Shown here: in pieces, positions 1 to 64,000 of the stretch
Numbering within the stretch: the first letter of the stretch is position 1
Layout of the letters: each line of letters starts with the position of its first letter
From: Enchytraeus crypticus
Lineage: Eukaryota > Annelida > Clitellata > Enchytraeida > Enchytraeidae
DNA length: 64,000 nucleotides
Assembly (NCBI GenBank): GCA_905160935.1
Contig: CAJHZI010000424.1
Span: forward strand, 825,001 to 889,000
Direction of reading: 5' to 3'
Program-made: the position numbers and the translations under genes
Notes under the pieces: generated by a model
The model's database searches: none
Told to the model about the DNA's origin: nothing
The model's input: the letters and a program-made list of their open reading frames with translations, nothing else

Positions 1-1375
1 TTAGAGAGAGAGAGAGAGATATGTGTTTATTTCAGCATCAACACCAATCCATTGACAATTACAGATTACAAACACAGATTCAACATAGTGTAGATCATAA
101 TAACACAAAACTATAAAAGGTGCACTTAAAATAAACACAGTGTGCAGATGTGCTCAAGACATAGCAATCAAATAGCTACTAGCATATCGGCCACCAGTAA
201 GGGCATACCCCTATCTTGCTGGCCACCGATAAAACATATAAACACGTAAATTTACGTGTTATTAAATTATTTAAGTTAATAAGTTAAATTTCAGTTATTA
301 GACTTTAGAAGTATAGCATAATTAGGCTATCATATCGATCCAGACTAAAAATTAAGTTAGTAAGAATATAGCAGATTAAATAACGAATCGACACTCGAGA
401 AACATGAATAATTATGATGACCAACTAGCATGTAGATGATTTTTAAGAAGGTTTTGGAATCTATTACGTTTTTGGATGGATCTGATATGGTCTGGTAGAC
501 TATTCCAAATTTTGTAGCTGTTGAATAGCGTCGAAGAGAAGAATGCACGGTTAGATTGTAAGTATAGATGGTCAGTTAATGATAATCTGGTTATGTAGTT
601 GTGCGAGGTTTTACTATGAATAAAAAGATCACTAATAGCAGTAGACAAATTATTAGGAAAGTGTAAATGCTTATATATAAGTTTAGCAATTGAGAATTTA
701 TGTAAAAGGGCAATTGGAAGGATATCATAATTCATATAAAGTTGCTTAACATTGTAGAAACGATTATGATTTTGTAGATTCCTCAAGACTTTATTAATAG
801 AAACATGTAATGGATGAAGAGCAGACTCAGTTGTATTACCGTAAACTTCAACTCCATACGTAACATATGAGTATATAAGAGTATGAAAAATCATTTCACG
901 ACAGTAAGCAGGTAGAAATTGTTTTCGAGCATATAGCATAGAGTTTAGATTATTGATTTTTTTAGATAAATATATAATATGTTGCTTGAAATTTAGATTA
1001 TCATCAATCCATATACCTAGGAATTTGATTGAGTTAACTTTGTTGAGCTCGACATTATTCAAATTAATCTTAAGATTATGATCGTCAATGAATTGATTAT
1101 CAGCAGCACTAGGGAAAAAATGATATACGCAGATTTAGAGATATTAATTGTTAAACGATTGCATCTAAACCAATGGAATAACTTATCACAGATATAATTA
1201 CTTGAATTAAATAAATCCATTAAATTACTTTCACTAACAAATATGTTAGTGTCATCCGCAAATAACTTCAAATTAACATTATTGCAAGCGTATTGGATAT
1301 CGTTAATATAAATTAAGAAGAGGAGCGGCCCAAGAATAGAGCCTTGAGGGATACCTTCATTTGTAATCCAGAATT
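1..1375 (-). mobile_element. CR1-like LINE, 5'-truncated reverse transcriptase
   Basis: Reading leftwards: PQGSILGPLLFLIYINDI (about 1365-1315), the catalytic FADD (about 1262-1251), then the C-terminal RT region with FLGIWIDD and IWNSLPDHIRS, stop at 412. A one-base frameshift near 1110 and lack of the 5' half make it dead. The 3' UTR runs to a (CT)n tail at the window edge. Confidence 0.85.
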
Positions 1376-1837
1376 AGGAGGCCAATCATCCATTTTTAGA
1401 AATCTGGGCTATATTGTACTAGAAAGTATTGCGCAAGACGTGAAGTGTGAGCCGGCGCGCCATCCTGTTGAAAAATGAAATCATTTGGCTTTAACTTATT
1501 GCAGTCTTCAATCAGTTTCGGCAGAATAGTGTTAGTGTAATACATTGTAGCACAATATCAGAGTCGTCATCGTCTAACGGCCCTTTTCAGGGTCAGCACA
1601 TTTCCAAAAAGGAATTGATTATAATTGAGGTCTTACGTTGCGTGTTAAATGAAAAAAAATCAATTTTTTCGCAAAATTTGGATAACTCCGGTTCCTTTAA
1701 ACATATTTTTACAAAATTTGTCAGCTGGTGGCTAAATTGCTACTTAAGAGAACCCTAAATTTTCAAGGCGAAATATCAATAATTGGCTAAGCTTTCATAC
1801 TTGTGCTAGGGGGATATTTTTTAATGCGCACCCTGTA
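1376..1837 (-). mobile_element. Mariner-type (DDE_3) transposon remnant
   Basis: A - strand frame between about 1560 and 1375 gives MYYTNTILPKLIEDC, FQQDGAPAHTSRLAQ and DDWPPNS, the core of Tc1/mariner-family transposases, broken by stops. The right end resembles a terminal repeat (gcgcaccctgtata near 1826-1839), followed by (GTAT)n. The LINE to its left interrupts it inside WPPNS. Confidence 0.7.
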
Positions 1838-1840
1838 TAT

Positions 1841-3843
1841 ATGTATGTATGTATGTATGTATAATAATTTACATATATTTAATTATAAAGAGAGACAATG
1901 TTCGTTGTCTATTACACGTACACGTTTTTATAGTTATAGCCTTCAGTTAATCGCTATTAGTGCAAAACACTTTCAGACTGAGATAATTATAGCAAGAGTG
2001 CTGAATGTGCGCTTGAAGGAGTCAGGTTTTAACACTAATTTCTTGAAACGTATTTCAAATTGCAGATCTTGAAGCTGAATGGATTTAATTTTCTATTTAT
2101 TCCGTATAGTAGCATACGTGACCTACGGCATGTGCTACAAATTGTCTCTTTGCAGTTTTTTTGTAGTTTTTGTTATTTCCCCATTTTTTCCTCCATGCAT
2201 GGTTATTAGAGCAATCGTTTTCTTATTTTTGTTGGTGCATAGGGCCTATACATGTAGGCCTAGCAATTGCAGCCGACGCGGACTTATAAATAATTAGGCC
2301 TACCTCCAACGCCCTTGCTGGAGATTATTTACTTTCAATCTTGATTATATTCGGTTTCCAAAGTGGTCGCCCTCAAAATATTAACTGCGCGCAACGTGGC
2401 TTTAATTCGTTCACTTGTCGCGCAGATTTGAGTGCGCCAAATCCTCCCCCAAAGTTAATTGCACGAACTTTCTCAATCAGGCCACAGTTTAACTTCCGTT
2501 ACCGCTATTGAGCTGATCCGTGAGCAAAATTAACAGTTAAGACTTGCCAGCAACATGGATATTGATCCTAAAAGTGTGACGATTCGTTGTCAAGGTTGAA
2601 CGATATAGACAATAGGAAATAATTAAAAGACACTAGAAGGTGAAGGTCCGACGCAGGGTGTTGACACACAAATGCTGTTTTTTTATTGTCGATCCTAGTA
2701 GTTAGATCTTAAAAGCACCAAATAGTCGTCTTCAGTGTGTTTATTTCTTATTAGAAGATAGGAAATGGTAAAATGCTTTGCATCACTATTTTAATAGAGA
2801 ACATATCTACAATATTTAATAAGATAGACTACAGTATGTACTCAAGATATAAACAATATTTTAATAGATAAGATATATAGGTATACATTGGCAAAGGCCG
2901 TGTGAAGAGATGAAAGGTTGTTTTGTAAACTGGAAGCTCATGGGATTGATGGCTCTGTTCTGATTGGATTGGATATCATATTGGTAAATCTCCAGAAGAC
3001 AAAATATTGGCATTTCACAACACGAGTTGGCCTGGCTATTATAGTGGGGTTCCACGATAGGCTCACTCTTAGGATAAGTTATGATATAAATTTAACCAAA
3101 TATGGTGGTCGTACTAGACTAATACAGTAATCTGCATATCCGTTTTTAGTTTTCTAGTGTGCAATAATTTAGAAATAATCTTTAGACTTGGTTTCTGAAT
3201 CTCGGAATCTTGACGCTCTTCTAAATTAATGTAAAAGTATCTATGGTTGTTTTTGGTTTAATATCGCTCAATACACATGTAAATTTAGATTATTGATACG
3301 TACAGATTTAGACTGTAAGAGTTTCTATATATAGTACTTTCACTGTAAAGTTTATATAATAAATACGATGGAAATCTGTTATTTATTCAAATTAAATGTA
3401 AAGGTTTTGTGATCTAGGAAATGTTTATTTTGTTACTAAGAATAGGATTGCCAGACCGTATTCCGTACCTTCAGGTATTCATGTACTCTCGAAACTGCAG
3501 CAACGACACGTTTTGCAGTTGGTTCCTGTTTCCTGCATCCTTGAGACCGCCAAACATTATAGAGTTCAAAACCATGCCGACGAGCAAAAATGCCAAAATA
3601 AATGGTGCTATTAAATTTAGGTATTTTTAAATTGCAACTTGCTCCGACATATAGGTAATTCTGAAAGAAACCTCTTAAATAAATGCTTTTTAAATAATTG
3701 CACTGAAAGTAGCATAAGAGGAAAACGATTTAGGTTTAGTAATTAGTCAGGACCACAAGGTTTATAGTCAGCATTCTGTAGCTGTGAAGGCAGTCAATAG
3801 AAGTTTAGGTCTACTAAAAAGATTTTCTATTTGGCTTATGTGT
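1841..3843. other. Unannotated upstream region
   Basis: Opens with a (GTAT)n microsatellite (to about 1862). I recognise no gene or repeat family in the rest; short ORFs at 1803-2297 and 2861-3630 look random. Confidence 0.4.
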
Positions 3844-4080
3844 TTACCAGGTAGCTGCTTCACTTTCAAAACAGCTTAGCGTAGACAGACCACCCGGCAG
3901 CCAGGTTAGAGGACACTCCTCAGCGATATGCTTCAAGGTTTGAGATTGGCTACATTCACAAGAGGCAAATAATTAGCGAAGCTCCTTTTCTCTGCATCTA
4001 CTATAACTCATGTAAAGGATTCAGATGGCGCCAGCTTCCTCTACAGAGAATCATTCCTGGTGGTGCTTGAGCTTGAGCAA
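3844..4080 (-). mobile_element. LINE remnant, C-terminal end of reverse transcriptase ORF
   Basis: A - strand frame reads CSQSQTLKHIAEECPLTWLP and ends ESEAATW then TAA at 3844-3846. This is the Cys/His block that follows the RT domain in many LINEs. Upstream it is broken by stops. Confidence 0.55.
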
Positions 4081-4421
4081 AATTTCATTTTGCAATATCT
4101 GCATTTTGACTAGAGTTTGGGACTGTAGACTAGGTTAGAATAAGTGCCATGGATGTCAATTTATAGTGTACTATTATGAGAGAGAGAGAGAGAGAGAGAA
4201 CGAGAATTCCAAATTGGCATTGCCACTTTCGATGCAGTTGCAAGGTATTGATATATACTTGTGATTGTTATCTTTATTTTAGTAACCATTAAATTGTCGT
4301 ATAATTTAGTCATAACTTATTGTGATCCTAATATAAAATTTCAGATATAGATTGAAAAGACTTCAACTCTGACTTCATTGCTGAAAACACAAATTCTAAT
4401 TTAACTGTCTCCGGTGGAAAG
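4081..4421. other. Immediate upstream region of DDX54
   Basis: Contains a (GA)n run at about 4177-4200. No TATA box or initiator stands out. The promoter or a 5' UTR exon presumably lies here, but no element can be pointed to. Confidence 0.3.
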
Positions 4422-4865
4422 ATGTCAGACGATGAAGCTGATGGAGCATGTATTGCTGCCAGCAGAAAGAAGTTCGGTGGAAATGTATCTGCTGGAAAGA
4501 AATCTGGTGGAAAGAAATCCGGTGGAAAGAAATCTGGTGGATTTCAATCCCTTGGACTCTCAGCTAATGTTTTAAGAGGTATTTTGCGCAAGGGCTACCG
4601 TGTTCCAACTCCCATTCAGCGTAAGGCTCTGCCAATCATCATGGAAGGAAGGGACGTTGTTGCCATGGCTAGAACTGGTAGCGGCAAGACCGCGGCCTTT
4701 CTGGTGCCGATGTTTGAGCGATTAAAGGCGAGGAAAGCCGTAGGAGGAGCCAGAGCTCTAATTTTATCGCCTACTCGTGAGCTGGCTGTGCAGACTAGTA
4801 AATTCACCAAAGAACTCGGGCGATTTACTGGCCTGAGAACTGCCGTGATACTAGGCGGTGATAAG
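4422..4865 (+). CDS. DDX54: DDX54 exon 1 (codons 1-148)
   Basis: Starts at ATG with a short acidic leader, then three KKSGG repeats, the Q motif, Walker A (ARTGSGKT) and PTREL. Ends GGDK before donor gtatat, phase 0. Confidence 0.93.
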
Positions 4866-7800
4866 GTATATATCATGCGACTCGCCTTGATTTAATCTGT
4901 ATACATCTGTATAGATTCAAATTGCATGTATGATTCACATTTATGGATTTTAAATTAGTTGAATACATTATGTTTCTGCTTTAAACTCACATGCATCTTT
5001 TCATTTAAATATTATAATGTGCATATTAGAACTTCTAATGTGACATTGTTATGTTTTTGCTGCAATGGATGCGAAGCAGTTTTCAGCATCCCTCGGTTCG
5101 TAGTATAGACCCCAACAATATAATACACTGACATTAACATATGAAGTTTACTTTATTTTTACTTTTTTACTTAAGATTGATCACATTGCAAAATGCAGTA
5201 TTGAGATCTTTACATAAATTTGTTTAGTAGAAATGTTAAAACTAGTATAATGTGTTGAATAATTAATATAGATGGAGACAGGCATTGATATGACATCTAT
5301 ACAGGTTGGAAGTAGCAATGGATATGATGTTTATGTAGATTGAGGAGCAGTTATATATAGATGGGATGGATATGATATTTATAGGTACAGGTTTGAAGTA
5401 GCATGATGTTTGTTGTTTGTTTATGTAGATTGAGGAACAGTTTGCTGCGGTTCATGAGAATCCCGACATACTGATCGCCACACCCGGTCGACTCATGCAC
5501 ATTGTCGCTGAGATGAACCTCAAGCTTGACAACATCGAGTACGTCGTGTTTGACGAGGCTGATCGACTGTTTGAGATGGGCTTTCATGATCAGATGAGTG
5601 AGGTAGGATTTATTTATATCGTTAAGACGATTTATGGTTTTTCGCTTTCATTGCCAGACGGTGCTTTTTTTCGTAACAGTATGCTCTCTCTCTCTCTAGT
5701 GCACTGCCTACTGGCAGGTCACGGTATATAACGCCTCCACTCATCTCTAACTTCTGTTTTCTCTTCACATACACTTATGAGTGGATCTTGAATCTAACAT
5801 TCCTTTAGATATACCTTTATTTTTGGGGGATTGTGCATATGAAGAGGTGGGCCCCTATGCCTTCCTCAGCTTCGACTAACATTTACTGGACAGGGTCGTC
5901 ATTCCCTGTGAAAACAATCCTGTTTACCCAAGCAGTATGCTATGTTTTGATAAAATATGTGGTCAATTTTTCTGTGAAACTCCTATTGATGTCATATAGA
6001 TTTTGATTCTACAAGTTAGATGTAAAAATGCCTGTAGTTAAGTAGCTATCCCTCAATGCTGTTTCACTGTCATTGAACTGTACCCAAATTTTAAGGCTAA
6101 CAATTGAACATCATCTATAAATTCTATATATTTGTTCCTGGCACTTCCCTGCTTTGTCAAAGTTTATAGGAAGGTAAATTTTAGTAAAACAACATTTTGT
6201 TGCATCCAACTGATCCTATTTATTTATTACTAGATATATAATCATCAAGTACGTTGCTGCGTAGATACTACGAAGACTACACGACTCTCGACAGACTCTG
6301 CTGTTCTCGGCTACGCTGCCACGACTGCTCGTGGACTTTGCCCGCGCTGGGCTGCAGGACCCTGCACTCATCCGTCTAGACGTCGACTCCAAGCTCAGCG
6401 ACAAGCTCCATCTGTCGTTCCTGCGCTGTCGTCACGACGACAAGATGGCGGTGCTGCTGCACCTGCTGCGCAGCGTGGTGAAGGAGGAAGAGAGGACTCT
6501 GGTGTTTGTGGCGACGAGGCATCACGTGGATTACGTCGTGGGAGTGTTGAGGGAGGCGGGGGTAGACGCTGTCTACTCGTACGGAGCTCTTGATCCTCTC
6601 GCTCGCAAGATCAACGTCGCTAAGTTCAGAACAGGCGCCACCAAGGTACATGTGTGTGGATTGATAACATTGAATTGTGCAGTCATTTGTACTATCACTT
6701 AGAGTAGATTGTGGGCCTTGTTTCAGGTGCAGTGGATAAGTATTTTCGCTGAAGTTGTATCTTCTTTCTTATCGTTTTGATGGGAGTAGTGATTAAGCAC
6801 ACCATGGCTGCATTTCTCAAGACACAGAGTATGGCATGTTAACCAGTGAACAAGGTTTTTTGTTTAGAAACAAATTGCAAGAAAAATTTTAGTATATAGA
6901 GAATTTTCTTCAAAGAGTATTACTTTAATAATAATAATTATAATAATAATTATAATAATTTTCTTGCGCTGCTGCTGGTGCTGCTGCAGAGGCCGCGGCT
7001 AATAGGAAAACTCTGAAGTATGCTGAAATCTCTAGCAACTATATCTTCATGCCTATTGCCTTTGAGACCCTGGGCCCCATCAACTCTGTCGCATCAGACT
7101 TTATTGACGAAATAGGCAGGAGGACCAGCGCCACTACTGGTGATCAATGCGAAAAAGCTTTTCTTTGGCAGCGACTGTCTTTTGCTCTCCAGCGATTCAA
7201 CCTAGTCTGTTTCAGTGGCACTTTGGATAATGCGGCTTCCCAGAGTGTACAGGAATTATTTTGATTGCTTCTTTTTTAACTTTTAATTAAACAAAGTCTC
7301 TTCTATCTTATTTTTTAGCCCAGGGCCCTTTACAGCCCAGGGCATTTAAAAAAATAATAATAATCTATATTTCTTTATTATAATTATATATAACTGTGGA
7401 CTTCATTAAACTCTATGTAACACTGTAGTGATGATTCTGAAAGAAAAATAATTCTCTCTCTCTCTCTCTCTCTCTAGTTTAATTTCAAGTAAGTTCCACT
7501 ACTAGGGGCTCATATTTTAGTTTCTAAAGGCTCTGTAAAAGGGAGGGCTGAAAATGTGCGCAGTTTCAATTCCCAACACTCAATTCCCACTTTAACGAGT
7601 GATTGATGTAGACTTACACAGGTGGTATATGTCTGTGTAACAAATTAGTTTCCTTACATATTACTATCTTTACCTCTGTCGTAATTGATTGACTGACTAT
7701 CTTATTGACTGATTGCTTGATTGACTAATTATTTAATTAATCAGATTGAATGAATGTCTGATTTTTTCCCCGTGTTGTGTCCAGGTTGTTTGAAGAATTG

Positions 7801-10800
7801 ACCCATCAGTGACTGCACAAAAGCTCTATGATCCATACCAACATCAGAAAGGGCATTCGTTTCATGAGCGCCTAGGCTCAAGAAATTTCTACAAAAATTT
7901 AAATGAATAGAAAAGTATCAAGTAGGGGATTGACTGATGATATGATGTAGAACAGAGAGGATTTGAGGCAGTCTGTTCGTATGCCGACCCTGGTTAAACT
8001 GGGATTCAAGGGAGGATGATGATGATGAATGAATGTTTGATTGATCCTCGCATGTAGGTAATGGTGGTGACGGATGTGGCTGCTCGAGGCGTTGACCTGC
8101 CGCTACTCGACAACGTAATAAACATTCACATGGCTCCCGCCCCGAAGCTCTTTGTCCACAGGGTGGGACGTGTGGCAAGGGCAGGGCGTGCGGGCAGGGC
8201 TTTCTCTCTAGTGGCCCCCGACGAGGAACCCTACTGCGTCGACCTCCAGATGTTCCTCGGCAGAATGTTTTCAGTGGTCGGTGAGCCCGAGGGGCCTGAC
8301 ACCCAGCAGGGGTTTGATTGGGGTTGGAGGGACGGGGTGTATGGGTGTGTGCCTCAGAGCGTGATGGATGCAGGTGATGAACTGATGAGGCTCTGGCACG
8401 ATAAGTACGACATTCAGAGTCTGGCCAAGGTTCACAGCGATTGCTTGATTAATTGCCTATATTTGTATAGTTATTATTATATAATAATAATAATATACTT
8501 GTTATAATATACTTATAATAATATAATTTATAATAATATATATTATACTTATAATAAAATACTTATAATAATATACTTATAATAATATATATTATACTTA
8601 TAATAATACACTTATAATAATATAAATTATACTTATAATAATATACATATAATATTTAATATATATTATACTTATAATAATATGCTCATTATTATTACGT
8701 ATTACTTATTTGCGTATATTTGTATTTTGCGTATATTATCATTGAACTTTTGATCGGTTAGCAGTCTTCAACTGCGAATCAAAATCCAACGTGTAGGGGT
8801 TCAGATCTAGTGTTTGTATCATGACTGACTGGTTTTAGAAACATGTAACTGATGCTGGAAGCCTTTAGCCTTATAGAATATTGTTACCAAACATGTGATA
8901 TGTAATCGTGCATAGTTATATAGGTTACTCCCCGTCACAATATATCAATGAAAATACTAAATTCCGTGATTTTGAACAAATTTTAAAATATTATATATTT
9001 TGAAGTCATAGGAAAAATATTGAAAAGAATTGGCAGTTTTTGCAGCTTATTCTGCCAAACAGGGAACAGTTGAGCTTTAGATATGGCATAATAAAATGGT
9101 GTGGCATATTAATAAACAATTCCCTAGATAACGACTTGCGAACTGAACTGCTTGTGACTCATTCTGTCGTATTGCTTTTGTATCTGTTGTCCTCATTATG
9201 TTATCTTATTGGTGTTGTGTCTGTTGTCCTTATTATGTTGTGTTATTGTTGTTGTATCTGTTGATCTCATTGTATTGTCGTATTGCTGTTGTATCTTTTG
9301 TCCTCAATGTATTGTCTTATTGGTGTTGTATATTTTGTCCTCATTGCATTTTCGTATTGCTGTTGTATCTTTTGTCCTCGTTGCATTGTCTTATTGCTGT
9401 TGTATATTTTGTCCTCTTTGTATTGTCGTATTGCTATTGTATCTGTTGTCCTCATTGTATCGTCATATTGATGTTGTATTTTTTATCCTCATAATGTTGT
9501 TGTATTGTTGGATCTTTTGGCCTCATTTGTATTTGTATTGCTGTTGTATTCGTTATCCTCGTCTGTTGTTGTATTGCTGTTGCTTGTATTGTCCTCATTT
9601 GTTGTCGTATAGCTGATGTTGAATGGAATGTTAGATGATTTAAAGATTCACTCTTATGTGAACATAAGAACTCTTATGTGGATTGATTTGCAGTCTCTCT
9701 CCCTTTATCTCTCTGTCCATTGCTATGCAAAGTAACAGGTCTAATTTGCATATTCCTACACATTCACTGCTTTCACGTTCCTTAAAGATCACTCCATCAA
9801 TCCATAAATGAACGAATTAATCTTTTCACAAAAGGCTATGTCATATCCACACTGATGTAGCCTTTATCAATCAATCAATCAATAAGAATTTAACGTCTGG
9901 TTCCTCGCCATAAGGCAATGTCAGGGACGTCAATTTATCTTGGTAATAATATGGCTGCTGAGGTGGCTTCCCATTGCCTTCCTTAGTTCATGCTCAGTCG
10001 CCTTGTATGATACTTTGAGTGTATGGTGGGTCTATTCTTCAGTGTCCTTAACACAACCCGGAAATTATGTATTTTATGACTGATGGAATGAGTAACTGAT
10101 TGATTACCTGATTGTTTGATTGATTGATAAACTGATTGATTCACTAACTGATTTATTATCCTAATGATTAACTTTACTGTAGTGATGTGTGCTGTGGGGA
10201 CGTCCCTGACATCATCCTTGGATGAGGAACCGGACGTTAAACCTTTATTTGTATTATTACAGGTAGCGAGCAACTCGTACAAGCAGTACAGCCGCACCAG
10301 ACCGGCGCCCTCTGGTGAGAGCGTGAGGAGAACGAAGAAGCTCTTGTCTGATGGGTTCAGCATCGGCATTCATCCCATGTTTCTCCAAACTCCGACTCAG
10401 TTAGCTGATGCAAAAACTCCTCAAGCTCCTGTCAAAACTACTAAAACCAATAAAAAGGCTTCTGCTGCTACAACTGCTGCTACAGCTGCTGCTAAGAATG
10501 TGGACAACAGTGAACTTGCGCTTCAGTCCACTCTTGCCGCTCTGAAAAACTTCAGGCGAGTGCTTGATTGTATTGCTGCATTTTATATGAGCTGTTTTAG
10601 TTATCTTTTTTATTCTCTGCTCAGTAAAACACTGCTTTACTCTATGGATAGATTGTGAGAGAATGGATTGTGAGAGAATGCTACTTCTCGAAAGTTTTGT
10701 ATTTGCTGAAATAAAATATAGCTAAAAATTCAGAAAAGTTTAATCCCTTCCTCAATAATAATAATGAAAAGTTTGTAAAACATACCTGTATGAAGTATGT

Positions 10801-13800
10801 TTGCTTATTTTTGTATGAGTGGTACTCCTGTGCTCCCGTAGGTATAAACATTCATGACTCTACCAGTATACTATCAGCCATTTTATTAGGCTAATACTAC
10901 ACATCTCAAATCTTATCCTGATGACTTTTTCTTATACTGACTAAGTGCCATTTTATGAGGAAATGTTTCAGAGGCTAGACTTTAAATGACTTTAATACGT
11001 CTAGAGCATTGAAGTATTAAATTAAAATAATAATATAAGTAGAATTTTACCCATTTTAAAATTTTACTCGTGTTGAGTTCGGGTTGCTGAAGAATAGACC
11101 AACTGTGGACTGCACCTGTCGTAATAGGCGTCAAAGCACTGAGATCCTAACCAACGTTAGAAATGGCATTTGGTTTGTGAGAACCTAGACTCCAGCAATT
11201 GCTACATAATTTTCTAAAACGAATGGAAGAAAGGTTTACGAATAGAGAAGGTCTATTCATATCCCGACCCTAGTTAAACTGGACTTCAAGGGAAATGATG
11301 AAGACGCTAACGACGGCGAATATCATTAAGAATTATAATATTAATTTTAAAATTTGTAGCTAAATTATACTCAATAGAATTAATATTATAATTTTTAGCT
11401 AAATTTTAATAGTATTAGATTTAATATTATTTATAATTATGCTAAGAATTGGAAAAAAAACTTTAAAAACTGGAGAATGTCTATTCGCATCCCGACCCTG
11501 GTTAAACTGGGATTTAAGGGAAGATGACGATGATGATCATGCTTAGAATTGTATGAAATATTTTCTGTTCTAGACCTCCTACGACAATCTTTGAGGTAAA
11601 CTCCACAAATAAGGACAAATCTTTTGCTGTAATGAAGGCCAAGCGTCGAGCCGACGACGACTACATAAGCAGAAAGAGGAGGAGAACTGAGATAGAGGAA
11701 AATTCTCAACATTCGGTCAATGAGAGAAAGAAAAAGAAAGAAGTGGAGAAGGAAGAGAAAGAAGACGGGCTCGAGGAAGCTGTGGCTCAGACATTCACCA
11801 CCGTCATCATGCCCAGGTATTTAATCACTTATTTCTATTTATATATTGACCTATTAATTTAGTTCATTCACTTTTTCCACAAATTTGTTCTAATTTTATT
11901 TTCAATTTTTCGTCTATTTTAGTTGTTATTCTACTATTACTTTATTTCTACTGTTATTGTCATTCATCCAATCATCCAATTCTATCAAGTTTCGGTTTCT
12001 ATTGTTCTTTTTAACGCTTAGATACAACGAGAAACGAGACGATGACGCTAGAAAGAAGAAGAAGAAAAAGAATCAGCCTGCAGAGGTGCCACTCGCAGCT
12101 GATCTAGAAGATGAGCCTGTTAGCAGTGGTAACACGGACGGCTCAACCGCTGTGGTGAAGAATTACTATGTGCCTAGCATGCCCAAGAACTACCACACGG
12201 AGCGAGGCTTGAGCCTTGGTAACACTGGCGGGGGAGCGCAGGGGGGTTTTGCCAGAGAGGCGCTGGACGCAGTGCTGGACCTGACCGGTGATGACGAGGC
12301 GGGGCTGAGGCAGCGCAAGAATCAACTCGTGTGGGACAGGAAGCGCAAGAAATTTGTGTCAGCTGGTACCGCTGCAGGTTAATCCAATCTGTCATGACGT
12401 CCCTGACATTGACTTATGGCGAGGAACCGGACGATATATTCTTATTGATTGATTGATCAGTCAGTAAATTAGTTAACCATCAATCAATCATTATCATCAT
12501 TGTCTTCCTTGTCAACCCTAGTTTAACTAGGGTCTGGATACGAATAGACCTTCTCCACTCCTCTCTGTCCCATACCATATCATCAGTCAATCATCATCAT
12601 TACCATCTACATCTTCCCTTTCAACCCTAGTTTAACTAGGGTCTAGATAGGAATAGATCTTCTCCACTCCTGTCTGTCCCATACCATATCATCAGTCAAT
12701 TTCCTATAATTATATAATTGAATGAAAACGAATGGAAGAGATTATAATCTCTTCCATTCGTTTTAGAAAATTTTGTAGCAATTTCTGCAGCCTAGGCGCT
12801 CTCCAGCCGAATGCCTTTTCTGACGTTGGTTTAGATCTTAGTGCCTTAATGCTTAATTATCTATCAATCAGTTATTTAATCAATCAATCGAGATCTGTGG
12901 AGTTGATGGTATTTCAATATTTTTATCAGCTGGTGTTACAGCAGGTTAAGCTCAGCACCTATCAATCAATATTCAAGACTTTATTAAATCGAGTTGAGTT
13001 GCTGTCGTCATATACAAATATTTTACTTTTGAATTTTTTTTACTGGTGTGGTAGTTTTGTTTGCTTCAGTAATTTGCAAAGTTGTACCGCTTGAATAGTT
13101 GGTAGCTTGCTAGATTGATACACAGGATAGCATTGTTTCAGAACCCCGCTGTAATGTCCGTGATTGTATCCTATGTGATATGAAAACAGGTGTTGAACTT
13201 CATACCTTTTTATCCGATGAACCTTTGTTACGTGCTTATATGATTCACTTTACTAATGTTTATCTAGTGTGTTAGGAGTTTGGTTGTTGTCTTTACTTGT
13301 TTATTTTATTGTTTTGATGTTTTAGTGTCGGAGAAGAAGAGGAAGAACGAGGCAGGGGTGAGGATAGAGGGGGGTAAGAAGAAGAAGCAGAGGGGGGACA
13401 TATACGCAGAGTGGGTGGAGAGAAACAAGGTGGGCCAGGCCGATGATGACGATGATGATGATGATGATAATGATGATGCTGAGGGTGGGAGAGGAAGAGG
13501 AAGGGGTAATTATAGCAAATCCTCGTCAGACATAGCTTATATATTATTATTTGGTATTATTTTTATTATTAATATTTATTAAGTTATTTTAAACTCACCT
13601 AATATACTAGTTATTTTTGCACTTTCATGTGTTAGTTAATTTTAACTTATACAATGTATGCACTGTGTCCATTATAACTGGCACCACAAATTGTGTTTAG
13701 AATAAAGTTATGACGAGCTGGCCGTTGTTTTTGTAATGTTCACAACTTGATCAGCAGCCAATTCTTCACATTCACACATAATGCTGCGTTAGCGGAAAGT

Positions 13801-14362
13801 GTGTGACGTGCTTTCTATTGTTATAATAGAGAATATTTGCGCTGCAAATAATATGCTTGAATTCCTATACTGTATTATAATTATTTTAATATAATTTGTT
13901 ATTTGACCCTACTCTTTCTGGAAAATCACCAGTATAACGTTCTCGTTTTTAAAGACATTCAAAGGAAATTTTAATTTGGAAGAATAGGCTGCTGCTCAAG
14001 TCCTGTAGACTTCAAGGACATCTCCTTACAACTTCATTGTAATAACAATTAGGGATATCAGTTACAAAAGACGCAGTGTATATTAAAATATATGTCATAC
14101 ATTTTATTGTCTCACATTTTATATACCATATTTCTGTTTTAACTTTCTGTATAAACAATATACAACTATATATTAAATTAAGGATAGGTATGGGAAATAA
14201 GCATAATTTAATAAGACGATATAATTAAGATTTAAATTTAATAGATACTAAAAATTTAATCTTGCGGGTGTTGATGTATATGATCTCGCCATGGATCGTG
14301 ATTGGTTGAGGAGGATGGTTGTAAGAGACTACTCTAGTGTCCACAAAGAGACGCCACAGCGT

Positions 14363-14447
<85 letters not shown>

Positions 14448-15743
14448 CACTGTGAGTAAAAAAAACATGTGCGCAGTCTCTCGCTCATAACTTTTGTATT
14501 AGTGAACCGATTTTTTAACTTTTTGCATATGTATAATCAGGAAAACATTTGCTATAAAATAACATTTAAAAAAGTGACTCTGTTAATTATTATTTTTGCG
14601 TTGAAGCAGTGCTTGGAAATATACGCGACTGACAATATTCAGTTTAAGTAAATCAATCGCTACAGAGTGTTTACAAATCCAGTGGAACTAACAATTAAAC
14701 ACACGAAACAAACAGTATAATCAGTTAATCTTCTCTCACTTAAAGAGGATTAACCTCTTTAAGTGAGAGAAGAGCTAGAGGAGATTTAATAGAAGTTTTT
14801 AAGATACTCACCGGCTTCAGCAAAGTTAACCATTGTATTTGGTTTAATTTATCAAACAATAGAAACGCAAGGGGACATATTTATAAACTTAGTAAATGTA
14901 GAAGTAGACTAGATTTAAGGAAATTTTTCTTTAGTCAGAGAGTTATAAATGCTTGGAGTAGTTTGCCAAGCGAAATTGTGGAAGTAGAGTCAGTGAATGC
15001 TTTTAAAAATAAATATGATAAACATAAGAACATGTAAATTAGATGTTAATTGTATGTTCAGGGTTATACATAGGCTAGGCCTATGTATAAATTTAGGATG
15101 TTGACATTAAGTCTGTATGATTTGATTAATACAAATTGGTTTTAGTTAAGAGCTTGATGGATCTTAAACAAGCATATAATTGCTTCCTGACTCTGTAATA
15201 TTATGTTATAATACAGCTACTGTCAACTGTCAAAGCATATGCTCAAAATGTCCTCCTTTGGTGCGAATACAAGCGCAGAGACGCTTGCGCTACTCATCTT
15301 TTGCGTTGTCAATGACAGATTGCTGCATGTCTTGCCAAACGTCCACCAGCCGTTGCTTCAACTCGTCCACGTTATTTATTTTCTTCTTTTCAGCGTAATT
15401 TCTCTAATAAGCAATCTAGCCCTCCCAGCATCCATTTTTTGTTGGAAATTCGGCAATCAATCAAAGTGCACCGTCACCCTTTAAGAGGTACTTTTTTTAA
15501 GAGGTAGTTTTTTATGAGTGCGTTATCTTCATTAGTAAACACCATTTTAAAATTTCAACAAAAACAGACTATGTTTTGTAAAATCGTCTGTTATTGTCTA
15601 AAATAAACCAGAAGTGTCACAAAAACTAGATTTAAGATTAGTACTTTTCTTCTTCTTTGTAATTTTGAAAATACTTTCAAAATCGGTTCACAATTGTCAA
15701 AGTTGTGCGCGAAATACTGCGCACATGTTTTTTATGACTCACA

Positions 15744-15787
<44 letters not shown>

Positions 15788-16408
15788 GTATATACCTTAT
15801 TGTACGTTTCTGTAATTCCGCGGCACACCTGTGTTGTTGCAGGTGGAGGAAGGAGAGGTAGGGGCTTCTCCAGTAGAGGCAGGCAGGATGACTGGAGCAG
15901 TGGTGGACGTGGAGGATCTGGTAGTGGAAGAGGCTTTAGTAGAGGTAGAGGTGGTAGGGGTGGTAGCTTTAGTAGGCATGGTGATGGTGATGGTGGTAAT
16001 TTTGGTAAGGGTCAAAGTTTCGGTAGAGGCGGCAGTTGTGGTAGAGGTGGCAGTTTTGTTAGAGGTGGTAGAGGTAGCAGTGTTGGTAGAGGTGGTAGGG
16101 GTAGCAGTTTTGGTGGAGGTGGTAGGGGTAGCAGTTTTGGTAGAGGTGGTAGGGGTAGCAGTGTTGGTAGAGGTGGCAGTTTTGGTGGAGGTGGTAGGGG
16201 TAACAGTGTTGGTAGAGGTGGTAGGGGTAACAGTTTTGGTAGAGGTGGTAGTGGTAACAGTTTTGGTGGGGGTGGTAAGAGAGCTGCTAAGAATGAGCTG
16301 AGGAGCAGTGAGCAGATTCTAAAGAAGAGAGCAGGGGAGGCGGCAGCTCAGGCCAGGCAGAGGAAGAGAGGTCAAAGAGGTCGTGGAGGTCAAAGCAGTA
16401 GACGTTAA
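4422..16408 (+). CDS. DDX54: ATP-dependent RNA helicase DDX54/Dbp10, 9 coding exons
   Basis: Join 4422-4865, 5429-5602, 6265-6645, 8058-8429, 10263-10555, 11574-11816, 12022-12377, 13326-13505, 15843-16408; all phases agree and give 1002 codons. DEAD-box motifs appear in order: Q motif (F41 to Q66), motif I ARTGSGKT (83-90), PTREL (117-121), TPGR (166-169), DEAD (190-193), SAT (221-223), FVAT (about 287), TDVAARGVD (338-346), [10 protein letters not shown] (367-376). A DBP10CT-like block (about 679-748, with SERGL-like HTERGLSL and WDRKRKKFV) and a C-terminal SSEQILKKR segment match DDX54 rather than other DEAD-box helicases. The family is nucleolar and acts in 60S ribosomal subunit assembly; vertebrate DDX54 also binds nuclear receptors. 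The protein is longer than human DDX54 (about 880 aa), mainly because of a Gly/Arg/Ser-rich repeat tail. A GC-AG intron is predicted after exon 5. The start ATG has A at -3; a 5' UTR exon is not excluded. Confidence 0.95.
5280..5354 (+). repeat. Decayed tandem copy of the DDX54 exon 2 acceptor and exon head
   Basis: The block ending gtttatgtagattgaggagcag duplicates the true junction block ending gtttatgtagattgaggaacag at about 5417-5440. The preceding intronic bases (gatatgacatctatacaggt against gatatgatatttataggtac) also match, so a unit of about 90 bp was duplicated. Confidence 0.8.
5429..5602 (+). CDS. DDX54: DDX54 exon 2 (codons 149-206)
   Basis: Acceptor tttatgtag, then [20 protein letters not shown]; contains TPGRL and [13 protein letters not shown]. 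Donor GAG|gtagga, phase 0. A decayed copy of this acceptor and the first roughly 16 nt lies 90 bp upstream. Confidence 0.93.
5684..5895 (-). mobile_element. 3' end of LINE family with (GA)n tail (copy 1)
   Basis: Starts with the (CT)n tail, then agtgcactgcctactggcag, the inverted 3' end. Its + sense encodes a C-terminus of the type [14 protein letters not shown] found at about ten other places here. It lies in DDX54 intron 2. Confidence 0.75.
6265..6645 (+). CDS. DDX54: DDX54 exon 3 (codons 207-333)
   Basis: Acceptor gcgtag, then [19 protein letters not shown]. Carries helicase motif III (SAT) and motif IV (TLVFVAT). GC content is clearly higher than in the flanking introns. Donor AAG|gtacat, phase 0. 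Confidence 0.93.
6961..7361 (+). mobile_element. 3' end of an R2-like LINE (restriction-like endonuclease type)
   Basis: Encodes [20 protein letters not shown] to SVQELF and stop at 7263, nearly identical to the end of the - strand copy at 49.6 kb. The 3' UTR ends with the motif cccagggccc...cccagggc, then A/AAT repeats. It is 5'-truncated at an (AAT)n stretch in DDX54 intron 3. Confidence 0.75.
7775..8035 (+). mobile_element. SINE-type repeat with RTE-derived (GAT)n tail
   Basis: Head gtgttgtgtccaggttgtttg, middle gggcattcgtttcatgagcg ccta, and tail accctggttaaactgggatt caagg with (GAT)n. Ends shortly before the exon 4 acceptor. Confidence 0.7.
8058..8429 (+). CDS. DDX54: DDX54 exon 4 (codons 334-457)
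   Basis: Acceptor catgtag, then [15 protein letters not shown]; carries motifs V and VI ([13 protein letters not shown]) and the [10 protein letters not shown] block typical of Dbp10. Donor AAG|gttcac, phase 0. An RTE/SINE tail ends about 25 bp before the acceptor. Confidence 0.92.
8465..8700. repeat. AT-rich tandem repeat (TTATAATAATATAC-like)
   Basis: Degenerate units built from cttataataatatac and tatattata, after DDX54 exon 4. No coding signal. Confidence 0.7.
9165..9615. repeat. 37-bp minisatellite, about 12 copies
   Basis: Units of the type tgttgtatcttttgtcctca plus ttgtattgtcgtattgc, 37 bp by direct counting. Long hydrophobic ORFs over it are artefacts of the repeat. Confidence 0.85.
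9868..10075 (-). mobile_element. SINE with gacgtccctgacat tail and (ATTG)n end
   Basis: Inverted: head at 10075 (ccgggttgtgtt...), middle ggcaatgggaagccacctca, tail gacgtccctgacattgcc and gaggaaccagacgttaaatt, then (TTGA)n at 9872-9885. Confidence 0.65.
10183..10262 (+). mobile_element. SINE tail forming the DDX54 exon 5 acceptor region
   Basis: ggggacgtccctgacatcat, gatgaggaaccggacgttaa acc, then the T-rich tail tttatttgtattattacag, whose last AG is the exon 5 acceptor. Confidence 0.7.
10263..10555 (+). CDS. DDX54: DDX54 exon 5 (codons 458-554 plus 2 nt)
   Basis: Acceptor tattattacag, then [17 protein letters not shown], the conserved RPAPS block after the helicase core. Ends TTC AG before a predicted GC donor (gcgagt). 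Joining to the next exon gives [13 protein letters not shown], spaced exactly as KNYRSRATIFEIN in human DDX54. The acceptor abuts a SINE tail. Confidence 0.88.
11068..11320 (+). mobile_element. SINE-type repeat with RTE-derived tail
   Basis: Head gttgagttcgggttgctgaa, middle gcatttggtttgtgagaacc, tail cccgaccctagttaaactgg. In DDX54 intron 5. Confidence 0.65.
11470..11540 (+). mobile_element. RTE-derived 3' tail fragment
   Basis: Only the last 70 bp: cccgaccctggttaaactgg gatttaaggg and a short (GAT)n. Confidence 0.6.
11574..11816 (+). CDS. DDX54: DDX54 exon 6 (codons 555-635 plus 2 nt)
   Basis: Acceptor gttctag, then a phase-2 start giving PPTTIFEVN; contains [12 protein letters not shown] and a Lys/Glu-rich basic stretch. 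Donor CCCAG|gtattt, phase 2. Confidence 0.9.
12022..12377 (+). CDS. DDX54: DDX54 exon 7 (codons 636-754 plus 1 nt), DBP10CT region
   Basis: Acceptor acgcttag. Encodes a run of lysines, then [19 protein letters not shown] and [11 protein letters not shown], the DBP10CT domain. Donor GCAG|gttaat, phase 1. A SINE tail fragment begins about 15 bp past the donor. Confidence 0.9.
12390..12475 (+). mobile_element. SINE/LINE tail fragment
   Basis: catgacgtccctgacattga ctt, gaggaaccggacg, then (TTGA)n. Begins about 15 bp past the exon 7 donor. Confidence 0.6.
12485..12840 (-). mobile_element. Rearranged RTE-tail SINE: tandem tail plus palindrome
   Basis: Two direct copies of the inverted tail (aaccctagtttaactagggt at about 12516 and 12632), then a perfect 40-bp palindrome (12725-12764), then an inverted middle block (cagcctaggcgctctccagc). 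Confidence 0.65.
12841..13325. other. Rest of DDX54 intron 7
   Basis: No gene or known repeat family visible beyond short (CAAT) runs. Confidence 0.4.
13326..13505 (+). CDS. DDX54: DDX54 exon 8 (codons 755-814 plus 1 nt)
   Basis: Acceptor gttttag. Encodes [31 protein letters not shown], then a run of nine aspartates from a GAT/GAC microsatellite and a first GRGRG motif. Donor about GG|gtaatt, phase 1. Aligns with the YKRDLYQKWKQKQ part of human DDX54. Confidence 0.85.
13506..14365. other. First part of DDX54 intron 8
   Basis: AT-rich; no recognised element until the TA microsatellite. Confidence 0.4.
14366..14440. repeat. (TA)n microsatellite at left mariner boundary
   Basis: About 75 bp of uninterrupted TA next to the left terminal inverted repeat. 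Confidence 0.9.
14441..15750 (-). mobile_element. Mariner-family transposon with terminal inverted repeats, interrupted by a LINE
   Basis: Left end tatacactgtgagtaaaaaa acatgtgcgcagt and the inverted right end share about 75 bp, both ending in TA repeats. The - strand near 15480-15230 encodes [15 protein letters not shown] and KGGHFEHML then stop, the C-terminus of mariner-type transposases. A stop replaces a Trp codon (E*RKRL). The catalytic core is missing and a CR1-like LINE sits inside. Confidence 0.8.
14731..15215 (+). mobile_element. CR1-like LINE 3' end nested in the mariner element
   Basis: Encodes [20 protein letters not shown] to [12 protein letters not shown] stop, close to the 59-60 kb copy. 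3' end aagcatataattgcttcctg ac with TTATG-type tail at 15190-15212. The 5' end is a 20-bp inverted repeat. Confidence 0.85.
15748..15786. repeat. (TA)n microsatellite at right mariner boundary
   Basis: About 38 bp of TA next to the right terminal inverted repeat. Confidence 0.9.
15843..16408 (+). CDS. DDX54: DDX54 exon 9 (codons 815-1002), RGG-like tail and stop
   Basis: Acceptor gttgttgcag. Encodes roughly 140 residues of Gly/Arg/Ser/Phe repeats of the type [13 protein letters not shown], then [11 protein letters not shown] and a basic end ([13 protein letters not shown]). The repeats come from a 27-bp-like GGTAGAGGTGG minisatellite. Stop TAA at 16406-16408. Confidence 0.88.
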
Positions 16409-16413
16409 ATAAA
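16408..16413 (+). promoter_or_regulatory. AATAAA poly(A) signal overlapping the DDX54 stop codon
   Basis: The hexamer AATAAA starts on the last A of the TAA stop. If used, the 3' UTR would be only some tens of nucleotides. Weaker A-rich alternatives lie downstream. Confidence 0.4.
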
Positions 16414-19250
16414 TCATTGCAATAACAATCAATATCTCTTAAACTATAGTTACTCTATCTCTCGTTACTATCTCTGTCTCTGTCTGGTGGTAAGCATATT
16501 TGGAAGGATTCTCTATTTCTATTTGGACGTGCTCTCCAATTCTGTGTCTGTCTTCTCTTTCTCTCTCTCTCTATCCCTCTGTCTCCCCTCCGTCATTTTC
16601 TGTCTGTCTGCTTGTATATCACGTCCGTCTACGTTTGTAAATATTGTGATCTTGTTCGTGATTAATATAGACATGTATTTGCACTTCCCGCTAATCGTGT
16701 GCTGACTTGATTTAATTGGTATAATTAATTAGAATGCATTAATTTTATGGGAGACTCTACCTTACTGATTTTATTGTGAAACTCTACTGAATTAATCAGA
16801 AATACATCCCTACCGAAATCTCAATAACTTTGTCTAATTACTTAATATTCTACTACACTCAGTGAATGAACTACTCATCAGTTGACTGCAGCCGTATTTT
16901 GACTCATTGAACAGGTTGGTTCTGTAGCAGCGATTTATCAACTTCAATCAAATTCATCAAAAGTCGATTGCCGCAGATATAACTATTAAAACTTGAACAG
17001 CTCATCAGCTATTTTTATGTGAAATTTATACAAGTTCTTCCTGAAATTCTTTTTAAATATTTACATGATTTAAAAAAATACACTATTGATATTAAGTGAG
17101 CTTTTGAAATGAAATTTAGCTACTTTTTCTCATAAATATTGTAACTTTTTATTTATAGGTCTAGCATTTTTTTTATCTAATTTGTAGGTTGAACGTAGAA
17201 ATTCTTTCTCTGAAAGGCCTGGAAATGTTATGTCATGTTTTGAGATTTATCACGACGTGTTTGAGATTTCGCAAGTGGGATGTATTTTTTTGACCGCAGT
17301 CGGTACAACAGTCACAAGTTACGTTAAGATTTAGCAGAAGTAGAGTATTTGCATTCACAGTTCTTGCTAGCTTGTAGATAGCGCATGATGTCACAGCCAA
17401 GCAGTTATCAACCCAAGACCTACGACTTGTGCGTAGTTGTTCCGTTATTACCCTAGTGAATTGTTTCTACAAATTCTACTTTCCGGTAAACGGAGGAAAA
17501 GTTAAAATGGCTATACGAATTTATCAGTATAAGATACAGATATAGTATACTATATCCAATGCTACCTTATGATCTGCCATATGGCATAACCAGTCTTAAA
17601 GTTTCACTCTTGACGGAGGGGGGGCCAAATTTAAGTGTAATTATTCTATATCCATTTACCAGTCGTGTGAATGTCCGATGTTTTACTCTCTATCAGCTTA
17701 CCTGAGAGTCAAAGATATTAGATTCTAATTCTCATCAGGGCCAAGTCAATTCAATTAACTTTGCTAACTGTAGCCTAAACACTGAGTTATTTAGACAAAT
17801 TATATCGCATAGCTAGGGCAAATCTATAGTTATAGCATCTAAAATTAATTTATACAGAGTGCATTAATATATTATATTTATACTTTATAATATAAATAAT
17901 AAATTAAAATAGAAAACATCAAGGTCGCTAGCAAATGTTTGACATAACCAACAGAGCACTGTATAAGCATTTATTCAGTAATACAATGCGATCAATTCAA
18001 CCAAGACATGATTACACATAAGTTTATATATAGCTTAGACATTACTAACATATGTTATAATTTAATTTTAAATGAAATATGTCATTCAGTGAAACAAAAT
18101 CTATACCAGGCTATAAAGCTACATAAAATTCTACATCATTCTACACTTTATACGAATCAGTGTAATACTTCTGTGAAAATATAGTCAAGTAATTTCGCTT
18201 AATTTAAATTTATCAGTACTACATTTCTGTTTTATTTTATCGTGCTTGACACGCATGACTCTATTTGTAGTTAGTTTATATATTGCTACCGCAATAGCGA
18301 GTAAAGATCTATATATTTTATGATACTGTTTACCATACAAAACGAGAATTCTTTATATTATATCTCAATTTTCAGATCAACATGGAAAAAGTGTTGTAAA
18401 GAGATTGCAGAAACTCAATAAATAGATACAAACATTTAAAATAGTTTACTAGCAAAATTTGATGCAGAAAATTCAAAATCCATCGACATAATAAAAAATA
18501 TTGTCCAACAAAATAATCTTGAGATATACATCTATCCAGATTGGCATTTTAACACAGCTGAGTGTTTCTTAAGAGAAAGAATACAACCCGATAAGCATAT
18601 CATCAATTAAACTTACTTGGATCATCTATGATCCATGTCATATTAAGTAAACACAGGCATATTGTACAATACCAGTAAAGTTAATTGTAGGCTTGTAGGG
18701 CCACTGCAAGCACGTAAGAGGCTTAGGCCTATTGGCCTACTGTGTGACAGAAATTTAAAATCTTAAATAAAAATTCAATTGTTTCATTTCTCTGCCACAG
18801 TGAAGGAACAAAAACCGACATAACGCAAACAATAGATAAATAAAAACAGCCTTGTGAGATTCACTAAACTTACTATCATTATTAACAAAGGCGCTAACAA
18901 TTTCTTTTTGTTCAAGAAATACACGATAAATACGCATAATTAGACTGATAAAGCTGCGATAAAAATTTTCAATACAATAACTAATAGCATATATCTTGAC
19001 AGACAATATTAAGACGAAATTTAGTATAGAAGAATAGTTCAGATGAAATCATAAAATAACTTCACAGTAGATTATTTGCTCAATTCATTAACTTGATTCC
19101 CTTGATCAATTCAAAATAACACATAACTAGATTACGCAACGCATCAAAGTGATCACTCATTTCACAGAGTCCAATTCTTCTTTTAGTAATTTTAGTTGTT
19201 GGAATGAATAATTGTTATAAAAACAGAAGAATATAAGAAGCATGCAGGCT
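16414..19250. other. Convergent intergenic region between DDX54 and ERM, part 1
   Basis: No coding exon recognised. Around 17655-17700 (gtgaatgtccgatgttttact) a faint match to the second tRNA-SINE. A - strand AATAAA (tttatt at about 19252) could end a long ERM 3' UTR. Confidence 0.4.
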
Positions 19251-20999
19251 AAATGTTTATTAGCCGGGGTCTGAAGGATATACAATTATACATGTACATG
19301 TATGTTGAATGAAGGAAACATAAACCAGTAAATTTCAGTAGTATGTTCAACTGCAGCAGAATAAATACCCAGATATATGAGTCTGTATACTGTATACACT
19401 GTGACACAAATAATATCACATTTCAAACACAGACAACACTCACAAATTACAACAAATCATACTGAGTTCACTAACAAATCAGCCACACTGACAATGATAG
19501 CACAGTAAAAATAAAAAAGACATTAACAAAAACTAATAATCATGCATAGACTGCAGAGTGTACACATAATTCATACGGTACATAGAATAAAGGCACACCA
19601 GCACTTTTAAATGAAGAAAATAAAAGCAGATTGACAATAATAGGTTGCAACGATAAAATTTAACAAAGCTTTTAATACACACAAACACGCATGCACGCAC
19701 GATGCACAGGCCGACACAACAATACCGTTGCACACATCGATACACAGTGTACTAGCAAACCTATAGTTGCTTAAACTCGTATCTGTATGACTTCGCTTCG
19801 CTGGAAGGCTATGAAATTTTAAGGTTTAGTTCAATGCTTAAAAAGGTTTTAATATTAAAGTTCAATTATGCAAATATTAATAACGTCTCAGTGAAAACTA
19901 GAAAATTCTTCAAATGCTATATGCTAAGAACAATTACTCCAGTTTTCATTAATTAATAGTGTTGATTATAATAATAATAAAAATTAAAATGCTTCAAAGT
20001 TACTTGAATAGCGCACAGGTAAAACGCAATTTGCACGTTTCTTTGCGTAGTATAGAATATAAATATTTATCTGTACTGCATGTAAAAGCGTAGACTAAAT
20101 ATACAGAGTACATGTGGAATGATAGTTGCACGGAGCAGGCCCTGCTTAAACAAGAGAAAAATAACGTTGCGTTGATAGTATGAACAAATTTAATTTTGAT
20201 TCAAAATTCTTCAAATGCAGAGAGTAACAAACAAACTAGAAAATAAATAGTAAATACAATGTAAAACGTCAGCTTTCTATTACCCGCAAGCGAAGTCAAA
20301 TAGGCCACTTTTAAAGAAAACGGAAAGGCCGAAAACATCTAAATAATGCTATTAACACAATGGAGTATTTCAAAAGATCTTTAAAGATGGTTGTTTGTAG
20401 TACATAGATAAAAGTAAATAACTTCTATAAAACAAAATCTATTTTTAGAGGATATCAACATGTCTATATGTCTATAGTCTATCATAATCTACAGAGAGTC
20501 ATATCAAGACGTATACAAGCGAGCGTTGGCACAAACACATATACTATATATGTGTGTATGCGTATATACATGTATGATATTCAGACGTATATGATATGCA
20601 TACGCACCCACACAAGAGACACACACAAAACATAGCACAGATCAAGGGGATTACATTCAGAATTTCATTTAAATGTTCAAGTTGTCTATTTTGTATCGTT
20701 TCAATAAGCCAGGACGGATTAAATATTTTTCCATGCTTAATTATCACCTTCTATTCCTTTTTAAAGAAGCTTTGAATAACGTTTCCACGTAATCCTCTAA
20801 TAAAAGAGCTCAATCCATTAGCTCAATAGTCTCACTCAAACACAAACAAAGCGGAAGTGCAAAAACATTGGAGAACAAAAAATAAACACTAGATCTATGT
20901 CGAGTACAGTAATGATAAACAATGAATAAGATATGAGTAAATAAACAATAAACAAATACAGGTTCTATGTATAAATCTACGATGACGCTTCGTTGTACG
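19251..20999. other. Convergent intergenic region, part 2 (possible ERM 3' UTR)
   Basis: AT-rich, several alternating CA/TA stretches near 20536-20630. No gene recognised. Confidence 0.35.
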
Positions 21000-21780
21000 G
21001 TGTACATAATGTCAGGGATGTCTTAGAAGCTCAAGACACAAAATCCTCATTAGCAGGCTGAATATAAATGGACTCAATGGAAGGTAACTCTCAAGTAACA
21101 GCGTTAATAGCGCATGATTTGTAAACACGGAGCTTTCTAACACACGGTTTGACAAAGCAGCATTTGATAACACAGAGCTCGATAATGCAATGTTTGAAAC
21201 GCAGATCAATTATTAACGGGGTTTAACAAACACCTTGTTACAAGATCTCATCAGCTAGTCTAGTGTCAGTCATCCGGTGTAATATATAACACGGTGTCTG
21301 TTAGCAGAGTATTCACTAGCTCAACGTTAGATAACCTAGTGTCTGTCAACCTACGGCCAGATAACCCGTTGTCTGTCAACCCACGATAAGATAACCCAGT
21401 GTCTGTCAATCCACGGTCAGATAACCCAGTGTCTGTCAATCCACGGTCAGATAACCCAGTGTCTGTCAATCTACGGTCAGATAATCCAGTGTCTGTCAAC
21501 CCATGGTCAGATAACCCAGTGTCTGTCAATCCACGGTCAGATAACCCAGTGTCTGTCAATCCACGGTCAGATAATCCAGCGTCTGTCAACCCATGGTCAG
21601 ATAACCCAGTGTCTGTCAACCCACGGTAAGATAACCCAGTGTCAGCCCACGGTAAGATAACCCAGTGTCTGTCAACCCACGGTTAGATAACCCAGTGTCT
21701 GTTAGGCCACGGTCAGATAGCCCAATGTCTGTTAGCCCATGGTCAGATAGCCCCCCAATGTCTGTTAGACCACGGCAGCG
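21000..21780. repeat. 30-bp minisatellite directly after the ERM stop codon
   Basis: About 14 units of agataacccagtgtctgtca acccacggtc between 21350 and 21770, with more degenerate 15-bp-periodic sequence down to about 21100. On the - strand it reads GLTDTGLSDR per unit and on the + strand SVNPRSDNPV. It probably lies in the ERM 3' UTR. Confidence 0.85.
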
Positions 21781-21784
21781 AGAG

Positions 21785-21949
21785 TTACATGGACTCGAAC
21801 ATGTCGACTCGCTGCTTGGTGTTGCCCTGTCTGATCTGCTTGAGGGTCTTGTACTTGTCTCTGCCCTGAGCCTGGTTCTGCTCATGCAGGATGTCGTTCC
21901 GCGTCACCTGCGTGCTCACCTTGGCCGAGGCTAGGTCAGCGCTCAGGTT
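21785..21949 (-). CDS. ERM exon 15 (codons 537-590 and stop)
   Basis: [20 protein letters not shown]..., then [19 protein letters not shown] and VDMFESM, stop TAA. Contains regulatory Thr571 and the F-actin-binding end. Acceptor ttgtgtag. Confidence 0.96.
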
Positions 21950-24900
21950 CTACACAATCAATCAATCAGTCAGTCAGTCAATCAATCAGTCAGTCAGTCA
22001 GTCGGCAGTCAGTTAGTCAATCAAACAATCAATCAATCAATCAATCATTTCAATAATTGTAATAAATTCATTTACATTCTATAGTTCTGTCAAATGGCAC
22101 CTCCAAGGTATATATTGCTGCTATTCATAGTCTGCCATCACGTTCATCTATAAATTTACGTTCATCCATCGGCTGGAGCCAATGGCGATGTCGGTAAGAT
22201 ACTCGACCGTGGATCAGTATGTGCGGGGTTCAAATCCTGGGATCGCCCGTCACTGACGTCACTTTCGAGTGGGGAAACTGACGTTAACATTAGCTTAATC
22301 AGCGCTTTTAAAAGCTTTAACGATGTATCAACAGGTTGATGCCAACACATAGACTAACACTTTCCCACAACAACTACAACCTATAGTTTGAGGATCTGAG
22401 ACATCGGAGGACTTTTGTCTTTCCTTCCTCAGTCCTCGGTGCCCAAATCTTTAAATCCTTCATTCTTACAAAAACAATGTTTATTAAAATTCTCGGTTGG
22501 TCTACTTAATATATTACTGGAATTAAAACAGGATTATAAAGTTACTTAGACTAAAATAAAGAACATGTACCAATATGCTTAACAACCACGATTATACAAT
22601 ATAACGATGACTTAATCGCTGGTTATCTAATGAAGATCATTCAGAGACGTCTGAAACAGAACATTGTTTCTATTATATATATACACACCCTGCATATACA
22701 GAGATGGCAGAAAATAAATAGAGATGGTAGATGGACAAACTTGTTAGACTTGGATAGAGTCTATTCATATGCTGACCCTGGTTAAACTCGGATTTAAGGG
22801 AAGATGATGATGACGATGATGGTAGCAGTGCCGTCCCTGAGTCAGGACAGAAGATTTGGCTGGATGTGTCTAAGGAGGAAATAAATATGTGAATGTTACC
22901 TTGAGTTGCGTGTTGATGCGTTGATTCTTCTCCACACGAGTCATCCTGTCCTCCTCAGGTCTGGGCACCACCTCGTTCTCGTTGTAGCTCAACGTGTGAG
23001 CTGTGCAACAACAACAACAGTGAGTCATGTAGCAACAACAACAACAGCGAGTCATGTAGCAACAACAACAACAGTGAGTCATGTAGCAACAACAACATGT
23101 CATCTTCAAGTCTGGGCACCACCTGGTTCGAATTACAGTTCAGACTATGAACTGCGCAGCACCAAAAACAACAATATCAACAGTGGCCTTGGACATAACA
23201 GCAGCAACTACTCAACTCCTCAGAATCCACGTATACATGTATGATAAGGCGATCAGATTCTTGATGAAACAGAGCAAGCAGTCTGAGCCAAGATATAAAG
23301 TCCTCAGAGCCTCGGTCTAACGCCAAAACATTTTTTAAATTAAGTAAACATATTATTTGATTGATTTACTGACTGATTGTTTGATGGCACTACAAGTTGA
23401 CCGACAGCTTAATTGATTTAAACAAAGCAAGCTGATAGCTTTACGAAACTGACAGACGAATTGATTAATAAGTGGCGAAGTCTGTAAGATACTCGACCGC
23501 GGATCGGTATGTGCGGGTTCAAATCCGGGGCTCACCCGTCACATATATCGCTTTCGAGTGAGGAAACTGACGTTAACATTAGCTTTACCAGCTTTTTAAT
23601 TGATTGATTGATTGACGGTCTGACGGATCGACACGTACTATGTTCTCGTGCATCATCATCGTAGTCGTTATCTTCAAACATGTGATGAGAGGACACGCTG
23701 TGTGACGCATTGTGTGACGACGACACGTGATGTGACGAGGCAGCCACGACGGGTGGTGGACGAGCCAGTGCTTCCTCCAGCGCCCTCTGGTGCTCCTCCA
23801 TGTCAGCGCGTGCTCGCTGCAGCTGAGCGTGCAGCATGCGCGACTCCTCCTCTCTCTCCTCTGCCTCGCGCATCCTTCTCTCCAGCTCAGCGTGCGCCTC
23901 CGCCGCTTCCCGCTCCTACATACAATAGCACACCGTCGTTCATGACAATATCTAGCATCGTAAATATGTGGGCAGGAATTTATATTCAGTTCCATTTATG
24001 TTTCGTAGAGGCATAGCCTTTGTGACGTCTGAAAGGGCATTCAGTTGGTGAGCGCCTAGGCTCCATAAATTGCTACAAAAATTTTAATGAATGGAAAAGT
24101 CTCAAATAGAGGATTGGCTGGTGGTGTGGTGTAGGACATAGAGGATTTGAGTGAGTCTATTCGTATCCCGTCCCTGGTTAAACTGGGATTCAAGTGAGGA
24201 TGATAATGATGATGATGAAAGGCATAGCTTTTGTGATGGGAATGTAGGTTTACTCCTTCTGGTTAATGGTTAGAATTAAACCTATCGACTGCTCACATAA
24301 GAGGCAAATAACATAGATTTGACAGAGCATCAGAGTTCAGTGATGCGCTGTCACTTTCAGAGATCTAGCAGCAACACTGGTTGTGGCTCACGTTGTAGTC
24401 TTAGACTGATAAAATTCACAACAGCATATAACGAGCACATAACAAATTTATATTCTACACATACACAGTTTTAGTGGTGAAAACGTTCCACAGCTATCTG
24501 AACTTTTATATGCGAAAGTATAGACACAGGACAAAAGTATCATCTCAAATACACACTATTTTTTAGCACTACTTATGTTGGTATATTCCCACCAAATACT
24601 ACTCAGCGCCAAACATTTCACGCCAGTAAAATTAACACTTCTAATCCTACAGATTAAAATATTTCATTTTTCATTTATGTACGACTACATTAACAACAAA
24701 AAGACCAATAATACTTCACTTTTCTGCAACCTCTACTTGTGTTCAAACGTGCTCTCTTAGTCAACAATATAACTATGTAAACACACATTATAAACACGCA
24801 TTAAAGTGAAATGATCAATATGTCGATATCTATCATTTTTAATACGACATGTTTAAACCGTTAGGCACTTTAGACCATTTTCCGTATAACCAGTCCAGTG

Positions 24901-27042
24901 AATGTCCGAGATTTTACTCTCAGATCAGCGCGGCTGGGATTTGAACCCACGATAGTTTAATTCATCTCAGGATCTGTCATATAAAACTTCATGACGTTAC
25001 CCCTACGCTATTCAGACATTCTAAGGAATCTTTTAAGGCTCTGGACTGTAGCACCGGTAGAGCTTACCTTACGCTCTCGCTCCTCTTTTTCCATGTAGGC
25101 AGCCTGCTCCGCCATCTGCCTCGCCTCCTCCGCTCTCCTCTGAGCCTCCGCCAGCTCCTGCCTCTCTCTCTCCGCTCTCTCCATCTTCTCCTCCAGGCTG
25201 CGAGCCATTCCCTGACTCCTCTCCAGCTCTACACAACAACAACAACATCATCATCATCGTCATCATCATCATCATCATCATCTTCTCCTCCAGGCTACGC
25301 ACCATTCCCTGACTCCTCTCCAGTTCTACATAACAACAACAACTTTAATTTAAACATTAAGCAAATCTAAAGCTAGTAAAGCTAAGGTTAACGTCAGTTT
25401 CCTCACTCGAAAGCGAAGTCAGTGAAGGGCGAGCCCAGGATTTGAACCCCGCACATACTGATCCGCGGTCGAGTATCTTACCGACTTAGCCACTGGCTCC
25501 AGCCGATCCAGATCTGTGCAATCTACTATATCACGACTCTCTTTCTCCCTCTCTTTCTATCTCTCTCTCTCTCTCTCTCTCTCTCAGTCTCTACCTTCTC
25601 CAAACTACAACCCATTCCTTGGCTATTACCAGTTCAACACAACAACACCAACAGCAGTAGCATACATGACAACATTTAGCAGTTCTATTCATAAAATATT
25701 TGATACTTCATTTCTCTCGGCCTATTTCTCTTACTTTTCATCCTCCTATCACTCAGAACTGCCCACCATATTCACTGATTGTCAGCCATTTCACATCGAA
25801 TAACAAAAATTACAATTGAAGTTACAAGTAAGTTACAGTAATTCACGATTATATCCAGTCTACACAGATTAACTGCATAAGTCAACAGTCAAGTGATATC
25901 TAAACGACGGTTGAATGAGTACGACATATGCTAAGAAGAAGAAGAAGAACCAAAGTCAGGACTTACCAGATCTCGCTTTCTCAAAGTCAGACTCGTACTG
26001 CTGTAGTCTGCTCTCCAGCTCCTTTCTCTTGCTCTCAGCTGCCTCCCGCTGCTCTCTCTCCTTTATCAGCAGCTGCCTGATAATATCAGTACAACATCAT
26101 GTGATAACATCAGTACAACATCATGTGATAACATCAGTACAACATCATGTGATAACATCAGTACAACAAGACACTTTATCAGCAGCTGCCTGATACAACA
26201 ACAACAACAAAACCTTAATTAGAGTGATTCTGTAGTTCGTGAAAACATTAAACAATACGGTGCCAAATCCAATACAATGAGAAGAGTGTGGGGTCCAAAA
26301 CGGTGCAAACCAAAATCCGGGAAATCAGTCCAAAGAGGGATACTAGTGAAATGGAGGTTTAAGTGTTGGTTTCAGTTCCTGTGCAATAGGCAGATTAGAG
26401 ATGTCAAAGAGAACAGCCTTTAACCCCATATATGAAACTGTTCATACAGAGGGAGATGATGATCAGGAAAAGAAGAGGAGGTGCGCAAAGTGTAAGGAAG
26501 AGAATTCCAGATCTGTGAAGCTGTGTTCTGGAAGGAGCGCTTGGAGAGCTTACTGCATGAAGAAATGCTTGATCACTTAAGAGTAATTAACTTAGAGGAC
26601 CTAGTAGATGATCGCATAGATGAAGGCTGTCTCAATTGTAATAAGTGGGACATATAACGTTATTCCGGGGTAGTGATAGCCTGTATCTTTGTCCGGGGTA
26701 GTGATAGCCTGTACGTTTGTCCGGGGTAGTGATAGCCAGTAGGTTATCTGTAGATAACCTGTATCTCAGAGAAGCTGCCTTGTAAACAATGCATTCTCTG
26801 ACTTTGAGCCAGTGCAGAGACTTCAAGAGAGGAGTCACGTGGGAGTGCTGAGAGCGGCGGAAGAATGCACGTGCAAGGGAATTCTGGATGAACTGCAACC
26901 TGTCGATCTCACAGCTTGGGAGATTTAGAAACAAGGAGTTACAGTAGTATAAATTGGATTGTACGAGAACAGCTCCAATAGTGCAAGCGGTCTCAAGGGA
27001 TAAAATACAAAGTTTGCTCTAAACATTTTATGGCCACCATAT

Positions 27043-27124
<82 letters not shown>

Positions 27125-30100
27125 TATTTTTTATATTAAGAATAATAATCAATCAATCAATCAATCAGTAAGAATTTAACTTCCGGTTCCTCACCATAAG
27201 GCAATGTCAGGGACGTCTTTTGCAGAATCTACACAAACAGGCGTCAAAGCACCACACGATGACGACCGAGTATATAGAGAACACAAAGAGAAAGAAAGAT
27301 CGAAACAGCGCAAGGCCAACAGCCACGACAACAGGGTCAAAATTTAGACCTATGGCGAAAAGAGATGGGTTTTAGCTTGCCAAGGAAAGTACCAATACAG
27401 TTACATGATCGAAGATCTTGTGGCAGAGAGTTCCATATTGTCGGAGCAGAAAACATGAAGAAGCGTCTGCCCCTGGCAGATTTAATATAGAAATATGTTT
27501 TATAGCCAATTGAGAAGTTGCGAAACAATATACAATAAATGATATTTAATATAATTCCCGCGTTGTGTCCGAGACTGATGAAAAGACCAACCGTAACTGC
27601 ACTTGTCGTAAGAGACGACTGATTAAGAACTGGGGAAGGCTACGGAAACCCATCTCAGAAGTCACATTATTCCAAAACTATTGGCTAAATTGAGGTGTCA
27701 ATAAGCATATTCTTTTGTGAAGGCATTAACTCGTCGATCGATGGAATGCTCCCTACGGAGCATATGAGTAAGAATACGTACCTTGGACTTGCCACCTAGG
27801 CCGAACTCTGACTGAGAGATTTCATATAATATTAGTATGATGATCTTTAATCATAATAATAATGGCGGATAAAATGCAATTTGCAAGGAAAAAGAGGCAG
27901 AGGCAGACCGAGATTAGGTATGTTAGACGACTTACAGACCCACTCATATGTGGAAATGAAAAGGAAAGCGGAAGACAGAGAAGAGTGGAGGCGTTATATT
28001 CCATGGACATACCAGTAGGCAGTGCACTAAGAGAGAGAGAGAGTCTAACCTCTCGGCCTGCTTGCTCATCTTATCGTCCCTGGCCTGGGCCTTCATCTGC
28101 TGGACCTCGATGGAGTCAGGTTTACGTCTGCGCATGTACAGCTCGTGGTTGCCCATGCACAGCGCCAGGATGCGCTTGTTGATGCGCAGCCGTGGCGCAA
28201 AGAACACAAAATCCTGCAGCAGCAGAAATAGTAAATCTCAACTCAACTTCTCAATATGTGTAAGATGTCTAGAAATATGTACCGTGGACCTGCTACTTTG
28301 CAAATGAATACGATAAAATGAGGATTTAATGACCGTTTCCTCAACTGAAGGAGATGTCAGGGACGTGTATAGCAGAACATGCAAATACTAGCAGTTCTAA
28401 CCATAAAACATACTTGATAAAGCGTAGATCAAAGAAAAAGCAAGAAAAAAAAACTACAGTCCATTTGACATCAGAAGATCAGTGTGACTCTAGCAAACAG
28501 ACAGAGCTCTACATTTACAACTAAATAAGTTGCAATTTGCTAATTACAAATATTTTTATTAATTATAATAACTTCAATTATTCTTTAATCAAGAAGAGAA
28601 ATTTCTAACAACTAAATTACGCAATCTTTACTTAAATGACACTAAACAAGTTTGACGTCCATTTCCACAAAGGATACAGCTTTCTCATGCGCACCCGTGC
28701 AACTACTAGTACAAGTAAAATAACTATAGACCGTTCTATAGACTGCTCTAGAACAAAAGCAAACGCTATTGTTACTGCGATCTAAGGTGTGAGTCAGCTT
28801 TCACGCTCCATACCAAGCACTCCATTGTTCAACAGGTTAAAGTTAATCTCTTCATAGATGGCTATGTCTTATTAATGCTTTATATAGTCTATAACTAGGG
28901 AAAAATGTAGCCTAAGAAATGGTTTCCCGTTGCCTTCCTCAGTCCATGTTAAGTCACTGATGAGACACGTGCAGTTATCGGTCGTCCAGATACAACACGG
29001 GAAAACATATTTCAAGTCTCAGTAAATATCTCAGTAAACGCAGCTTTTAAGAGAAATGGCAATACTCGTAACTGTACTGCGTGCAAAATGGTGTTCCATC
29101 GCATTTCTACTTAAATACACTTCATGACTAATGTGTAAAATAGTACTATATTGTGTTATAAGTCTTATCAATATAAAACTTGCATCGTCATATTTTGTGT
29201 TTAGAATTAAATAGACAATATCATATAAATCTTCCGCCTGATAAATAACAAAGTTAGTATTATATACCAATAACTAAAACTTTTAATAAAAACATCTTAA
29301 CCAGTCTCTCAACAGCAAACATACAAAATAGAATTTTCAGATATTTTTAATATTTTACAAACCGGAGACTTTTTGTCGATGGGTTTAATCATAAACTTCT
29401 TGTCACTAAAAGAAATGTTTCTGATTTCGCTCCACGGAAATCCAATCTTAGGCGTCAATCTGTTAATAGAATATTCATAGAATTTCGATCAATTTAACTG
29501 AAATTCACACGTGCCCCTGTTTGAGATCAGGTGAAGTAGAATTAAAGAGCCATGTTTTCGGAAAATATGTCTAAAGCATATATTGAAAACTTCATTACAA
29601 TACCCCAGCAATAGTAACTTTACTTACAAAAAAGCCTCACAGTGTGGCAAATAATGGCATAACACAAGGAAGGTTAGATGAGTTTAAGATCCACTCGTAT
29701 GTTGCCGTAAAGAAGAAAATGGAAGATAGAGACGAGTGGAGGCTTTATATACCATGGACCTGCCAGTAGGCAGTGCACTAAGAGAGAGTGCTGCAAATGG
29801 GAAACCCTTGATATAAGATAAGCAGTTAGGGATTGATCGGTCAATGACCTAATTAATTATGATAGACTTAGTTTGATGGACAGGAATTTTTTCTTGGACC
29901 AGCCAACTAGAAGTGCACTGAATGACAGTTAAATTATATAAAGTAATTTCAAGTATATCAGTATAAAGTGTAATAATTGCAGCAGATATTTCAAAACAAA
30001 TGTGTAATCTTCATCACAAAACAAAAGTATTCACCAATTACCATTTAGTCATATACCGATAATTTCTGCTTCTTGCAATAATATCTTAATTAATTATTTA

Positions 30101-31644
30101 CGATAATTTCTTCTTAGACCATCTAGAGAAAACAACAGAGAATTAGTTACTCCATGCAGTCAACTTTAAAAATAAACGAAATGATTGGTCTGTACTGTTA
30201 CAGTTGACGATATTTAGGCACAGCCACTTCAGTATGCGCTTAAAACCTTAATATTTTACAATTTCCATACAAATTCCAGTTTTATTTTGGCAAAGGACGA
30301 AGAATTCTACAGAGAATATTCGCAGTTTTGCAAATTTAATGAGAGAAAAACAAACTTGTCATCTTTCTCATAAACATTGAGCCCCAGAGCGTCGACCCCC
30401 AGCCAGAGGTCAGTGCCCTTCTTGTTCTTGATCTCAAAATAGTTGACCCCATACATCTCTAGATCTTGTGCAATCTGCAGGTACTCCATCATAGCTTCCT
30501 CCCTTCAATCATAAATCAATCAATCAATCATCAATTAATCATTAATTAATTAATCATCAATCAAAAACTTGGTCAGTCAATCATCAATCAATAAATCAAC
30601 CAAAACATTAATAACTCAATAAATCAATTTGTCAGTTAATAACAAAAATGATTACTACATCAATCAATCACTAAGTCAATCAGTTATTGAACAGGTAGGT
30701 AAATCACTTAAACCCTCAACCAAATTAACAATGAAAACTAGTCATCATACTAAATAAAATTTAGAATTATTTGATAATTGTTTGAATAACTAATGCAAAT
30801 ATCATCATCATCATCTTCTTCCCTTAGATACCAGTTTAACTAGGATAGGATACGAATAGACCTTCTCCAATCCTCTCTGTCCCACACAATATCATCAGTC
30901 AATCCCCTATTTTTTGTCCTTTGAATTTACTACATCCTCATCTGCCTTTCTCACAATATTCCCATATCATCTCAATCTCAACTGAGCCAACCTATCTCTG
31001 ATCCACTCAACATTCAAATTCATCCTCACATATTAATTTCGCATTCTGTCCTTCCTAGTTTTACTACACATTAGACGCAACATTCTCATTTCTGCCACAT
31101 GCAAATTCTGTAAATTTTCCCTTTTTAGTGCCCAACACTCCGAATCATACATCAATACTTGCCTAAGCATAAAACTTTAAAATATGCCTTTCAATCTTAG
31201 TGCTATTTTCCAATCTCACAACACTCCACTAGCTGCCCTCCACTTTGCCCACCCAGCCTGAATCCTACTAGTAACCTCCTTTTCAAACTCCCCATTTCCT
31301 CTATTACAGACCCCAAATACCTAAATTCTGTTACCTTCCTAAGCTCTACCCCTGACTTATTAGTCTATCTCCACTTACCATCTCACTCTTTAATCTACTC
31401 TGCAAATGCTCCGTTTTTCCTTATTCACCCTCAGTCCTTTAAAATTATTACATTTTATTAATTAAATTAAATTCTAAGAATTATTAATGTAAAAAATTAC
31501 CAAAATTAGCAATTATAAAATTTTTGATTGTAAATCAGCCATTGTAAACTGTTTCATTGAACATTGATATGTCCAACTAGACGTTTGGTCGAGTGTTTTC
31601 TTTAGCATGTTTTAGCATCAAGTCTGCGTCATTTGATTTAATTT

Positions 31645-31680
<36 letters not shown>

Positions 31681-34600
31681 CACACACAATAATTGAATAA
31701 AAAAAAATATTAATATCATTCACTATTAAAAAAAACATTTAATCAATAACCAGGTCCCTCTCTATCTCTCTCTCAACACACACACAATCATTGAATAATA
31801 AATACAATATTAATATTATTCAATATTAAATAAAACATTTAATCAATAAGCAGGTCTCTCTCTCTCTCTCTCTTAATCAATAAGCAGAGCTCTCTCTCTC
31901 TCTCTCTTAATCAATAAGCAGAGCTCTCTCTCTATCTCTCTCACACACACACACAATCATTGAATAATAAATAAAATGTTAATATCATACAATATTAAAT
32001 AAAACATTTAATCAATAAACAGGTCTTACTTCATCATGCCCTTGTGCTCAGCGTACCACGTGACAATTCTAGTCTCCCACTGATCTTTAGATAGCTGATG
32101 CTGGTCATACACCCTACAACAACAACAACAACAACACGGGACTGGCATTTAAATCTACTTCATTCATTGCAGATCTGCAGAAATGAAACAACAACAACAC
32201 GGGACTGCCATTTAAATCTAATTCATTCATTGCAGAGCTGCAGGTAGGCAAAAACCAATAATATACAAAAATAACAATATAACGCTATTAAAAAGCTAAT
32301 ACTGCAAAAAATAAAAGCTAATACGCTAATAGTGCAACAAATGTAAAAATGTATGTTAGCCAGTGAATGCCATTAAGATTAACAGTTAGCATCAAATAGA
32401 TCATGTGATCGAAATGCATAAAAAATGTATAAACTCATTTGAATTGACATTCAGTAGCTGTGCATAATAACAGAAAACTGAAACATTTAGTCAATAAGTC
32501 GTTCTGATATGCAACTAACTATTTTGAAGATATTCGATATCGTCATGGATGAACAAAGCATTGTTCATATAGTCAATCAGAATAAGCTCACCTCTGAGGC
32601 AGCATGCGCTCGTTAATGAGGAAGCCAGGCTTCTGCGTGTCAGGTTTGTAGTCGCTGTACTTGGCCTGCAGAGCATAGGAAGCCAACAACACTGAGGTCT
32701 CAGGTGAACAGTAGTATTCATCACTTAGTATAGCCTCCTTGACTTGTAGGTAGAACATACGCTACAATACAATACAATACAATCCAATACAATACTGTAC
32801 AATACTATACAATCCAATACAATACAATACAAGCAGTAGTACTCGTTACTTAGTATAGCCTCCTTGACTTGTAGGTAGAACATATGCTACAATACAATAC
32901 AATCCAATACAATACTGTACAATACTATACAATCCAATACAATACAATACAAGCAGTAGTACTCGTCACTTAGTATAGCCTCCTTGACTTGTAGGTAGAA
33001 CATGCGCTGTGTGCATACAATACAATACAATACAACATGATATGACAGGATTAAGTACAAAACAATACAATGCAGTACAATACTAAAAAATACAAATAGT
33101 AATGATCATCATTCTGTTTAGGCTTCTTTCCATGCAGATAGAACATACAAAAGAATTTTCATTCACATAAACAATAGAAGCCGCACAGGCTTTGGCTTAT
33201 ACTTATGCAGCTTATACTCAGATCTAATGTTTAATGTTTAACAGAGTATATCACACAAGGGTATCTCTATATTTTGAAACAATTAAATAAACAGTAAAAC
33301 AAAAAGTATACAATAAAAGACACAAGTAACAAGCTAAAGTACCAAAATCTGAGAAATTTAATTGACTTAAAATAAAAGCAGAAATTCAGCTTCGGATTTA
33401 CTTCAATGCCTAAGTAAGGCATTTTTAGGTTTGCCAGTCCTTAGACCTTTTAAGTGATAAAATAAGATAAATTTATACACGGGACTAGTCAATAAATTCA
33501 AAACCAGCCTGAGAAATACATAGCTGGTGTCAATTGTGTTATTCTCTGCGCTTCTAGCTTCTATAACTTTACTGTTCTAAAGATTATTAAAGGTTACTAT
33601 TCTATTATTAAGCAAATCAAATATATATAGGTGAGTAGTGCTGGATATTGATAAGTTGAGGCGCTAACTGTAGCTATAATTATAAATAAAATAATAATAA
33701 TAATGATGATAATAAGAGTAATAATAGTTGTAGTAGTAGTAATAATATTAATAATAATATTAATAATAATAATAATAATATTCATAATAATAATAAAATA
33801 ATTATAATAATGTCTTATGTTTCTCTCTAGACCTAGCATAAGTTAATCAGTGGCGACCACTAAACAACTCTACTAACAAACCTGCGTTACTTCTTGAATC
33901 AGTTCTTCAGTTACATCCTCGCAGAAGAACTACACAGTCAACAGAAGATATAGTCAGAAAGTTTGTAACGTTTTACACATATAACCTGACTAAGTTTTAA
34001 AATAAACAGAAATCATTAAATCACATGATAAACAGTCTAAACTTCCAGATAATATGATTCAAAACAAAAACACATCATAAATAATATGTAAATCAGTTTC
34101 CATGGTTAGTATCATAAAATGCCAATTTCAAATGAGACGTTAAACCTTTTGATCATTGTTAAACTAAACTAAGACTAAAATAATTAAAAAAACTAAACAG
34201 TATTTAGTCATTTAGTCACAGTGGAGAACTAAGCCACAGTAAAATTGCTGTCAATGGTCATTTGGTTAAAGTCCTCAGCTTAGAGTTAAATGATTCTAGA
34301 TTCGAGGGCAAGATAAATACTAATTAAAATACGCTACCTTTACTCTGAACTTGAACTGAAGTGGCGTTTCTTTCTTGACATCTTGACTCATCACCTATAA
34401 GATGTAGTCAATCAATTAATATATCAGAAATAATCAACAAAATATAGTAAAATAGTACATTAAACTATTGCTAAACTAATAAATTAATAGTTTGGTAAAT
34501 AATTCAGTTGATCATACTTTTAGTTAATGCTAAACAAGCAAATATATTAAGCTGGTCTACCTAAAAGCTATTCAGCTAATTTCTAAATAACTAAAGACAA

Positions 34601-35435
34601 GGATGACAACAATTCAACTGCTCGATTAAACGCAAGTTTTATTTCAAGACAATACAGGCTGTAATGGCACAGGGATTACATCCCTGACATAATCCTTGGA
34701 AGAGGAAAAGAACGTTAACCCTTTATTATTATTATTATTATTATTATTATGAATTCCATTCCAAACCTAATCTAACATATTCAGATAAGCTAGCTATCCA
34801 AAGATGGTCACTTTTTGCGCAGTGGTATAAATTTAACCATGATGATATCGAACATTCGCACTCATGCGTGAACAATTAGCTTAATTACTTTATAATTAGA
34901 TAATTAAGTCAAATTAAATTAGGTCTAATTAAATTAACGATTAAATGTGCGATTTTCTTAATAAAAGGGATTAACCAATTAAGTTAAGAATCGCCCTTAA
35001 TGCAGTGGTATTTTGTCAGATAAAGTGTACAGTAGAAAAGATTACAAACCGATTTCACAGAGTCATATTTCAATACAAGACTTCTTTTCAAATGCGATTT
35101 TATTAAATATTACTGATGTGGATATCGGTTTAGGGTTTAGGGTAGTTAGGTAATCAGTTCTTCAACCTTTATTTATAGCAATTGGAACATGTGAACGCTC
35201 TATTATAATATTAGCAAATTAGAAAGTGTAAATATGCCCTTCTTCCTGACTAGTATATTGTCTGTATTTGTATACTGATAAACTATCGTGTATTTATTTC
35301 TGCTCGATGTTGTTATTATACTTTGGACTGATTATCTGGATTTTGGACCGTTTTTGGACCTTCTTTTTGCTCGCCGGCTTGATTTTGTCTCAATAGTGCT
35401 CGATGTTGTCATTGATGATTGTAGCACTCTAATTG

Positions 35436-35469
<34 letters not shown>

Positions 35470-38400
35470 GTTATATCATGACTGTCGATTGAGCATGAAT
35501 TAATTGATAAAGTAAGACTGACTGATTGACGTAAGTTGATAAATTAATATGATAGTATGATAAGTTGACACCAATAGATCTTTTCGGTAATAGCTATAAA
35601 TGGAACATCGGGGACACCAAATGTAAACAGTGGACAAGAAATCGTAAACACTGCATAGAATACCAAAGAAATGTACTAGTTCCTCGTAAAATTTCTAATA
35701 CAAGCTTTCTTTAGAAATGTTATTTACTTTACAACCTACTATACGGATATTAATTTAGGAATAACTTAACACTTACAGTTTAACTCTGACACCCATTATA
35801 ACGATATGCATGCATTATAAAGAAGTTATAACATAGACCCATTACATTTACATGTAAATATATGTATCAGATGCCAACATAAACAAACCAGTGTTAACAT
35901 GCAACAAAATATGTTTTCAATTACTGAACTGACCTATTACACTAACACTAATAACACTAACTAATAACACTAATAAAGTAAGATGATCGATCTATTGGTT
36001 TTAATAGAAGATTTCTAGTAATTTTAGTACAATAAAGAACAGTAACTTCAACCCATTTACTCATGCTCTAGGTTGAAAACGATAGAACATTTTAGTAAAT
36101 GCATAGCTCTCCCTCTCTCTCTGTCTTGTCTTTTTTAATTCTTGCTCTCCATATTACACTGCCATTTAGCAGTTTACATTTACACGTGCTTAAACAGCAT
36201 GCTTAAACTTTATCATGTTGTTACACATGATAAAGTTTATAGATCACTAGATCTTGATCAATAGAGATCAATACAGCACTCAGTCAGGATCTATAACAAT
36301 CTATTGACTGATAAATAGATTACAATACAGGAGTTAATAGATGACAACACTTATGAAGTCTAAACTGGAGGTTCAATATTGGGAACCTTAATTTCAAAAA
36401 TAATTTTCTATAGTCTTCCTCAGAAATAGATTGGTTCAGCACTTTTGGACCATAAACATCTTTTGGAGGATGAAAAGTCGAAAGTTCAGATATGGAAAAC
36501 TTAGAATCTTGATCAAAGAATCTGATATTTAATAAATTTATATTAACTGTAATCAATTTAGATTAATTGTAATTACTTTCCACTTCTACGGTTCAATTCC
36601 TTTTCAATTATTCAGTTCGCTTATCACTGACAGTAGCTATATACTGGAACCGGACATTAAATTCTTTTTGATTGATTGATTGAAATGTATTGTTGCTATA
36701 TAATGGAAATCATTTAAAATGAATAACTAATGTGCAACAGCATTATGCTCAGATCAGACGAGAGAAAGACCAATAACATTGGCAGACCTTTTTGTTCAGC
36801 TTCAGCCATGTTATGTAGCCCTTGCTATCAGTGTACTGCAGACCAAAATACCAAATCTCTCGCAGACCAATGGTCTTCACCACCTGCCAAATAACAAAAT
36901 ATACTGTAATGCAATACAATCAATTATTAAAGCAATACAATCAAATACAAAACAATTCAACAGGATAATAATAATAATAATAATAATAACACACATTATT
37001 GTGAAATGATCAACTATGTTGATATCTATCACTTTTAATACCACATGTTATATCCATTAGGCAATATAGTCCATTTTCCGTATAGCCAATCCAATGAATG
37101 TCCGAGATTTTACTCTCAGATCAGCGCAGTTGGGATTCGAACCCACGAGGGTTCAATTCACCTCAGGGTCTGTCATTTGAAACTTCACAGACCCTGAGAT
37201 GAATTGAACCCCCGTGGGTTCGAATAGTATATATATAATATATTATTCTAACATAATATAATAACATAATATAATAACATAATATAATAACATAATATAA
37301 TAACATAATATAATAACATAATATAACATGATATAATAACATGATATAATAACATGGTATAATAACATGATATAATAACATGATATAATAACATAACACA
37401 ATAATAGGCTAATCTAATATGCTACAATTATCTCGATTAAAATATAAGGTTATATGTTAGCAAAGAGGCTTATGATGATTTATTAAGTGAAGTAGCCCTA
37501 TTTAATCACTTCTTTGCAATGAATGGTATCGCATTGAACAGTAATTTTTTTGCTTTTACAATTCTGAAAGATTTTTGCTGTACGTCAGATATCATTGAAA
37601 TAAATGAACATATAATATTACAATAAAATATAATACAAATCAACACAATAGTGTTAAGACTAAACATAATATCATTATAATGCTAACTACACCTGCTCTA
37701 TAACACGCATTATAGTGAAATAATCAACTATGTTGATATCTATTACTTTAATACCACATGCTTAAACCGTTAGGCAATATAGTCCATATTCCGTGTAACT
37801 AGTCCAGTGAATGTCCGAGATTTTACTCTCAGATCTGCGCGGCTGGGATTCGAATCCGTGAGAGTTCAATTCACCATATGGTCTGTCATTTAAAACTTTG
37901 TGATATTACCCCTACGCTATTGAGACATTCTGATATTCAAAACATTCTGATATCATAACATAACATCAGTATGAAAGACTGAGTAAGAGAGAGGGAGAGA
38001 GAGAGAGAGACAGAGGATGAGAGGGATACCTGATCAAAGAGCTGTTTGCCCGTTGTGTTAACCTGAAGAGCAAACTCCAGCTCCGCATCCATAGTCGTAA
38101 CACGTACATTGACCTAAAGCAATAACAACCAGAATGCTCTCATTCTCCACTACAACAGCAAGTTCAATAGAATCAAAATATGCCATCATAAAAATCCCCA
38201 GTCGTAACGTATGCGCAGCTCTACAGGATTGACTTCAATATACATTGGTTACAATATTACTGACGAAATTACTACAGAATGAAGAAGATATCAGGTAAAT
38301 TATATAAGTTGGTTTTCAATAATGAATTAGAAGTTTTCTAAAGCAGATGGCATGGTGCTCCCTATAATAGAGTAAAAAAGCTTTTAAAAACATCGATAAA

Positions 38401-39292
38401 GAATAAAGGTAAAAGAAACAGACTCAGTTTGGAACATAAACCCTTCCCTGACAAAATCAAATGATAAATATGTTAGCATTTATAGCTATACAGGACTTTG
38501 AGCTACAAGACTCCCTCGTATTAAATACAGAAATCTAAAAGTATGAACAAATACAGAAAAGTTGGACAGAATTTCTGTTAATTTGTGAATATATAAACAG
38601 AAAACACTTTAAGAAAGTGACTGTTGTGATAGGAGAAAATGGGGAAAAAGTATCAAAAGGCCCCAGTCTCAAATAGGAGATTGGCTGGTGATGTGGTGTA
38701 GGACAGAGATGATTTGAGACAGCCTATTCGTATCCTGACCCGGTTTAAAATGGGATTCAACGGAGGATGATGATGATGGTAATGATAGGAGAAAATGGGC
38801 TGTCTTGACTATCGTGTATTAGAAGAGCTGTTAATTGGTTCCTTCCATTTTAGTAGTATTGTTAAGTAAATTTGCATCTTTTCATTTATTTAGATTTTAC
38901 AGGCAACTTGTTTACTTTATTCTGAAGGTATTCTACAATTGTTTAGTTTAATTATTAAGAGTTTTACAATTGTTTAGTTTAATATGTAATCTACATATTT
39001 TACAAGTAGTTTTGTTAAAAGAGTAAACGTTAGATTGAAAATTTTTTAGATTTCAAAAATTTAAAGTTTCAATTATTGCTTTTTTGGTTTTTATTTACCC
39101 ACTCAAAATGTATGAGAATTACAAAAATAACTACAGATATACACAGTGAATTGATTAAATAAAAATAAATTGTGCAAATCAAAATTATTAATGCAAACTG
39201 TTACAATAATTTGCGTTAATTATATTTTCATACTACAGATAACAATTGACAATTGAAATTTGCACAATCATTGATATTACCTGTTTAGGCAT
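21785..39292 (-). CDS. Ezrin/radixin/moesin (ERM) family protein, 15 coding exons
   Basis: Complement join of 39281-39292, 38030-38113, 36788-36883, 34338-34394, 33882-33929, 32592-32761, 32030-32113, 30356-30502, 29363-29459, 28050-28213, 25967-26076, 25068-25228, 23639-23915, 22900-23000, 21785-21949; every phase matches and gives 590 codons (human ERMs 577-586). An N-terminal FERM domain (about 2-297; [38 protein letters not shown]) is followed by an alpha-helical Glu/Arg/Gln-rich region (about 300-460), a PPP linker with a Ser/His-rich insert (about 463-488), and the actin-binding C-ERMAD ending [19 protein letters not shown] and FESM. The regulatory threonine is T571 (KYKT). ERM proteins link plasma membrane proteins and PIP2 to cortical F-actin; phosphorylation of that Thr opens the FERM/C-ERMAD clasp. 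As the apparent single ERM here, it cannot be assigned to ezrin, radixin or moesin. Confidence 0.96.
21953..22060. repeat. (CAAT/CAGT)n microsatellite
   Basis: Runs of caat and cagt right upstream of the exon 15 acceptor, within ERM intron 14. Confidence 0.85.
22171..22312 (+). mobile_element. tRNA-derived SINE, family 1 (copy 1)
   Basis: Box A-like tggcgatgtcggtaagat, box B ggggttcaaatcct, then cgtcactgacgtcactttcg and tail gaaactgacgttaacattag. Confidence 0.8.
22750..22835 (+). mobile_element. RTE-derived 3' tail with (GAT)n
   Basis: ctgaccctggttaaactcgg atttaaggg and GAT/GAC repeats. Confidence 0.65.
22900..23000 (-). CDS. ERM exon 14 (codons 503-536)
   Basis: [20 protein letters not shown]... 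[10 protein letters not shown], start of the C-ERMAD. Acceptor ttgcacag, donor AAG|gtaaca, phase 0. Confidence 0.92.
23001..23165 (-). repeat. 27-bp tandem repeat and decayed copy of ERM exon 14 head
   Basis: Three units of gtgagtcatgtagcaacaac aac, then tctgggcaccacctggttcg at about 23111-23130, a degraded copy of exon 14 (tctgggcaccacctcgttct) with its acceptor side (ctgcgcagcacc). Confidence 0.7.
23471..23602 (+). mobile_element. tRNA-derived SINE, family 1 (copy 2)
   Basis: agtggcgaagtctgtaagat, gcgggttcaaatcc, tail gaggaaactgacgttaacat, then (TTGA)n. Confidence 0.8.
23639..23915 (-). CDS. ERM exon 13 (codons 411-502 plus 1 nt)
   Basis: Helical [15 protein letters not shown]..., then ARPPPVV, a Ser/His-rich stretch ([14 protein letters not shown]) and an acidic EDNDYDDD. 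Acceptor atgtag, donor CATA|gtacgt, phase 1; the donor was chosen by phase and consensus. Confidence 0.9.
24015..24225 (+). mobile_element. SINE-type repeat with RTE-derived tail
   Basis: gggcattcagttggtgagcg cctagg to cccgtccctggttaaactgg, then (GAT)n. In ERM intron 12. Confidence 0.7.
24783..25020 (-). mobile_element. tRNA-like SINE, family 2 (copy 1)
   Basis: Inverted: box A-like agcgtaggggtaacgt at about 25000-25015, box B gtgggttcaaatcccagc at about 24931-24950, then a body to atgatcaatatgtcgatatc at 24810. Confidence 0.7.
25068..25228 (-). CDS. ERM exon 12 (codons 357-410)
   Basis: [20 protein letters not shown]... MEKEERERK, coiled helix. Acceptor ttgtgtag, donor AAG|gtaagc, phase 0. 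Two decayed copies of the acceptor and head lie upstream. Confidence 0.92.
25229..25330 (-). repeat. Copy of the ERM exon 12 acceptor and head, with (CAT)n
   Basis: Inverted: atgtagaactggagaggagt cagggaatgg then gtagcctggaggagaagatg, followed by (ATG)n. Near-perfect copy of the exon 12 start (25180-25240). Confidence 0.85.
25378..25504 (-). mobile_element. tRNA-derived SINE, family 1 (copy 3)
   Basis: Inverted: ggctggagccagtggctaag, gcggggttcaaatcctggg, tail gaggaaactgacgttaacct. Confidence 0.8.
25590..25650 (-). repeat. Older decayed copy of the ERM exon 12 head
   Basis: Inverted: gttgaactggtaatagccaa ggaatgggttgtagtttgga, alignable with the exon 12 acceptor and head with many substitutions. 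Confidence 0.6.
25967..26076 (-). CDS. ERM exon 11 (codons 320-356 plus 1 nt)
   Basis: [20 protein letters not shown]..., start of the helical region. Acceptor gatattatcag, donor ATCTG|gtaagt, phase 1. Its acceptor and head are duplicated upstream near 26170-26195. Confidence 0.92.
26077..26200 (-). repeat. 24-bp tandem repeat and copy of ERM exon 11 head
   Basis: About four units of gataacatcagtacaacatc atgt, bounded by a second tttatcagcagctgcctgat (26177-26196) identical to the inverted exon 11 start. Confidence 0.8.
26240..27000 (-). mobile_element. L2/CR1-like LINE 3' fragment
   Basis: Encodes [20 protein letters not shown] and [18 protein letters not shown], then degenerate sequence with [11 protein letters not shown] and a 3' UTR like the 56.4 kb copy (ttggactgatttcccggatt ttgg). 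Internal repeats of [14 protein letters not shown]. Confidence 0.8.
27053..27121. repeat. (TA)n microsatellite
   Basis: About 68 bp of TA at the 5' edge of the LINE fragment. Confidence 0.9.
27140..27540 (-). mobile_element. LINE 3' end carrying the SINE-shared tail
   Basis: Encodes [25 protein letters not shown] and stop at about 27337; its 3' UTR ends gacgtccctgacattgcctt atggtgaggaaccggaagtt and (ATTG)n, the tail seen on the SINEs here. Confidence 0.75.
27550..27690 (+). mobile_element. SINE head fragment
   Basis: ccgcgttgtgtccgagactg, cttgtcgtaagagacgact, then ggggaaggctacggaaaccc. Confidence 0.5.
27850..28042 (+). mobile_element. 3' end of LINE family with (GA)n tail (copy 2)
   Basis: Contains gagattaggtatgttagacg, gaagacagagaagagtggag and aggcagtgcactaagagaga. 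The tail stops next to the ERM exon 10 donor. Confidence 0.8.
28050..28213 (-). CDS. ERM exon 10 (codons 266-319 plus 2 nt)
   Basis: [20 protein letters not shown]... [18 protein letters not shown], end of the FERM domain. Acceptor gctgcag, donor GAGAG|gttaga, phase 2. A LINE (GA)n tail on the other strand ends within a few bases of the donor. Confidence 0.95.
28315..28370 (-). mobile_element. SINE/LINE tail fragment
   Basis: Inverted cacgtccctgacatctcctt and ttgaggaaacggtcattaaa. Confidence 0.55.
28860..29000 (-). mobile_element. SINE head fragment
   Basis: Inverted cccgtgttgtatctggacga, gcacgtgtctcatcag, gactgaggaaggcaacggga. Confidence 0.5.
29363..29459 (-). CDS. ERM exon 9 (codons 233-265)
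   Basis: [20 protein letters not shown]... IDKKSP, F3 (PH-like) lobe. Acceptor ttaacag, donor CCG|gtttgt, phase 0. Confidence 0.95.
29660..29795 (+). mobile_element. 3' end of LINE family with (GA)n tail (copy 3)
   Basis: ggttagatgagtttaagatc, ccatggacctgccagtaggc agtgcactaagagagag. Confidence 0.75.
30356..30502 (-). CDS. ERM exon 8 (codons 184-232 plus 2 nt)
   Basis: [20 protein letters not shown]... [17 protein letters not shown], joining F2 to F3. Donor ACAA|gtttgt, phase 2. Confidence 0.95.
30795..31440 (-). mobile_element. RTE-type LINE, C-terminal part, full 3' end
   Basis: Inverted reading gives pieces FRYLG-like ([12 protein letters not shown] region, degraded), [41 protein letters not shown] and [20 protein letters not shown], typical of RTE-clade LINEs. 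Ends gtattcgtatcctatcctag ttaaact and (GAT)n. Many stops. Confidence 0.8.
31645..31960. repeat. (CT)n microsatellites in a tandem block
   Basis: Four (CT)n runs separated by copies of caatattaaataaaacattt aatcaataagcag, a tandem unit of roughly 100 bp. Lies before ERM exon 7 on its 3' side. Confidence 0.8.
32030..32113 (-). CDS. ERM exon 7 (codons 156-183 plus 2 nt)
   Basis: [20 protein letters not shown]..., F2 lobe. Acceptor ttgttgtag, donor ATGAA|gtaaga, phase 2. Confidence 0.94.
32114..32240. repeat. 67-bp tandem duplication upstream of ERM exon 7
   Basis: Two copies of acaacaacacgggactggca tttaaatct...cattcattgcagat next to the exon 7 acceptor; they do not include exon sequence. Confidence 0.75.
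32592..32761 (-). CDS. ERM exon 6 (codons 100-155 plus 2 nt)
   Basis: [20 protein letters not shown]... LPQR, FERM F2 lobe. Acceptor attgtag, donor CAGAG|gtgagc, phase 2. Two extra copies of its head lie upstream in the intron, between (AATAC)n repeats. Confidence 0.94.
32762..33070 (-). repeat. Two extra copies of ERM exon 6 head with (AATAC)n
   Basis: gtatagcctccttgacttgt aggtagaacatatgctac and a second copy ending aacatgcgctgtgtg repeat the first about 55 bp of exon 6 plus acceptor (in inverse), separated by (AATAC)n. Confidence 0.88.
33882..33929 (-). CDS. ERM exon 5 (codons 84-99)
   Basis: [16 protein letters not shown], a 48-bp exon. Acceptor ctgtgtag, donor CAG|gtttgt, phase 0. Aligns with FYPEDVSEELIQDITQ of human ERMs. 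Confidence 0.94.
34338..34394 (-). CDS. ERM exon 4 (codons 65-83)
   Basis: [19 protein letters not shown]; only 57 bp. Acceptor cttatag, donor AAG|gtagcg, phase 0. Found by conserved VKKExPLQFKFR. Confidence 0.94.
34655..34750 (+). mobile_element. SINE/LINE tail fragment with (TTA)n
   Basis: gggattacatccctgacata, ggaagaggaaaagaacgtta accc and (ATT)n. Confidence 0.55.
35285..35475 (+). mobile_element. L2/CR1-like LINE 3' UTR
   Basis: tttggactgattatctggat, ttgctcgccggcttgatttt, tagcactctaattgttgtta and (TTA)n match the 3' UTR at 56.43-56.57 kb. Confidence 0.8.
36320..36556 (-). CDS. Uncharacterised ORF in ERM intron 3, possible nested exon or pseudogene
   Basis: Open for 78 codons with protein-like composition ([20 protein letters not shown], then [19 protein letters not shown]). 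I do not recognise a family. No convincing splice sites. It may be chance or part of an old insertion. Confidence 0.2.
   Translation of the reverse strand: MITVNINLLNIRFFDQDSKFSISELSTFHPPKDVYGPKVLNQSISEEDYRKLFLKLRFPILNLQFRLHKCCHLLTPVL
36788..36883 (-). CDS. ERM exon 3 (codons 33-64)
   Basis: [19 protein letters not shown]... WLKLNKK, F1 lobe. Acceptor tttggcag, donor AAG|gtctgc, phase 0. Confidence 0.95.
36960..37230 (-). mobile_element. tRNA-like SINE, family 2 (copy 2), with foldback end
   Basis: (ATA)n tail at 36966-36989, body, box B gtgggttcgaatcccaac at about 37131-37150, then an inverted copy of the same segment at 37187-37226. Confidence 0.75.
37240..37400. repeat. 13-bp AT-rich tandem repeat
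   Basis: About 12 units of aacataatataat, changing to aacatgatataat at the right. Confidence 0.9.
37700..37931 (-). mobile_element. tRNA-like SINE, family 2 (copy 3)
   Basis: cacgcattatagtgaaataa to ccctacgctattgagacatt, with gctgggattcgaatccgtga as inverted box B. Confidence 0.72.
38030..38113 (-). CDS. ERM exon 2 (codons 5-32)
   Basis: [20 protein letters not shown]..., FERM F1 lobe. Acceptor gctttag, donor CAG|gtatcc, phase 0 at both ends. Confidence 0.95.
38645..38790 (+). mobile_element. RTE-derived 3' tail with (GAT)n
   Basis: gattggctggtgatgtggtg, cctgacccggtttaaaatgg gattcaacgg and (GAT)n. Confidence 0.65.
39281..39292 (-). CDS. ERM exon 1 coding part (codons 1-4)
   Basis: ATG CCT AAA CAG before donor gtaata. 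MPK is the invariant ERM N-terminus, and the split after codon 4 is the usual short first coding exon. A lies at -3. The 5' UTR extends upstream to an unknown point. Confidence 0.9.
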
Positions 39293-40864
39293 CCTGGATG
39301 ATTTGAAATCAATCAATTAGCTAAACGAAGATCTCATCAATACTTCACGGACCACTAGATATCAGTTTACTTCACAGCCGATCCACTGTATTCAGGTATT
39401 TCTAATATCACGCAAGTCTAGGCTAGCGTTAAAATTGCAAAAACTTATATTTAGTTAAACTATTTGGTAACCTACAAGAAATACATCAAATTAATGTCAA
39501 CTGAACAGCATGAAATGAAAATAAACTGAATGAAAATGAATTTAAAATTTTTTACATGAACTAACTTAATTGAATTGAATGTTTCTTGTTTGCAAAAAAT
39601 GTAGAGGTTGATGCAACCCAGTGTAAAATGCGAAAAAAATACAACAGCAATTGAATTGAAGAATAAATTAAGTATGGCAGATCAAGAAGGATGCAAATTT
39701 TTAAATCTGTCATTGGAATATATAACACCTATGACCTTAGTGGAACTTCTCATTACAGTAATCTATACGGTCATCAGCAGGTCTGCCATAAAACACACCA
39801 TTTTCAGGTGTAAATTTGCTAAAACTGATTAAGCATGGTAATGTAAAGTAGGTCAAAAGATGGAGGGATAAATTTCATGAAATAAGGCTGTAAATGCGTC
39901 TTTGAAGATTTTGAAAAACTGAATAGAGTCGTTAAATTAAGAATTTCACATGAAACGAAGTGATTTGACAGTACTTATAAGTTGCTTGACAATACTTCCA
40001 ATCCTGCTCCAATTTACCAGCAGAATTTTATCCATATAATCGGCTCAGAGTAGTTGGCAGGGGCAAATACGGTTAGAAGTTTTGCCTAAGACGGTTTATA
40101 AATAGTTATTTCCTACAAATCTCTTTAGTGTTTGGTTCGATTCTATTGCAGAGAAATTATGCTAGTTCAAGACAAAGCGACATATTTGACGGACAGAATT
40201 AGTATAGTTGCTAAATTAGACAGTTAGGAAGAAAAGTACTGCATGACCCACCCACACGAATTCTTCCCAATACAAATATGTCTGACACACCGCACACTAA
40301 TCACGGACCTACGGGATAACACTTGCACAGGTAAGCAAAGCTCACCTTGACTAATTTATTCTTTTAATGTTGTATCAAAACGAATAAAAATTAATTATAG
40401 AAAAGAAGAACCTTTCAATGCACCCTTTAATTAGAGGCATAAAAGTGACCCCAGAGCACTAATACAGTAATTGCTTTCATAATTGATATTGCCGAGTAAA
40501 AATGTGAGCACTTTTATTAGAGAGTATACTTTTTTCCATATGACTCTAGTCACTCAAAGTTAGATAGTTTTGAGTCGGCAACATAACATCTCCAAATTTA
40601 AAATTGAAGCTTCTAAGCTGCGTTATTTGTTCACCAGTATATGCTAATCCAGTTCCCGAGATAAGTTATTAGAAAATGTATTCACAATGCGAATAACGCA
40701 AAAATTGAAACCCAGTTCCGATTAGTAATAATTTCATACCTCACCATAGAAAAATTGCAAAGGAAAAATTTAATATTGCTGAAACGTCTCATTGTTGGTC
40801 AACTGGAATTAAATTAATTAACTAAAGATGTAATATACTAATTCAAATTTGAGCTCAATGAACT
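39293..40864. other. Divergent intergenic region, ERM side
   Basis: Would contain the ERM 5' UTR and promoter. AT-rich; no element identified. The small ORF at 39608-39832 looks random. Confidence 0.4.
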
Positions 40865-41160
40865 ATACGGCGGGATTAGCGCACTTGGTTTAGTTGCGCG
40901 TCAATTATCGAAGTAAAACTGCTTCGACCTTGGTTAGTACTTTGTGGGTGACCGCCTTGGAAGACCGAGTGTTGATGAAAGTTTAGCAAGGAAAAAATCC
41001 CAGGGTGATGGAAGGTTATTCTTAAATCCGCGCCGGTTGCAATTGATGCGCCGTCAAAAGGCAACGATTACTAGTAACCATGTAGAGGAAGGAGGAAATG
41101 GGTCTTAAAACAAGCATCTATGCTTCCTGACCCAGCATGCCGTTATGTTATGTTATGGGC
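40865..41160 (+). mobile_element. 5S-rRNA-derived SINE (SINE3 type) with CR1 tail
   Basis: The head retains 5S internal promoter blocks: tcgaagtaaaactgcttcga at 40908-40927 (box A region) and ttggttagtactttgtgggt gaccgcc at 40930-40955 (box C). The body is unrelated; the tail aagcatctatgcttcctgac with (TTATG)n at 41112-41158 equals the 3' end of the local CR1-like LINEs. Confidence 0.85.
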
Positions 41161-41374
41161 AAATAACAAGAAAAGAACAAAATTCATAGAACGTAAACAT
41201 CAACATTTAATCAGCTGATGTTAAATAGTAAAATTTACAACATGTTAAACATTCGAATTATACTGTGGCTAAAAATTTAATACAATTTTTTCTATAATAT
41301 TTCCTGAAGCAGGGCATATGTAATCATACCAGAATTTCTCAGAATTTACCAGAACTGCTGCCATCTTTCTTTAT

Positions 41375-41770
41375 TCCATTTCTTCTTCTCATTTAGGTAG
41401 CAGGAAAAAAGGAAAGAAAGCCAAGGGCTTATTTCAATCCCCAATCATACATGATTACATCATTCAGCTTGTTTTTAAATTTATTGATGGACACCGCATT
41501 AACAACCTCCTCACTCAAAGAGTTTCACCTAGCAATCCGACTATGAGAAAAATAAAACTTTCCTATGTCAGTTCTTACTCTAGCCTTAAACAACTCATAC
41601 CTATGACCTCTTAAACTAAAAGTGGAAGATTTCAAAAAATCATTTATTTACCTATTATTTACCACCAGATTTTTTTATTTACCCATCTCCATTTCATGAA
41701 TGAACACAATCTCATTTTACATTTACATCTATTAATGATATACCGACCTGTTGACCGAGGTTAGTTTTTT
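41375..41770 (-). mobile_element. CR1-like LINE C-terminal fragment
   Basis: Inverted frame reads SLRGHRYELFKARVRTDIGK, then SLSEEVVNAVSINKFKNKLN and stop near 41430. Upstream is broken. Confidence 0.75.
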
Positions 41771-42382
41771 ATTATTTCAATTAAGGTACTTTAACTTATG
41801 CGTTGCATACACACATTACAAAAAGCACTCGCACACGCTGGCACATACACATGTACACGTACATACACACACGCTTGTGCGCACGCACTGGTAAACAGTA
41901 GGCCTATAGCAGCAATAACTACAGCTAAAAATCAAAATGTCAACAGAAAAAAACATATTACTATTTTTCAGTTTGATGTAAATTATGTAGATCTAAATAT
42001 GCTAATGAAGCAAAGCATTAATAATAGTCCAGCTTTCAGCAGAATTTTTGTTATGCTAATAAATCATTTGTATATAAAGCCATTAAATATCATTTTAACA
42101 TGACTTATTTTTCCACTGAATCTTCAGAAAAAGTTGACCATTTTTTATATATAAAAATAAATGGACTAGTGTTACAAGTCTTCTCTACTTCCTGAACCAG
42201 TATAGTTACGTTAAGTTAATATAATAGAGCACTTGCAATTTGCATTAAAATATATAAATTACCATTTTAACATCATTCAATGAGCTTTAATGAAATTTGT
42301 TTTTCAAGACAATTTCTAAAGCTCTGGATGTCCCGGGTATCATTTGTAGGTAAGGATAAATCTCAAATTATTTAAAGAAGCA
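41771..42382. other. Upstream region of BLOC1S3
   Basis: A CA-rich stretch at 41808-41890. No promoter motif singled out. Confidence 0.35.
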
Positions 42383-42548
42383 ATGATGGCAGGATCAGGC
42401 GGCCATTTTATCGCTGGAGAGGCTCCCGAGTCAGATGATGAGGAGGTGGAAGTGAGACCCAGCATTGTGATGGGTGAAGCGGAAGAATCAGATGTGGAAG
42501 ATGACCTGGAAGCAACGCCTCCAGGACAATACGGTGCCGCTGGTTCTA
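42383..42548 (+). CDS. BLOC1S3: BLOC1S3 exon 1 (codons 1-55 plus 1 nt)
   Basis: Two consecutive ATGs (42383 and 42386). Acidic N-terminus with two GEAxESD repeats. Donor TCTA|gtcagt, phase 1; alternatives at gttcta or gtgccg keep the same phase. Confidence 0.82.
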
Positions 42549-43635
42549 GTCAGTATGATTGTGATTATTATGATTTACATTTATATATTAATATATTTCA
42601 TTGATAGAGGCTTGCAATGATTAGGTTGTCTTTAATACTTGTTTGGTGGGTATAAATTAGGCTATTTTGCCATTATTGTAAGGTTAACACTTAAAACTTC
42701 CAAAATAATTCCATTAGCTTTCTGGTCATTTTTATTAAATTGATTACAATTCAATGGATATCAAGAAATTGTTCAACAGGAGTTATCTAAAGAAGGAGGA
42801 ATATGGCGGGGAGTATGAGAAGACTATCGCATGTCACCACTTCTATATAATATTTATGCTGAGACAATGATGATGGGAGCAATGGATGATACAAATTTGA
42901 TGTAAACTCTTGAAAGATTTATGATTTGTCGATGATCAAGGCATAAATGATAACTGAAAAGTGGGTTTACAGAATACTATAGATGACCTGAACATTATCG
43001 AATTACAGTATGGAATGAAAATTAATATAGAGAAAACCAAAGTGATGACAGTGTGTAGAAAGGGAGGAAGGGTTAATAAATAAATAGATGATACGAAGTT
43101 TGAACAACTAAAGAGCTCCAAATATCTTTGGAACAGGATAATAAAAGATGGGAAATGTGACACAGAAATAAAATGTAGAATTCAACAAAGTAGGCCCTCG
43201 GTAAGAGGAAAAAACTATTTAGAAGAAGTTTGAAGAAATCAACAAAGTTGAAGATTGTAAAGACTTTCGACGACTCTACTTTGGGTTGTGAAACATGGAC
43301 GTTAATAGAGGAGGATATTCGGAAACTGGAAGCACTTGAATTTTGGCAACAAGAAGAATAGAAAAGATCAGAGAGATTGATGTAATTATGAAAGGAGAAG
43401 TGTTAATTAGAGTTGACAAAAGTAGACAAATATGGTGGAGTCATGTTCTGAGAGATATTGTCCGCTAAAGGAGGGAATTGAAAGAAGAATGGAGGGGAAG
43501 TAGGTTAGATCAAGACTGAAGACATAAACTTTGCTTTCACATAATAATTTATACTTATGTTAATATCCAGAGAAAAACAGTGGAAATATATTTATACGGA
43601 GGAGTTGTATGCCATGTACCTTCAATAGGCAGTAT

Positions 43636-43690
<55 letters not shown>

Positions 43691-46600
43691 GGGAGAGAGT
43701 GAGGAAAGGAGAAGAGGATCAAAAATTACAAATTATATACGGGTAGTATAGAAATATTTTGATATACAAGATTAGATTTTCAAAATCTCATAGTGCTAGT
43801 GTTTATAGTAGGCTGTATGGAATTATAGTGTATAACTAATGGAATTGAATAGCTGGTTTGGGTCTCTGAATTTACTGGGTTCTCTTGCATTAATGGTTAT
43901 CAATGCAGTCACTATATACTTTAACTCTCTTTCTCTCTCTCCTAGTGCACTGCTTACTTGCAGGCCCATGGTATGTAAAGCTTAGTTGGACGTAAACAAC
44001 AGACGATTTGTTTGGGAGGAGCATGATTGTTTAGAAGAGCTATGACTATAGATTCAAATTATAGACAGAAGCTAGAGACAGAGGATTCTGGATTACAAAA
44101 GAGACCAGAAGAGAAAATATCAGAAGAAAAATGAGCAGTATTTATAGAAGATAATTTCTCTATTGCTTTAATATTACGAGATTGAGAGTTGACAATTTGA
44201 GATGGTATTTTACAAGTTACCATTCTGTGATCACAAAGAAAGAAATCAGTAAGAGAGCATGAAGACATGGAGGATGTGGATTTGGTTATAAGTAAATCAA
44301 GGATATGACCGGAAGTTGTGAGTAGATGATGTGATGTGCTGCTTTAGGTCGAATGTGTCTAAAAGCGTTAAGAAAGTGGAATCATAAGGATCGTTAGAGT
44401 CATCAACATGAAGATTAAAGTCACATGTATACATCTAACTGTGTTGTCATATGTAACTGTGATACTAGTTATTCTCACATTATTAAAAAAATTTAAATTT
44501 ACTTAAAAATATAGAATTTATTTATAGCAAATTTGTTAATAGTAAGTGAAACGTAATCAATAATTAATAGTGTATGCCTATTCTGATGCAGATTGCTATA
44601 TGTACTTTGCTTATATTTTATTTTCTTTAGCCTTACCGTCAGCTACAGTACATGATTCTAGATCAACAGTATCTCACAGTGCCCCTCTGTACCACACGTA
44701 AGCTAATTGATCATTTTGTATTTGATTTGTAGATGCCATAAATTGTAACTTCTATTTTCATAATACAATGTTTCTGTCGGTTCAGTTGGGATCCGAACGT
44801 TTTGCCTGTCACAAGTCTACCATGTTTGCTATCAACTGCGTCATCCATGCAGTGCGTAATTCTTCTGATTTAAAATCTTCTTAATTTGTTGTATGGAATA
44901 ATATTTTTACTTGTTATATTGATCCTGCAAAATAATTAATATAATCATGTATAGATATTCACATTCATATATTCATTTATTTAGGACTGGCAAACAGACA
45001 TATATTATATACATAAACAGACATATATTCGTGTCTGTATATATGCCAATATATGTAGATGACTGAATTGTAGTTAAGTTTTGTAGGGTAAACCAAACAT
45101 ACACTTAGCTTCTCAAACGAAGCTTCTAATCATTTATAGAGAAAGGCAATGAGAAACAACATTACCATTTTTAACCATGTTTTGCAAGCTAAGTTTACAT
45201 TAAAGTAGCTTGTGAATCAGTTAATTGTTTTCTTAAGAGCTTATCATGGACTTTGAGTACTTCAGACCTGTCATTTGATGGAAAATTTTCATCTTTTCCC
45301 ACCGTGGATATACTCTATCTGGAACCAGTGGCGATATTGGTAAGATATTCGACCGCTAATCAGTATGTGTGGGGTGCAAATCCTGAGCTCTCCCATGACT
45401 GACATCACTTTCGAGTGAGGAAACAGACGTTAACGTTTGCTTTTTTAGCTTCTGTCTTGACAATTTTTGATCACTGGCTTTCATTTTACATCTTACTTCT
45501 CCTCAGTACGTTTCGTTTGCAGATTAGTTTGAATGAATTATGTGTGCTATGGGGACGTCCCTGACACCATTCTTGGATGAGGAAACGCATGTTTATACTT
45601 ATTTTTTATTATCTCTCTCTCTTAGTGCACTGCCTACTGGCAGGTCCATGGTACATAACGCCTCCACTCTTCTCTGTCTTCCGCCTTCCTCTTCATTTCC
45701 ACATATGAGTGGGTCTTTAAATCAGCTAACATACCTAATCTCGGCCTGCTCCTGCCTCTTTTTCCTTCCATTCTACCTTCTATGACCTCTTTTAATAGAC
45801 CTTCCCTCCTTAGAATGTGTCCTATTCATCTCTTCTTTCTATTTCTTAATATTTTTTATTATCAACACATGTAAATGTTAAATTGAAAATGTTAGTCGAA
45901 GCTGAGTAAGGCTTTGGGGGCCCACCTCGTCATATGAAAAATCCCCCAAGAATAATGGTATATCTAAAGGAATGCTATAGATGATTTAAAGATCCACTCT
46001 TATGTTTTATATGAAGAGGAAAACGGAAGATAAAGATGAGTGGAGGCGTTATATGCCATGGACCTGCCAGTAGACAGTGCACTAAGAGAGAGAGAGAGAT
46101 TATCAACACTTCAGGAAGAGAAAGAAAGGGGAGAGAGAGAAGTGTCTATGAAGATGTTGATATATGCATAAACTGTGGTTGAATCTATTTAACACTTCTT
46201 CCTGATAAATGATTCATTGATTGAGTTTATTGATTGATTGTAGGCTGCTGCACAAAAAGCAACGTAAGTATCAATTTCATTCGACTAAATGTTTAACTAA
46301 TTGAATTAATTACTTTCATTATTTGGAACTATTACTATGAATGATGATTAATTAGATACTTATCAATTAAATATTTTGACAGAATTTATGTTCGGAGAGT
46401 ACAACATTTATCCAAGCAGCTTAAATGCTTATTAACGTGTATGTATGAACACTTTCCGATGCTGAGTGTCCTACATATTAGAAAAATATCAAATATTTTT
46501 CTTCATCACCATTCTAATTGGGAACTCTTAATTTTTATTGTTGTAATACATGCTAATGTAGTTATCACCCCTGGTTGAGGAAACGGACGTTAAACATTTA

Positions 46601-49087
46601 TTATTAATATTATTATACCTTTATTATGCTGAGGAAGGCATAGGAGGCTCACCTCGTCATAAGCAAATTCCCCCAATAAAATGGTATATAACAACAAGAA
46701 TGAGCATTGCTAGGTGACTTAAAGTTCCACCCATATGTACATGTAGACATGAAGAGGAAAACGGAAGACAGAGAAGAGTGGGGGCGTTGGACCTGCCAGT
46801 AGGCAGTGCACTAATAGAGAGCGAGAGAGAGTAATACATGCTTTACACTATCATGTAATTCAATATCTTCTTGCACATCATTATTATTATTATTATTGTA
46901 GCACATTGCGATCATCATTTACTGTGTTAAATATGATAATAAATTTCTGTTTAATTAAACAGGTGATATTAATGCCAAGCTAAACAGTGACGTCATTGCG
47001 CTGAACAGTAAAGAACTGGAAGCAGCTGGAAGGAGCTTGAGGGCAACGGCTCAGCAGCTGAATAGATCTAAGCAAATAATACAGGTTTGTTTGTAATGTA
47101 AACATCAGTGTGACCACTCTTCTAGAAAACCTTCAAAGGTCAGGGAATTTGAAAGTGGTCAGGAAGTAGAATTTAGCATATTTAACTCTGTATACAAAAT
47201 CAAAGCACTTTAAGGCGCATACAGTTTAAAAAATTACATAAGCTATGTTGGTAATGAAAAAAATTAATATGCTCCTAGTGGCTATAAAAAAGAGGCAGGG
47301 GCCGGCCGAGATTAGGTATGTTAGATGATTTAAAAACCGACTCATATGTAGAAATGAAGAGGAAACCGGAAGACAGAGAAGAGTGGAGGTATTATATACC
47401 ATGGACCTGCCTGTAGGCAGTGCACTATGAGAAGAGAGTGGCAATACTTCAGACCCAGTAAAATTGTGAAAATCAGCTTATCTTCAGGAAATCATCTCTG
47501 GCATTGTCGTTCAACATAGAAGTCGATGCTGCGATGGCAAAAAATTATCATGGCAATCTGGATAGTCAGGGAAAGTCAGGGAATTTCATGTGGTCTGGAG
47601 AGTGGTCACACTGAATTATGTCGTACAGTGTTGGTTGTATTTTTTGTCGCTTTGTGCAATCAAATTTTAATAAAATCAAATGTGTTATAAAAAGTTCCCG
47701 ATCTTTAGCTCCTCAATAATTAATTGTAATTTTAAAAAAAGAATTTGTATCTAAGCTGAATGCTTTTGCTCGATCATTTTATCTTTTCATTGTATTACTT
47801 CTTAGATTCACAATATTTCTTGTTGTCATGGATGATTGCGCCGTAAAGGCTATGTAATTACAGTATAATGTTTGTGAGTTCTCGCTGTGACTGACCAAAA
47901 GTAGCATGAGTTTAGGTCCTGCCTTCAGTAGCATTTGGCATTACGAAAAATCGTTTAGTCAACAAATTTTGATTTTGATTGGTCATAGTTATGTTTCTGT
48001 TTCTAGTGCATTGCCTACTGGCAGGTCCATGGTATATAACGCCTCGAAGCTTGTAGACATTACATACCATGGACCTGCCAGTAGGCAGTGCACTAATAGA
48101 AGCATAACTCCTACTGCACTGCCAGTGCACTAAGAGTTGTGCTTCTATTAGTGCACTGCCGTAGAGCATAGAGTTATGCTTCTATTTTTTTCGACTTATT
48201 CTTCTATTACCTATTATTTTTCTATTATTTTCAGAGTTATGCTTGTATTATTAAGGTGTATAAAATCGTAACATTTTTTAAAGGAATCAAATCTTTAATC
48301 GATGTGAAGGCTCTTTAAGGAACACGAACACAGCATCTAAGTAGGAATGCGTACCTTGGGCTTACCACTTGGCAGAACACTTGTAGAAAGTGATTATGCT
48401 ATTTAGCGGCTAATTTTATGTAAAGGTTATATAGAGTAGAGAGCAGATATTCAAATAAACAACTAATATACAACATGACAATTAATTCAACTTGGCGCTT
48501 TATTCTCGTTTGATTGTGTGAGACAGATAGGGGATTGACTGATGATATGGTGTGAGACAGAGAGGAGTGGAGAAGGTCATTTCGTAGCGCAAAGGGAAAA
48601 TGATGATGATGATGATGATGATGATGTTTATGATGATGATTATGATGATGATTATGATGATGATTATGATGATGATTATGATGAAGATTATGATGATGAT
48701 TATGATGATGATTATGATGATGTTTATGATGATGATTATGATGATGTTTATGATGATGATTATGATGATGTTTATGATGATGATTATGATGATGTTTATG
48801 ATGATGATTATGATGATGTTTATGATGATGATTATGATGATTTGATGATGTTTATGATGATGATGATGATGATGATAATAATGATGATGATGATTAGTTT
48901 ATTGATTGATTGAGTGATTGATTTTATATTGATTATACTACAGGAGACTTGTAACACGATGAGGTTGACAACAAATGATTTATTTCAACTCGAGGACAAG
49001 ATAAACATTGTGGCATCTTGTACGTTACTGCCTGATATACACATTCCTCTGCGCTCTCCTTCTGCAGTTGCCTCTAACAACATTTAG
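42383..49087 (+). CDS. BLOC1S3: BLOC-1 complex subunit 3, 5 coding exons
   Basis: Join 42383-42548, 44631-44697, 46244-46263, 46963-47084, 48944-49087; 172 codons (human 202). The N-terminus has two GEAxExD motifs (IAGEAPESDDEE and VMGEAEESDVED) like the VPGEATETDSE and VAGEAAETDSE repeats of human BLOC1S3. From LLHKKQRDINAKLNSDV to INIVASCTLLPDI the predicted protein aligns with human without gaps over about 78 residues, ending in the family signature (L/I)xIVASCxLLPDI. BLOC-1 acts on endosomal tubules in biogenesis of lysosome-related organelles; loss of human BLOC1S3 causes Hermansky-Pudlak syndrome type 8. The exon 1 donor is the least certain boundary: gtcagt at 42549 is used, and upstream gt sites in the same phase are possible. 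Confidence 0.9.
42780..43690 (+). mobile_element. LINE of the (GA)n-tail family, degenerate RT ORF and 3' end
   Basis: Pieces such as LQNTIDDLNIIELQYGMKIN, IEKTKVMTVCRKGG and a CETWTLIEEDIRKLEALEFW segment follow the order of a LINE RT C-terminal half; many stops. The 3' end (tgccatgtaccttcaatagg cagtat) carries 50 bp of (GA)n at 43640-43686. Confidence 0.75.
43920..43985 (-). mobile_element. 3' tip of (GA)n-tail LINE
   Basis: (CT)n then agtgcactgcttacttgcag gcccatggta. Confidence 0.6.
44030..44430 (-). mobile_element. L2/CR1-like LINE endonuclease domain fragment
   Basis: Inverted frames give CDFNLHVDDSNDPYDSTFLT, FDLKQHITSSTHNF, LDLLITKSTSS and CDHRMVTCKI, the C-terminal motifs (GDFN, SDH) of AP-type LINE endonucleases. 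Frameshifted. In BLOC1S3 intron 1. Confidence 0.7.
44631..44697 (+). CDS. BLOC1S3: BLOC1S3 exon 2
   Basis: Strong acceptor ttttctttag, 67 bp encoding LPSATVHDSRSTVSHSAPLY, donor CACAC|gtaagc, phase 2. Low conservation but both splice sites are strong and the phases fit. Confidence 0.75.
45318..45450 (+). mobile_element. tRNA-derived SINE, family 1 (copy 4)
   Basis: agtggcgatattggtaagat, ggggtgcaaatcctgagc, tail gaggaaacagacgttaacgt. Confidence 0.75.
45530..45605 (+). mobile_element. SINE tail fragment
   Basis: ggggacgtccctgacaccat, gatgaggaaacgcatg; ends directly at the next LINE fragment. Confidence 0.6.
45606..45850 (-). mobile_element. 3' end of (GA)n-tail LINE
   Basis: Inverted copy: (CT)n, agtgcactgcctactggcag gtccatgg, then gaggcaggagcaggccgaga in the inverse. 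Confidence 0.75.
45890..46105 (+). mobile_element. 3' end of (GA)n-tail LINE
   Basis: gaagctgagtaaggctttgg, gatgatttaaagatccactc, gccatggacctgccagtaga cagtgcactaagag and (GA)n. Head-to-head with the preceding copy. Confidence 0.8.
46244..46263 (+). CDS. BLOC1S3: BLOC1S3 exon 3, a 20-nt microexon
   Basis: Flanked by acceptor gattgtag and consensus donor gtaagta. Encodes (T)LLHKKQ(R). Including it restores the frame from exon 2 (phase 2) to exon 4 (phase 1) and aligns with LLQLRLAESQARLDHDV in human with no gap. Confidence 0.85.
46555..46830 (+). mobile_element. SINE tail then (GA)n-tail LINE 3' end
   Basis: ttgaggaaacggacgttaaa c with (TTA)n, then tgaggaaggcataggaggct, ggacctgccagtaggcagtg cac. 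Confidence 0.7.
46963..47084 (+). CDS. BLOC1S3: BLOC1S3 exon 4
   Basis: Acceptor ttaaacag, encodes DINAKLNSDVIALNSKELEA... NRSKQIIQ, donor CAG|gtttgt, phase 0. Predicted coiled-coil helix. Confidence 0.9.
47280..47435 (+). mobile_element. 3' end of (GA)n-tail LINE
   Basis: gagattaggtatgttagatg, gaagacagagaagagtggag, ccatggacctgcctgtaggc. Confidence 0.75.
48003..48175. repeat. Foldback of (GA)n-tail LINE tip
   Basis: tgcctactggcaggtccatg g (48010-48030) and ccatggacctgccagtaggc a (48067-48087) form an inverted repeat of about 35 bp; further inverted pieces of the same tip follow to 48165. Confidence 0.8.
48515..48900 (+). repeat. RTE tail followed by 300-bp (GATGATGATTAT) array
   Basis: ggggattgactgatgatatg gtgtgagacagagaggagtgg, then (GAT)n interrupted every 12-15 bp by TTAT from 48601 to 48895. 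Long MMM or DDD ORFs over it are artefacts. Confidence 0.85.
48944..49087 (+). CDS. BLOC1S3: BLOC1S3 exon 5 and stop
   Basis: Acceptor actacag, encodes ETCNTMRLTTNDLFQLEDK and INIVASCTLLPDIHIP; stop TAG at 49085-49087. The acceptor lies about 45 bp after a large GAT/GATT repeat block. Confidence 0.92.
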   Translation, partial: ETCNTMRLTTNDLFQLEDKINIVASCTLLPDIHIPLRSPSAVASNNI

Positions 49088-49254
49088 CCTTAACAACTGC
49101 TTGTGTGTTTATTTAGCCACTGAATTAGAAATATACATTTTCGAGCACTAATGATTGATCTGTTTTACTGTGTAATAGTTTAATATTGATGCAACATTCG
49201 TTAATACTTTTACTTTGAAGAAAATATGTGTTCTGTTCATTTGTAAACGAACTT

Positions 49255-49400
49255 TTCCCGGATTCCCGGCTGCGCTGATCTGAGAGTAAAATAGCGGACA
49301 TTTACGGGACTGGTTGTGCCGAAAATAGAAATATATATATGGCCGAGCGGTTTAAACATATGGTATTAATATAGGTATCAAAGTGATTGATAATTTCAAT
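49255..49400 (+). mobile_element. tRNA-like SINE, family 2 (copy 4)
   Basis: ccggctgcgctgatctgaga, gcggacatttacgggactgg, ggtttaaacatatggtatta; + orientation, head lost. Confidence 0.65.
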
Positions 49401-49439
49401 ATAGTGAGCTTTACTATTATTTAAATTTTTATGTTCTAT

Positions 49440-50500
49440 TTTATAAGTTTATTTGTAATGCCCTGGGCTGTGTAGGGCCCTGGGATGAAAAATGAGATAA
49501 TAAGAGATTTTTTAAATTAAACGTTAAAAATGAAGCGGTTAAAATAAAATATTATTATTATTATTGTTATTATTTTTATTATTATAAAAGAGACTTTATT
49601 TAATTAAAAGTTTAAAAAGAAGCGATTACAATAATTCCTCTACACTCTGGGAAGCCGCATTAGCCAAAGTGCCACTGACACAGACTGCATTGAAATGCTG
49701 GAGAGCAATAGACTGTCGCTGCCAAAGAAAAGCTTTTTCCCGCTGTTCACCAGTAATGGCGCTGGTCCTCCTGCCTATTTCGTCAATAAAGTCTGATGCG
49801 ACAGAGTTGATGGGGCCCAGGGTCTCAAAGGCAATAGGCATGAAGATATAGTTGCTAGAGATTTCGGCATACTTCAGAGTTTTCCTATTAGTCGCGGCCT
49901 CTGCAGCAGCACCAGCAGCAGCGCAAGATAGGCCGAAATTGCTTCCTGAGAAAGTGTTCGTAACGGTGACGTCCCAGCTAACACACTTGCCCTCTGCCCA
50001 TGTAATTTGTGAGACACCGTCCGGACGCTTCCCATCAGTGCGGATCAATCCCAGGGGCTCATTAACGGCTGGGATATTCGCTCGACTCAGGGCGCGCCAG
50101 GTCAAATCGTTTAGGAACTGATGTCTGCTGATTCTGCGGGCACTACGCTTGCACGACAGGCCGTGGATGCCTAACGCATTGACTGAGACACCACAAATGC
50201 AGTTGTGTGGCTCACATAAGGTAGTGCCCAGACGGAGACCGGCCGCGACTCTCACTGCTTCGTCGTCCAGACGGAGGCCACATGATGAGACTGGTAAAGC
50301 TTTGATCCAGTCTCCACTATGGGGGGCCGACACAGCGAGCAGCCGCGCCTTTTCTTGTGGTACTAGCGGCTTCGCAAGGAGTTCCGTGTGCAAAGCAGTA
50401 GTGACCTTTGAGTCCCAAGCCTTCATGCTCTTAGACATCATACCGATAGGAGTTTCGGATGTGAAGAGATCAGCCCAAATGCCCTCAATTTTGGCTTATT
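49440..50500 (-). mobile_element. R2-like LINE, C-terminal region with restriction-like endonuclease domain
   Basis: An intact 271-codon frame (50441-49626) continues open upstream to about 50496. It has a Cys/His cluster C76-x4-C81-x-C83-x9-H93-x3-C97 followed by RPD (139-141) and WDVT (D157), resembling the CCHC plus PD...D layout of the endonuclease of R2/R4/NeSL-type LINEs. No RT motif is present, so it is 5'-truncated. The 3' UTR ends with the cccagggccctacacagccc agggc palindromic motif at about 49458. Confidence 0.6.
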
Positions 50501-50614
50501 TACTATTGTTATTATTATTATTATTATCATTACTAATGCTGATATTATTATTATTATTGTTATTATTATTATTATTATACTTTTTATGTTTTATCAACCT
50601 TTCATTCATTCTAT

Positions 50615-50822
50615 AAAATAATTGCCCTGGGCTGTATAAGGCCCTGGGCTAAAATATAAGATAAAAAACGACTTTATTTAATTAAAAGAAAGATGAAAAA
50701 AAATTTAAAATAGTTCCTCTACACTCTGGGAGGCCGCATTCGCCAATGTACCACGAATGCATACAGCATTAAAACGCTGGAGTGCGATAGATAGGCGCTG
50801 CCATAGAAAGGCATTATACAGG
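50615..50822 (-). mobile_element. R2-like LINE, short 3' copy
   Basis: Inverted: last about 35 codons (ending of the SVEELF type), 3' UTR and the same cccagggcc...cccagggc end. Confidence 0.7.
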
Positions 50823-50849
50823 CTTCATTCTATTGTTATTATTATTATT

Positions 50850-50963
50850 ATTATTTAGTTCTGTTTGATGCTACATATGTTGATTCTCACTTTTGTCTGC
50901 TGATTTATCTGTTTTCACAATTATTTGTCGATGTTTGATGAATTTCTAAATAAACATATGTAC

Positions 50964-50970
<7 letters not shown>
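50850..50970 (+). mobile_element. LINE 3' UTR fragment with (ATT)n tail
   Basis: ttgatgctacatatgttgat, gtctgctgatttatctgttt, aaataaacatatgtactatt; the mirror of 51598-51710. Confidence 0.75.
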
Positions 50971-50995
<25 letters not shown>

Positions 50996-51036
50996 TATAT
51001 TTATTATTAAATTATTATATTTATATTTTATTACTA

Positions 51037-51067
<31 letters not shown>

Positions 51068-51145
51068 TGCTATTATTATATTCATTTGTAAATGTACTCA
51101 AGTAAAATGGTCTAAATTTAAACTGTCAAAATATCGTTGTGTAAA
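50971..51145. repeat. (ATT)n-rich microsatellite block
   Basis: Long ATT/TTA runs, no other feature. Confidence 0.8.
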
Positions 51146-51150
51146 TAACA

Positions 51151-51298
51151 CTTCGCCACTGGCTCCAGCCTGTGGCGAAGTCGGTAAGATACTCGAACGC
51201 GGATCAGATGGTGCGGGGTTCAAATCCTGTGCTCGCCCGTCACTGACATCGCTTTGAGTGAGGAAACTGAGGTTAACCTTAGCTTTTTAGCTTTTTAA
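51151..51298 (+). mobile_element. tRNA-derived SINE, family 1 (copy 5), with 5' snapback
   Basis: gtggcgaagtcggtaagata, gcggggttcaaatcctgtg, tail gaggaaactgaggttaacct. Preceded by cttcgccactggctccagcc, the inverse of its own 5' end. Confidence 0.8.
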
Positions 51299-51589
51299 CA
51301 ACACCATTTGCTAGGCTATTGTAATGAATTGCTTCCAGATAAATCTTTCTCCGTGAGATTACCTAAACTGCAACAGTATTATTTATTCTTTCATTTAATG
51401 CCTACGCAATTCATAATTGAGCTATATAGCAATAATGATTAATAATAATAATAATACTCTATTATTTGGCAAAGGAATTCTACTACATTGAAAAGGTGTC
51501 AAGCTGAATTCAAATTCTGGCTACACCGTCGTTGATATCCTTTCGGTCTAATTCTTTTATTGGAATAGGATGTTTTCTTATTCAACTAG

Positions 51590-52135
51590 TAGTAGTAGTA
51601 GTACATATGTTTATTTAGAAATTCATCAAACATCGACAAATAATTGTGAAAACAGATAAATCAGCAGACAAAAGTGAGAATCAACATACATGTATGTAGC
51701 ATCAAACAGAAAGTAAAATTTGCTCACCACGGCCATCAGAGAGGGTACTGAAGTACCCTATCGAGCTGACCACCGCAGTAAACAAAGAAAGAAGGAAATC
51801 GAAGAAACACTAAAGTTTTGTCTAAAACATGACAACAGTAATATGTTACGTTTATGTCACTAAGATTGTAAATAGATTACCCAAAATAATATATGATACG
51901 ATTATCTAATATACTGTATATCAGATTTTAAATAGTAATTCAATAATTACCAAGATTCCGTAAGAAAAAGTCTGTATGACACCTTAAAAGAATTAAAAGA
52001 GTTTAAGTTGCGAATTGCAATAGGTATAGCATTCCATATTGAGCATCCTTCAAATACATTAGATGAGAAGTTAGAACGATTCGCTGGTAAAGAAAGATAA
52101 TTGGATACCCACAGCCTAGCCGTTATTTAAAAGAT
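51590..52135 (-). mobile_element. LINE C-terminal fragment and 3' UTR with (TAC)n tail
   Basis: Inverted: SNVFEGCSIWNAIPIAIRNL NSF, stop, then UTR with ggtcagctcgatagggtact tcag and tail aataaacatatgtactact. Similar block ggccagcaagataggggtat exists in the LINE at 1-400. Confidence 0.7.
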
Positions 52136-52429
52136 TAGATATAAACATATATCTAATCTATCAACTCTTTCTCTCTACAAGGAAAATGAATTAGAATACA
52201 ATTAAGTTAACGTCCATGACAATCTTTAGCTCTGTGGAACAAAACTCTAGTCGAAACACTAAGATAAAAGTCAAAAAACGATGCAAATCTAAAATCTAAA
52301 ATATCAGTACAAGATCCTGGAGTCCATAGCCTAAGTCAAAAAACTAATTAAAATAATGAAAGAATCTTCATACATGAAAATGCAAGTGCGGAGTGTAGAG
52401 AGCATAATATTATTTTATTTTGGTTCAGT

Positions 52430-52700
52430 GGCGTAGCCAGGATTTTGTCATTAGGTAGGGGGTTGCAGAAATGTGGACGGATACTGGAATCATTGATATG
52501 CGCGGAGGGGGGTCGTACGTAAGCCTAAAAGGGGGGTCCGGAGTTCGCATGAAGCCTTTTGTAAATAATGTCTGCAAAATGATAGCATTTGATAGCACAC
52601 TGAACTGAAAAAATATTCTACAGTAATTACTGAAATTACTGTTGATATAGGCATAAAAAGTCCACATAATTTGTCTGACAAAAATTATAGACACATATCC
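52430..52700. other. Possible DNA-transposon end
   Basis: cagtggcgtagccaggattt tgtcatt begins a G-rich stretch; this motif marks ends of repetitive elements in several animals. No partner end was convincingly found. Confidence 0.25.
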
Positions 52701-52734
52701 GTCATAACCTTTCTGTTTTCAGTGCAGGATTGCT

Positions 52735-53410
52735 AATAACAATTTTCAGTGGCAGGATTGTTTTGAACGGCTTTTAGTGCAGGATTACTTTGAACGTCGT
52801 TCAGTGGCAGGATTGTTTTAAACGGCTTTCAGTGCAGGATTGTTTTGAACGGCGTTCAGTGCAGGATTGCTTTGAATGGCTTTCAGTACAGAATTATTTT
52901 GAACGGCTTTCAGTGCAGGGTTGTTTTGAACGGCTTTCAGTGCAGGATTATTTTGAACGGCGTTCAATGCAGGATTGTTTTGAACGGCTTTCAGTGCAGG
53001 ATTATTTTGAACGACTTTGAGTGCAGGATTGCTTTGAACGGCTTTCAGTGCAGGATTGTTTTGAACGGCTTTCAGTGCAGAATTGTTTTGAACGGCTTTC
53101 AGTGCAGGTTTGTTTTGAAAGGCTTTCAGTGCAGGATTGTTTTGAACGGTTTTCAGTGCAGGATTGTTTTGAACGGCTTTCAGTGCAGGATTGTTTTGAA
53201 CGGCTTTCAGTGCAGGATTGTTTTGAACGGCTTTCAGTGCAGGATTGTTTTGAACGGCTTTCAGTGCAGGATTGTTTTGAACGGCTTTCAGTGCAGGATT
53301 GTTTTGAACGGCTTTCAGTGCAGGATTGTTTTGAACGGCTTTCAGTGCAGGATTGTTTTGAACGGCTTTCAGTGCAGGATTGTTTTGAACGGCTTTCAGT
53401 ACGGGATTGA
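52735..53410. repeat. 27-bp minisatellite, about 25 copies
   Basis: Unit gcaggattgttttgaacggc tttcagt. Left units vary, right units (53110-53400) are nearly identical. Two + frames are open throughout (QDCFERLSV and CRIVLNGFQ), which follows from a unit divisible by three. Confidence 0.93.
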
Positions 53411-53689
53411 TTTTGTAGACATTAAATATTTAAACTTTTATTTGAACATCAACAAGACAGACGCTTCGCATTACATAAACGTACCTCTAACTTTATACAA
53501 TTACTGCACCATTTCCTCAGCCCTCTCCCTTAAACTCATAAATTTGACACAATCTCACACTTGACCTAGCTCTAGATCCTGGCTGATTTCAGTATTTCGG
53601 ACCATCAATTCATGCACACTGTGACTTATTTATTGCCTAATGAATTCACACTGCCTTACTTGTAACATTTCTCATTAAAAGTGCTTTGT

Positions 53690-54060
53690 GGACTCGATCA
53701 TCCATGCAAAGTAATTACTTTTATTTCTTTTACATGTATATTAATAAAACACTTCAATTCCTTGCACTGGCTCAAAGTATTCTGCACATGACAGCTTCTT
53801 ACATACTAGTCCATCACTAGGTCCACTACACCTGGTGATGATTACATGTCTCACTTATTACAAGTGAGGCAGCCTACCTCCAAGCAATCGTTTACTAGGA
53901 TCTCTAAGTTAATTACTACAGAGAGACAAAGCATTCCTTCTCGATACAAGCGGTCCAAGCGCTTCCTCCAGCACATTGTTCCACAGATCTGGAATTGCCT
54001 TCCTTCCTTCCCAATTCATTGTCTCAGACGACAGTTATGGTAGCTTGTTACCAAATTCAT
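53690..54060 (+). mobile_element. L2/CR1-like LINE C-terminal fragment
   Basis: MSHLLQVRQPTSKQSFTRIS and HIVPQIWNCLPSFPI match the C-terminus of the 54-56.5 kb LINE. Internally deleted. Confidence 0.75.
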
Positions 54061-54099
54061 TAGAACATATCAAGTATACCTCATATCCACTCCTTAAGA

Positions 54100-56575
54100 A
54101 GTTATCCATTTTATGCAGTTAACACTCAACAGTTAAAGGAAATTGGTCTCACTCGCCGTCAGACCATTTTCCTGTTGTATTCACTTACAATCATGTTAAG
54201 CCAGATACTATTAAAAATTCACCTACTGTTTCATTTAGGTGTGTAAATAACGTTGATCTTGATCTCTTTTGTTCTGATCTTGAAAATTCGACTTTGATCA
54301 AGTCTCCTGCCAATGCTCTTGATGAATTAGTAAAAAAGTATAACACTACTCTTTCATCTCTACTTGATAAGCATGCACCTTAACTACCAAGAAGCTTAAG
54401 AAATCTAACCCTTGGTATACTTCTGGTCTGAGAAAGCTAAAGGCTGCATGCTGTAGAGCTGAAAGAAAGGGGCGTCATACCCATTCAGATTTTTGAAAAA
54501 CTGTTTCTAATTGCAACACAAGATTTATTGTACTGCTATTGCTAACGCTAAGAAAGAGTACTACTCCTCTTTGGTCAGTAAGGCTGTGAATGTCAAGAGT
54601 TTATGGAAAACCGTTAATGATCTTTTACATAGATCTATTTCTCCTTCTCTTCCTTCTACTCCTGTGGAGTCACTGCCTAAACAATTTTCCAAATACTTTA
54701 CAGATAAGATAAGTAATCTTAGAGAATCTATCACTCCAGCTCCTAACTCTACTCCTCACACTCCAGTAGAGAATCATTCCAAAGATGAACTTTCTAATTT
54801 CACTCCAGTTACAATTGATGAGATTACTAAATTAGTTTTAGACTCTCCAGCTAAACATTGTGACTTGGATCCTATCCCAACCTCTCTTTTAAAGAAGTGT
54901 ATTCACATACTTGCTCCAGTATTAACATTGATTGTTAACCTCTCTCTCTCTACTGGCAAATTTCCTCGCGCTTTTAAGTGTGCAGTTATTACTCCATTGC
55001 TTTAAAAGCCCACACTGGATAAGGAATTATTGTCGAATTACAGGCCTATATCTAATCTGGCATACATATCTAAGCTCACTGAAAGGATTTTTCTTCAGAG
55101 GCTTTCTATTCATCTCTCTTACAGTGATCTATTTAATAAGCATCAAGCTGCTTATACTAAGCATCGTTCAACTGAAACGGTGCTTCTATCTGTGTGCAAT
55201 TCTATTGTTAATGCCATGTGCACGCAACGCTTAACTGGATTATGTATGCTTGATCTTTCGGCCGCTTTTGATACCATTGATCACAATATTCTTCTGGAAC
55301 GTCTTTCTTCCTGGTTTGGTGTTCGTGGAATTGTTCTTGATTGGTTTTCCTCCTATCGGACGTATCGTTCTTTTAGTGTGAAAGTCATGGAGTATATCTC
55401 TTCGCCTTCTCACTTAAAATATTGTGTGCCTCAAGGCTCCGTTCTTGGTCCTATCCTCTTTAACCTCTATACAACACCCCTAAGCACTCTAATCTCTTCT
55501 CATTCTCTTGATCATAAACTATATGCTGATGACACTCAAATGTACACTTGTTTCACCCCTAACTCCTATTCTAATGCTGAAACCCTCCTGCAACAAAGGT
55601 TTTAGTCTATATCCTCTTGAATGTCTGCTAATTTCTTGGCACTTAATCCATCTAAGACTAAATCCTTGTTGGTCGGGACACCTCAACAGCTTCTGAAGCT
55701 GAATGGGAAAACTCTTTCGTTATCTTCGGGCATTAAAATATCACCTGTTCCTTTTATCCTTGATAAACACCTAACCTTCCACGAACACATAACTAAAACT
55801 TCACAAGCATGTTTCTTCCATATCCGTGATCTTCGTCGAATGCGTCCATATTTGTCACGTGAGACAGCTGCCACTTGGTGCTGCTCTTGTGCAATCGAAG
55901 TTGGACTACTGCAATTACATGTTTTTAAATCTCCCTGGCTGTGAGATTGATCGGTTGCAGTTTGTTCAGAATTCTCTTGCGCGAGCAATTTTTTGTTGTT
56001 CCAAGTACTCACATGTTACGCCTATTTTGAAGTCTTTGCACTGGCTAAAGATTAAAGAGCGTATCATTTACAAAACAGCTTCGTTAACGTATAAGTTCAT
56101 CACTATCCCTGGACAAACTTGTATGTCTCACTTGATTAAAGTGATGCAGCCTGCTATTACTCGGTTTTCTAAGTTAATTACTCTTATGAGACCTAGCTTA
56201 CCTTCACGCTCTAAGCTATCTAATCGTTCTTTCCAGCATGCTGCACCTCAGATCTGGAATTCTCTTCCATCCAATCTTCGGAAATCTCCATTTGAATCAC
56301 ATCAGCCTTTGCTTTCCTATGAGCAGTTCCATAAGCAGTTGAAGACCTATCTTTTCCATCTTTCTTTTCCATCCAGTGTCCATGAGCAGCGTCTTGCGCC
56401 TAAACCACCTTTTCTTTAACTCCCTTTACTTTGGACTGAATTTCTGGATTTTGGAATTTGCACCGTTTTTGGACCTTCTTTTTTGCTCGCCGGCTTGATT
56501 TTGTCTCAATAGTGCTCGATGTTGTCATTGATGACTGTAGCACTCTAATTGTTATTATTATTATTCTTATTGCAG
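54100..56575 (+). mobile_element. L2/CR1-like LINE, nearly complete ORF2 from endonuclease end to 3' UTR
   Basis: Starts in the endonuclease C-terminus (SDHFPVVFTYN), then linker, RT with NYRPISNLAYISKLTERI, LDLSAAFDTIDHN, VPQGSVLGPILFN and YADDTQMY (about 55525-55548), then [29 protein letters not shown] and PQIWNSLPSNLRKSPF; ORF end at 56419. Stops or frameshifts near 54380, 55005, 55605 and 55890 inactivate it. The 3' UTR ends with (TTA)n. Confidence 0.9.
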
Positions 56576-57139
56576 TTAACACTTTATATAATTAATATTT
56601 CTATTTTATTTTAACACAATTTATCTTACATATCATCATCCCCAATAGCAACCAGTGTTATTAGCCTATACTGCGTCATACTGTATCGTCATACCGTTTT
56701 GTTGCCTATATACATATACAGTATTATACTACAATATCTCAGAAACTCATTAATTCTCATCAATTCGTCATTAAGTAGATACTCTGATTTTATTATCAAT
56801 TGCAGGATGTATTGACAATGTTGGACTATTAATAAAGTTTCGAACATGGTAATAAACTTAATTAAAAGTGAGATTATCCTTGACATATTTTTGAAAAAAT
56901 AACATTTTATTATTTTGTTACAGGAATAAAATTACTATTTTTTATTATTTCTTATATTTTTGCATTTTAAAAAATATTTAATAATATTTGAACTTTACTA
57001 TAGTGTCTTCAAAAAGTGGCGAAAGAGTCATAGTGTCTACCAAAACCCATGTGGGGATTCATGCCCCAAATCTCCCCTTGGCTCCGCCCATGTTTAGATT
57101 TTCTGTGCAGCGCTTCACAGAAAAGACTAGAATAACAAA
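56576..57139. other. Region without recognised gene
   Basis: AT-rich. At 57050-57100 atgccccaaatctccccttg gctccgccca resembles the G/C-rich end of an unidentified repeat. Confidence 0.3.
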
Positions 57140-57270
57140 TGATTTCAGCCTGTGGTGTGTTGGCAAGTTGTTCGGCAGCAGATGAATAGGTACTAATGCA
57201 CGGTGTTCAAATTCAGTGCTAACCCGTCACTGACGTGCTAGCTAGCAGGAAACTAACATTAAACGTGACT
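57140..57270 (+). mobile_element. tRNA-derived SINE, family 1 (copy 6, degenerate)
   Basis: ggtgttcaaattcagtgcta acccgtcactgacgtgc and aaactaacattaaacgtgac. Confidence 0.6.
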
Positions 57271-57299
57271 ATGTATCATTGCATTTCAAGCCGTAGCAG

Positions 57300-57445
57300 G
57301 GAAGTACTAACAAAAATTAGATTACTACAGTCGACCATGATCATATCGAGCACTATTGAGACAAATCCAAGTCGGTGAGCAAAAAGGCAGGTCCAAAACG
57401 GTGCACATTTCCAAAATCCACACGATGAGTTCAGAGGCGGTGCAT
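57300..57445 (-). mobile_element. L2/CR1-like LINE 3' UTR, inverted
   Basis: Inverted copy of ttgctcaccgacttggattt gtctcaatagtgctcgat and tgcaccgttttggacctgc. Confidence 0.75.
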
Positions 57446-57899
57446 GACAGTTGATGAAAACTTAGAATCTGCGGAACCGAGTCTATTGTCGTTGCCTTTA
57501 GATGTTAAAAATAGCTTAAAATGTGTTTACTTTAATTCCAGAAGTATTGTAAATTTTTATTTATTTTTTTATTTATTGCTTTATTTCAGGCGTAAATCCC
57601 CATACATGAATCTTGCACATAGAACAATGCAACAAAAACCAGAAATGCAAATAGGCTGCGCTTAAATTGACCTATAGACCTAAAGCAATTACTTATAGAA
57701 TTAGGCATACAAGGCTATAATAGACTCAGAACATAAAAACACTTAACTAGCATATTAGCATTATCCAGCAAGCACATTCTAAACTTTAATCTGTAATTTG
57801 AAAGGATAGTATCAAAACTAGGCAATCCGGTTTCTAGCAGCGCGATGGTTAGGCTGCTGTAACGTTTGTATCCAAAAAATATTTTAATACATTTATTAG

Positions 57900-58920
57900 T
57901 CTATAGCAAGATCGAAACTTCTCTATTTAACCTATTGTAAACGACAACCATAGTGCCACATCATAGAAGCACATACAATAGGATTTGAACGGGACCTTCT
58001 TAACATTAAGAGAGCAATAAGCAAATCTACGCTTTAATATATTCGTACGCATAAACATATCACGTATTTCACGCTGTATATCGTTAATATTACGACCATC
58101 ATTGGTTATAATATGACCTAAATATTTAAACTGCGTTACATAATTAATAAAAGAATTGTCCAACTTAAATCTTGGAAATTCCTCTAATACACTCCAATTT
58201 CGATCCTTAGGAGCAAATATCATGGCGACAGTTTTACTAATATTAAAAGACATGCTAATAACTTTAGCGTTAAACTGAAGCACATCTATTAAATACTGAA
58301 AAGCTCTCCACGAAGGAGCAATGAGAACGATATCATCAGCATATGCAAGAATGTTAATTAATCTATTATTAATTGCACAACCAATCCCGGTATCTACTAC
58401 AGCTCTAACCATATCGCGTATATATCTAGAGAAAAATACGGTGAAAGTATACTTCCCTGACGCGTACCATTTCCAATGTGAAAACAAGTAAAAACAGAAT
58501 TACGCCATCGAACAAAGCATTGCTGTTTAGAATACCAGAATGCAAGAATAAATGTAATACTGATGTAAATTTTATCGTCTAGTAATTTTCCAAACAATTT
58601 CCAGTAATTAACTTTATCGAAAGCTTTACTGAAATGAACAAAACAGGTAAAAACATGATTTCCATGATGTCTATAATACTCGATAGTCTGCTTTAGTACA
58701 TGAGTACATAATCCGGTTGAATGGCCAGACTTAAACCCAAACTTAAAATTATCATATTCAGAAAGGCTATGTATAGATTGCGCAATGAGAGATTCAAACA
58801 ATTTAGATAATGCATTAGAAATTGCAATTGCTCTGTAATGATTAAGGTCAGATAAATCGCCAGATTTATTCTTAACTAGAGGTATAATTACAGATTGCAT
58901 AAATGAATTAGGCAAAAATG
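57900..58920 (-). mobile_element. LINE reverse transcriptase fragment
   Basis: Encodes SVIIPLVKNKSGDLSDLNHY RAIAISN, HFSKAFDKVNYWKLFGKLLD, GTRQGSILSPY and AYADDIVLIAPS (about 58345), then FKYLGHIITNDGRNINDIQR. Frameshift near 58440. Abuts the next LINE head to head at 58920. Confidence 0.85.
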
Positions 58921-60515
58921 ACTAAAACTGATTTCGGAGCTAAGAGATGAATTAGCACCAGCTCTATTAAACCTACTAAAAACTTCAATGAATACAGGGG
59001 TGGTTCCTCAAGATTTCAAGAATGCCAATGTTGTACCAATACATAAAAAGGGAAATAGGGATAAAGCAGAAAATTATAGACCTATAAGCTTAACAAGTAT
59101 AATCGGTTAGACATTTGAAAGCATTATTAAGGATAAAATAATTAGTTTCTAGGAAGAATATAACTTAATTAGAAATAGTCAGCATGGTTTTATTAGTGGG
59201 CGTTCTTGTTTAACTAATTTGCTGGATTTTTTTAGAATATATTACAAAGGCAGTAGATAATAAAAATAGCATTGATATCTTATATCTAGACTTTGCTAAA
59301 GCGTTTGATAAAGTTACACATAAAAGATTACTTAGTAAGTTGGAAGCACATGGAATAACGGGCAAACTCTTAAAGTGGATAGGCAATTGGTTAAGCAATA
59401 GAAAATAAAGGGTGTGTATCGAGGAAGAGTTCTCGGAATGGGAAGCAGTGAAGAGTGGTGTGCCACAGGGCTCTGTTTTGGGACCTCTATTATTTTTAGT
59501 TTACATCAATGACATTGACATAGATATTGTATCTAAATTTAGTAAATTTGCAGATGATTCTGAAGTGGCAAAGATAGTAAAAACATTGAAGATGCTGAGA
59601 TTTTAAAGTATGATATAAAAATATTACAGAACTGGTCTAGGGATTGGCAAATGGAGTTCAATGCTGAGGAATGTAGAGTTATGCATATATGGAATAATAA
59701 TTTAGAAATTGAGTATACATTGAACAATATTAAACTAAAATCTACAAACAGTGAGAGGGATTTAGGTGTCTTTGTGGATAGCTCTTTTAAATTTAGTGAA
59801 AATTGTAGTAAAGTTGTAAATAGTGCTAATTGTGTATTAAGAATGATTAAAAGAACAATTGCATGTAGAAATAAAGATATTGTGGTAAGTCTATATAAGG
59901 CTCTTGTACGGCCAAAACTTGAATACTGCGTTCAGGCTTGGTGCCCATATCTTAAGAAAGATATCGATAAATTAGAAAGGGTACAAGCCAGAGCAACAAG
60001 GCTGGCATTTGACTGTCAAAAACTTAGTTATGATAATAGATTAAAATTCGTAGGATTAACCTCTTTAAGTAAGAGGAGAACTAGAGGAGATTTAATAGAA
60101 GTTTTTAAGATACTCAAAGGCTTCAGCAAAGTTAACCATAGTATTTGGTTTAATTTATCAAACAACAGAAACACAAGGGGGCATTTTTATAAACTTAGTA
60201 AATTTAGAAGTAGACTAGATTTAATTTAGGAAATTTTTCTTTAATCAGAGAGTTATAAATGCTTGGAATAGTTTGCCAAGCGAAGTTGTGGAAGCAGAAT
60301 CAGTGAATGCTTTAAAAAATAAATATGATAAACATAAGAACATGTAAATTAGATGCTAAGTGCATGTTCAATGTTATGCATAGGCTACGTATAGATTTCA
60401 CATGTTGACATAAAGTCTGTATGATTTGATTTATATTAAGTGGTTTTAGTTAAGTGCCTGATGAGTCTTAAACAAGCATATAATTGCTTCCTGACGCTGT
60501 AATGTTATGTTGTGA
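58921..60515 (+). mobile_element. CR1-like LINE with TTATG tail
   Basis: ANVVPIHKKGNRDKAENYRP, GVPQGSVLGPLLFLVYIND, FADDSEVAK (about 59550-59576), LYKALVRPKLEYCVQAWCPY and [20 protein letters not shown] in order, with several stops and shifts. 3' end aagcatataattgcttcctg ac, then TTATG-type tail (60473-60512). Confidence 0.9.
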
Positions 60516-60984
60516 TTTGGTAGCTTTTGCTATAGAAACACTTTCAGTTCCGCCTATATAGGCTCGCATCGACAGAATACGATTCACGGAGTCACGCACT
60601 TTGTCACTGAGCTTAGCTGATCAGCCTGGACGTTACACAGTGTTGCCAACGCTGGTTTAATTCAACCAGGTCTGGTTTATTTCATGTCTATAGCTGGTGC
60701 CAAGTTATTTTTCCTCGAGAAATATCATATTCTGGTTTATTTTGCTGCTCGCTTATTTATTTTTGTCTTATTTTGCTGCTTGTTGTTCAGTTTTTGTTTA
60801 TTTTGGTCGGAATCACGATTCGCACTAGGCTTTGACATGGTTGATCACAATTAGATAAGCTTATATTACAGTTATAGTGTCCTACTACTCTCGACCATAG
60901 ACTGTACAGCAGTGCAGATGCCTCAGACCTAGTGTATTGAGTGAATGAATTGAGTTGAATGCAACTTATGTAAGGAATATATAA

Positions 60985-60985
60985 A

Positions 60986-61032
<47 letters not shown>

Positions 61033-61135
61033 TATAGAATCATGTAATATATAGAATAGAATAGAATCATAGAATCATGTAATATATATATATATTTATT
61101 TATTTATTTATTTATTTATTTATAAATATGTATAA
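60985..61135. repeat. (TA)n and (TTTA)n microsatellites
   Basis: TA run at 60988-61026 and TTTA run at 61096-61122. Confidence 0.85.
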
Positions 61136-61194
61136 ATTTATATAATTTATCATCATAGAGTGTTCAGTTATATCTTTTATTTATATATTGATTT

Positions 61195-61405
61195 CTCTTC
61201 TTTATTGTGTTGTGTCCGGGTTACTGAAGAATTGATCAACCGTGTAATTGTAGACAAAGCACTAAGATCAAACCAACGCCAGAGAGGGCATTCGGCGAGG
61301 CTCTTGAAAGTGCAACAAAATTTTATAAAACGAATGGTAAAGTAAGTCTATTCAAATTCCAACCCTAGCTAAGCTTTGATTCAAGGGAAGATTTTGATCA
61401 TGATG
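61195..61405 (+). mobile_element. SINE-type repeat with RTE-derived tail
   Basis: gttgtgtccgggttactgaa, gggcattcggcgaggctctt, caaccctagctaagctttga ttcaaggg. Confidence 0.65.
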
Positions 61406-61429
61406 ATATGCATCGAGGCAGGGCAGGAC

Positions 61430-62060
61430 AGTTGCGCATAACATAGTGACAGAGAAAGAGGGACCATCAGTGGAAGTGATCCAGCTTGTACACTCAGTTG
61501 AGGACTGTCATAGTTTGTAGATTACGGATGATATGATTGAACAAATCGTGCGTTACACAAACCAAGAAATAGAGAAGCATAGGCATAATAACAGACACAT
61601 ACAAGGAGAAAGTTACTGGCAGAACACTGACCTCATTGAGATGAAGGCATTGTTTGGCTTGCTGCATTGGCACAACAAAAGGTCGTAACGAAAGCGTTCG
61701 TGATCTATGGATTGACGGACCATATTCAAGGCCTTTCTTCAGAGCTGTAATGAGCAGCAGTCGGTTTGAAGTCCTACTGATATGAATCCGATTTGATGAC
61801 AAGCGTCGCCGGGAGAAAGAAAAAGTAATAAATTGGCCGCTATAAGCGAGATGTAGAAGACATTCATATGCGGTGTTGATGTACCACGTGTGCCACTGAC
61901 AGCCACAGAAGGGGAACCTAAGCGTCGATGCTACTGTCCACGACAAATCGAGCGAAAGATTCGTCAGACTTGCTCAATTTGTAAACAAGCAGTATGCAAA
62001 GAGCACAGCCACACAGAAAGGCGTGTGACATGTAACAAGTGTGCTGATGATCAACAGTAA
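61430..62060 (+). pseudogene. piggyBac-type transposase remnant
   Basis: Frames give DLIEMKALFGLLHWHNK, then RNESVRDLWIDGPYSRPFFR AVMSSSRFEVLL and IRFDDKRRREKEKVINW (typical of DDE_Tnp_1_7), then after a large deletion CYCPRQIERKIRQTCSICKQ, CKEHSH and CNKC before stop at 62060, the C-terminal Cys-rich finger. Several frameshifts and stops. Confidence 0.75.
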
Positions 62061-62097
62061 AGAGCAGCGTTTTCTAACCGTTCAGATAATTTGAATG

Positions 62098-62345
62098 CAG
62101 GAAAAATGGACAAATAGACTGTCTCAAATCCTCTCTGTCCTACACCACACCACCAGCCAATCCCCTATTTGAGACTTTTCCATTCATTTAAATTTTTGTA
62201 GCAATTTCTGGAGCCTAGGCGCTCACCAATCGAATGCCCTTTCTGACGTTGGTATGGATCTTAGTGCTTTAGTCGCCTTCTAGCGCACGTGCAGTCACCG
62301 GTTGATCAATTCTTCAAACAACCCGGACACAACACGGGAACACAT
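62098..62345 (-). mobile_element. SINE-type repeat with RTE-derived tail, inverted
   Basis: Inverted full head: cccgtgttgtgtccgggttg, gaccggtgactgcacgtgcg-like segment, gcattcgattggtgagcgcc taggctccagaaattgctac; tail without the GAT run. Confidence 0.75.
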
Positions 62346-62924
62346 GTTTATATATGGTTTAGTTATTCGAAATTAAAGAAGTCTTTCATTTAAAATTAAT
62401 GCTGTCAAACTGTTTTCAAGATCTATTCAGCGAATTTCTAAGTCGATTTTCACATGTTACATTCACTTAGATTCATCATACTGTTGTTATTCCGTGTTAA
62501 TTTCATGCTACAGTATACATGTACATGTAGACTAAAAAACGTACGTGGGAGTTCAGCAAATCCGATACTATATTATCTACCTTACAAGGTACCAAAATTA
62601 CTCTCCTAGCCAAACCTCCACCTTATTTATCTAAACGTCGAAGGAGGAGGCTTATTTGAAGCCAAAATTCAGAAAGCTTAGGCTCCCAATCCACCTGTAG
62701 AAATGTTGGCTTCAAATATCTCGTGATCACATGAGGGATATCGATCATTCCTCTTTCAATTAAGATATCTAGGGCAACGTTATATTAACCCACCTCGTGG
62801 TGGGAAACGGACGTTGCAAGGACGTAAGTCAGGGGAGGGCATATGCCTCCCACAAGATGGCCTGTAAAATTTGTATTAAGCTCAAAATATAAGGGCACAT
62901 ATTTTATGAAGTCTGCCTCGCACC

Positions 62925-63065
62925 AAATGCCCCTTCCAAGATTAAAGTGCCTCCCCCAAAATTAATTTGCCTCCCCCAAAATTAATTTGCCTCCCCCAAG
63001 ATTAAAGTGCCTCCCAAGATTATAAAGTACCTCCCCCAGATTAAAGTGCCTCCCTAAGATTAAAT
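62925..63065. repeat. 20-bp tandem repeat, about 6 copies
   Basis: Units of gcctcccccaaaattaattt and gcctcccccaagattaaagt. Confidence 0.85.
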
Positions 63066-63259
63066 CCTGGCTATGCCTCTTGCACGCACTTCAAAATTGA
63101 AGATAAATCGAAATAAGAATTAGGCTTTTTACTGGTTTTCGATTTTTTGGTTCGTTTATTTCTGGTTTATTTTAGAGCTTTACCACAGCAAACCTTATTT
63201 TTAAAGTATTTTCTCACTGGCAACACTGGAGTTACACACAAACATTCTGTTTACAGGCG

Positions 63260-63371
63260 CCGGACAAGTTCGAACTTGAAACCATTCAGCTCAACGGTAT
63301 TCCACGGCTCAATAGCCTCACAGTACATGTGCGGTAGACAGTTGAATAGTTTATTCAGTTTTACGAGGTAG
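63260..63371 (-). other. Possible coding fragment, unidentified
   Basis: The - strand frame reads YLVKLNKLFNCLPHMYCEAI EPW and then TVELNGFKFELVRRL stop. It looks protein-like, but I recognise no family and see no clear splice sites. Confidence 0.2.
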
Positions 63372-63841
63372 GAAATGTTCGCTATTTTAAAGCTAAAAGG
63401 TGTAATTAAGAGTGCAATTTAAGATAAATGTCTCATTCGTGTGATAATATATGTGTCTCCTATTGCTGTTTCGCCATGTTCGGGAGGTTCTGTAAAGAAT
63501 AAAGGAAGTCCAAATCTCTGGTTGAGTCCCTTAGATAAAGTCAAGAAGGAATTGGCTTTATTCGTTCTGATATTTTCAGCAGTGCTACAGAATAGAACAA
63601 CCACTTACTGTACTTGTCATTTGAGACGTACAACTATGCAATTACAGAGAACAGCACTGAAAATCACTGTCGAATTCACATTTTGTCTAGGTAATAGGCT
63701 ACATTAAGGTTTAGTAAAGGCATTGCCTGTGTAATAAGATCAGCTGATAGAGTGCTCTTGTATGTAATTTATGTAATTATGGAATGTGTGAAGGTCTTGG
63801 ATATGTGTCTGCTACAACGAAATGGTGGATAGAGATATAAA
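63372..63841. other. Region without recognised gene
   Basis: Two overlapping ORFs on opposite strands (63441-63707 + and 63419-63604 -) show no known motif. Confidence 0.3.
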
Positions 63842-63974
63842 AAAGCTAAAGCGAATGTTAACGTCAGTTTCCTAACTCAAAAGCGATGTCAGTGACGGGC
63901 GAGCCCAGTATTTGAACCCCGCACATACTGATTCGCGGTCGAGTACATTATCGACATCAACACTGGCTCCAGCC
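63842..63974 (-). mobile_element. tRNA-derived SINE, family 1 (copy 7)
   Basis: Inverted: ggctggagccagtgttgatg, gcggggttcaaatactggg, cgtcactgacatcgcttttg, gaaactgacgttaacattcg. Confidence 0.78.
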
Positions 63975-64000
63975 AGTGTGTGACGAAAGTTAAACATGAA

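Follow-up and report, generated by a model that had tools for sequence, protein, structure and literature searches.

What has happened to an exon whose beginning, acceptor included, is met again in the intron that precedes it? The question is raised by exon 6 of an ERM (ezrin/radixin/moesin) gene on the minus strand of a 64-kb stretch of Enchytraeus crypticus DNA, the whole of which we call the window. The genome around the window comprises 524 Mb in 802 contigs, the GC content of the fetched region is 36%, and neither Rfam nor a tRNA scan found a match in the window. The stitched ERM protein matches FERM_N, FERM_M, FERM_C and ERM_helical, all above their cut-offs, and the best solved-structure match of its FERM part is radixin (E 7e-163). 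Thirteen exons, E2 to E14 in the numbering of the first-pass annotation, were placed; this set excludes exon 1 and the 3' end of the gene.

38113-38030, minus strand: E2
36883-36788, minus strand: E3
34394-34338, minus strand: E4
33929-33882, minus strand: E5
32761-32592, minus strand: E6, 170 bp, with a GT donor at its end; the duplicated head is its first 53 bp (32761-32709)
32113-32030, minus strand: E7
30502-30356, minus strand: E8
29459-29363, minus strand: E9
28213-28050, minus strand: E10
26076-25967, minus strand: E11
25228-25068, minus strand: E12
23915-23660, minus strand: E13, whose end lacks a verified donor
23000-22900, minus strand: E14

At these coordinates the lengths of E4, E5 and E6 sum to 275 bp, which is the length of a single exon in human ERM genes; there are therefore two extra introns here, either gained in this gene or lost elsewhere.

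The first-pass annotation had reported three occurrences of the exon-6 head, roughly 55 bp long, together with its acceptor, and the minus strand of 32592..33070 bears this out. Three ungapped 55-bp copies lie at 32709-32763, 32834-32888 and 32954-33008, the second and third sharing 93% and 95% identity with the first, and the exonic part of each extends for 53 bp from the acceptor. As had also been claimed, only the innermost copy runs on into the full exon, 170 bp to its GT donor, and the copies are set apart by a pentanucleotide repeat, (GTATT)n.

32764..32833, minus strand: (GTATT)n spacer between the inner and middle copies
32834..32886, minus strand: middle exon-6 head copy, acceptor TGTAG, with two amino-acid changes relative to the working copy
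32889..32953, minus strand: (GTATT)n spacer between the middle and outer copies
32954..33006, minus strand: outer exon-6 head copy, acceptor CACACAG, with three differences from the working copy, all synonymous
33095..33150, minus strand: decayed fourth exon-6 head copy, 72% identical, with no AG near its boundary

TRF describes the array as a 120-bp unit in 2.4 copies with 94% matches (32709-33003), and the acceptors are spaced 125 bp apart from inner to middle and 120 bp from middle to outer. Over the 53 nt from the acceptor, the inner and middle copies differ at four positions, and the outer copy differs at three from each of them. Chance is excluded as the source of these resemblances (E 2e-16 for the outer copy, 2e-15 for the middle one), and the fourth copy, further out at about 33095-33150 and running into a T/G repeat of the same type, retains an E value of 1.8e-6. 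We also considered a dispersed element carrying the exon-6 head. A genome search with the 519-bp exon-6 locus returned at least 141 matches, and among the 40 of 520 candidates that were scored, the full-length match was the locus itself only. Across 18 loci compared, ten of them from this search, the 55-bp head was found at E<0.001 only at its own locus; the matches at the ten consist of the (GTATT)n microsatellite, and a weak 21-bp match (E 0.08) is all that the 18 loci offer elsewhere, which leaves a dispersed element unsupported.

Is exon 6 alone in this? Four other exons had been credited with the same pattern, and we find it at three, E11, E12 and E14, since the head of exon 7 is absent from the repeat that lies next to it. 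The E12 head copy is 93% identical (E 7e-13) and is accompanied by an additional, older copy at 72%. At E14 the head copy is 76% identical (E 2e-7). At E11 the 16 exonic bases are copied exactly, which gives an E value of 0.005 when taken alone, and with the intron side they form an identical run of 22 bp.

25279..25325, minus strand: outer exon-12 head copy, acceptor ATGTAG, followed by (ATG)n and (TTG)n
25567..25663, minus strand: additional copy of the exon-12 boundary, decayed to 72% identity, AG lost
23093..23170, minus strand: outer copy of the exon-14 boundary, 73-76% identical, separated from the working exon by a 27-bp TTG-rich minisatellite
26174..26195, minus strand: outer copy of the exon-11 boundary, identical over 6 intronic and 16 exonic bp, separated from the working exon by a 24-bp minisatellite
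32124..32255, minus strand: 63-bp tandem repeat before exon 7, containing CTGCAG and not the exon-7 head
31657..32026, minus strand: tandem arrays with (GA)n after exon 7, beginning at about intron base +4, with the donor and the exon tail uncopied

Exon 7 was rejected as a fifth case because the 63-bp tandem repeat in its upstream intron is without its head. Tandem arrays lie near its splice sites in both flanking introns (31657-32026 and 32124-32255) with exon sequence left uncopied.

In all four affected exons the repeat unit joins the intron end, AG included, to the opening 16-55 bp of the exon, arranged as in the genome, and what lies between copies is microsatellite or short minisatellite sequence. 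At E6 and E12, decay has gone furthest in the copies that lie farthest out. The ERM boundary repeats are very probably minisatellites of the 'mirage' type, a name said to come from a 2002 paper, in which a stretch spanning an intron-exon boundary is duplicated in tandem at the DNA level. What we observe has the marks of such repeats: the unit spans the boundary at E6, E11, E12 and E14, a single copy belongs to an intact exon, and the spare copies carry splice signals. Microsatellites at the acceptors probably seeded the ERM mirages, on seeding statistics that come from this one gene. A simple-repeat content of 30% or more marks the final 60 intron bases at five of the 13 ERM acceptors (E6, E7, E8, E12 and E14); on the donor side it marks the first 60 intron bases in two of 13 cases, and among window bins the proportion is 8%. 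However, a simple seeding link is opposed from two sides, since E7 and E8 have such repeats with no head copy, and the E11 head has been copied although the last 60 bases before its working acceptor hold no masked simple repeat; seeding is thus not one-to-one. We infer a course of events in which slippage or unequal exchange, anchored in the simple repeats beside acceptors, would generate boundary copies, selection would retain the innermost copy as the working start of the exon, and the outer copies would drift as intron, losing their AG with age, either ignored by the spliceosome or yielding occasional transcripts with a premature stop.

The strength of the spare acceptors also speaks against this explanation. 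By a small weight matrix built on 23 acceptors, under which true acceptors left out in turn score between -3.9 and 13.6 (median 5.5), the inner copy has no advantage as an acceptor. The three exon-6 sites are nearly level at 5.5 (inner), 5.3 (middle) and 4.9 (outer), and at E12 the outer site scores 7.8 and the inner 8.5. The outer sites are the higher ones at E14 (8.8 against 6.1) and at E11 (10.8 against 6.9, the latter belonging to the AG at 26072, which is the best within 8 nt on the inner side, and not to the working one at 26076). With spare scores that rival or exceed the inner ones, acceptor sequence by itself gives no reason why the inner site should win. Since its young acceptors match the real one by this simple score, exon 6 constitutes a natural test of how the spliceosome chooses among near-identical acceptors. 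Each of the five outer acceptors with an AG still in place leads to a stop or a frameshift when the sequence is read on into the true exon: the outer E6 acceptor meets a stop after 39 codons, and the extensions from the middle E6 copy (125 bp), E12 (97 bp), E11 (113 bp) and E14 (151 bp) all shift the frame. An in-frame extension of the exon is ruled out for all five, and because the unit lengths disrupt the frame, read-through use of these acceptors would be unproductive. At E6 and E12 the AG itself has gone from the copies that have decayed most. The first-pass annotation had seen the copies either as decoy splice sites or as the beginning of exon duplication. The former is plausible from the sequence, in that the young copies keep their AG, score like true sites and may serve as decoy acceptors; the latter is unsupported, since a stop or frameshift from every AG-bearing copy is not what exon duplication in progress would produce.

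If the copies act as decoys, selection might be what maintains them, with the outer acceptors diverting splicing into unproductive transcripts and thereby tuning ERM expression. We consider this improbable. The retained AG and true-site-like scores of the young copies, the stop or frameshift that follows all five AG-bearing acceptors, and an outer exon-6 copy that departs from the working copy only synonymously would all suit it, but young tandem copies retain an AG by default, and the loss of AG in the most decayed copies, like the amino-acid changes in the middle E6 copy, is what unselected repeats would be expected to display. In amphioxus, moreover, the available text of PMC3087553 states that RT-PCR on mirages suggests regular splicing.

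Still less probable, in our judgement, is that a head copy stands on the path to an extra exon, with exon duplication or intron gain under way. The 275 bp that E4, E5 and E6 share out between them, and that form one exon in human ERM genes, do indicate extra introns here, which may have been gained or may have been lost elsewhere. A model of this type has been proposed for amphioxus (PMC3087553, as far as the text available goes), but the ERM copies are without a donor, their frames are broken and their AG is lost with age. A fault of assembly is as hard to credit. A precedent exists in the BflGb6 array, which the portion of PMC3087553 available reports as aberrantly assembled in a genome draft; in the ERM gene, on the other hand, the copies differ from one another at 3-4 of 53 sites, copies of no more than 72% identity exist, four exons are affected with different spacers, and no second full-length locus appeared among the 40 of 520 candidates scored, so that an artefact is unlikely. 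Mirage-type duplication remains our preferred explanation.

Are the heads of exons copied and their tails spared? It had been proposed that equally common tail copies would speak against the pattern, and a local check found them not to be so: heads are copied at 4 of the 13 placed ERM exons and tails at none, the latter count resting on 12 verified donors because the end of E13 is unverified (one-sided Fisher p 0.048). Neither heads nor tails were copied in 15 exons of neighbouring genes, which from their translations we take to be MESD-like, DDX54-like, a GPCR and lectin-like; for several of these exons the boundaries are approximate, and at the ends of DDX_5 both AG and GT are missing. Pooling the two sets gives 4 of 28 heads against 0 of 28 tails (p 0.056), and ERM heads compared with neighbour-gene heads give p 0.035. 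Local duplication is common in the DNA of the window, a local copy with a score of at least 14 being found for 7.3% of 1500 random 45-nt probes and for 8.2% of GC-rich ones (n=499). The same score is reached by 4 of 12 scored ERM heads and 0 of 12 tails (E4 being unscored), and against the random-probe background the heads have a binomial p of 0.012-0.018 (n=13, with E4 taken as a miss). All these p values are modest, and it was the finding itself that drew attention to the exons. The head-only bias, with p at about 0.05, is suggestive but thin.

Several observations run against a strict restriction to heads. Tail copies occur at two or more unverified predicted exons, in the region 52737-52905 (57 bp, 88%) and at 58089-58148, and head copies at one or more, 15268-15411; these stand among the predictions listed by an automated finder over 264 kb (the window and contig positions 625001-825000), and we used no counts from them, since its training had shifted towards G-rich sequence and tandem arrays or LINE-like remnants hold many of the 194 predictions that were scanned. 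The array after exon 7 begins at about intron base +4, close to the donor, which is itself uncopied. In amphioxus, the available part of PMC3087553 describes a mirage at BflGb9 that duplicates an exon end.

A 27-bp minisatellite occupies 52715-53415 of the window (about 26 copies, 90% matches), and many short fragments with a recurring translation, presumably resembling the 3' end of a LINE, lie at 27863-28070, 29587-29856, 45634-45825, 47226-47477 and elsewhere. The contig sequence upstream (625001-825000) is rich in minisatellites and in (GA)n tracts whose translations are RERERE-like, and includes three stretches of N. On the plus strand, a DEAD-box helicase gene at about 4356-16388, which by eye we take to be DDX54, holds a long tandem-repetitive stretch (15900-16277), and no head or tail copies were found at its approximate exons.

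The asymmetry is the only surprising part of the finding, and its basis is four exons of one gene. In its boldest form, to which we give a slim chance, boundary duplication in this lineage would be one-sided: simple repeats at the 3' ends of introns would keep sending copies of heads upstream while tails stayed single, and decaying heads would move outward from the exons as if on a conveyor, with spare acceptors arising continually and introns growing at their 3' ends. Should head copies exceed tail copies genome-wide, the simple repeats at intron ends would constitute a mutational hotspot specific to acceptors.

Two known processes resemble the ERM repeats in part. Whole-exon tandem duplication also leaves extra exon-like copies in an intron, and such a copy would contain both splice sites; the ERM copies, in contrast, end 16-55 bp into the exon, before the donor, with the frame broken. 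In the intron gain described in the available text of PMC2891723, exonic sequence holding a proto-splice site is duplicated in tandem, which likewise alters the number of splice sites at exons, but the two copies of an exonic AG/GY there supply the two ends of a new intron. The ERM unit holds an existing intron end and forms no new intron, and the four ERM heads begin with CGT, GCA, AGC and CTC, not with GT.

The closest counterpart is provided by the amphioxus mirages of Adh3, the globins BflGb6 and BflGb9, and PGBD5, as described in the portions of PMC3087553 and PMC3902484 available. The accounts there share with ours the tandem duplication of an intron-exon boundary, a few copies of varied divergence, spare AG sites and units of comparable size (10-160 bp in amphioxus, 97-151 bp in ERM), and the layout of the BflGb6 mirage, intron end plus exon start, is that of the ERM copies (PMC3087553). 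In the same account, Adh3 units measure 10-72 bp and are somatically unstable, RT-PCR suggests regular splicing, and a model of intron gain is offered. For lancelet PGBD5, splice-site repeats of 60 bp and 108 bp are given as 2 versus 7 and 3 versus 6 copies in two genome versions, of which resequencing is said to confirm the original (PMC3902484, in the text available). The differences, within what these sources recount, are that either exon end can be duplicated in amphioxus, as at the 3' boundary of BflGb9 exon 2, whereas only heads are copied in ERM; that copy-number variation and RT-PCR are reported for amphioxus; and that four exons of one gene are affected in ERM, with simple repeats as spacers. 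In the literature searched, whose coverage left out most subscription journals, we noticed no report of mirages outside cephalochordates. The ERM case is a real and well-formed example of a kind already described. It extends the boundary-spanning minisatellites by an instance that involves several exons and copies of graded age, and two of its features, the restriction to heads and the clustering in one gene, deserve a genome-wide count.
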